NCBI GenBank assembly: GCA_028702535.1
Contig: JAQVOR010000011.1
Location: 1 to 44,192 of the forward strand
Source: Bacteroidales bacterium
GTDB taxonomy: Bacteria > Bacteroidota > Bacteroidia > Bacteroidales > ML635J-15
Direction of reading: 5' to 3'
DNA length: 44,192 nucleotides
A model generated the notes under the pieces. The model was not told the origin of the DNA, searched no databases, and saw only the letters and a list, made by a program, of their open reading frames with translations. Position 1 is the first letter of the stretch; every line of letters begins with the position of its first letter. This document shows positions 1 to 44,192 of this stretch, in pieces. The position numbers were made by a program, and so were the translations under genes.

Positions 1-724
1 AAAGAGATTTTGCTTCGTTAAATTCAGTATAAACTACATCAGGCTTTAATTTTTTTTCCAACACATCAATGCAATCCTCTGCAATTAAATTAAGAAAAAC
101 ATCTGATTTATATTTTTTAACAACCGCTAAAAAATGAACAAGAAAAAGGTTTATCGAAATAGCATTATCACCACGTATAATAAGCAGATTGTTATTATTA
201 TTATAAAAGCTATTCTGCAATTTGTTTTCTGCAACTACAATTAAATCTTTTTGTATAATATTCCTGACTATCAATTTATTGCCAATATTAGACTCATCAA
301 TATAATCAATAACATTCAAATTATTAATTAATGGGACTAAGGATTTTAAGATAAACTCATCGGGACTAATATCGGACAGACATTGAAATAGATATTCTGC
401 AAATGATTTTATATCACCTTGCAATAATTGAACAGTCATAGCACGCATTTCAGGATAATCTTTCGATTGAGCCAACAACTCCTTACGTACTTTATCACGT
501 AGTTCAAGTGGGTCTAATTGCTCAATCTTGCCTATGCGAAAATTACGGTTTATCAAAAAACTCACAAGAATCATTTTTACATAATCCTGATGCGAATATT
601 GTCTAAGGTTTGTTGGAGTACGCTTGGGAGTAAAAATACGGTAACGGCTTTCCCAAATCCTAATAGTCTGAATTTGTATGCCAGATATTTCGGAAAGATC
701 AGATATTGAATAATATTTTTTCAT
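1..724 (-). CDS. MerR-family transcriptional regulator, truncated by the window edge at its 3' end
   Basis: Not in the ORF track (no stop inside the window). Reverse-strand translation from 724 reads MKKYYSISDLSEISGIQIQTIRIWESRYRIFTPKRTPTNLRQYS..., a MerR HTH (SISDLSEISGI...IRIWESRY...RTPTNLRQYS). It stays open to position 1. Confidence 0.85.
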   Translation of the reverse strand, partial: MKKYYSISDLSEISGIQIQTIRIWESRYRIFTPKRTPTNLRQYSHQDYVKMILVSFLINRNFRIGKIEQLDPLELRDKVRKELLAQSKDYPEMRAMTVQLLQGDIKSFAEYLFQCLSDISPDEFILKSLVPLINNLNVIDYIDESNIGNKLIVRNIIQKDLIVVAENKLQNSFYNNNNNLLIIRGDNAISINLFLVHFLAVVKKYKSDVFLNLIAEDCIDVLEKKLKPDVVYTEFNEAKSL

Positions 725-810
725 AATTTCGAAATTACAATTTACAATATTAGGAAAATTGCATCAGATTGAGTAATTATTTTTGTATAAATCTATTATC
801 AAACATAGTT

Positions 811-828
811 TTGTTAATAAAATAACAT
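811..828 (+). promoter_or_regulatory. Candidate Rex operator TTGTTAA-TAAA-ATAACAT
   Basis: Arms TGTTA/TAACA (812-816/823-827) around a central spacer, resembling the Rex consensus TTGTTAANNNNTTAACAA with two mismatches in the right half. It abuts the -33 box, and a rex gene lies in the same operon. Confidence 0.45.
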
Positions 829-857
829 TGTTTTTTGAATAACAATTATTATATTTG
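828..857 (+). promoter_or_regulatory. Putative Bacteroidota-type promoter: TTG (828-830), N19, TATATTTG (850-857)
   Basis: TATATTTG matches the Bacteroidota -7 consensus TAnnTTTG, with a TTG box 19 nt upstream; located just before the operon start at 878. Confidence 0.5.
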
Positions 858-877
858 CAGAATATAACTACTCTTTT

Positions 878-1324
878 ATGGAAAAATACATTTCAAAATT
901 ACCAGATAAAGTGTATAAGCATGAGTTACTCTCCTATTTACAAGAATTTCAGGATATGTTTGGTTATATTGATTTGTCGTTTATTGAAGTACTAAGTAAG
1001 AACTCTGGTATTCCATCGGGTAAAATATTTGGCATTACATCTTTCTACAACCAATTTAGGTTTAAGCCAAAAGGCAAATTTCACATTCAAGTATGCGAGG
1101 GTTCGTCATGTCATGTAAATGCAGAAATAGGACTTATTGAAGATATAAAGAAACTAATAAAGGCTGATGAAAAAGACACAAGTAACGATGGTTTATATAG
1201 TCTTGAGATTATACCCTGCATGGGTGCTTGCTCACAAGGACCTGTGATTTCAATTAATGGGAAATTTCACACAAAAGTTTCCAAAGAAGATATAAAAAAA
1301 ATATTTTCTGACTTGAATTTATAA
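878..1324 (+). CDS. NuoE/HydC-like thioredoxin-fold [2Fe-2S] subunit (NADH oxidoreductase 24 kDa type)
   Basis: Cluster cysteines VCEGSSC...IIPCMGACSQGP; N-terminal helical NuoE-type domain. Confidence 0.9.
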   Translation: MEKYISKLPDKVYKHELLSYLQEFQDMFGYIDLSFIEVLSKNSGIPSGKIFGITSFYNQFRFKPKGKFHIQVCEGSSCHVNAEIGLIEDIKKLIKADEKDTSNDGLYSLEIIPCMGACSQGPVISINGKFHTKVSKEDIKKIFSDLNL

Positions 1325-1325
1325 C

Positions 1326-3236
1326 ATGAAGAACTTAAAAGACAAGACATATAAAACACTTTTTATTGATGCTGTGGAGCTTGAAAAAGCCCCTCAATAT
1401 TCTAAGCCTGTCGAAATGCCACATATTTATGTAGAGCGTAATACTGGGAGCATCGTTTCTGGAATAGACGCTACAATACAGTATATAAAAAAGTATTTTG
1501 ACAAGGACGAAAATTACAAATTAATTGAAACTGGCAGTTTAGGGATAAGCTCATTTGATCCAGTTATTGGCATACAAATCCATGGGCGTCCATTGATCTT
1601 CTTCAAAAATGTTACATTCAGTTATGTTAGTACAATTCTTGATAGCATTTTAAATCATATTTTACCTGAATCAGACTTTATATTAGGACAAATATCTCAT
1701 ACAGGATTAAGCTCGTGGGCGGATGTCCCCGAACTATATCAACTTGATATTTTTGCAAAACAAAACCGTCGTATATTAAAAAACTTCGGACTTATTCAAC
1801 CCGATTTTATTGAATCATACATAGATTATGACGGCTATAAAGCCTTTGCAGAAACGATTACAAGAAAAACGGCAGCAGAAGTATGTAACATCATCGAGAA
1901 AAGTGGCTTACGAGGTCGCGGAGGTGGAGCATTTAACACAGGAAAGAAATGGCAAAAGGCTTTAAATACTGGTAAATCACAAAAATATTTCATCTGTAAC
2001 GCTGACGAAAGTGACCCAGGGTCTTTCTCAGGCAGACTTTTGGCTGAAAACAATCCTCATCTAGTAATTGAAGGGATTTTAATTGGGGCTTATGCAGTTA
2101 ATGCACGCAAAGCATTTATATATATTAGAAACACTTATACTCTGGCAATAGAGAGATTAGAAAACGCTCTGTTTCAAGCTCAAAAAGCAGGTCTTACTGG
2201 CGAAGATATTTTTGGTAGCGGAATTAATATCGAAATCGAAATCTTTAAAGGTCCAGGAGCTTATGTTTGTGGCGAAGAAACAGCTCTTATTGCAAGTATG
2301 GAAGGTGAAAGAGGTACGCCTAAACCAAAACCTCCTTATCCATCAGAAGATGGCTTGTTCGGACAACCTACAGTTGTTAATAATATCGAAACAGTTTGTA
2401 ATGTCCCATATATCCTCAATTATGGTGGTGATGAGTTTCAAAAAGCCGGATTAAATAATTCGTTTGGAACCAAACTATTTTCTATAAGCGGAAAAACTGA
2501 TATTACTGGTGTAATTGAGATTGACTTAGGAACAAGTGTAGCCGAAATCATGGACATTTGCATTACTAAACAACGCCAACCCGAAATTAAAGCGGTTCAT
2601 ATTGGTGGCCCTTCAGGGGGTTTTATTGACCCCGATAAATTTTCGATTAACTTAGACTATGAAACTGCAATAGATAATAAATTAGGGCTGGGGTCTGGTA
2701 GTTTTTTAGTTTTAGATAAAACAAATTGCATAATAGATATTACAAAATATTTTATAAAGTTTATAAATAACGAAAGTTGTGGCAAATGCATACCTTGTCG
2801 CGAAGGCTCGCAAAGACTATTGGAAATTCTTAACAGAATATCTGAAAAACCATCAGAGTATAACAAACACGAATCATTATTAAGATTCAAAGGCGTTACA
2901 CAATTAGAGCAAATTTCGAGTTTAATGCAAAAAACATCTCTCTGCGGACTTGGTCAAAATGCTCCAAATACAATTTTGAGCGGATTATTAAGGTTTAGAC
3001 AAGAATATGAAGAACACATTTATGAGAGACAATGCGAAGCCAATGTATGTCGTAACTTAAAAGAATATTATGTCGTAGTCGATAATTGTGTAGGTTGCGG
3101 AATATGTGCAAAAAAATGTCCTGCCGATGCTATTATTGGCACAGAACATCAAGCTCACTTTATTATTCAGGACAGATGCATCAAGTGTGGAGTTTGCGAA
3201 GCATCTTGTAAATTTAATGCAATAATGATAAAATAA
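1326..3236 (+). CDS. NuoF/HydB-like NADH-binding flavoprotein subunit with C-terminal 2x[4Fe-4S] ferredoxin domain
   Basis: FMN motif GRGGGAFNTGKKW; NADH motif GPGAYVCGEETALIASMEGERG; N3-type SCGKCIPCREG...CGLG; C-terminal CVGCGICAKKCP and CIKCGVCEASC. Confidence 0.93.
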   Translation: MKNLKDKTYKTLFIDAVELEKAPQYSKPVEMPHIYVERNTGSIVSGIDATIQYIKKYFDKDENYKLIETGSLGISSFDPVIGIQIHGRPLIFFKNVTFSYVSTILDSILNHILPESDFILGQISHTGLSSWADVPELYQLDIFAKQNRRILKNFGLIQPDFIESYIDYDGYKAFAETITRKTAAEVCNIIEKSGLRGRGGGAFNTGKKWQKALNTGKSQKYFICNADESDPGSFSGRLLAENNPHLVIEGILIGAYAVNARKAFIYIRNTYTLAIERLENALFQAQKAGLTGEDIFGSGINIEIEIFKGPGAYVCGEETALIASMEGERGTPKPKPPYPSEDGLFGQPTVVNNIETVCNVPYILNYGGDEFQKAGLNNSFGTKLFSISGKTDITGVIEIDLGTSVAEIMDICITKQRQPEIKAVHIGGPSGGFIDPDKFSINLDYETAIDNKLGLGSGSFLVLDKTNCIIDITKYFIKFINNESCGKCIPCREGSQRLLEILNRISEKPSEYNKHESLLRFKGVTQLEQISSLMQKTSLCGLGQNAPNTILSGLLRFRQEYEEHIYERQCEANVCRNLKEYYVVVDNCVGCGICAKKCPADAIIGTEHQAHFIIQDRCIKCGVCEASCKFNAIMIK

Positions 3237-3239
3237 AAT

Positions 3240-4874
3240 ATGACAATAACTTGTTACATAAATAACACTAAACAAAAAGCAGATAGCAATGAAACAATTC
3301 TATCTGTTCTAAACAGGATTGGGATATCCATACCCACCCTATGTAACATGAAAGAACTTAGTCCAACAGGAGCATGTAGGCTTTGTGTAGTTGAAGATGC
3401 AGAAACTGGAGAGCTTATTACCTCATGTTCTACTCCGGTAAGAGAAAATATGAAAATTTTTACTCACTCACCCGAAGTCATAAATGCACGTAAAACAATT
3501 ATAGAATTATTACTTGCAAATCATCCCGAAAATTGTCTTTATTGCGATAAAAGTGGAAATTGTGAGTTACAAAAACTCTCCGAAGACTTAAATATTCGAG
3601 AAAAAGTTTTTTATGGCGATTTAATGAGTAGAAAAACTGACCGCTCAAGTCCAGGTATAGTCCGCGACATGTCAAAATGTATTTTATGTGGACGATGTGT
3701 TAGAATTTGCGATGAAATATTGGGAATTTCAGCTATTGATTTAATAAATAGAGGCAAAAACACTAGCATAGAGACTGTTTTTCAAAAAGGTTTATTTTAC
3801 TCCGATTGCATTCATTGTGGTTTATGTGTTACAGCATGTCCAACAGGAGCCATTATGGCAAAATCCAGCATTAATCAGGTTATCGAAAAACTCGGAAATA
3901 ACAAAACGACAAAGAGTATAATGATACCCACTACGACAATCGCTAATATTGCTGTAAGTTATAATATTCGCAAATATGAAGATGCACGTAATATGCTTGT
4001 TGCAGCCTTGCACAGTATTGGATTTAACAAGGTTTACCCAATGTCATTATTCAACGACTTTTTTATTAGTGAGGCTACATCAATCATCCAAAACAGATTA
4101 AAAAACTCACCACAACCATTGATTATTACCGATTGTCCAGCAATTAAAAAATATATACAGATAAAAGAACCCGAACTTGTTGAGTTTTTGTGCAAGATTC
4201 CTGCCCCACAACAAATTGGAGCAAAAATACTGTCAATGCAAGAATCTACAGACTTACTGATGAGTGTTAGCCCATGCATTGCTCACAAATACGAAGCTGT
4301 TCAAACACAAAATACAAACAAAGGAGTACCCGAAATAGACTTTGTACTAACCTCCGATGAACTTGATAAACTACTAAAAACCTTAGGTATAACATTACCG
4401 TTTACACGAAAAGAAACACCCGACAATCCAGCAAACTCAGACTCATCTGCTGGTGTGTTTTTTGAAACTAAACATGGAATTACCGAAGGAATTGTACGAG
4501 AGTTATTTCATCGCTCCGATTTAAGTGTTCAACTCAATCGAATAATTGAAATCAAACCCGAAAAGGACTTTATTGAATATGAGTTTGAAATAAATAAAAC
4601 ATACTATAGTGTAGCTTGCATATCAGGTATTGAAAACCTAGTTAAATACAAAAAACAAATATTGCAGGGAAACTATCTGTTTGTAGAAGTACGATCATGC
4701 AAATCGGGTTGCATCGATGGGTGTGGACAAAAGCTCACTGATAGTCAGGATAGCCAAAAACGTTTGAGAAAGACATTAAGCGAATATGATGAAAAAACAA
4801 GTAATAATACGCCTGGAAAAAATCCATTTATAAAAGGATTTTATAGAAACAATAAACTAGGAAACATATTTTAA
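3240..4874 (+). CDS. [FeFe]-hydrogenase HydA-like subunit (NuoG-type N-terminus plus H-domain) with divergent active-site motifs
   Basis: N-terminal [2Fe-2S]; HPENCLYCDKSGNCELQ (His-Cys cluster); CILCGRCVRIC and CIHCGLCVTACP; H-domain motifs L1 ITDCPAI, L2 SPCIAHKYEA, L3 EVRSCKSGCIDGCGQK. Confidence 0.88.
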   Translation: MTITCYINNTKQKADSNETILSVLNRIGISIPTLCNMKELSPTGACRLCVVEDAETGELITSCSTPVRENMKIFTHSPEVINARKTIIELLLANHPENCLYCDKSGNCELQKLSEDLNIREKVFYGDLMSRKTDRSSPGIVRDMSKCILCGRCVRICDEILGISAIDLINRGKNTSIETVFQKGLFYSDCIHCGLCVTACPTGAIMAKSSINQVIEKLGNNKTTKSIMIPTTTIANIAVSYNIRKYEDARNMLVAALHSIGFNKVYPMSLFNDFFISEATSIIQNRLKNSPQPLIITDCPAIKKYIQIKEPELVEFLCKIPAPQQIGAKILSMQESTDLLMSVSPCIAHKYEAVQTQNTNKGVPEIDFVLTSDELDKLLKTLGITLPFTRKETPDNPANSDSSAGVFFETKHGITEGIVRELFHRSDLSVQLNRIIEIKPEKDFIEYEFEINKTYYSVACISGIENLVKYKKQILQGNYLFVEVRSCKSGCIDGCGQKLTDSQDSQKRLRKTLSEYDEKTSNNTPGKNPFIKGFYRNNKLGNIF

Positions 4875-4875
4875 T

Positions 4876-6867
4876 ATGATAAAAATTAGTGAAAAACAAC
4901 CCTTAGTCTTTACTATCGCCGATAGGTGTAAAACTTGCTATACCTGTATCAGAGAATGTCCTGCAAAAGCTATTAGCATGCAAAATGGACAAGCAAATGT
5001 AATTGTCGAAAGATGCATTGGGTGTGGAAATTGTGTAAAAGTATGCACCCGTAAAGCCAAGAGTTTTTATAACGAAGAACAGCAAGTTTTACATCTTCTT
5101 AAAACTAGTAAAAATTGTATTGCATGTATTGCTCCAGCTTTCCCTGCTGAATTTAAAGAATTTGAAGACCACAAAATTGTAGTAGGGATGTTAAAAAAGC
5201 TTGGTTTCGATAAAGTTGTTGAAGTCTCTTTTGGTGCAGACCTAGTGGCTATGAAATATGAAGAACTTCTACTAAATGAAGCTCACAAAAAATATATCTC
5301 AAGCGACTGCCCAGCAATTGTTTCATATATAACTAAATACTACCCACAACTAACAAAATCTTTAGCTCCAATTGTTTCTCCACTAATGGCTATTGTAAGA
5401 GTTGTTAAAGAACTCTACGGTAAAGATCGTGAAACTGTATTTATTGGACCTTGTATAGCAAAAAAGACTGAATCTGATGACCCTGATTATGTGCTAACAT
5501 TTAAGGAAATTCGAAATATGTTTGAAACAGAAAACATTAAAGCCGAAGACTGTGAGCCGTCTGAGCTTGACCCACCACATGGTGGTAGAGGTGCAGCATT
5601 TCCTATAAGCAGGGGACTGATTAATACTATAAATATCCAAGAGAATCTTATTCAAGGGAATATTATAGTTGCAGAAGGTCGAGAAAACTTTAAAGAGGCT
5701 ATCAATGAATTTGATAATGGATATATCGATGATCATAATTTGGAACTGCTTTGCTGTGAAGGATGTATTATGGGACCTGGGATGTTCTCTGAAGGTAAAC
5801 GATATCAAAACAGAGCTTATATAACTCGTTATGTCAAAAGAAAACTTGACAATCTAAATATACAGGATTGGGAAAACAATTTTAGTAGGTTTCGTAATAT
5901 TGATCTTAGTCGTGAGTTTTCACAAGATGATAGTAGAGTTAAGGTTCCTACCGAAGAGGAAATTGAAGCACTATACCATGAAATGGGAAAACACGACAAG
6001 CAAGATAGGCTAGACTGTCATGCGTGCGGGTATGAATCTTGTAGAGAACATGCAATAGCGGTACTACGAGGCCTTGCTGAAGTGGATATGTGTTTACCTT
6101 ATACTTTAGATAAATTAAAAAATATGGTAAACGAGCTTAACACAAAAAATACAAAGCTCGAAACTGTGCAACAAGCACTTAAACAAAGCGAAAAACTAGC
6201 ACACCTAGGACAACTAGCTGCAGGAATAGCACACGAAATAAACAACCCTCTTGGAGTTGTAATTATGTATGCAAACATTATGCTCGATGAAACAGATCCC
6301 AATGAAGAGGCTTATGAAGATTTAAAATTGATAACAGAGCAAGCAATGCGCTGCAAAAACATTGTTAGTGGCTTATTAAATTTTGCCAGAAAAAACAAAG
6401 TAAAGTTCACATCAATAAATATTTCAGAATTTATTAACAATTGCTTAAAAGCAGTAATTATACCTAGCAATATTGAGGTTGAACAAAAATGCTATTTAAG
6501 TAACTTTAACACATCTATTGATGAAGAACAAATGACACAGGCAATTACTAATATTATAAAAAATGCTATCGAAGCTATGCCAGATGGTGGCAAACTTAAT
6601 ATTGAGCTAAGTAATGAAAAAGAAAATGTGAAACTAATTTTTCAAGATACGGGAACAGGTATAAAAGAGGTTGATAAAGATAAACTATTTACACCATTTT
6701 TTACAACTAAAGAATTTGGCAAAGGTACAGGACTTGGACTCCCTACAACTTATGGAATAATTAAAATGCACAAAGGTAAAATTCATGTCGATTCAAATAG
6801 TAATCCTCAAAAAGGAAAAACGGGAACAAAATTTACAATAACTTTACCACAACTAAACGAAAATTAA
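4876..6867 (+). CDS. H-domain sensor histidine kinase: 2x[4Fe-4S] ferredoxin, [FeFe]-hydrogenase-like domain, 4Fe-4S (CxxCxxxxC...C) domain, HisKA-HATPase
   Basis: CKTCYTCIRECP, CIGCGNCVKVC; H-domain SDCPAI / GPCIAKKTE / CCEGCIMGPGM; CHACGYESC...MC; LAAGIAHEINNPLG and GTGLGL kinase motifs. Confidence 0.9.
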   Translation: MIKISEKQPLVFTIADRCKTCYTCIRECPAKAISMQNGQANVIVERCIGCGNCVKVCTRKAKSFYNEEQQVLHLLKTSKNCIACIAPAFPAEFKEFEDHKIVVGMLKKLGFDKVVEVSFGADLVAMKYEELLLNEAHKKYISSDCPAIVSYITKYYPQLTKSLAPIVSPLMAIVRVVKELYGKDRETVFIGPCIAKKTESDDPDYVLTFKEIRNMFETENIKAEDCEPSELDPPHGGRGAAFPISRGLINTINIQENLIQGNIIVAEGRENFKEAINEFDNGYIDDHNLELLCCEGCIMGPGMFSEGKRYQNRAYITRYVKRKLDNLNIQDWENNFSRFRNIDLSREFSQDDSRVKVPTEEEIEALYHEMGKHDKQDRLDCHACGYESCREHAIAVLRGLAEVDMCLPYTLDKLKNMVNELNTKNTKLETVQQALKQSEKLAHLGQLAAGIAHEINNPLGVVIMYANIMLDETDPNEEAYEDLKLITEQAMRCKNIVSGLLNFARKNKVKFTSINISEFINNCLKAVIIPSNIEVEQKCYLSNFNTSIDEEQMTQAITNIIKNAIEAMPDGGKLNIELSNEKENVKLIFQDTGTGIKEVDKDKLFTPFFTTKEFGKGTGLGLPTTYGIIKMHKGKIHVDSNSNPQKGKTGTKFTITLPQLNEN

Positions 6868-6869
6868 AT

Positions 6870-7262
6870 ATGAAAACAAATAGAATAATTCTTTTAGCTG
6901 ATGATGATTTCGATTATTTGTTTCAAACAAAATTTCGTCTCGAGACTGCTGGTTTTACTGTAATTACTGCAAGTTCTCAAAAAGAAGCCGAACAATTAAT
7001 TGAAATTGGCGGTTTTGACGCTGCGGTTTTTGATCTTATGATGGAAAACGATGATAGTGGTTTTATACTTGCATACAAAACAAAAAAATTGCATCCAAAT
7101 ACTCCAGTTATTATTTCTACCGCAGTTACTGCCGAAACAGGATATAAATTCGATACTGATAATTCGTGGATAAAAGCAGATTTATATCTTGAAAAAGGTG
7201 TTGAATCAGAAAAAATTGCAGAAGAGTTAAAAAAATTATTAAAATCTCAAAATTATGGATAA
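6870..7262 (+). CDS. Stand-alone response regulator receiver protein
   Basis: Receiver fold: ILLADDD, AVFDLMM (phospho-acceptor Asp), YLEKG; no output domain. Confidence 0.87.
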   Translation: MKTNRIILLADDDFDYLFQTKFRLETAGFTVITASSQKEAEQLIEIGGFDAAVFDLMMENDDSGFILAYKTKKLHPNTPVIISTAVTAETGYKFDTDNSWIKADLYLEKGVESEKIAEELKKLLKSQNYG

Positions 7263-8373
7263 ATTAAAAATCTTAGTAGTTGACGACGAGTTTGGGATTA
7301 GATCAGGCATTAAACGAATAATAGAAAAATTCGAAGTTGATTATCCTTTTATGGACGAACCAATAGGATTCGAAGTAAGCGAAGCCGAAACTGGCGAAAT
7401 AGCTATTGAAAAGATAAAAGCAGAGAACTTTCATATAATTTTGCTTGATAACAAACTGCCTGGAATACAAGGAGTTGATGTGCTCGAATATATTAACGAA
7501 CAAGAAATCGACTCAAAGGTCATAATGATTACCTCGTATGCCTCACTCGAACTCGCAGTAAAAGCAACTAGACAAGGAGCAATTGATTTTGTCCCAAAAC
7601 CATTTACCCCACAGGAGTTAAGAGCGTCAATCGAAAATATTACTAAGCAGCTCTTCTTAAAACAAATGACTTCTAAATTACAAAAAGAAGGAAAACATAT
7701 AAGATTTCAATTTTTATCACTTTTATCGCACGAGTTAAAGTCGCCCGTCAATGCTGTCGAAGGATATCTTAAAATCATCAAAGAACAAAAGAACGGTAAA
7801 TATGTTGCCGATTACCTCCCAATGATTGATAGATCAATTGAGCGTTTAAACGCAATGAGAGGTATGATAATGGATTTGCTCGATTTAACAAAAATAGAAT
7901 CTGGACAAGCAAAAAGAAACCCAGTACCAACCGACATAGGAGAAGTAGCAAAAACCTGCATCGCTTCAATCAAACCAATGGCAATACAAAAGGATGTAAA
8001 CATTTATCTTAACTATAACACTAAAATAATATATGATTTTGATATAAACGACTTAGAAATTGTGTTGAACAATATCTTTTCAAATGCTGTCAAATACAAC
8101 AAAAATGGTGGTAGAGTCGATTGTACAATTCGAGAATTTACAAATAAAGTTGAAATAATAATCGCTGATACTGGAATAGGAATAAGCAAAGAAGATCAAA
8201 ACAAACTTTTTAAAGAATTTGTAAGGATAAGAAACAAAGAAACAAGCAAAATCCCTGGAAGCGGTCTTGGATTATCTATTGTAAAAAAAATCCTCGAAAA
8301 TTACGATGCCGAAATAATACTGAATAGTGAGGTAAACAAAGGTACAAAAGTGACAATAACTTTAACTAAATAA
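7255..8373 (+). CDS. Receiver-histidine kinase hybrid
   Basis: Receiver ILVVDDE...IILLDNKLPG...VPKPF, followed by LLSHELKSPVNAVEGY and HATPase motifs (FSNAVKYN, DTGIGIS, GSGLGLSIVKKI). Overlaps the previous gene by 8 nt. Confidence 0.9.
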   Translation: MDKLKILVVDDEFGIRSGIKRIIEKFEVDYPFMDEPIGFEVSEAETGEIAIEKIKAENFHIILLDNKLPGIQGVDVLEYINEQEIDSKVIMITSYASLELAVKATRQGAIDFVPKPFTPQELRASIENITKQLFLKQMTSKLQKEGKHIRFQFLSLLSHELKSPVNAVEGYLKIIKEQKNGKYVADYLPMIDRSIERLNAMRGMIMDLLDLTKIESGQAKRNPVPTDIGEVAKTCIASIKPMAIQKDVNIYLNYNTKIIYDFDINDLEIVLNNIFSNAVKYNKNGGRVDCTIREFTNKVEIIIADTGIGISKEDQNKLFKEFVRIRNKETSKIPGSGLGLSIVKKILENYDAEIILNSEVNKGTKVTITLTK

Positions 8374-8377
8374 ATTT

Positions 8378-9001
8378 ATGCTACCTGAAAAAACAGTTGA
8401 AAGATTAAGCATGTATCGCCGAGTCTTACAAACATATCAAGATAATAAAAGTGAATTTATTTATTCACATGAACTTGCAAGTCTTTTGCATTTAACCCCT
8501 GTACAAGTGCGTCGCGATATTATGCTAATAGGTTATACTGGCACTCAGAGAAAAGGGTATTCTGTTAGAGAACTAATCGAAAAAATTAGTCAAATATTAG
8601 ACGGCGGGGCACAAATAAATGCTGTTATCGTTGGTATGGGGCATCTTGGTAAAGCCATTACCAATTATTTTAACTCAAAACGCAGTAAAATTGAAATTGT
8701 TGCAGCGTTTGAAAATGATGCTACAAAAATTAATAGGATTATTTCAGGAATTAAATCCTATCACACCGATAGCCTCGAAACAATTCTCGAAGACACTCAT
8801 GCTACAATTGCCATACTTTCACTTTCGCCTCCCGAAGCACAAGATATTACAGACCGACTTGTGTTCGCAGGAATAAAAGGAATACTCAATTTTACTTCAA
8901 TTCCGCTTAATGTACCAGAAGATGTCTTTCTTGAAAACTACGACATGGTTACATCAATAGAAAAAGTTGCTTACTTTGTAAAAGAAAAAATAAAAAAATG
9001 A
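8378..9001 (+). CDS. rex: Redox-sensing transcriptional repressor Rex
   Basis: Winged-helix with TPVQVRRDIMLIGYTGTQRKGYSV, then Rossmann NAVIVGMGHLGKAI and the C-terminal Rex region (GIKGILNFTSIPLNVPEDV). Confidence 0.93.
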   Translation: MLPEKTVERLSMYRRVLQTYQDNKSEFIYSHELASLLHLTPVQVRRDIMLIGYTGTQRKGYSVRELIEKISQILDGGAQINAVIVGMGHLGKAITNYFNSKRSKIEIVAAFENDATKINRIISGIKSYHTDSLETILEDTHATIAILSLSPPEAQDITDRLVFAGIKGILNFTSIPLNVPEDVFLENYDMVTSIEKVAYFVKEKIKK

Positions 9002-9900
9002 AGATTCATTATAATTTTGACAATTTTGGGGAAATAAAGAATCCAGTTGTTACAACTGGAACTTTTGACGGGGTGCATGTTGGTCATGCAATTATTATAG
9101 CAAGATTAAATCAACTTGCAAAAGAAATTAATGGAGAATCTGTATTAATCACTTTTCATCCACATCCAAGAAAAGTACTGTTTCCAGATAAATCAAAAGA
9201 TCTAAAATTGATAAATACGCAAAATGAAAAGGCGAGAATGCTTGCTAAAACCCAATTAGACCATCTTTTTATTATTGATTTTACTCTCAATTTTGCACAA
9301 ATAAGTTCACAATCTTTTGTAAATGATATACTCTTAGATAAGCTAAAAGCAAAAGTTATTGTTGTAGGTTTTAATCATCATTTTGGACACAACCGCGAAG
9401 GAGATTACGACTATTTGTATGAGCTAAGCAAACAACGTAACTTTACTGTCGAAGAAATTCCGCAACAAGACATCGAAAACGAAGCTGTAAGCTCAACACG
9501 AATTCGAAAAGCAATTTTCGAAGGACAAATAATGAAAGCAAATGCGTATCTCGACCATCAGTATTTTCTTATGGGTAAATTAAGTGAACTAAATAATACA
9601 AATAGACAGGGACTTAATGGTAAAATCGATATAGAGGAAAACGAAAAACTTATTCCGCCCTATGGACGATATGCTGCAAAATTAGAGCAAGACGATAAAA
9701 TTCATTACTGTTTTTGCGAAATATTTAAGCAATCCGAAAATACTGTTGTAAAAATATTCATCACAGATAAAGAGGTTAATTTATCAGAAAATTATGCAAA
9801 TTTGTATTTTTATAAAAAACTTAGAACTTACAATGGAGATGATGATTATTCATTAGGACGCATTGAAGACATAGAATTATTAGACGAATTAATTTTTTAA
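8998..9900 (+). CDS. ribF: RibF-like FAD synthetase; FMN adenylyltransferase domain intact, riboflavin kinase domain degenerate
   Basis: VVTTGTFDGVHVGH, VLITFHPHPRKVL, GFNHHFGHNREGDY, SSTRIRKAI; the C-terminal half lacks the riboflavin kinase GFPTAN-type motif. Confidence 0.82.
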   Translation: MKIHYNFDNFGEIKNPVVTTGTFDGVHVGHAIIIARLNQLAKEINGESVLITFHPHPRKVLFPDKSKDLKLINTQNEKARMLAKTQLDHLFIIDFTLNFAQISSQSFVNDILLDKLKAKVIVVGFNHHFGHNREGDYDYLYELSKQRNFTVEEIPQQDIENEAVSSTRIRKAIFEGQIMKANAYLDHQYFLMGKLSELNNTNRQGLNGKIDIEENEKLIPPYGRYAAKLEQDDKIHYCFCEIFKQSENTVVKIFITDKEVNLSENYANLYFYKKLRTYNGDDDYSLGRIEDIELLDELIF

Positions 9901-9921
9901 TCATTAAAATTAACAAACGAT

Positions 9922-11235
9922 ATGAAAATATCAATTATTGGAACCGGTTATGTAGGATTAGTGTCGGGGGCATGCTTTGCCGAGATGGGCGTTATAACAT
10001 CATGTCTTGATATTGACAAAAACAAAATAGAAAACCTCAAAAAAGGTATTATGCCAATTTGGGAGCCAGGTCTTGAAACAATGGTAAAACGAAATTTCGA
10101 GAAACACAGACTTAGTTTTACCACTAATATTACAGAAAGCATAAAAGATGCACAAGCGGTTTTTATTGCAGTTGGCACTCCTCCTGATGAAGACGGCAGT
10201 GCAGATTTACAGTATGTTTTATCGGTTGCTCGGGAAATCGGGAAAAATATGGACCACTATATGGTGATAATAACCAAAAGCACTGTACCAATAGGAACTT
10301 CCGAAAAAGTTCGTAAAACAATACAAGATGAACTTAATAAAAGAAATGAAGACATCGAATTTGATATAGCTTCTAATCCTGAGTTCCTCAAAGAAGGAGA
10401 TGCTATTGATGATTGTTTGCATCCAGACAGAATTGTAGTTGGTATCGACAGCGAGAAAGCCAAAGATATTATCGAAAGATTGTATAAACCTTTTGTATTA
10501 AACGGACACCCAATAATTTATATGGATATTCCATCGGCAGAACTAACAAAATATACTGCAAATGCTTTATTGGCGACCAAAATATCTTTTATGAACGATA
10601 TTGCTAATTTTTGTGAAATTGTTGGGGCAGACATTAATGCGGTTCGCCGTGGGATTGGTACAGACAAAAGAATTGGACCATATTTTATATATGCTGGCAC
10701 AGGTTATGGTGGCTCGTGTTTTCCAAAAGATGTTAAAGCAATAATCAAAACAGCCGACGAAAAAGGCTACTCCTTAGAAATATTAAAATCTGTCGAAAAC
10801 GTCAATAACAGACAAAAGGAAAGTTTGTACCATAAGGCTATTAAGCATTTTAACGGAGATCTTAAAGGAAAAAAAATCGTTCTGTGGGGATTATCATTTA
10901 AGCCAAACACAGACGACATGCGCGAAGCTCCTGCACTTGTACTAATTGACAAACTTACAGCTAAAGGAGCAAATGTGTTTGCTTATGACCCAGTTGCAAT
11001 GGACGAGGCAAAACGAATACTCGGAGATAAAATAAAATTCGTGAATGATCCTTATGAAGCATTAAACAATGCTGATGCACTTATGTTAGTAACAGAATGG
11101 ACAGAGTTTAGAATACTAAACTATCCAAAAATGCAAAATATGAAAGAGAAATTAATCCTTGATGGAAGAAACATTTACGATCCCGAAGAGGTCAGACAAC
11201 AAGGTTTCGTTTATTATAGTATTGGGAGACAATAA
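9922..11235 (+). CDS. ugd: UDP-glucose 6-dehydrogenase family protein
   Basis: MKISIIGTGYVGLVSGACFAEMG; GTGYGGSCFPKDVKA catalytic Cys motif; GLSFKPNTDDMREAPA. Confidence 0.95.
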   Translation: MKISIIGTGYVGLVSGACFAEMGVITSCLDIDKNKIENLKKGIMPIWEPGLETMVKRNFEKHRLSFTTNITESIKDAQAVFIAVGTPPDEDGSADLQYVLSVAREIGKNMDHYMVIITKSTVPIGTSEKVRKTIQDELNKRNEDIEFDIASNPEFLKEGDAIDDCLHPDRIVVGIDSEKAKDIIERLYKPFVLNGHPIIYMDIPSAELTKYTANALLATKISFMNDIANFCEIVGADINAVRRGIGTDKRIGPYFIYAGTGYGGSCFPKDVKAIIKTADEKGYSLEILKSVENVNNRQKESLYHKAIKHFNGDLKGKKIVLWGLSFKPNTDDMREAPALVLIDKLTAKGANVFAYDPVAMDEAKRILGDKIKFVNDPYEALNNADALMLVTEWTEFRILNYPKMQNMKEKLILDGRNIYDPEEVRQQGFVYYSIGRQ

Positions 11236-11237
11236 AT

Positions 11238-11489
11238 ATGGACAATAAAATACAAATAACAATTTGTTTAGGCTCATCGTGTTTTAGCCGTAAAAACCGT
11301 GATGTAGTATCTGCCCTACAAGAGTATATTAGTAATAACAAGCTTGACAATGACGTACACCTTAAAGGCGGACATTGCTTTGGAAAATGTAGTTTAGGCC
11401 CAATTATGTTCGTTGAAGAAGATATTTATCACGAAATTACGCCACAAAAAGCCATTGCAATTGTAGAAACATATCTGAATAAAAAGTAA
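11238..11489 (+). CDS. Small thioredoxin-like [2Fe-2S] ferredoxin (NuoE C-terminal-domain-like)
   Basis: ITICLGSSCFSRKN...GGHCFGKCSLGP cysteine pattern. Confidence 0.85.
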   Translation: MDNKIQITICLGSSCFSRKNRDVVSALQEYISNNKLDNDVHLKGGHCFGKCSLGPIMFVEEDIYHEITPQKAIAIVETYLNKK

Positions 11490-11490
11490 T

Positions 11491-13353
11491 ATGCAAAATA
11501 AACCATTGATAAGCATCGACAAAGAATTGTGTACTCACTGTTACGCTTGCGTAAGGGCTTGCCCAACTAAAGCTATTACAACAGGGTCTAAATCAAGCGA
11601 TATTATAATAAATCACGATAGATGTATTGGTTGTGGCAATTGTTATGTCAGTTGTGGACCCAAAGCGATTAAATATGCACAATCAATTGAAGAAGTCTCC
11701 AAACATCTATCAGATAAAAATAAATGCATCGCAATAGTTGACCCATCGATTGCATCAGAATTTCCCGACATCTCTGATTATCGTAATTTTGTAGGTATGT
11801 TCAGAGCATTAGGTTTCGATTATGTAAACGAGATTTCTTTCGGAGCCGATCTTATTGCAGCAAAATACAAAGAAACTTTTACAGATTTTAAAGGCAAATA
11901 TATAATTACAGCAAATTGTCCTCCTGTTTACGAATATATCGAGAAGTTTCAGCCAAACATAACAGATTCTATTGCTAAATTGGATAGCCCGATGATAGCA
12001 ACCGCTAAAGTTATGCGTGAAATACACGGAGACCAAGCAATAATAGTTGCAATAAGCTCTTGTTTAGCACAAAAAAAAGAGATTTTACGATATAATGGAC
12101 TCATAAATGAACATATTGGCTTCGAAGAGCTTCGTACTATGTTCAAATCAAACAATATTTATGAAAATTCTGTTGAATTTAGCGAATTTGACCAACCAAT
12201 AGGCTCCAAAGGATCACTTTTTCCAATAAGTAGAGGAATACTTGATGCCGCCGATATAGATCATACGCCAGGAAAATCAAAAATTATTACACGAGAAGGA
12301 CCAGATAACTTTGTGAAAAACATACTTGATTTTGCAAATTATAATGAAATTAAGCATCACCTGAATATTTTTTACTGTTACGGGTGTAATATGGGACCTT
12401 GCTCCTCTTATACATCAAGTTATCTGTTAAATCACAGCCAAGTGATTAATTATTACAACAAACGACAAGAACTTCTTGATGAAGAAACATGGAATAAAAA
12501 TATTAAAAAATATTTAAAACTTGACTTCACTCGCAATTATACAATAGACGACCAACGAATAGCTCCGCCTTCCGATAAAAAAATTAAAGAAGTTCTAAAA
12601 TTACTTGGAAAAGATATATATACCGATGTAGGGTGCAAAAGTTGTGGATACGATAATTGCTTCGAGTTTGCAAGTGATGTCGCAAAAGACTTAGTAAAAC
12701 CAGAGATGTGCATTAGTTTCACTTTAAAAAACAGACAAGAATTTATAAATAAACTAACTGCAACAAATATAAAACTTGCCGAAACACAAAAAGCATTAGA
12801 AGTGTCCGAAGCCAAGTTGCGTAAGGATCATGCTAATGTGAAAGAAAGCATGTCCTTGACAAAAGCTATACTCGAAAAAATCCCCTCGGGTGTTGTTATT
12901 GTTGATGATAAACTAAAAATCATACAATCCAACACACAATTTATTGAACTAATTGGTAAAGAAGCGAAAGAAATAAACGAGATAATACCTGGTTTAATCA
13001 ATGCCGATATTAAAACTTTATTGCCACATCAAATATATCAGCTTTTTAGTTTTGTTATTCAGAAAAACGATAATGTAGAAAATAAAGATATCGAATTTGA
13101 AGATAAATTACTAAATATCTCTGTGTTTCCAATAAAAAAAGGGAAAATCATCGGAGCGGTTTTTAAAAATCTATATCAACCCGAAATAAGAAAAGAAGAG
13201 GTAATAGCACGTATCAACGATGTTATTGAAAAAAACTTAGGAATGGTTCAAAAGATAGGATTTTTACTAGGCGAGGGAGCCTCCGAGACAGAAAGAATGC
13301 TAAATAGTATCATTCACTCGTATGACAGCAACAAAAATGAGGAAGAAAAATAA
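11491..13353 (+). CDS. HydS-like sensory protein: 2x[4Fe-4S], [FeFe]-hydrogenase-like domain, 4Fe-4S domain, PAS domain
   Basis: CTHCYACVRACP, CIGCGNCYVSC; H-domain TANCPPV / ISSCLAQKKE / FYCYGCNMGPC; VGCKSCGYDNC...MC; PAS-like ILEKIPSGVVIVDDKLKIIQSNTQFIELIG. Confidence 0.87.
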   Translation: MQNKPLISIDKELCTHCYACVRACPTKAITTGSKSSDIIINHDRCIGCGNCYVSCGPKAIKYAQSIEEVSKHLSDKNKCIAIVDPSIASEFPDISDYRNFVGMFRALGFDYVNEISFGADLIAAKYKETFTDFKGKYIITANCPPVYEYIEKFQPNITDSIAKLDSPMIATAKVMREIHGDQAIIVAISSCLAQKKEILRYNGLINEHIGFEELRTMFKSNNIYENSVEFSEFDQPIGSKGSLFPISRGILDAADIDHTPGKSKIITREGPDNFVKNILDFANYNEIKHHLNIFYCYGCNMGPCSSYTSSYLLNHSQVINYYNKRQELLDEETWNKNIKKYLKLDFTRNYTIDDQRIAPPSDKKIKEVLKLLGKDIYTDVGCKSCGYDNCFEFASDVAKDLVKPEMCISFTLKNRQEFINKLTATNIKLAETQKALEVSEAKLRKDHANVKESMSLTKAILEKIPSGVVIVDDKLKIIQSNTQFIELIGKEAKEINEIIPGLINADIKTLLPHQIYQLFSFVIQKNDNVENKDIEFEDKLLNISVFPIKKGKIIGAVFKNLYQPEIRKEEVIARINDVIEKNLGMVQKIGFLLGEGASETERMLNSIIHSYDSNKNEEEK

Positions 13354-13355
13354 AC

Positions 13356-14540
13356 ATGGCTGAAAATCTTTACATAGAAGTAGATGTTAAACAAATAAAT
13401 CATGAAAATGAAAAAATTTGTGGCGATGTCTTTCTTAAACGCCGCATAAAAGAAGATAACCGAATTATTGCAGTTTTAAGCGATGGAATGGGACATGGAG
13501 TTAAAGCTAATGTATTGGCAACACTCACTTCGACAATGGCATTAAACTTTACTACAGAGCATCGAAAACCAGAACGAATCGCTGAGATCATTATGAACAC
13601 TTTGCCAGTTTGTAGCGAAAGAAGAATTTCATACTCAACTTTTACGGTTGCGGATCTTGAAATTGACGGAAAGGTGCATTTGTTAGAATACGATAACCCT
13701 CCAGCTTTAGTTTTTCGCAATAATCAAATCTTACAGCTCACAAGAGAGGTTATCGAAATGAAAACTCCTCAACATCAAGGAAAAAAACTAACATTTACAA
13801 GTTTTTATCCCAAATTATACGACCGCATTGTGTTTTTTAGCGATGGGGTTACACAATCTGGTATGGGTACCGAAAAATATCCGTTTGGCTGGGAAAACTC
13901 CAATATTGAAGAGTACATTCTACGATTATTAGAAAACAACAAAGATATTTCGGCTGGCAAACTCGCCGAAAAAGTTGTTAATAAAGCAGTTGCAAACGAT
14001 ATTTATAAATCCAAAGACGATACTTCATGTGCCTCAATATATTTTAGAGAGCCTCGAAAACTTTTGATAGTTACTGGACCTCCTATTGAAAGATCGAGCG
14101 ATAAGGAATTAGCCCAAATCGTTAAAAATTATAATGGCAAAAAAATTATTTCGGGAGGCTCTACAACCGACCTTGTCGCAAGAGAACTAAAATTAAAAGT
14201 AACAGATTCGTTGGATTTTCTTGATCCAGAACTTCCGCCAATATCATACATGGAAGGAATAGACTTAGTTACCGAAGGCATACTTACGCTCAACAAAGTT
14301 TGGAAAATCCTTACAGCTATGGCACACGATTTTGTCCCTGGCAAAGGTCCAGCCGACCAAATTGTAAAACTTATTATGCAAAGTGACCATATTGATATTA
14401 TTGTAGGGACCAAAATAAACGAAGCCCATCAAGACCCAAATGTACCTGTTGATCTTGAAATAAGACGTACAATTGCAGGTAGAGTCGCTAATGTTTTAGA
14501 ATGTAAATTGCTAAAACATATTACGCTAAGACACATTTAA
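13356..14540 (+). CDS. SpoIIE-family PP2C-type serine phosphatase with uncharacterised C-terminal domain
   Basis: CGDVFLKRR...IIAVLSDGMGHGVKANVLA...; IVFFSDGVTQSG; DDTSCASIYF. Confidence 0.87.
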   Translation: MAENLYIEVDVKQINHENEKICGDVFLKRRIKEDNRIIAVLSDGMGHGVKANVLATLTSTMALNFTTEHRKPERIAEIIMNTLPVCSERRISYSTFTVADLEIDGKVHLLEYDNPPALVFRNNQILQLTREVIEMKTPQHQGKKLTFTSFYPKLYDRIVFFSDGVTQSGMGTEKYPFGWENSNIEEYILRLLENNKDISAGKLAEKVVNKAVANDIYKSKDDTSCASIYFREPRKLLIVTGPPIERSSDKELAQIVKNYNGKKIISGGSTTDLVARELKLKVTDSLDFLDPELPPISYMEGIDLVTEGILTLNKVWKILTAMAHDFVPGKGPADQIVKLIMQSDHIDIIVGTKINEAHQDPNVPVDLEIRRTIAGRVANVLECKLLKHITLRHI

Positions 14541-14543
14541 TTA

Positions 14544-14592
14544 AAGGTGGCTTCAAGACATTTCGGCTTATACCGAAACCCTCAGCCACCTT
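14544..14592 (+). terminator. Two-tier hairpin, probable (bidirectional) terminator between convergent operons
   Basis: Outer arms aaggtggct (14544-14552)/agccacctt (14584-14592); inner arms tttcgg (14561-14566)/ccgaaa (14573-14578); AT-rich tail. Confidence 0.6.
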
Positions 14593-14754
14593 AAATTATA
14601 TATGTTCTTAATGTTTCAAAAACTTACGAAGTGAGCGACTTGTGCTGAGCGGAGTCGAAGTACGCGAACGACAAGTCAAAACTCTTCACTCTTTTTCTTA
14701 CACTTGACTATTTCTGACCATTTCTGACGGTGCAGCCTCTTGACCATTTATGAC

Positions 14755-14820
14755 CTCTTTTCCCAACTCCCAATTCCCAACTCCTCACTCCCAACTCCCA
14801 ACTCCTCACTCCCAACTCTC
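14755..14820. repeat. Low-complexity tandem repeat, about 21-bp period (cccaactcctcactcccaact...)
   Basis: cccaactcctcact recurs at 14776 and 14797; the surrounding sequence is made of cccaactc/cccaattc variants. Confidence 0.8.
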
Positions 14821-14825
14821 CTATC

Positions 14826-15554
14826 CTACCAATCTTTTTCAACAATTCGTTGCTGCATTTTAAATTTTTCTTTCTTTACTTTATCTTGCACGTCTTTTTC
14901 TTGTTGTTGTAGTGATTCTAAGAAGCGTTCCATTTCTTCGCGGGTCATTTCGTTATCTTTTGGTTGAGGCTGTTTTTGCTGTTCTTGTTTCTGCGCTTCA
15001 TTTTGCTGATCCTCATTTCCTTTACTTTCATCTTTATTCTCATCGCCCTCTTTTTTATCTTTCTGATCCTGATTATCTTCACCCTCGCCATCGCCTTGCT
15101 CTTGGTCTTGTTGCTGCTGCTGTTGTTGCTGCTCTTTTACTTTTGTTGCAACTGCCATATTATAACGGCTCATATCATGTTCAGGATCCATACGCAATGA
15201 ATTTCGGTAAGCTTCAATACTTTTCTTATAATCGGCTGCCTGAAGATATGAATTACCAATATTATAAAACGCATCGGCTTTTTCCTTTTTGGAACCTGTC
15301 ATTTTAAGAAAGTTTTCGTAATTCATTGCCGACTCATTAAACATGCCATTCCGATATTGAGATGCACCAATATTATTTAATAGTTGATGAGACTCTGGAT
15401 TTATTTTATAGGCTTTTTTATAATTAAGAGCCGATTTGTCAAAATCTTTGGTATTATAATATTCATTTCCTTCACGAATAATTTTTCGTTCTTCCTGCGC
15501 ATTAGTAAAAATTGTCAGGCTTAACAACAATAATAATATATATATATACTTCAT
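14826..15554 (-). CDS. batC: BatC-like TPR protein with Gln-rich C-terminal tail
   Basis: Signal peptide, TPR repeats (NEYYNTKDFDKSALNYKKAYKINPES...; DAFYNIGNSYLQAADYKKSIEAYRNSLRMDPEH), QQQQQQQQ tract; downstream of batA/batB. Confidence 0.82.
   Translation of the reverse strand: MKYIYILLLLLSLTIFTNAQEERKIIREGNEYYNTKDFDKSALNYKKAYKINPESHQLLNNIGASQYRNGMFNESAMNYENFLKMTGSKKEKADAFYNIGNSYLQAADYKKSIEAYRNSLRMDPEHDMSRYNMAVATKVKEQQQQQQQQDQEQGDGEGEDNQDQKDKKEGDENKDESKGNEDQQNEAQKQEQQKQPQPKDNEMTREEMERFLESLQQQEKDVQDKVKKEKFKMQQRIVEKDW
15111..15134 (-). repeat. CAG/CAA trinucleotide tract encoding poly-Gln in the BatC-like protein
   Basis: ttgctgctgctgttgttgctgctc on the plus strand. Confidence 0.85.
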
Positions 15555-15579
15555 AAACTTTTAAATATTTTATATGTTT

Positions 15580-16617
15580 TTAGACCCAATGTTTTTTTTT
15601 CTTAAATAAATTTATTCTACTTAAAACTGAATTTTTCTTTTCCGAAATAATAATATCCACTAAAAGCAGTATAAGAGCCAAAAGAGCAAGATATTGAAAC
15701 TGGTCTGCATATTCGGAATAATTTTGTTTAAGCACCTCTCCTTTTTGGAGTTTTCCTATTTCATTAATAATTTTATCAGACGCATCGGCAGAATTACCAG
15801 CCCTCACATAAACGCCGCCAGTTTCGTCAGCAATAGAAATCAAAGTTTGTTCGTCCAAAACGCTGATAACAACATTACCATCACGATCTTTCATAAATCC
15901 GCCACCTCTTTTCTTAGGAATTGGAGCTCCGCCTGGCAATCCCATTCCAACTGTATAGATACTAATATTTTTCTCTTTTAGTGTTTTAGCAATCTCTACA
16001 GCATTATCTTCGTGATTTTCGCCATCAGTAATAAGTAAAATAATTTTAGATATTTCCTCTTCTTTAGTAAATGATTTTGCTGCTAAATCAATAGCTTTAG
16101 CAATAGCAGTACCTTGCACAGGCACACTTTCCGTGTCAATTGTTGATAAAAATAATCTTGCAGAGCGAACATCATCAGTAATCGGCATTTGCACAAAAGC
16201 ATCTCCTGCAAAAACAATTATTCCAAGTTTATCATTTTCAAGTTTACTAATTATTCTTTCTGTAAATTTGCGTGCATTTTCAAGTCTATTAGGTTTTATA
16301 TCTTGTGCCAGCATAGAATTAGAAACATCTAAGGCAACGACAATCTCAACTCCTTGTCGAGTAACATCATTAAGTTTTGATCCAAATTGAGGTCGTGCAA
16401 GTGCTACCGACATTGATACAATAGCAACACAAATAAGTACAAGTTTCCAAATCCGTCTAATAATACTGGTTTCGGGAATTAATAAATTTACCAACTTATG
16501 GTCACCAATTTTTCTCATACGTTTTCGACGAATATATTCGGCTAGCAAAAACAAGAGTACCACTATTGCAGTACTTGCTATCAGCCATAAATATTGTGGT
16601 TCTTGAAATCTAAACAT
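15580..16617 (-). CDS. batB: BatB-like VWA domain protein
   Basis: VWA MIDAS EIVVALDVSNSMLAQDIKPNRLENARKF; N-terminal membrane helices. Confidence 0.9.
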   Translation of the reverse strand: MFRFQEPQYLWLIASTAIVVLLFLLAEYIRRKRMRKIGDHKLVNLLIPETSIIRRIWKLVLICVAIVSMSVALARPQFGSKLNDVTRQGVEIVVALDVSNSMLAQDIKPNRLENARKFTERIISKLENDKLGIIVFAGDAFVQMPITDDVRSARLFLSTIDTESVPVQGTAIAKAIDLAAKSFTKEEEISKIILLITDGENHEDNAVEIAKTLKEKNISIYTVGMGLPGGAPIPKKRGGGFMKDRDGNVVISVLDEQTLISIADETGGVYVRAGNSADASDKIINEIGKLQKGEVLKQNYSEYADQFQYLALLALILLLVDIIISEKKNSVLSRINLFKKKKHWV

Positions 16618-16620
16618 ATC

Positions 16621-17613
16621 TTAAAATGTATTTTTTAATAATGTAAAATTTAATATTTGTTCAAAAAGTATTATCGCCAAAACTATCAACAATATCAATC
16701 CAAACTCTTCTTTTGGTTGCGAATACAATCTAACCTCAAGCTGCGTTTTTTCAAGAGAGTCTATTTCTGTATAAATATCTCTCATGCTCTTATTATCTGT
16801 TGCCCTAAAATACTTTCCTCCAGTTGATTGTGCAATTTGCTCCAACATATCTTCATCAATTTTCACTTCTACATTTTGATATTGAATTCCAAAAGCAGTT
16901 TGAAAAGGATAAGGTGCCATTCCTATTTTACCAACGCCCACAGTATAAACTCTAATTCCAAACTCGACTGCAAATTCGGCGGCTGCTAAAGGAGATATTA
17001 TACCCATATTGTTCACTCCATCAGTTAATAAAATAATTACTTTACTTACCGCATCAGAATTTTTAAGTCTGTTTACTGCTGTTGCAAGTCCCATTCCTAT
17101 TGCTGTTCCATCTTCAATTACCCCACTTTTAACCTCACTAAACAAGTTCATAAGCACTGCATGGTCAATTGTAAGCGGACATTGTGTATAACTTTCGCCA
17201 GCAAAAATAACAAGTCCAATTCTATCATCGGGACGGCTCGAAATAAATTCCATTGCTATTTCTTTAGCTGCCTCTATCCTATTTGGTTTAAAATCTTCGG
17301 CGAGCATACTCCCACTAACGTCTAATGCCATAACAATATCAACGCCTTCAATTTTTCTATCTTCCCACTTATCGGTACTTTGAGGTCGTGCAAGCACTAT
17401 TATAAGCCCCGCAACTGCAAGTAAACGCAAACCAAAAAGAAAATGTCGCAAATAATATTTCCAAGGAGTTGGAGTTTTTTTAAATGCACTCAAGCTACTA
17501 ATATTCATTGATGCTGCGTTCTTTTTCAAACGCCACACATACCATGCAATTGCAGGGATAAGTAACAATAGCAACCACAAATATTCCTTATTAGCAAATA
17601 TAATATTATCCAT
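16621..17613 (-). CDS. batA: BatA-like VWA domain protein
   Basis: VWA MIDAS DIVMALDVSGSMLAEDFKPNRIEAAKEI; ILLTDGVNNMG; flanking membrane helices. Confidence 0.92.
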   Translation of the reverse strand: MDNIIFANKEYLWLLLLLIPAIAWYVWRLKKNAASMNISSLSAFKKTPTPWKYYLRHFLFGLRLLAVAGLIIVLARPQSTDKWEDRKIEGVDIVMALDVSGSMLAEDFKPNRIEAAKEIAMEFISSRPDDRIGLVIFAGESYTQCPLTIDHAVLMNLFSEVKSGVIEDGTAIGMGLATAVNRLKNSDAVSKVIILLTDGVNNMGIISPLAAAEFAVEFGIRVYTVGVGKIGMAPYPFQTAFGIQYQNVEVKIDEDMLEQIAQSTGGKYFRATDNKSMRDIYTEIDSLEKTQLEVRLYSQPKEEFGLILLIVLAIILFEQILNFTLLKNTF

Positions 17614-19048
17614 TAGTTTCGTCTTTTTGTGTATCCTTAGAATTACTTAATGTCTGTTGAGTTTCCTCATTGGGCATTTCTATTTCTGCCTCTACTTTTA
17701 TCTCTTTTAAGTTTTCTTCGATAATTTCTTTTGTCGATTCTACAAACTCAAAAGCATTTCGCAAAGCAAGGTCGTTCTCATTTTGTAAAGCTTGATATTT
17801 TGCAAATTTAACAGCATCAGCAATTTCGAGTATTTGTCGCAACTTCATAAAATCCGTATCCACAATAACATTTTCGACTCCAAATGCCTCAAGTATTTCG
17901 GAGCTTGTCATTTCGACAGCATAAATACCAAATCTATTCTCAATATATTCACGAACGACATCGGTTAATTGCACATGAAACTCTTTAATTTGCCCTTTTG
18001 CCCATATTTTTTGATTACGGATATTTTCGAGTTTTTCAAGTGCGATAATATGTGCCGGAAGTTGAGGTTTAATTCTTAAAAATGTTGGTTTAATATCTTT
18101 TCTATAATATTTAAAGAAATATATTATTGCACCCACAACAATTAACAACAATGCAAGTGCCCACCAATACTTTGCCAAGTATATTTTAAAATAATACCAA
18201 AACTCTGCCAAGTTAAACGGAGTATTATATAACTCATCGTTAATATCTTTTATTCGATATAAAGTAAACAATGGTTGGTTTTGTTGCACTTGTTGATATT
18301 CTTGCACAAACACTGTATCTACAGAGCCTGCAACAATAAAATCTTCGGCTATTCCGCCCTTATCAACAATAAACATTTTTTGAGTTGAAGATTCGGCAAT
18401 CTTTAATATCTCTTCCTGATTATACAAACCTGTGTGTTGCGTAAGCTCTGATGAAAACAACTGAGTAAGATGTTCTTTCATTGCTTCTTTTATAATAATA
18501 AGACTGTCAGATGACACTGATTGCTTAATAGAATCTGGGATGTATTTTTCAATTTCCTTTTTAAATCCATCTTTACCAAAAGCTATAAATCCAGAGCGAT
18601 TTGCATAAATAGTGTCCACAGGAATAGTATCCAACAAGACATAAGGTTTTACAAAAATGCTGATTGAATCTGTAATATAATAATTAGTGTCTGCATTTTC
18701 GACAATCATAAAAGGAATTCCGGCGACAACATTTCTGCCAGTATCAAAAGATGTAACAAGAATGTTTTTATTATATATTCTATAATTATCGTCTTCGCTA
18801 ATTTTTGTTTTACTATCGAGCAGCACCTCTACTTGAGACGAAAGCGTGTCTTTATATTCGGGGAATAATAGCTCAAGATGTTTTGGCAAATTAGCCTCAA
18901 TATTCACTGCATTATGTTCGCCAACTATAATTGTATCTTTATCAAATTTTGCTGATAAGTTAAACTCCTGTGCATCAACAAGATTTACAGTAAAAATCAG
19001 CAATAACAGAACAAATAAATTGCGAATATTTTTATTATTTACGTTCAT
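17606..19048 (-). CDS. Bat-operon membrane protein (DUF4381-like C-terminal part, BatD-like N-terminal part)
   Basis: Signal peptide; TM segment; PAHIIALEKLENIRNQKIWAKGQIKEFHVQLTDVVREYIENRFGIYAVEMTSSEIL; position between DUF58 and batA; 8-nt overlap with batA. Confidence 0.75.
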   Translation of the reverse strand: MNVNNKNIRNLFVLLLLIFTVNLVDAQEFNLSAKFDKDTIIVGEHNAVNIEANLPKHLELLFPEYKDTLSSQVEVLLDSKTKISEDDNYRIYNKNILVTSFDTGRNVVAGIPFMIVENADTNYYITDSISIFVKPYVLLDTIPVDTIYANRSGFIAFGKDGFKKEIEKYIPDSIKQSVSSDSLIIIKEAMKEHLTQLFSSELTQHTGLYNQEEILKIAESSTQKMFIVDKGGIAEDFIVAGSVDTVFVQEYQQVQQNQPLFTLYRIKDINDELYNTPFNLAEFWYYFKIYLAKYWWALALLLIVVGAIIYFFKYYRKDIKPTFLRIKPQLPAHIIALEKLENIRNQKIWAKGQIKEFHVQLTDVVREYIENRFGIYAVEMTSSEILEAFGVENVIVDTDFMKLRQILEIADAVKFAKYQALQNENDLALRNAFEFVESTKEIIEENLKEIKVEAEIEMPNEETQQTLSNSKDTQKDETNG

Positions 19049-19087
19049 AAGTCAATATATTTCAACACGTAACAAATCATTTTAATA

Positions 19088-19951
19088 TTACCTTTTCTTA
19101 AACAAACTAACAAGCGGTTTAACATAATCTTGGCCTGTATTTACTTCAACCCAATCGACTTTTGCTTTACGAAATATAGTAGTATTAGCATCATATTGTT
19201 TATCCCACCATTTTTTGTAATTACTGCGTACCTTGGGCGATGTAGTATCAACCCATTTTAGTTGTCCAGTCTCGTTATCTTTAAAATATGCCAAACCGAT
19301 TTTTGGAAGCGTCTGTTCAAAGCTATCGTGCAATCTTATAGCAGCGACATCATGTTTATTTCCAGCAATTTTAATAGCTTCGGAAAAATCGGGAGCAATA
19401 AAATCTGATATTACAAATGCTGTGCATCTTTTCTTAATTGCGTTTGTCAGATATTTTAGTGCTTCGGTAATATCGGTTTTTTGGCTTTGTGGTTCAAAAT
19501 TCAATAATTCCAAAATAATACGCAAAATATGTTTACGTCCTTTTTTTGGTGGGATAAATTTTTCGACACGGTCGGAGAATAATATTACACCGATTTTATC
19601 ATTATTTTGCAAAGCCGAAAACGCAAGGACAGCAGAAATTTCTGTTGCTACATCCTGCTTAAACTGTACATTAGTTCCAAATTTTTTTGAACCACTAACA
19701 TCAATAAGCAACATAACAGTTAATTCGCGTTCTTCCTCAAAAACTTTTACATAAGGATGATTAAATCTAGCGGTAACGTGCCAATCTATGTCTTTTACGG
19801 GGTCTCCATATTGATATTCACGCACCTCGCTAAAAGCCATACCTCTACCTTTGAAAGCAGAATGATATTCGCCAGCAAAAACCTGACTTGTCAGTCTGCG
19901 ACTTTTAATTTCAATCTTTCTTACTTTTTTTAATAAATCTTTTGCTTCCAT
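19088..19951 (-). CDS. DUF58 domain protein
   Basis: GRGMAFSEVREYQYGDPVKDIDWHVTARFNHPYVKVFEEERELTVMLLIDVSGSKKFG is DUF58-characteristic. Confidence 0.93.
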   Translation of the reverse strand: MEAKDLLKKVRKIEIKSRRLTSQVFAGEYHSAFKGRGMAFSEVREYQYGDPVKDIDWHVTARFNHPYVKVFEEERELTVMLLIDVSGSKKFGTNVQFKQDVATEISAVLAFSALQNNDKIGVILFSDRVEKFIPPKKGRKHILRIILELLNFEPQSQKTDITEALKYLTNAIKKRCTAFVISDFIAPDFSEAIKIAGNKHDVAAIRLHDSFEQTLPKIGLAYFKDNETGQLKWVDTTSPKVRSNYKKWWDKQYDANTTIFRKAKVDWVEVNTGQDYVKPLVSLFKKR

Positions 19952-20014
19952 AAAGGATTAGTTTTCAAATAATCAATTTTCGATACACACTTCTCAATTT
20001 TAAAAAATTGTTTT

Positions 20015-21010
20015 TTATGGCACCTCAACACTATTGAGAATTTCGCTAATTATTTCTTCGCTGGTAATATTTTCGGCTTCTGCTTCGTAAGTTAATCCAA
20101 TACGATGACGCAAAACATCATGGCAAACTGCTCTAATATCTTCGGGAATAACATATCCTCTACGTCTAATAAAGGCGTAAGCTTTGGCAGCTAATGCAAG
20201 ATTTATTGAGGCACGTGGAGAACCACCAAATGAAATCATGCCAATCAATTTAGAAAGCTCATATTTTTCGGGATAACGAGTAGCAAAAACAATATCAAGT
20301 ATATATTTTTCGATTTTTTCGTCGAGATAAACTTCTCTAACTATATTACGTGCTCTAATAATATCCTCTGTTTTAATTACTGTATTAGCTTTTGGCATTT
20401 CGCTCTTAAGATTTTCTCTTATAATTAAGCGTTCTTCCTCAAACTCAGGATATTCAATTTTTAATTTAAGCATAAATCTGTCCACCTGTGCTTCGGGAAG
20501 TGGATAAGTACCTTCTTGCTCGATTGGATTTTGGGTTGCCATTACTAAAAACGGTTTATCCATTTTATAAGTCGTATCACCAATTGTAACCTGACGCTCT
20601 TGCATTGCCTCAAGCAAAGCCGATTGTACTTTCGCTGGAGATCTATTAATCTCATCGGCAAGAATAAAGTTTGCAAAAATGGGTCCTTTTTTAACAATAA
20701 ACTCTTCCTTTTTTTGAGAGTAAATCATTGTTCCAATTAAATCGGCAGGTAACAAATCGGGAGTAAACTGTACTCTTGCAAATTTTGCATTAATTGTAGT
20801 TGCTAATGTATTAATTGCAAGGGTTTTTGCCAGTCCAGGAACCCCTTCAAGTAAAATATGTCCATCAGATAAAAGACCTATCATAAGTCCCTCAAGTAAA
20901 TGACGTTGTCCCACAATTACTTTTTTCATCTCCATGTTGACAATATCAACAAAAGCACTTTCTTGTTGAATACGCTCGTTTAATTCCTTGATGTTTGTGT
21001 TATTATCCAT
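20015..21010 (-). CDS. moxR: MoxR-family AAA+ ATPase (start trimmed from 21091 to MDNNTN... at 21010)
   Basis: ILLEGVPGLAKTLAINTLA Walker A; FILADEINRSPAKVQSALLEAMQERQVT; ATQNPIEQEGTYPLPEAQVDRF. Confidence 0.93.
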   Translation of the reverse strand: MDNNTNIKELNERIQQESAFVDIVNMEMKKVIVGQRHLLEGLMIGLLSDGHILLEGVPGLAKTLAINTLATTINAKFARVQFTPDLLPADLIGTMIYSQKKEEFIVKKGPIFANFILADEINRSPAKVQSALLEAMQERQVTIGDTTYKMDKPFLVMATQNPIEQEGTYPLPEAQVDRFMLKLKIEYPEFEEERLIIRENLKSEMPKANTVIKTEDIIRARNIVREVYLDEKIEKYILDIVFATRYPEKYELSKLIGMISFGGSPRASINLALAAKAYAFIRRRGYVIPEDIRAVCHDVLRHRIGLTYEAEAENITSEEIISEILNSVEVP

Positions 21011-21177
21011 AGCTAAATTATTTAATTTTAATGTTCTAAAATCTGCACGAAAATACATGAAAAATGAATTTTTGTCAAGACTTAAACGCAATTTTTATCT
21101 TATATATTTGTTAAAAATGTTAAAGTGGTGTTAAATAACATATTTAAAAACCCCCTAAACTTGCTACATAGCCTTAA

Positions 21178-22608
21178 TTATGGATTTTGCTCCATTAAAT
21201 TATTCCCTGACATTTCGTCGGCAGGAATTTTAAAAATTGGAGCATCTGCGTTCCAATCCACACCATTGCGTAGAGGTTTTTGTAATCTTTTAAGATTATG
21301 ATATCTATCTCCCTCAAAACAAAGCTCTCTCCTCCTTTCCATTTGCACACTATCTAAAAGATTGCCTAAAGTAACAGATTCAGGGGAGTAGTTATCTGCA
21401 AATGCTCTTTCTCGCAAAGCATTATAACTATCAAAAGCATAAGTTGAGTTTCCTGCACCTCCAGCAATCAAATTAGATTCGGCTCTGATTAGATGCATTT
21501 CAGCAAGTCTAATATAAACTCTGTTAAGCGGCTGCGACATTCCTTCGACAATACTCTCATCATATTTTTTTATATAATATAATACAAAATACTTAGTAAT
21601 TAAGTTTCTGCGAGTATCATTTTCGTCATACATATTATAAATATCTGCATCTGTTTGAAAAAGCGGATTTTTTGCACGACTGTAGGCATCAATAAGGCTG
21701 TTGCTATTGTCAGTTCTAATATTAACAATTTGAAAAATCACTTCTGGATTATATTCACTTCCTGACAATTTGAAAACTTCACTAATATCATCTGCAAGCT
21801 CAAAATAACTGCTTAAAATAACTTGGTTTGAATAATCTGATGCTAAAATATAATTTCCCTTAAAGAAACAAACTCTTGCAAGCATTGCAGTTGCCGACAT
21901 TGCAGAGGCATGGCTCGTAGATGTCATAGCACCAGCATTTTCTAATAATGTTTTAGATTCCTGCAAGTCAGCAATAATATTATTATAAATAGTTTCGACA
22001 CTTGCTCTTTTAATATTTAAACTATCTGGATTAGTTGAAGGCGTAATTTTATATGGAATCCCCATTTGGTTGTTAGCACCAATTTGATTTACATTATATG
22101 GTTTTGCAAAAAATCTAACAAGTTCAAAATGACAAACTGCTCTTATAAACAGAGCCTCTCCTTTTAAGTGATTTTTTAAAACATCGAAATCGGCATCACT
22201 AACAAGCTTATTATCAATAGCATATATAACATTATTAGCTCTATTAATTGCAGAATAAGCGGTACTCCAAAAACTTGCGATCTCGCCAATTTGCGGAGAA
22301 CTTATCATTGTATATATTTCATATTTTCCAAACCTGTTAAGTTTTTGCTCATTTCCAATTTTTGTATCATCTGACAATAAATCTGCATAAATCAATGGAT
22401 TTCCACCTAAAACTGAACTGGATTGCAAACCATCATAAGCTCCATTTAAAATTAGTTGTAAATCGCGAGTACTATTTATTGCCATATCATTTGGAATTCT
22501 GTCGTTTAATTCAGTTTCCAATAATTTTTCGCACGAAGAAATGCTAATTAGCAATATAGATGCTAATATTATCTGCAATATTTTGATATTTATAATTTTC
22601 ATAATCAC
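21178..22608 (-). CDS. SusD/RagB-family outer-membrane lipoprotein
   Basis: Lipobox ISSCEKLLET; GEALFIRAVCHFELVRFFAKPYN; IRLAEMHLIRAESN; ERRRELCFEGDRYHNLKR. Confidence 0.93.
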   Translation of the reverse strand: MIMKIINIKILQIILASILLISISSCEKLLETELNDRIPNDMAINSTRDLQLILNGAYDGLQSSSVLGGNPLIYADLLSDDTKIGNEQKLNRFGKYEIYTMISSPQIGEIASFWSTAYSAINRANNVIYAIDNKLVSDADFDVLKNHLKGEALFIRAVCHFELVRFFAKPYNVNQIGANNQMGIPYKITPSTNPDSLNIKRASVETIYNNIIADLQESKTLLENAGAMTSTSHASAMSATAMLARVCFFKGNYILASDYSNQVILSSYFELADDISEVFKLSGSEYNPEVIFQIVNIRTDNSNSLIDAYSRAKNPLFQTDADIYNMYDENDTRRNLITKYFVLYYIKKYDESIVEGMSQPLNRVYIRLAEMHLIRAESNLIAGGAGNSTYAFDSYNALRERAFADNYSPESVTLGNLLDSVQMERRRELCFEGDRYHNLKRLQKPLRNGVDWNADAPIFKIPADEMSGNNLMEQNP

Positions 22609-22614
22609 AAAATT

Positions 22615-25600
22615 TTAAAATGAAACTTGAACTCCTACAATAATTGTTTGTGCTTGTGGTGTAGCAAAAGATGGTGATGCAAAAGACACATTTGAATCAG
22701 GGTCAGATGCACTTGTATTACGCACAACTTCTGGATCCCAACCTTTATAATTTGTGAATGTCCATAAATTATTACCAGACACATAAATTCTTAAATTTGA
22801 CAGATGCAATTTATTACAAACCTGTTTATTAAAGCTGTAACCTAATGATAAGCTTTTCAATCTTAAAAACGAGGCATCATATAAAAATCGTGTTGAATTT
22901 ACATAAGTTGAATATTCGTTAAGCCCTGGCACATCAGCATCCGTATTATTTTGCGAATAAGCATCAAGAATTTCGGGTCGTTGAGCAATAGATGTCCAGT
23001 CTCCTATCATTCTTTTTGCTTGGTCGTCATATATTGTGTTTCCATATTGATAAATAAAGAGAAAACCTAAATCAAAACCTTTATAACTAAAGTTGTTAGT
23101 AATACCACCAACCATTTTTGGGAACGGACTTCCAGCAGGTTTTCGATTATCGCCATAAAAATCTCCAGTTGGATTATTATAAGTCATCAAATTTCCATTA
23201 ATATCGTAATATAATTCAGTACCAGCGGTTACAAATGCGGTTTTTTGATTTCCCTCGGTATCTAAAGTTGGTGTACCATCAACATTCCAGAGAGCTATTT
23301 CGCCATCTGTACTCTGAACGCCAGCCCATTCGACCAAATAAGCAATTCCGACAGGATAATCGATAATTACACGTGCATCGCCACCAGATTTATTATCAAA
23401 AGCATCGGGAGGTAATCCTCCAACATCAGTAACCACATTTCGATTAAAAGCAATATTAAAATTAGTTGTCCATTTAAAATCTCCTTGAATATTATGTGAT
23501 GTCAAATCAAATTCAATCCCATTATTTGTAAGAGCTCCAATGTTTTGCCAAATTTTTGAATATCCTGAAGATGTTGGTAATGTAACTTGTAAAAGCAAAT
23601 CAGAACTTCGTTTATTATAATATGTCAAACTACCACTAAGTCGATTATTAAAAAATCCATAATCGACATTAACATCAAACATCACAGATTTTTCCCAACT
23701 CAATGCTGGATTTAGCAATGTTGAAGGCACAATTGCAGCCGCACCATTATATCCACCAACTGCAGAATAAAAACCAAGATGTGCATAATCATCAATATTT
23801 GCATTACCAGTAAGTCCATAGCTTGTACGCAATTTTAAGAAACTAATAGCTTTAACATCTTTGATAAAATCTTCGTCACTTATGATCCAACCAACAGAAA
23901 CTGCGGGGAATGTACCATAGCGATTATTTTCTCCAAAGCGTGAAGAACCGTCAGTACGAATACTAAAACCAGCGAGATATTTATTGTGTAATTTGTAATT
24001 CACTCTAAAAAAATACGAATCAAAAGCGAATGCAGTAGAATAGCTATATCCTGTCATATCGGATGGGTCTGCAGTTCCTGGACTTGTAAGATTATCGTTT
24101 GGAAAATTCCAACCATTTAAACCAACTCCGCTTGTATTAGATCTCTGATATGAATGTCCGGCAGTAAAGTCTGCTTCTTGATTTTTGCCAATTTTTGAAT
24201 TATAAGTAAAATAATTATTTGTAGTAAAATTAAACACATTTGTTCTGCGGTCCCAAGCCGTTGAAACCGAGCCAGTATCCTGTTTATTTCTAAAACGGAA
24301 CTCATCTTCACCCAAATTCATAAAATCGACACCAAATTCGCTTCTAAACGAGAGATTATCAAGAATATCATAATTTAGATAAATTCCAGATATAGAGCGA
24401 AAAGTATTTGCTGCAAACTGCCAATTTTCCAACTGCCATAAAGGATTTCCGTAAGGATTATAATAAGATCCATCATCATTATAAACTGGGATATAAGGCA
24501 AGTTTTGCTGTGCAAGTCCCAATCCTCCAGCATCACCAGTAGGCACACGATTATTTTTACTGTACGAAACAGACATATTTGTACCAAGGCTAAGCTTATC
24601 GGTAGCTTTATTTTCAACATTTATCCGTCCGCTTAATCTATCATAAGAATTTCCAAGCACAAATCCTTCTTCGTCACGATAAGTCATGCCGACATAGAAA
24701 TTTGTTTTCTCGCTTCCACCTTGTGCCGATGCACTTAATTCCTGCACAAAACCTCTTTGCAAAACTCGATCTATCCAATCTGTTCCACCGAGTGCAGCAA
24801 TACTATCAGCCATTGCTCGTGTAATTGAAGCACCATTTGAGGGAGTAAAAATAACTGCATTTTTTGATTCTGGGGCAAGTCCACGTCTAACTCGTGCCGA
24901 ATCACGCAAAGCAAGTTGCTCACTTGCAGAGATTAAATCAATTACATTAGCGGCTTGTGTTATTCCCGAGTAATAGTTTACATTAAACTTTGTTTTTCCA
25001 GCACTGCCCTTTTTGGTTGTTATCAACACTACACCGTTTGCTCCACGAGAACCATAGATAGATGCAGCTGCCGCATCCTTTAATATTTGAATAGATTCGA
25101 TATCATTTGGATTAAGATCTGATAAAGCATTAAAACCTGAGCCAGTATTATTAGCCGAAAAATCGCCATTAGTAACTGGAATTCCATCTATTACATATAA
25201 TGGCTGCGAACCTGCTGATATTGAGTTAGTTCCTCTCACTTTTACGTTAATAGATGAGCCAGCCATACCATTCGATGTTGTTACCTGTACACCTGCTGCA
25301 CGTCCTTGCATAGCCGATTCGAGACTTGGCAAAACTGCATCACCAATATCATCTGCTCCAATTGATGTAATCGCACCTGTAACATCACGTTTTTGTCTTC
25401 GACCATAACCAATAACAACAACATCATCTAATACAACGGCATCTTCTATCATAACTGCATCGAGTGTAATAATTTTATCCGCTTCAACAGTAACAGGAAA
25501 CTCCTGAGTTTTCATACCAATAAATGATAATTCTATTATTTGTGTACCTACTGGCACATCACTTAATGTATATTTACCATTAAAATCGGTAATTATACCA

Positions 25601-25752
25601 ATGCTTTTACCTTTCACGACAACATTTGTACCGTATAAAGGCTCAGCATTTTCGTCAGTTACAGTTCCTTTTACAGTTCCTGTCTGTGCTGATACAAGCC
25701 CGTACAGTAAAATAAAAGATAAGAATAAGGCCAATTTTAAAATTATCTTCAT
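22615..25752 (-). CDS. SusC/RagA-family TonB-linked outer membrane protein
   Basis: Carboxypeptidase-D regulatory-like N-terminus GTVKGTVTDENAEPLYGTNVVVKG; VVIGYGRRQKRDVTGAI; plug YVIDGIP...NPNDIESIQILKDAAAASIYGSRGANGVVLITTKKG. Confidence 0.96.
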   Translation of the reverse strand: MKIILKLALFLSFILLYGLVSAQTGTVKGTVTDENAEPLYGTNVVVKGKSIGIITDFNGKYTLSDVPVGTQIIELSFIGMKTQEFPVTVEADKIITLDAVMIEDAVVLDDVVVIGYGRRQKRDVTGAITSIGADDIGDAVLPSLESAMQGRAAGVQVTTSNGMAGSSINVKVRGTNSISAGSQPLYVIDGIPVTNGDFSANNTGSGFNALSDLNPNDIESIQILKDAAAASIYGSRGANGVVLITTKKGSAGKTKFNVNYYSGITQAANVIDLISASEQLALRDSARVRRGLAPESKNAVIFTPSNGASITRAMADSIAALGGTDWIDRVLQRGFVQELSASAQGGSEKTNFYVGMTYRDEEGFVLGNSYDRLSGRINVENKATDKLSLGTNMSVSYSKNNRVPTGDAGGLGLAQQNLPYIPVYNDDGSYYNPYGNPLWQLENWQFAANTFRSISGIYLNYDILDNLSFRSEFGVDFMNLGEDEFRFRNKQDTGSVSTAWDRRTNVFNFTTNNYFTYNSKIGKNQEADFTAGHSYQRSNTSGVGLNGWNFPNDNLTSPGTADPSDMTGYSYSTAFAFDSYFFRVNYKLHNKYLAGFSIRTDGSSRFGENNRYGTFPAVSVGWIISDEDFIKDVKAISFLKLRTSYGLTGNANIDDYAHLGFYSAVGGYNGAAAIVPSTLLNPALSWEKSVMFDVNVDYGFFNNRLSGSLTYYNKRSSDLLLQVTLPTSSGYSKIWQNIGALTNNGIEFDLTSHNIQGDFKWTTNFNIAFNRNVVTDVGGLPPDAFDNKSGGDARVIIDYPVGIAYLVEWAGVQSTDGEIALWNVDGTPTLDTEGNQKTAFVTAGTELYYDINGNLMTYNNPTGDFYGDNRKPAGSPFPKMVGGITNNFSYKGFDLGFLFIYQYGNTIYDDQAKRMIGDWTSIAQRPEILDAYSQNNTDADVPGLNEYSTYVNSTRFLYDASFLRLKSLSLGYSFNKQVCNKLHLSNLRIYVSGNNLWTFTNYKGWDPEVVRNTSASDPDSNVSFASPSFATPQAQTIIVGVQVSF

Positions 25753-25904
25753 ACCTAATTTTTGAATATTGAAATGTAAAAATATAAAATTTTTGCGTTA
25801 GTTGGAATTTAATAGGGTAAATTAATGATTATGTGAATATGATTTGGCATAATAATCCATTTGTGCAAAACAATTTGTTTATGATATTCGGGGAATTTCA
25901 CAAT

Positions 25905-27305
25905 TTATTTCCCTTTTTCTGCCAACAAGCCAAGTCCATAAGAATAAGCAATTGGCTTTTTTTCAGCAAATGCTACTGGAAAAGCATCTGGAAAATCTTG
26001 ACGAGCCATTTCTAGGTAATAAGATGTTTGAGAGGACTCATTATGAGGATAGATATAATATTTATATCTGTTGCCAATTTTCAATTCAACCACATCGTTA
26101 AAGCCTTGCAATTCTTCTGAGTCATTCTCGATTTTAGAACTTGCCGCACGAATTTGAATCATAAATTGGATATCTGCATTTGACATATCAGATTTTTCTT
26201 CGGATTTGAGTTTATCTTCTTCCGATTTATCTTGTTCTTTTTCAAGATTTTTGTCTCGGTTTTTTTCGTCTTTACGTTTTTGTTTTTCTATGACTTTTCT
26301 ATCCCTTCGATTTAATTCACTCTCATCAGATACATTAACAGTCCTACCAATATTCATCAAACTAAAGTTAACATACTTTTTAGGATTAAGTCTCAAATCT
26401 TTAAGCAATTTATCAAGATTTTCAGCAGCATTTTCAAGTTGTTTTGCCAATTTATCATCTTTTAACAATTGTCCAAAAGTGCCTTCTCCATTATTAACTT
26501 TTTCGATTATTGTATTAAAATCTGTAAGTGCTTTATTTGCTTGTATAATTGTTTGCGAAATATTTAAAGCAACAAGTGTATCCGAAAAAGTAGAAAGATT
26601 ATTAAGAATATTAGATATTTGCTCATGATTATTACGAAGATTCAAGGTAATAGACTCAACATTCGATAAAATTCTGGAGATTTTACCTGATTCTTTAACT
26701 AACAATGTATCAAGGCTGAATGCAGAGTGTTCGATATATGCCATTGTAGTCTTTATGCTAGCAAAACTTTTTTCAAGGTTATCTCTTGTTTCTTCGTTAA
26801 ATATATAAGAAATAATTGCAATAGCTTTTTCAATTTCTTTCATCAACTCCTCTGCCTGATTTTTAATTGGCAACATCTGCACACTAACTTGGTCTTTAAG
26901 ACTTTGCTCGACCTCACCTATCAGAGTATCATTTGGCTGGTGGAACTTTTTACTTTGTCCAAAAATCAATTCAACACCTTTAGAACCCATGAGGTCCATG
27001 CTATATATCCGAGCAATAGTTTCGTCTGGCAATAAAAATTCATTAGTGATTTCCAAAGTAATCAAGAGTTTATTATCATTATTTGGTAAGAATTTGATAT
27101 CCATCACTTGCCCAATTTTGTAACCATTTACTGTAACTGGACAGGAGTTATTAAGTCCTTCAATTCTATCGTAAAAGACATAGTAGGAGTTAGTCTTTTT
27201 AAATAAAGGTGTCCCTTTTAGGAAATTAAATCCCCAATAAGCTATCGCAAGAATAATTATTCCTGCCAATCCATACCATATATAACGTTTTTTAGATTTC
27301 TGCAT
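25905..27305 (-). CDS. MlaD/Mce-family protein with SPOR-like C-terminal module
   Basis: N-terminal TM followed by YYVFYDRIEGLNNSCPVTVNGYKIGQVMDIKFLP (MlaD/Mce domain); helical coiled region; C-terminal FMIQIRAASSKIE...YKYYIYPHNE. Confidence 0.83.
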   Translation of the reverse strand: MQKSKKRYIWYGLAGIIILAIAYWGFNFLKGTPLFKKTNSYYVFYDRIEGLNNSCPVTVNGYKIGQVMDIKFLPNNDNKLLITLEITNEFLLPDETIARIYSMDLMGSKGVELIFGQSKKFHQPNDTLIGEVEQSLKDQVSVQMLPIKNQAEELMKEIEKAIAIISYIFNEETRDNLEKSFASIKTTMAYIEHSAFSLDTLLVKESGKISRILSNVESITLNLRNNHEQISNILNNLSTFSDTLVALNISQTIIQANKALTDFNTIIEKVNNGEGTFGQLLKDDKLAKQLENAAENLDKLLKDLRLNPKKYVNFSLMNIGRTVNVSDESELNRRDRKVIEKQKRKDEKNRDKNLEKEQDKSEEDKLKSEEKSDMSNADIQFMIQIRAASSKIENDSEELQGFNDVVELKIGNRYKYYIYPHNESSQTSYYLEMARQDFPDAFPVAFAEKKPIAYSYGLGLLAEKGK

Positions 27306-27308
27306 TTC

Positions 27309-28493
27309 TTATTGCCCCAATTCACTACGAGCTTGATTTAAAGGTAGTTTTTCTCCATTTTTAAATGCAACTACAAAACACCCTTCAAACTCAGTCTTTA
27401 ATTCTTTTTGGAGTTTAACAATTTCTTTATAATCAGTTTCTTTTCCAATTGTATATTTATAAACTCCGTTGTGCAAATATACATCAACATTTTGATAAGT
27501 TTCAAATTTTTGGGAATTAGTTTCAATTTTTTTTGATGAAGTCATAACCTGCACCTTAAAGAAAATCCCCTCTTCGCTGCTAATTTCGAGTATTGGATTC
27601 AGAGTTTCGGGCTTACTCCCAGCGGTGGTGAGTTCATCTGCAGCTTGGTTCGGGTTTGGGGTTTCGAGTTCTATGTTTTGAGAATTATTTGGATTAGAAT
27701 TATCTTCATAATGGTCTTTATAATTATTAAAGGCATCAAACAAAGCAATTGCTAAGTTATTTTTCCCTTCAGCGGAATTAAGATATTTTTCTTCTTCGGG
27801 GTTAGATATAAAGCCCAACTCAACCAAAACCGAAGGCATAGTTGTTCTCCACAACACCAAAAACCCTGCTTGTTTAACTCCGCGATCGAATCTTTTGATT
27901 TTATCACGTATTTCATCTTGCACTTTTCCGGCAAAAAATAGACTTTGAGTTAAGTTCGCATTTTGAAAGAGACTAAAAATTATATGATTTTCGGGGTCGT
28001 TAGGGTCAAATCCTCCATATTGTTCTTCGTAATTATCCTCCTTAAGTACAACTGAGTTTTCAAGTTTTGCGACTTTAAGGTTTGCATCATTCACATGAAG
28101 TCCCATAACAAATGTTTCGGCTCCATAAGGAGAGTTACTTGTTGAAGCATTTACATGGATACAAATAAAAAGATCTGCATTATTGTCATTAGCTATTTTT
28201 GCTCTTTTATATAATTCCACAAAACTGTCATCAGTACGGGTATAAATCACTTTAACATCTTTATATTTATCTTCTATCATTTTACCGAATTTAAGAGAAA
28301 TATCTAATGCGATATCCTTTTCTTTTGATATTTTGCCTACCGCTCCAGGATCTGTTCCCCCATGTCCTGGATCTATTACAACAGTTCTAATTTTGCTTTT
28401 ATCAGGAGCCTGAGCTTTTAATAAAGATATAGGCATAATAATTGCAAAAGCCATCAAAAATATAATATTCATATTTTTTTGTGTCATAAACAT
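27309..28493 (-). CDS. N-acetylmuramoyl-L-alanine amidase (AmiC-type) with SPOR-like C-terminus; start probably 28493 (or 28571), not 28691
   Basis: TVVIDPGHGGTDPGAVG; DLFICIHVNAS; MPSVLVELGFISNPEEEKYLNS; signal peptide begins near MFMTQKNMNIIFLMAFA. Confidence 0.9.
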   Translation of the reverse strand: MFMTQKNMNIIFLMAFAIIMPISLLKAQAPDKSKIRTVVIDPGHGGTDPGAVGKISKEKDIALDISLKFGKMIEDKYKDVKVIYTRTDDSFVELYKRAKIANDNNADLFICIHVNASTSNSPYGAETFVMGLHVNDANLKVAKLENSVVLKEDNYEEQYGGFDPNDPENHIIFSLFQNANLTQSLFFAGKVQDEIRDKIKRFDRGVKQAGFLVLWRTTMPSVLVELGFISNPEEEKYLNSAEGKNNLAIALFDAFNNYKDHYEDNSNPNNSQNIELETPNPNQAADELTTAGSKPETLNPILEISSEEGIFFKVQVMTSSKKIETNSQKFETYQNVDVYLHNGVYKYTIGKETDYKEIVKLQKELKTEFEGCFVVAFKNGEKLPLNQARSELGQ

Positions 28494-28530
28494 ATTAGTT
28501 TTTGCTTCCGAAACGTTTTTTTCATTAGTT

Positions 28531-31206
28531 TTGGGCAAATTTTTAATTTTGTACAAAGATATATTTTTCATATCGGTTTTTAAAAAATTGTTGATACTAT
28601 TATTAACAGTTTTATGTGTTTTAACAAACACTAGCTTTGCGTATAACAATCTTCGTACCATAACAGCTATTAACACTAAAAACTCATACACATACTATTA
28701 CTCAAAATATAATTTTCAAATTGATGACACAATAAAAGGAGTACGCGAAAAAACTGTTGATTCTATTCCAATTCAGAAGTCTAGCATGGCTTTCGACTAT
28801 CCTGTTTACTACGATGCAGAAGATTCATTACTATTTGATTTTATAAAACAAAAAGCATATTTGTACGGCAATGCAGTGGTAATATATGAAAGCATTAATT
28901 TAACTGCCGACTTTATCAAAATGGACTTTCACACAAACGAAGTTTTTGCTCATGGTATCGAAGACAGCACTGGAGTAGTCAAAGGTAAACCTTTGTTTAA
29001 AGATACAGAAGAAGAGTTTAAAGCCGACACAATCAGATACAACTTTCGAAGCAAAAAAGGTATTATCAAAGAGGTTACAACCGAATTTGAGGGTAGCTTT
29101 TTGCATGGCGGCAAAACAAAAAAACAGGAAAGTGGTCATATTCACATGATTGATGGCAAGTTTACCACCTGCGACTTAGAACATCCACATTATTACTTTA
29201 AAATCAGCAAAGCCAAAGTTATTCCAAATGATAAAGTTGTCTCTGGCCCTGCATACCTTGTAATTGAGGATATACCTACTCCATTAGGCATCCCATTTGG
29301 ATTTTTCCCAAACTCTAAAGGAGGAGCAAACGGTGTGCTGATACCCGAATTTGGCTCTGAAGACAACAGAGGTTTTTTCTTACGTAAAGGAGGATATTAC
29401 TGGGCTATAAACGATTTTATGGATCTTACACTATTAGGAGACCTGTATTCAAAAGGTAGCTGGGGACTTAATCTTGCAACAAATTATAAAGTCAGATATA
29501 AATATAGTGGTAATCTTATTTTAGTCTATAATAAGAATAAAATAGGTTATGAGGGACTGCCAAATTTTCAGTATAGCGATATGTACTCAGCAAAATGGAG
29601 ATTTATGCAAGATGCAAAAGCGAGACCAAATTCTACTTTTTCGGCCGATGTTAATATAAGCTCATCGCAATTTGACAAATACAACTCATACTCGGCAAAT
29701 AATTATATGTCTAGCAATAAAACTTCCAGTATCTCTTACAGTAAAAACTGGCCAGGAACACCTTTTAGCCTTACTGCCGCTCTTCGTCACAATCAAAACA
29801 ATACAACTCAACAAATAAACCTTACTTTACCCGATATTACATTTAACGTAAACAGAATTTATCCTTTTAAAAGACAAGTAAAAGTTGGTAAAACAAAATT
29901 TTACGAAAAAATCGGCGTGTCATATAATATGAGTATAACCAATAAAGTCACAACTACTGATTCTGCATTTTTTGATATTGATTTTAATGATATTACCAAC
30001 GGTATCTATCATAAAATTCCAATAAACACTTCGTTTAAATTTTTAAAACACACAACCGTTGCACCAAGTTTTAACTATGCAGAACGTTGGTATTTTAAAG
30101 AGCTAAACCAATTTTGGGATTACAACAACCCCTCCGATACTATCGGATTTTTAGCTTCAGAATATCAAACAAGATTTTCTCGTGCATGGGATTATAACGC
30201 TGCTGTAAATTGGTCAACACAAATTTATGGGATGTTTAATTTCAAAAAAGGTAAAGTAAAAGCTATTCGTCATGTAATTACGCCAAATGTAAGTTTTAGC
30301 TATCGTCCCGATTTTGGTGTCGAAAAATACGGATATTATGACGAGTATTATCGCATACAATATAATGGTAATACTGGCCAATATGACACAGTAAGTTATA
30401 TTTATTCTCTGTACGCAAACCTACCTTATGGCAGCCCCTCGCGTGGAGGTGCTGGGAGTGTAAACTTTAACCTTGGGAATAATTTAGAAATGAAAGTTCG
30501 CAAGCTTAAAGATAGCACAGTTGTCGATAAAAAGATTAAGCTGTTAGAATCACTATCTTTTTCGACAAACTACAACATAATGGCAGACAGCTTAAACTGG
30601 GCTCCTTTATCAGTTAGCGGAAGAACAAAAGTAAAATTATTAGATCTTACATTTAGAGCTACACTTGACCCATACTCTTATGCTTTGAATGAATACGGTA
30701 CTTTTCGAAGGATAAATGAATTTCTCATAAACTCGGAAGACAAACAACTCTTTAGAATGACAATAGCTTCGGTTTCGGCAAGTTTCTCATTAAATTCTTC
30801 CAAGTCCTCAAAAGTAACAACCGCTCCTTCTCAATATGAAGTTTTATATGGTTTTCCCGAGAACTATGTTGATTTTGATATCCCATGGAATTTGAGTTTT
30901 AGTTATAATTTTAACTACAATAAACCTTATGATGAGTCCACAATTACACAAAATGTCAGAATGACAGGTGATTTTAATCTTACAAAGAAATGGAAAATTA
31001 GTTTTGGAAGTGGTTATGATTTTATTTTAAATAAAGCGACTTACACAACTATCGATATCTATCGCGACCTCCATTGCTGGGAAGCAAGCTTACACTTAGT
31101 ACCATTTGGTTCACACAAGGCATATATGTTTCAAATTAATGTAAAAGCATCAATGTTAAAAGACCTAAAACTTGCAAAAAGACGTAGTTGGTACGACAAT
31201 TTCTAA
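28531..31206 (+). CDS. lptD: LptD/OstA-like LPS-assembly outer-membrane protein (TTG start likely)
   Basis: Signal peptide FKKLLILLLTVLCVLTNTSFA; OstA-type N-terminus (ADFIKMDFHTNEVFAHG...); GPAYLVIEDIPTPLGIPFGFFPNSKGGANGVLIPEFGSEDNRGFFLRKGGYYWAINDFMDLTL. Confidence 0.87.
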   Translation: MGKFLILYKDIFFISVFKKLLILLLTVLCVLTNTSFAYNNLRTITAINTKNSYTYYYSKYNFQIDDTIKGVREKTVDSIPIQKSSMAFDYPVYYDAEDSLLFDFIKQKAYLYGNAVVIYESINLTADFIKMDFHTNEVFAHGIEDSTGVVKGKPLFKDTEEEFKADTIRYNFRSKKGIIKEVTTEFEGSFLHGGKTKKQESGHIHMIDGKFTTCDLEHPHYYFKISKAKVIPNDKVVSGPAYLVIEDIPTPLGIPFGFFPNSKGGANGVLIPEFGSEDNRGFFLRKGGYYWAINDFMDLTLLGDLYSKGSWGLNLATNYKVRYKYSGNLILVYNKNKIGYEGLPNFQYSDMYSAKWRFMQDAKARPNSTFSADVNISSSQFDKYNSYSANNYMSSNKTSSISYSKNWPGTPFSLTAALRHNQNNTTQQINLTLPDITFNVNRIYPFKRQVKVGKTKFYEKIGVSYNMSITNKVTTTDSAFFDIDFNDITNGIYHKIPINTSFKFLKHTTVAPSFNYAERWYFKELNQFWDYNNPSDTIGFLASEYQTRFSRAWDYNAAVNWSTQIYGMFNFKKGKVKAIRHVITPNVSFSYRPDFGVEKYGYYDEYYRIQYNGNTGQYDTVSYIYSLYANLPYGSPSRGGAGSVNFNLGNNLEMKVRKLKDSTVVDKKIKLLESLSFSTNYNIMADSLNWAPLSVSGRTKVKLLDLTFRATLDPYSYALNEYGTFRRINEFLINSEDKQLFRMTIASVSASFSLNSSKSSKVTTAPSQYEVLYGFPENYVDFDIPWNLSFSYNFNYNKPYDESTITQNVRMTGDFNLTKKWKISFGSGYDFILNKATYTTIDIYRDLHCWEASLHLVPFGSHKAYMFQINVKASMLKDLKLAKRRSWYDNF

Positions 31207-31488
31207 ATAAGATAAAAATAATTATTGCCCGATAAAAATCAGACATTATATTATTCGGTCTATTTAATTTTAAGATTAATCCATCCGGTCGAAATGACTA
31301 CCAGTTATGATATTAGAGGGAAAAATCTCAAAATTTTTATCCAACAATAATAAATAATAATAATAATAAAGTAAACCAATTTGATGTTTACATGTTAGAT
31401 TACTATTTTGGCAAAGAATTTGAATAATAAAAAACATTATAAAATTTTATTAAATTTGCACCATATTATAATTTAAAACAAAAAACTT

Positions 31489-32937
31489 ATGAAACGATTT
31501 CTTTTTACTCTTCTGATTTCTGCATTTACAATAGGAGTATTTGGGCAAAATCAAGAAATTAAAGTCAAAATCCATGGGATTAGCGATACTGTATTATATT
31601 TAGGACACCATTTTGGAGAAAAAAAATATGTTGTCGATACAACAGTCATAGACAGCAAAGGAAATGCGATATTCAAAAGCGACAAAAAATTAAATAAAGG
31701 TATTTATCTCATAGTAATGCCATCAAGAAACATGAATTACTTTGAATTCCTGATAAGTGATAAAAATAATTTTTCTATCGAAACAGATACTGCTGGATTT
31801 GTAGAACACATGAAAATAAAAGGAAGTAAAGAAAATGTAATTTTCAATGAATATCAGAAGGAAATGGCTCTTATTCAGAAGAAACGAATGGAACTCAATA
31901 AAGAATATGAAGCAACAAAAGATAACGAAACTGATAATAAGACAGTAATTGACGAAATGCAAACTCTTAATGATGAGAGAATAGCGTACATGGATAAACT
32001 TGTAAAACAAAACCCTGGTTCATTCTTTTCAAAAATACTTTTGGCAATGAAAGATGTCGAAATCCCTGAACCTCCAAGGAACGAAACTGGCGTTATAACC
32101 GACTCATCATTTCAATATAAATACTTTAAATCTCACTACTTCGATTATTTAGACTTTGCAGAAAGTGGATTGTTAAGAACCCCTATCTACGAAAGTAAAA
32201 TAAATTATTATTTCGATAAAATGGTTGTCCCATTAATTGATTCCTTGCTTCCCGAAGCAAATAATATTATAACAAAAACTTATGATGCAGGCGATAGCCT
32301 AATGTTTCAATTTACTGTGTCTCACTTGCTACATTATTTCGAGTCCTCAAAAATAATGGGATACGATGCAGTTTTTGTTGATATAGCCGAGAAATGGTAT
32401 TTAAGTGGTCTTGCACCTTGGGCAGATAGCTCTTTTTTAACAAAATTAGCCGAAAGAGTTGAAAAAATCACTCCAACAAAATTAGGAGCAGTCGCATACA
32501 ACCTCGAACGTATGCAAGGATTAGATGATAAATACTATAATTTACACGATATAAATGCAGATTATATAGCACTCGTTTTTTATGAACCACACTGCGGACA
32601 CTGTAAAACCGAAGTCCCAAAACTAATGAAGTACCACAGGGACAGTTTAAAAGGATTGAATGTTAAAATTTTTGCTGTCTATACACAATACGACAAAGAT
32701 GAGTGGAAAGAATTTATAGACGCAAAAGAACTTACCGAAGACGGCTGGTACAATGTTTGGGATGGTCCATATCCTCATTCAAAATTTAGAGATTTTTATG
32801 ATATCTACAGCACTCCTGTAGTTTATGTATTAGACAAAAACAAAAAAATTATAGGAAAACGAATCGGGGTTGAAAACATTAAGAGTCTCGTGGAATTTAC
32901 CAACGAAAAAATAAAACGTGAACAAAATAAAAAGTAA
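31489..32937 (+). CDS. Thioredoxin-like protein with DUF4369/DUF5106-like N-terminal region (CGHC active site)
   Basis: Signal peptide; KIHGISDTVLYLGHHFGEKKYVVDTT; YIALVFYEPHCGHCKTEVPKLMKYH; YSTPVVYVLDKNKKIIGKRIG. Confidence 0.85.
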   Translation: MKRFLFTLLISAFTIGVFGQNQEIKVKIHGISDTVLYLGHHFGEKKYVVDTTVIDSKGNAIFKSDKKLNKGIYLIVMPSRNMNYFEFLISDKNNFSIETDTAGFVEHMKIKGSKENVIFNEYQKEMALIQKKRMELNKEYEATKDNETDNKTVIDEMQTLNDERIAYMDKLVKQNPGSFFSKILLAMKDVEIPEPPRNETGVITDSSFQYKYFKSHYFDYLDFAESGLLRTPIYESKINYYFDKMVVPLIDSLLPEANNIITKTYDAGDSLMFQFTVSHLLHYFESSKIMGYDAVFVDIAEKWYLSGLAPWADSSFLTKLAERVEKITPTKLGAVAYNLERMQGLDDKYYNLHDINADYIALVFYEPHCGHCKTEVPKLMKYHRDSLKGLNVKIFAVYTQYDKDEWKEFIDAKELTEDGWYNVWDGPYPHSKFRDFYDIYSTPVVYVLDKNKKIIGKRIGVENIKSLVEFTNEKIKREQNKK

Positions 32938-34417
32938 AATAAATATCATTTCAAATAAGCCATATTTAAAAGCTATTAAATATGGCTTATTTGTTTTATT
33001 TTTAACAATAAGTTTAAACTCATCAGCATATAACATTAAACTCGAAATAGAAAATTGCCCCAAGAGTTTAATATATCTAGGCAAACACAAAGGTCCCGAT
33101 TTTGAAGTCATAGATTCGGTAGTGGCCAAAAATGGATTAGTCATTTTTTCTTCTGATAAAACATTAGAAACAGGCGTTTACTTTATTATTATTCCACCAC
33201 AAACTAGATTTGATTTTATAGTTGCCACACATCAAGACATCACAATAAAAACTGACAATAGAGATGTTTTAAATAAATTAAAAATAACTGGCGAAAAACA
33301 ATATCAAATTTTTGTTGAGCTACAAAAATACATTGCAGCAATAAATAAACAAAGGATGCAATTGGAAATGGAACTTAATTTCTTTCAAATGTATCAAAAA
33401 GATACAGTAAGTCATGTGCAAAATAAAATTGACAGCTTAAATATTGCTCAATCAAAATTATACTCAACATATAAAATAGAGCTAAAACCTGATGAATTCC
33501 TTTTTAAAATATTAACTCTTTTAGAGCCATTTACAACTCCCGATAGTATTAGAGAACTACAATATTCTGATCCAGCCACTCACTACAAATACTACATTGA
33601 GCATTATCTTGACAGAGTAGATTTTTCTGATGCTGCATTATTAAATACTCCTGCATTTATTTTTCATAAACAACTCGAAGATTACTGCTACTATTTTTTT
33701 GATGTAAGAGTGAACAAACTCAACGAAGTTTATCCCGACATCGATAGATTAATCGCAAAAACAAACAATAATATTAAATTTCAACAATATATTTTAAGCT
33801 ATCTGATTTCGAGATATGAAAAGCCTTCTGATTTGCGACTTGAAGGAATTTTAGTATATGTTTATAGAAATTATTTTATGATTCACAAACCCCAGTGGGT
33901 AACACAACAAGCTTATGACATAATGAAGTTGAGAATCGAAAGCATACAATATAATCTTATCGGCTCAATTGGAAAAGATTTGATTTTAACAGACTTTGAC
34001 GGCAATAAAACTTCAATATATGATTTAAGTTCAAATTACAAAGTCCTGTTTTTTTGGGAGCCCGACTGCGATATTTGTACTGATGCCATATTAGAATTAA
34101 AGACTGCTTATCCACAACTTGCAGCAGAAAACATAGAAGTAATAGCGATTAACACTAATAATAAAACCAATAAAGAATGTCTCGAGTTTATAAACACTAA
34201 CGAGCTTACATGGATAAATTTATTCGATAAAGAAAACACAACAAATTATGAAATTTTTTATGGCACTTACAAAACGCCACGTTTATTTATACTCGACAGC
34301 AATAATAAAATTATAACAAAGGATATTAAGCCAAATTATATTTCTAATTATATCGATTCCTACGAAAAGCAATTAGAAAAAGAAAGAGGGAAGTTTGACT
34401 TTATGTTTGGAGAATAA
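32918..34417 (+). CDS. Second, paralogous thioredoxin-like protein (CDIC active site); GTG start overlapping the upstream gene by 20 nt
   Basis: Same architecture as 31489-32937; KVLFFWEPDCDICTDAILELK; YKTPRLFILDSNNKIITK. Confidence 0.78.
   Translation: MNKIKSKINIISNKPYLKAIKYGLFVLFLTISLNSSAYNIKLEIENCPKSLIYLGKHKGPDFEVIDSVVAKNGLVIFSSDKTLETGVYFIIIPPQTRFDFIVATHQDITIKTDNRDVLNKLKITGEKQYQIFVELQKYIAAINKQRMQLEMELNFFQMYQKDTVSHVQNKIDSLNIAQSKLYSTYKIELKPDEFLFKILTLLEPFTTPDSIRELQYSDPATHYKYYIEHYLDRVDFSDAALLNTPAFIFHKQLEDYCYYFFDVRVNKLNEVYPDIDRLIAKTNNNIKFQQYILSYLISRYEKPSDLRLEGILVYVYRNYFMIHKPQWVTQQAYDIMKLRIESIQYNLIGSIGKDLILTDFDGNKTSIYDLSSNYKVLFFWEPDCDICTDAILELKTAYPQLAAENIEVIAINTNNKTNKECLEFINTNELTWINLFDKENTTNYEIFYGTYKTPRLFILDSNNKIITKDIKPNYISNYIDSYEKQLEKERGKFDFMFGE
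32952..32993 (+). terminator. Perfect 18-bp inverted repeat, 6-nt loop, followed by a T-rich tract; terminator/attenuator-like
   Basis: caaataagccatatttaa (32952-32969) / ttaaatatggcttatttg (32976-32993), then ttttattttt. Confidence 0.7.
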
Positions 34418-34818
34418 AACAAGTTAACCCAAGTTGCAAATCACTAGTAGTAAGTTACTCATAAATAGCAACATGTGATTTTGTTTTTTACAATTGGGGG
34501 ACAACTTTTGTTTTTCTTACAAATTTAAAGTGCCTGCAAATGATAGATTCTGCAATGGTGTACTATAAGCGCTTTTAAATCTGGAGTAATGCTTAAAATA
34601 CTCAAGTCAATTGAGAAGCGAGTACATTTTTTATAAAATGCTGGTACTTTGTTGGTAACAAAACGGATTCCAGAATCGATTTAGATTATAGACAATCTCT
34701 TAAAAATGACAAATTTTCCAGTTAAACTTAGAATTTATTAAAAAGACATTGCAAAACTTTATTCGATAAAATGATATAGATTCAGGCTGAAATTCAATTC
34801 GCAAATGCGATCTTATAT

Positions 34819-35664
34819 TTATATATAGAACTCTTGATCCAAACCTTTCTTTTCTATATTTATAATTTTCACTAAATCTAAAACTTGTTTTTCTTTTATT
34901 TCTTCTATTTTGAAATTTAGTTTTTGTTTATTATATCTTTCTCTATTTCCGTTGTTCCTAATTACGCTTTGAATATTTTCTGGAATAAAAAAAGTAGCTT
35001 TTGTTGATAAATGCTTTTTATATTCATTTAAATAAATACCAATTCCAGCAATGTCAAAATCCCCAAAGTGTAAATAATTATTAGGAATGGATTTCATCCA
35101 CTTAATAAAGTCTTTATTTTGATTTTGAGGATACCTAGATACAAATAGAGGATCTATATTTTCAAATAAATATTTCTGCTTGTGAATTTGGCTAAAGTTT
35201 TTAGCGTTTTCCACTCCAACAATAGTAAGATTCTTAGGTATTTTAAAAGATTCATAGTCATAAATAAATAGAAAACTGCCATCAATTGGGTTAATTAATA
35301 ATTCTTGATTATTTAGTTCTGCCTCAATAATATTATAACTATTTACCAAAAATCCTTTAAATGCCCTTTCTTTTGACATTTTTGAATCGCTTGCTATTTT
35401 CACAAACTCAGCACGACTTGAATTCTCATCTTCTAAGGCTAGTATATAATTATTCAAATCATAAATTTGCAATTGATTTTCTAAATAAATGTGTAAATTA
35501 TTTTCGTTTAATAAATGTAAGGTTTTTTTATGTTTACCTTTTCTGAAAAGAATATTTTCACTTACTAAATCGTCGATTACTTTACCTTTAGCAGAACTAT
35601 CTGGAATATTTTCACCATTTATTAGTTTAACTAATGCTTTTGCGATTTTTAAAGTTAATTTCAT
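34819..35664 (-). CDS. jetD: JetD-like TOPRIM (topo VI-like/DUF2220-type) nuclease subunit of a Wadjet system
   Basis: Toprim TIVGVENAKNF, YLHFGDFDIAGIGIY; C-terminal GLDQE; directly downstream of the SMC gene (TAA ATG abutting). Confidence 0.85.
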   Translation of the reverse strand: MKLTLKIAKALVKLINGENIPDSSAKGKVIDDLVSENILFRKGKHKKTLHLLNENNLHIYLENQLQIYDLNNYILALEDENSSRAEFVKIASDSKMSKERAFKGFLVNSYNIIEAELNNQELLINPIDGSFLFIYDYESFKIPKNLTIVGVENAKNFSQIHKQKYLFENIDPLFVSRYPQNQNKDFIKWMKSIPNNYLHFGDFDIAGIGIYLNEYKKHLSTKATFFIPENIQSVIRNNGNRERYNKQKLNFKIEEIKEKQVLDLVKIINIEKKGLDQEFYI

Positions 35665-38600
35665 TTAATTAAGTGCTTTGGTATTTACCTTTATCAATCT
35701 GTTGATTTTTGTGATATACTTTTTAGAATCTGTCTTCGATTGTTCTTTTGCCAATTTATATGTGTAGCGATAATCGGTAGCGTTCTGGCTTGTTGGGGAA
35801 CCATTAATTAGCAATATATTTCTTTCGTTAGCAAATCTCAAAATCCCTTTAACATTATTTGGATGTAATCTTCCTATTTCATCCATCATACAATGCAGTT
35901 TAAAGTCTTTAAATGTTTTTGACGCACTGTCTTTAAATACATTAAGGAGCAATATGTTTATCATTGCTTTTACCAAAATATCAGTCCCCTCACTACCAAC
36001 ATTTGAAAGTTTTTCCACCCAGCCCGAATCATTATCGTTTTCCACAATTCTGAATTCTAAATCAAATGATTCTGATAATGTAAGAGTAGAATTTTTGTAC
36101 TTTTCTAACTCTTTGACTAAATGTTTTAATAAATCTACGGCTTTTTGATTTTTCGAATTGCTATCTGAAGATGTAAAAAGATTTGTTTCACCTAAGATCA
36201 AACTATTTTCATCATTAAATTCCTTAATTTGAATCAACAATTTCACTACAGGATTTGAGCTTGTTTTAATTCGCATTTCCATTTCTTTAATGGCTTGCAC
36301 AAAGTTTTTACTCACAAAGTCATCATTTATTTTGCGTATGATTTTTTCAATTTCAGCTTCTTTAGACATGAGCTCATACGTTTCATTACCTATTTGTTGA
36401 ATAATGTGAGCAAAACGTTGATTTACTCTCATTTCAAATTGCTTAATCTTATCTTCTTCAATAAATTCCTTTAGCTCAGTTGCAAAATCTAAGAAATCGA
36501 CATCTTCATTGAGTTTAACCTTAAAGCTAAATATATTATGCTCGTTAAAGTTACCAATAAAAGCGTTTATCGATTGTTGCAATTCCTTGAAAGTTTCAAT
36601 TCCTTTATAGTACTTATCGTTTATTTCAGAAATAATCGAAATAGCAGTTTTAAATCCATTTTCTTTTCTAATCTGCTCATAAGAAACTTCTATGACGCTT
36701 GCAAATGCGTCAGATTTTTGAAATTCATTATATTTTTTTAAATCATCTTCAAACTCTTCAATTTTCGAGTTGATTATTTGCACAATTTTATTTTGTTCCT
36801 TATATTTTTCGTCTAGCTTTTCTTTTTCTATATTGTGTTCGTTGATAATTGATGATTGTTTTTTTTCTAATTTTATTTTATCGTTTTTAAATTTTGGGAT
36901 GTTATCAAATAGCTCCCTTTTATCTTTTTTATATTCAATTACAATAGTTTCTTTTTCTTGGATATATTCTTGAGCTTTCTCAATCTCTTTTATTCTGGTA
37001 TCTATCTCCTGCAATCTTTTTGTATCTGCACCTTTATCAACAAGCTCAGAGTTTCGTTTTTCTTGTAATTCTTGAGTCCTACCATTGGATTCTGTTTTCT
37101 TCTGAGTGATTGTAGTGTTTATGGATTCAATCTTTTCGGTTGTGATTTCCTTCATTTTTTTAATCTCACTATCTCTTTCATTTTCTTTTACGCTTATTTT
37201 TCGGCTGATTCCTTTTTTTACACTTATTAATCGTTCTTGAACTTTTGACCTTTCATTTGCAATTTCCTCTAATTCATTTTCAAGATTTTGCAAAACAGTC
37301 TCTTTTTCCGATTTAGCTTTTAGCAACCATTCATTTAATTCAATTTTATTTTTCTTTAATTTTTCTTCACTTTGCGTCTTGATGTAATCATTTTCAGAAA
37401 TAGTTTCTTTCAGATTACTGAGTTTTTTTCTAAACTTGATATTCAATTTTCCCAGACTATCATCCTTATCCCCATTTATTAGTACAATGCTTTTTTGGAT
37501 TTTTAAAATATCACTTTCGAGTCTTTCGATTTCTTGATTATATTCTGCAACCGTTTTAATACGATTGTCAAGAGCATTTAAGTTTATCTCGATGCCAAAC
37601 AAAGTAGATGCTTTTTCGTCAACTAGTTTAGGATTTAATTCTGTATTAAACAATACGTTTTCTTCATCAATTACTTTTCCTATTGTGTTCTCCCAATTTG
37701 GGATATGGTCATTTAACCAACCATATAGAGACAATTTACTTTGTTCAATTTTAGTTTTAATAGTATTTATTTCTGTCGAGTATCTTAGTAGATTATCTTT
37801 TTCTTTATCGTTTTTTAATTTTGCAATTTTTTCTATTTCCGTCACTTTTAATTCCCATTCTTTCCGTGCTAATATAGATTCATTTGTAGCGTTAAGACTT
37901 ACTGAATTTGATTTTGCAATTTTGTCATCTAACAGTTTTTTTTCTTCCTTACATAGTTCTATGTCATCTGTAAAAAAAGTTTTGTGTTTTAATTCAGCCT
38001 TCTTTCTTTTAACTATATTTTCTTTTTCAATAATTAGAGTAACATCATTAGAAGCTCTTTCCTTTTCTGCGTTATTATCTTCTCTAATTTGCAGTATCAA
38101 TTTTTGGTTGGTCTCATATAGAACTGCTTTCTCATCGCTAAATTTACTCTTTATTTTATTGATTTCTGCATTTCTTGAATTCTTGAATTCCTGTTGTTGA
38201 TTTTGAATTTGTAAAATTAGTGCTTCATATTTTTGACTAATTTGAGAAAATTGAGAAGTTAGCAGATTTTTTTCATCACTTAGTGTTTTTAACTCACTTG
38301 CAAGTGCATCTTTTTTATCTACATTTATAATTATTTCATTAATATTTAGATTCTCATATTCGAGTAGTTTTTTGTCCGCTTTCGTTAATTCTTTCTTAAT
38401 ATAATCAATCTCTGAAATAATATTTTGTTCTCTCTTTAGATGAAGTTGCGTCAATTTTTCTTTCTTTTGAAGTAGTTCAATTAGTTTAGTATTTTCATTA
38501 GCATAATTTGACGATAAATCAGGTTTCTCTTTTTCTATGTGGTCTATTCTACTAAATAAATTGCGTGCTAATTCTTTTTTTTCTCGATTAAGAAAATTAA

Positions 38601-39363
38601 AAATCCGATATTTATCAATTATTTTATCAGCTTGGTTTCTAACTATTATTTGCCCTTTATTGTTTTTTTTAAACCATATTTTTATATCATTTATTTGGGT
38701 TTCAAAATCTCTTAAATGATTTTTAGAATAATTTTCAACATCTATTGTGAACTCCTCTTCACTCAAGGAATTAATAATTGTATCTTTAATAAATTTCGCT
38801 TCTAAATTAGTATTTAATAGCACATTTTGGATTGTTCTCGGTATATTTTGGTATTGCTTGCTTTCGACCAAAGCATATTTTCTAAATTCAGGGTTCAAGC
38901 CTTTATTATCACCATAGATTATTTTTCTGTATTCTTCATAATTCGAAATAATTCTGGTGTAATAAATGTCTTTTCCAAGAGCATTTCTAGTCTTTTCCCA
39001 ATTTTCAAAAGCTCGACCATTTTCATCAATAAAAAATTCTTTTTTGTACGCAGAATTAAAAAATCTATAAGCAACTTTGCCATTTACTTTATAGGCTAGT
39101 ACACAAAATGGAATATTGTCTTTTACCGCTTCATAAATGATATATGAGTTCTGATATTCAAAATAATAATTATCAAAACTTTTTTTCTCTCTCGAAATTC
39201 CGAGCTTAATTTTATTGGCATTATAAAAAAACAAAATAGCTCTAAGTAATGTACTTTTACCTACACCTTGTGTACCTATTAAATGGACGTTACCGTCTAA
39301 GCCAATTTCTGCATATTTTACAGAGGCACTATTGATAAAAATAATTTTATTCAGGTATCTCAT
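35665..39363 (-). CDS. jetC: JetC/MksB-like SMC ATPase of a Wadjet system
   Basis: Walker A IGTQGVGKSTLLRAILFFYN; about 900 aa of coiled coil; C-terminal SNVGSEGTDILVKAMINILLL and Walker B-like FKLHCMMDEIGRLHPNNVKGILRFAN. Confidence 0.93.
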   Translation of the reverse strand: MRYLNKIIFINSASVKYAEIGLDGNVHLIGTQGVGKSTLLRAILFFYNANKIKLGISREKKSFDNYYFEYQNSYIIYEAVKDNIPFCVLAYKVNGKVAYRFFNSAYKKEFFIDENGRAFENWEKTRNALGKDIYYTRIISNYEEYRKIIYGDNKGLNPEFRKYALVESKQYQNIPRTIQNVLLNTNLEAKFIKDTIINSLSEEEFTIDVENYSKNHLRDFETQINDIKIWFKKNNKGQIIVRNQADKIIDKYRIFNFLNREKKELARNLFSRIDHIEKEKPDLSSNYANENTKLIELLQKKEKLTQLHLKREQNIISEIDYIKKELTKADKKLLEYENLNINEIIINVDKKDALASELKTLSDEKNLLTSQFSQISQKYEALILQIQNQQQEFKNSRNAEINKIKSKFSDEKAVLYETNQKLILQIREDNNAEKERASNDVTLIIEKENIVKRKKAELKHKTFFTDDIELCKEEKKLLDDKIAKSNSVSLNATNESILARKEWELKVTEIEKIAKLKNDKEKDNLLRYSTEINTIKTKIEQSKLSLYGWLNDHIPNWENTIGKVIDEENVLFNTELNPKLVDEKASTLFGIEINLNALDNRIKTVAEYNQEIERLESDILKIQKSIVLINGDKDDSLGKLNIKFRKKLSNLKETISENDYIKTQSEEKLKKNKIELNEWLLKAKSEKETVLQNLENELEEIANERSKVQERLISVKKGISRKISVKENERDSEIKKMKEITTEKIESINTTITQKKTESNGRTQELQEKRNSELVDKGADTKRLQEIDTRIKEIEKAQEYIQEKETIVIEYKKDKRELFDNIPKFKNDKIKLEKKQSSIINEHNIEKEKLDEKYKEQNKIVQIINSKIEEFEDDLKKYNEFQKSDAFASVIEVSYEQIRKENGFKTAISIISEINDKYYKGIETFKELQQSINAFIGNFNEHNIFSFKVKLNEDVDFLDFATELKEFIEEDKIKQFEMRVNQRFAHIIQQIGNETYELMSKEAEIEKIIRKINDDFVSKNFVQAIKEMEMRIKTSSNPVVKLLIQIKEFNDENSLILGETNLFTSSDSNSKNQKAVDLLKHLVKELEKYKNSTLTLSESFDLEFRIVENDNDSGWVEKLSNVGSEGTDILVKAMINILLLNVFKDSASKTFKDFKLHCMMDEIGRLHPNNVKGILRFANERNILLINGSPTSQNATDYRYTYKLAKEQSKTDSKKYITKINRLIKVNTKALN

Positions 39364-39919
39364 TTTCTATGTCTTCAGGAATGTTAATAATAGTTACAAG
39401 GTCTTTCAAATAATTAAAGGAAGTTAGAACTTTATAGGTTTCCGAAATTTCATTTTCTAAAGAAATGAAGTTGTCCTTTTCTAGCTTTTCAATAATTTTT
39501 TTAATTCTATCTAAATAGTTTAACTTATCGGCACTAATTTTTTTGATATTATCCAACTTTGCCTTTAAATCAGCATTATTCTTCAATTGATTATGAATTT
39601 CGGAAGGAGTAAATCTAAAACCAACATCAAAAGACGAATCAAATGTTTTAAAAAAATCTAAAATATCTATCCAACTAAAAGCTTTTTCGAGTTTTCTATC
39701 CAAATCGACATTTTTTTCTTGACGGCTAAAATAAAAATATTCATTTCCTTGTTCCAAAATGTAATTAATCTGATAAAAATATTCATATAAATCTTCAAAA
39801 GTACTTTCATCTTCTAAAATTTTATAAAGAGTTTGCATTTGCTCATTGGGACTATTAGAACAAATAAATTGCCCCTTACGAAGGATTTCAAATATATCGG
39901 AGGTGTATTTTGTTTTCAT
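39347..39919 (-). CDS. jetB: JetB/MksE-like (DUF4194-type) kite subunit
   Basis: 190-aa winged-helix-like protein between kleisin-like and SMC genes; overlaps jetC by 17 nt; FEDLYEYFYQINYILEQGNEYFYFSRQE. Confidence 0.8.
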   Translation of the reverse strand: MKTKYTSDIFEILRKGQFICSNSPNEQMQTLYKILEDESTFEDLYEYFYQINYILEQGNEYFYFSRQEKNVDLDRKLEKAFSWIDILDFFKTFDSSFDVGFRFTPSEIHNQLKNNADLKAKLDNIKKISADKLNYLDRIKKIIEKLEKDNFISLENEISETYKVLTSFNYLKDLVTIINIPEDIENEIPE

Positions 39920-39923
39920 AATT

Positions 39924-41120
39924 TTATTTAGGATAAACTAATGTGTATTCAATATCGTTTATTTGTTGAAAGTCATCTTCTACCAACAATTCTTGCTCAT
40001 ATTGCGAAACCATTTGACAATATATAGTTACACGTTCGTTAAAATCTACTTCTTTTAAGAAATTATAATTAATAATAAAGTTAAATAAGTTATCACTAGT
40101 CGCTATAAAATGATTCTTCACTTCTTCTAAATTTATCATCACTTCTTCTTCAACACTATTTTCTATATATTCATCCGAAATGTTATCAGCAATTAATCGT
40201 TTAAATATTTTTCTACCTCTATGGTTTTTTGCAACTCTTTTAATTGCATCAAATGCGTTTTCATTTTCTCTAAGATAATCTACTGATAAATTTAATGGTT
40301 CACTTATCCGTGGTTCAAAAATCACTAGATTTTTATTTGCGAGTACTAATTTGATGTTTGTTTCGGCCTCAATCGTAAAATGATCTTTTAAATATTTTAA
40401 TTTTCTCAGTTTTTCGATAAATTTTCCTTGATGTTTTATTTGATTGAGATAATCAATTATCTGTTTTTCTATTTCTATCAGATTATGAGAACACTCCCCA
40501 AGTTGTAGTTTTAAGTCAATTATTATTCGGTGTAATTCCTCATCCAAAGCATTCTTAAAAAAGGTTAGCTCTTCTTCATTAATTAGCGATAGAGTGTGCT
40601 TGATTAAATTAGTAATAATTATTCTTTTCTCATCAAGGTTTTCTAGTTTTAGCTGTTTATTCTTATAGTTAGCTTCATTTTTAAAAGTATTCTCAATATT
40701 TCGTCTTAAATCTACCACACTTCTAAGTGTAATGATTCCCATTTTTCTGAGAGTTTTTTTTATGAATTTTAAGTAGCTATATTTTCGATTTTCATTGTTT
40801 TCATTTAGAAAATAGTCTATGTTTTCTTTAATGTTTTTGATATTTTCATTAATATAGGATAGATTAACTTCCTCATTTACATCTAGAACCTGCTCAAAAA
40901 ACTCAACAAATTGGTCGTCAATTTCTAAAAAACCTCCATTCTCTCTAATTACAGATCTCTGTATCAGAAAGTTTATTCGGTCTTCATCATTGTCAACTAA
41001 TTCTAAGGCGTAGCTATACTTGTAATTAAGAGATTTTCTTTTGCTAAACATTTCCGAAATAAGCTTTTCTTCTCTCTTCAGAGCAGATACTAATTCCTTA
41101 ATGTCATTAAAAGCAATCAT
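39924..41120 (-). CDS. jetA: JetA/MksF-like kleisin subunit
   Basis: 398-aa helical protein, first gene of a jetA-B-C-D-ordered operon; assigned mainly by position and composition. Confidence 0.75.
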   Translation of the reverse strand: MIAFNDIKELVSALKREEKLISEMFSKRKSLNYKYSYALELVDNDEDRINFLIQRSVIRENGGFLEIDDQFVEFFEQVLDVNEEVNLSYINENIKNIKENIDYFLNENNENRKYSYLKFIKKTLRKMGIITLRSVVDLRRNIENTFKNEANYKNKQLKLENLDEKRIIITNLIKHTLSLINEEELTFFKNALDEELHRIIIDLKLQLGECSHNLIEIEKQIIDYLNQIKHQGKFIEKLRKLKYLKDHFTIEAETNIKLVLANKNLVIFEPRISEPLNLSVDYLRENENAFDAIKRVAKNHRGRKIFKRLIADNISDEYIENSVEEEVMINLEEVKNHFIATSDNLFNFIINYNFLKEVDFNERVTIYCQMVSQYEQELLVEDDFQQINDIEYTLVYPK

Positions 41121-41492
41121 TTTATTCTGGTTTGTAAGTTGGCTAAAATAACTCTTTTTTTTTAGTTTTGACTTTTGACTTGAAAAATAAATTCACGATT
41201 AGTAGGTTTAGCTTTTTTTAGTCCCAATGATACCAATTAAATTTCCTTATTATTCCAAACATTTCAAAATAAGCTTAAACTTTCATCAGATTTCAGAACT
41301 GCTGACCGACCCTTGATTATCAGCTGCTTTCGCCTTTCTTGTTGTATTCAATTATTACCCTGTTTTTGCAGAAAAAAGCTTCTACTGTACAAATGACTTT
41401 GCCAATTTTTTCAGAGGTCTTACAATAATAACCTGAGTTCGATATGGTTTTTGTCTGTTTAGTTATTTACTGACGTTTACATTGCCTCCAAT

Positions 41493-41772
41493 TTATTGGC
41501 AGAAGTAGGATTTGATTTTTTTATCTATTGATTTTACATCATTACGAGTAAGAACACCTCCTGCTTCTGCTTTAATTCTAAACCCTCCGCCAAAAGCTTT
41601 AGAAAAAGCGTGTCTATAGCTTGAGTTGCCAAAAGTAATACTTGCCTTTAAAAAAGTATCTGTTTGACCACCTATGAAAGCTAATCTAGCTGATTCATTG
41701 AATTGATAAATAAAATCTTTTCTTTCAGACCTTTCTTTAAACCAAGTTAATAATGCTAACCATACATTGCAT
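41493..41772 (-). pseudogene. Remnant of a small conserved-looking protein, apparently frameshifted at its start codon
   Basis: Minus-strand open frame NVWLALLTWFKERSERKDFIYQFNESARLAFIGGQTDTFLKASITFGNSSYRHAFSKAFGGGFRIKAEAGGVLTRNDVKSIDKKIKSYFCQ*. It has no start codon; ATG at 41772 is out of frame by one base (ATG-C-AAT-GTA-TGG). Confidence 0.65.
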
Positions 41773-41830
41773 TTTTATCTATTTACTTCAAAGTCTATAT
41801 TATAACAAACTAAAATTTATAATTATTTAA

Positions 41831-42157
41831 TCACTTATTTCTAAATGCTCTAATAATTATGATAGGAATTGCAATTAAAAAAGCTATACAAATAGTCCCC
41901 CAAACATCTGCGTTGAAAAGATCTTTCTAACCCCAATCATCAACAGCTGATATATAAATGGCAAACCAAGCAAGAAGAATTGTTATAATATATACTAAAT
42001 ACTGCATATGTTTTATTAGTCTAAGTACCTTCTCATGTCTAGATTCATCCATATCTTTAGCTTCAACTCTATCTTACAATGAGCTTAAACCTAGAAAAGA
42101 TACACCAAAGAATACAACAACAATACCTAAATTAAAAACGACAGTAATACCCTCCAT
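41831..42157 (-). pseudogene. Small membrane protein gene interrupted by two in-frame stops
   Basis: Minus-strand frame MEGITVVFNLGIVVVFFGVSFLGLSSL*DRVEAKDMDESRHEKVLRLIKHMQYLVYIITILLAWFAIYISAVDDWG*KDLFNADVWGTICIAFLIAIPIIIIRAFRNK* (TAA at 42076-42074, TAG at 41929-41927). Confidence 0.7.
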
Positions 42158-42283
42158 AACAATTATAATTTAAATTTGATATAACCAAACACGTATAAAA
42201 TTACAAATAATTTTTAGAACTCCAAAAGTTTACAAATACTTTTACTATCACTTTAACATTTTTATACGTCAAAGGAATCTGCA

Positions 42284-43132
42284 TCATTCGATAAACAAAT
42301 CTCTATTAAATTCAATAGGCTCACTATTTTCATATAATTGTAACTCGTAAGGATCAAAAGTAAAGTATGTAATAGTTACAATTCTGTCAGTATAAGATTC
42401 ATAAAGCTTAAAGTCATATGTTTCTGAGTAACTCCAAGGATTATCTTCTTCATTAGGCCCACCAACTAAAGCATAGCCAAATGTAATCCCCCCATTTGCA
42501 ACAACGGCTTCATAAAGACCATCAGTTAATTCATTAAAGCGAGGTGATGTTGTTACTATTTTTTCGACTATATCAAGCGTAATCTTTTTTGCTTTTATTT
42601 CCTGCAGAGTTTTATCAGTTTGGGAATCACTCTCAAGCACAATTTTCCATTGATCAGACACTCTTTGAAACACCAATATGCCTTGAACATCGTATGTATT
42701 TCGATTATAATTTGTTCTTTTAGGAAATAAGAGTTTGTAGTGTTTGTTATCTATTCTTTCTATTTCTATTTCTCCAGTAATACTTTGATTAAAGTCAGTA
42801 TATTTCTCGAAAAATTGCTTCTTATTTTTTAAAACCTGTTCTTTTGAATAAAATGAACCATATGTTGAAACTTCTTCTCCATACATTTCTATCAAACCAT
42901 CAAGGTCCTGCTTTACTAATAGTTCATTCCAATCTTCAGTTAACTCAATTAATACAAGGGTATCATTGCTTTCTTCTAATTGTTTTTCCTCTGTATCTTC
43001 AATTATAGGCTTATCATCTTTAACATCTGCTTCTTTTTCATTATTTGTAATACATGCTACGAAAAACACTGATAAGCATAAACTTAGTATTAAGTTTAAC
43101 TTTACTTTGAATTTTAAATCTAATCTCTTCAT
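42284..43132 (-). CDS. Putative lipoprotein with NTF2/SnoaL-like region
   Basis: Lipobox LCLSVFFVAC; LTEDWNELLVKQDLDGLIEMYGEEVSTYGSFYSKEQVLKNKKQFFEKYTDFNQSI resembles NTF2-like lipoproteins. Confidence 0.65.
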   Translation of the reverse strand: MKRLDLKFKVKLNLILSLCLSVFFVACITNNEKEADVKDDKPIIEDTEEKQLEESNDTLVLIELTEDWNELLVKQDLDGLIEMYGEEVSTYGSFYSKEQVLKNKKQFFEKYTDFNQSITGEIEIERIDNKHYKLLFPKRTNYNRNTYDVQGILVFQRVSDQWKIVLESDSQTDKTLQEIKAKKITLDIVEKIVTTSPRFNELTDGLYEAVVANGGITFGYALVGGPNEEDNPWSYSETYDFKLYESYTDRIVTITYFTFDPYELQLYENSEPIEFNRDLFIE

Positions 43133-43183
43133 GCTTTTGGTTTTAAATTATAAAATAAGCAAAATATTTCGACTATTCCAAAT

Positions 43184-43870
43184 CTACATCCCAAGGATAG
43201 AACTATCTTTAATCATCAATTGTGATTTTTCTAAGACCATATCTACTGTTTTTCCAACAAGTTTATTTTTCAGAGTACTTATAAATTTATTTGTAATACT
43301 TCTTCTATTATTAATCGATAAAGCTAATTCACGTACATCTATTGTGCCCCAACCAATATCATCAATTCTTCGGAAATGTATATTTAATTCCCTTACGTAT
43401 TCTGGATAGCCCATTCTAAATGTGCCATTACTTCCAGCTGTAGAACCAATGGGGTCAGACATGCCGTTTTTAATTCCAGAAACTGTTCGTGTTAATGAAT
43501 CAACATAGTATTCGACATCTACTATTCTTGCCTCAAATTCTAAGTCTTTTGTTCTTTCATCAAATATTTGACTTGTTAATTTAACATCCTTTACGTTTAA
43601 GCCTTTAGTATTTTCAGTAGGAGTGAATTCAACAACATAACATGTTCTTTCGATCCAATCTGTGAAATAATAATCAGGAATATTATCTAAAAATTTCCTC
43701 CGTTCTATTATATCAGAGATATGAAAAAAACGCTTTTCTTGGTTTTCATCCATAATAAAACCAAAGCCCTTGTCTTCAATGTAATCAATAATTATACCTT
43801 TCATCTGTTTGCTTATTTTGCTGCTGCTATGTGGATTAGACCAACTTCTTAATGTAGTTTTTGAATCCAT
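43184..43870 (-). CDS. Cold-shock-domain-like protein with uncharacterised C-terminal region (start trimmed from 43921 to MDSKTT... at 43870)
   Basis: MKGIIIDYIEDKGFGFIMDENQEKRFFHISDIIERRKF resembles the CSD GFGFI...FFHISD motif. Confidence 0.6.
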   Translation of the reverse strand: MDSKTTLRSWSNPHSSSKISKQMKGIIIDYIEDKGFGFIMDENQEKRFFHISDIIERRKFLDNIPDYYFTDWIERTCYVVEFTPTENTKGLNVKDVKLTSQIFDERTKDLEFEARIVDVEYYVDSLTRTVSGIKNGMSDPIGSTAGSNGTFRMGYPEYVRELNIHFRRIDDIGWGTIDVRELALSINNRRSITNKFISTLKNKLVGKTVDMVLEKSQLMIKDSSILGM

Positions 43871-44192
43871 AATAATAATTTTATTAGTTATTACCCCAAA
43901 ACTACTTACACTGAACGCCAAAGCGTGTCGTTATCGATCTATACTCGCAAATTGTTCCGATTTAAATGATTATCATTAATTATAAATTTTCTAAATGTAG
44001 TTGTTAAAGAAATGAATACATCTCTGTTATTGGTGTAAAGTGCTAGTTTAGAATCAATTTGGTAAATATTGCCAGTTGACAGACAGTATCGGACAAATTG
44101 CATTTAATGATTTAAATATTTTTGCAGACCTCTCCTTTTTCGTTGATTATTAACTTCGAATTGTTTTTACCAGTTACCAATGCAATTTTTTG

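Follow-up and report, generated by a model that had tools for sequence, protein, structure and literature searches.

A HydA-like subunit with replaced diiron-pocket residues in a Bacteroidales operon that also encodes a HydS-type histidine kinase

The window analyzed here, a whole stretch of 44,192 nucleotides from a Bacteroidales genome (contig JAQVOR010000011.1), encodes a HydA-like subunit (HydA') in which the ligands of the iron-sulfur relay and of the H-cluster cubane are intact and the residues of the diiron pocket and of the proton path are replaced. Judged from its sequence, HydA' has probably lost the diiron site, and the HydABC-like trimer that contains it (HydABC') may, with roughly even confidence, serve as an NAD(H)/ferredoxin-linked electron antenna with a cubane-only H-domain for the histidine kinase-fused HydS (HydS-HK) of the same operon. 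The features of the window are collected in Table 1.

Table 1. Features of the window, with positions counted from its first nucleotide.
Feature	Position	Strand	Remarks
Rex-operator-like palindrome TTGTTAATAAAATAACAT	811..828	+	67 nt 5' of the hydC start codon; the motif match alone is weak, with 2.0 expected in the window
HydC/BfuC (NuoE-like)	878..1324	+	[2Fe-2S] cysteines 4/4 intact
HydB/BfuB	1326..3236	+	636 aa; FMN domain and B1-B4 cysteines intact
N-terminal thioredoxin-like segment of HydB	1434..1550	+	Cluster B5 cysteines 0/4
HydA-like subunit HydA'	3240..4874	+	544 aa; NuoG-like N-terminus followed by H-domain
L1 motif ITDCPAI (IITDCPAI)	4125..4145	+	D298 = CpI C299; C299 = CpI C300
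L2 motif SPCIAHK (SVSPCIAHKYEA)	4269..4289	+	S344 = CpI M353; C346 = C355; H349 = K358
L3 motif EVRSCKSGCIDGCGQ	4686..4730	+	R485 = CpI M497; C487 = C499; C491 = C503; C495 = new Cys at G507
HydS-type H-domain fused to histidine kinase (HydS-HK)	4876..6867	+	H-cluster motifs intact including K358; C-terminal FeS motif
Single-domain response regulator	6870..7262	+	
Receiver-histidine kinase hybrid	7255..8373	+	
Rex, NADH/NAD+-sensing repressor	8378..9001	+	No other Rex of the genome passes the cut-off
Second HydS-like H-domain protein (PAS-type HydS; group C-like, without kinase domain)	11491..13353	+	K358 = Gln; extra Cys after C503
SpoIIE-type phosphatase	13356..14540	+	Adjoins PAS-type HydS order-wide
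Aerotolerance (Bat)-type cluster	14826..21091	-	TPR protein, two BatA/VWA, DUF58, MoxR ATPase
DUF3584 protein	35665..39363	-	1232 aa; large coiled-coil ATPase type

Identity, pocket residues, and conservation of HydA'

Over its full length, HydA' matches group A HydA in sequence comparison, and its nearest solved relatives are T. kivui HydA1 (E=2e-90), T. maritima HydA (TmHydA; 5e-79), and CpI (3e-63), with A. woodii HydA also ranking ahead of CpI. Among the NCBIfam models, the nearest is FeFe_hydrog_A6 with 401 bits, below its cut-off of 765, and FeFe_hydrog_A reaches 208 bits, below its cut-off of 406, both values being those of HydA' alone. The HydC-HydB-HydA subunits with NuoE/F/G-like domains and the four cubane cysteines correspond to HydABC of group A3, from which HydA' departs in its pocket residues (C299, M353, K358, M497, and P231), its proton path, and its score against the curated family. 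HydA' also lacks the fused PAS or kinase domain and the C-terminal cysteine (FeS) motif of group C HydS, and the group C/D sensors TmHydS and TamHydS lack its NuoG-like N-terminus.

Residues of HydA' are numbered after CpI, and CpI and TmHydA served as alignment references. All 16 Cys/His ligands of the N-terminal relay are intact, and the L1, L2, and L3 motifs occur in the open reading frame as the earlier note had read them by eye. The alignment likewise confirms that the four cysteines of the [4Fe-4S]H cluster remain (C300, C355, C499, and C503) and that the proton-relay cysteine, both methionines near the diiron site, and the cyanide-contacting lysine are replaced by Asp, Ser, Arg, and His, respectively (C299D, M353S, M497R, and K358H), the canonical residues being supplied nowhere else in HydA'. 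In CpI, K358 makes contact with one of the diiron cyanides. Beyond the changes that the note lists, others surround the diiron position (P231T, G418E, G421H, and G507C, the last introducing a new cysteine), and E279A, E282I, and S319C remove the proton path of group A. Q325 is kept. AF2 models of HydA' built with 6 and 16 sequences reached mean pLDDT values of 60 and 67, with the L3 loop below 50, so that the geometry of the pocket, such as a D299-R497 salt bridge, is beyond judging; fold matches of the low-confidence model were the same proteins as those of the sequence search (HydABC HydAs and CpI).

The operon is present with a HydA at 55-90% identity in eight further species of the same genus and at 43-44% identity in two other genera of the family, the compared genomes being species representatives and many of them MAGs, and several genomes of the same genus lack the hydA' gene. 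D299, R497, and C507 are invariant in all nine congeneric species, position 358 is His in seven and Asn in two, and 26 of the 87 H-domain columns that are conserved in operon relatives are replaced throughout this nine-species clade. The dN/dS of the H-domain is 0.055-0.081 against the two nearest relatives, similar to that of the other operon genes, which indicates that the gene is maintained and rules out a pseudogene; with the substitutions fixed in nine species and the dN/dS this low, the pocket pattern reflects neither chance nor one bad MAG. In the tree, the nine-species clade is nested inside near-canonical Bacteroidales operon HydAs (support of 96/94 and 99/97, with long stems) and adjoins the family's two other genera, in which K358 has also been lost (Arg and Ala).

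Altered residues at C299, M353, and M497 and along the proton path are shared with TmHydS and TamHydS, which turn over H2 with other residues at these three pocket positions (PMC10055695, PMC8163306), CaHydA C298D keeps about half of its kcat (PMC3485046), and the CpI C299D variant is known as a crystal structure, so that no single change in HydA' proves the loss of the diiron site. The case therefore rests jointly on K358H, the charged Arg497, the changes at P231, G418, and G507, and the lost proton path, fixed within the genus. A complete but re-tuned H-cluster, which would make HydA' a slow H2-binding sensor like TmHydS with His in place of Lys and Asp in place of Cys, is an unlikely alternative that has several points in its favor: C299D alone among the replacements leaves CaHydA active (PMC3485046), HydS proteins with altered C299, M353, and M497 accept a diiron site (PMC10055695, PMC8163306), the cubane cysteines and Q325 are kept, the genome contains maturase genes, and a His at position 358 could still hydrogen-bond a cyanide. 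It is opposed by the loss of K358 in HydA' next to a HydS-HK that has kept it, by the Arg at M497 in 9/9 congeners, by the simultaneous change of P231, G418, G507, and the proton-path residues, and by the 26 clade-wide replacements. Unlike HydA', TmHydS and TamHydS also retain the hydrogen-bonding partners of the [2Fe] unit (PMC10055695).

Pocket residues in operon-type and stand-alone HydAs

The comparison set comprised 81 HydAs of the operon type and, from the phylum, 24 that stand alone, including two from the genome of the window; the operon-type rows include a few duplicates, and their genomic context was read at about forty loci and assumed by similarity for the rest. The 16 relay ligands, C300, C355, and C503 are present in all 81 operon-type HydAs, and C499 is present in 80. 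K358 is retained in 57 of the 81, C299 in 51, E279 in 32, M353 in 57, and M497 in 66, compared with 24/24 stand-alone HydAs at each of these five positions. After the window's family is left out, four of the differences persist, and Fisher's test, which ignores relatedness, gives p values of 3.5e-7 for E279, 0.0025 for C299, 0.018 for M353, and 0.034 for K358. On a quick tree with several long branches, at least ten state changes are counted at position 358, nine at 299, and five at 497. By these residue counts and tree changes, the diiron pocket erodes repeatedly in operon-type HydAs, while the FeS relay and the cubane are under strict constraint. A search of the openly licensed literature found no report of a HydA diiron pocket being stripped repeatedly within such operons, an absence that is itself uncertain.

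Besides HydA', the genome of the window encodes two HydAs whose pockets are canonical, together with HydF and two HydG-family proteins, and on their sequences the H2 chemistry of the organism is covered elsewhere in the genome. Both HydG-family proteins, on contigs C27 and C179 (L071 and L072), score above the cut-off; the second is perhaps a radical-SAM relative instead. Seven of the 24 stand-alone HydAs, like A. woodii HydA1, have Ser in place of C300, a variant of the TSCSP type that has been described as common (PMC11406978). The one operon-type HydA with a substituted C499 (C499F, L039) was rejected as a loss of a cubane ligand, since it lies on a MAG contig with in-frame stops in four neighboring genes and may be a sequence error. 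In this contig (PKTB01000021; L039/L123), in-frame TAG/TAA codons occur in the genes for RibF, UDP-glucose dehydrogenase, PAS-type HydS, and SpoIIE, and are probably base errors of the MAG.

Operon context and a possible redox input to HydS-HK

The gene order hydC-hydB-hydA-hydS(HK)-RR-RRHK-Rex is conserved across Bacteroidales, together with the PAS-type hydS and the SpoIIE phosphatase, at a HydA identity of about 40% across the order, and hydC-hydB-hydA-hydS(HK)-RR is also found in a distant class of the phylum. Genes for a RibF-like protein and a UDP-glucose dehydrogenase lie between rex and the PAS-type hydS in the window. HydS-HK has the features of group C HydS, namely, two [4Fe-4S] clusters, an L1-L3 H-domain with K358, a C-terminal FeS motif, and a signaling domain; its motifs read SSDCPAIV, GPCIAKK, and CCEGCIMGPG, and K358 and the cubane cysteines are kept in every HydS-HK read. 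A scan of viral contigs for relatives of HydA' found none.

In the proposed mechanism, NAD(H) and ferredoxin would still exchange electrons with HydB and HydC, from which the unbroken relay of HydA' would lead to an H-domain that holds the [4Fe-4S] cubane only, without a diiron subsite. The cubane would then be a docking or exit site toward HydS-HK, a contact suggested by synteny alone, and HydS-HK would change its redox state, and with it its kinase activity, according to how far the NADH and ferredoxin pools are reduced. The kinase would signal to the products of the downstream receiver and hybrid-kinase genes, while the Rex of the same operon would read NADH/NAD+ directly. The sequence changes, their conservation, the selection on the gene, the operon, and the contrast with stand-alone HydAs are direct observations; we infer the absence of the diiron site, the contact with HydS-HK, and the direction and purpose of electron flow. 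The earlier note had suggested a non-H2-evolving HydABC-like trimer acting as an electron relay or sensor. Four observations favor that direction: the operon itself, the repeated loss of the pocket in HydAs of this operon type only, an FeS relay without a missing ligand, and stand-alone HydAs with canonical pockets in the same genome. The note's argument from the cysteine and the two methionines is weak by itself, given the active sensors and CaHydA variant cited above.

HydB of the window has none of the four cysteines found at the B5 position of A. mobile HydB, whereas all four occur in the genome's own stand-alone HydB (C47) and three in most HydBs of Bacteroidales operons. Of the six clusters by which Bfu is defined (B1-B5 and C1), the ligands of B1-B4 and C1 are thus present and those of B5 are absent, which implies that the bifurcation core has also changed, although the need for B5 in Bfu is disputed (PMC11406978). 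The B5 ligands of HydB have been lost independently in several families (L097, L099, L106, L111, and L195-L199), whether or not the accompanying HydA has lost K358. The raw Spearman correlation between pocket loss and B5 loss is 0.45 over 47 loci, and a tie between the two losses is not significant when phylogeny is considered (6 independent pairs).

The PAS-type HydS beside SpoIIE (in the window and in L094-L125 and L190-L203) lacks K358 order-wide, with A, N, T, Q, S, and others in its place, and in the window's family it has gained a cysteine at the position of CpI G508 (GCNMGPC); by its sequence, it is a candidate for another cubane-only H-domain. A pocket rebuilt as a different active site, in which D299, H/N358, R497, E418, and C507 surround the cubane and the complex, like other enzymes of Bfu type 1, links NAD(H) and ferredoxin to a non-H2 third substrate, is quite improbable. 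The new residues are indeed conserved (D299, R497, and C507 in 9/9; H358 in 7/9), the family's PAS-type HydS shows a parallel gain of a fifth cysteine, and substrates other than H2 are used by roughly half of the Bfu complexes (PMC9304861), but the operon brings no extra domain or obvious substrate gene, the H-domain fold appears unchanged in the models, B5 of HydB is lost, and the losses in other families yield unrelated residues (R, S, G, and M), which looks like a relaxed need rather than new chemistry. Distinctly unlikely, too, is a broader version in which the emptied HydA' pocket (D299, H/N358, R497, E418, and C507) and that of the PAS-type HydS (K358Q and the extra Cys after C503) have both been rebuilt as non-hydrogenase redox or metal sites, the operon being a redox sensor with three H-domains, only one of which can still see H2. 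Very improbable is a HydABC' in which electron transfer is irrelevant, whether it serves HydS-HK structurally or as a decoy or is a vanishing relic: the gene is missing from several genomes of the same genus and HydA, HydB, and HydC diverge faster than HydS-HK, but the FeS relay ligands of HydA are kept in 81/81, HydB and HydC retain the FMN domain and the B1-B4 and C1 ligands, and hydA' is under strong purifying selection.

With regard to the role of Rex in the antenna model, hydC is preceded by a Rex-like palindrome at a distance of about 50-100 nt in many operons of this type (including L097, L099, L107, L112, L114, L121, and L123-L125). The genome contains three perfect Rex-like palindromes, one of them just upstream of hydC in the stand-alone C234 hydABC and the other two not before genes of evident redox function. 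Genome-wide, Rex-like palindromes are not enriched over a reversed-pattern control, so that the C234 site is a lead and not proof, and TTGTGAA-type Rex operators in the window are at chance level. The operon's Rex, the only one to pass the cut-off genome-wide, and the palindrome before hydC fit a role in NADH sensing.

Relation to known systems and neighboring loci

The window shares with group A3 HydABC (Bfu type 1; T. maritima, A. woodii, and T. kivui) the hydC-hydB-hydA order, the subunit domains, the HydA relay clusters, the cubane cysteines, and the B1-B4 and C1 ligands. Unlike group A3, its diiron pocket and proton path are replaced, the B5 ligands of HydB are absent, and the genes are encoded with HydS-HK, receiver genes, and Rex. 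In BfuABC sub-types IV and V of Hydrogenedentota, the HydABC genes are likewise accompanied by a HydS-type protein, the group C3 'T' subunit, whose H-domain is combined with a PAS or histidine kinase domain (PMC11406978). In contrast to HydA', motifs P1-P3 of the Hydrogenedentota BfuA are generally conserved, and pocket loss of such a scale is unreported there (PMC11406978). More widely in the Bfu family, HydABC cores serve many third substrates (PMC9304861). Operons that combine HydABC with a group C3 HydS are therefore already known from Hydrogenedentota, and the repeated stripping of the pocket within such operons is apparently new. The eukaryotic Nar1/NARF proteins are hydrogenase-like without a diiron site and keep the H-domain for [4Fe-4S] clusters without H2 chemistry; likened here by description only, they differ from HydA' in their role in cytosolic Fe-S protein assembly and in having no HydBC partners.

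If the antenna model is true, cubane-only HydA-like H-domains arose repeatedly in one type of bacterial operon, and a bifurcating hydrogenase came to supply a two-component system with its redox input. The series from canonical to stripped pockets would then be a natural guide to which residues the diiron site really needs, the question of HydS signaling would become directly testable via its electron source, and caution would be due in counting every metagenomic HydABC operon as evidence of H2 metabolism.

Outside the operon, the Aerotolerance (Bat)-type cluster adjoins it in the window, and the DUF3584 protein is encoded amid smaller genes, in a locus that is possibly defense-related or condensin-like.
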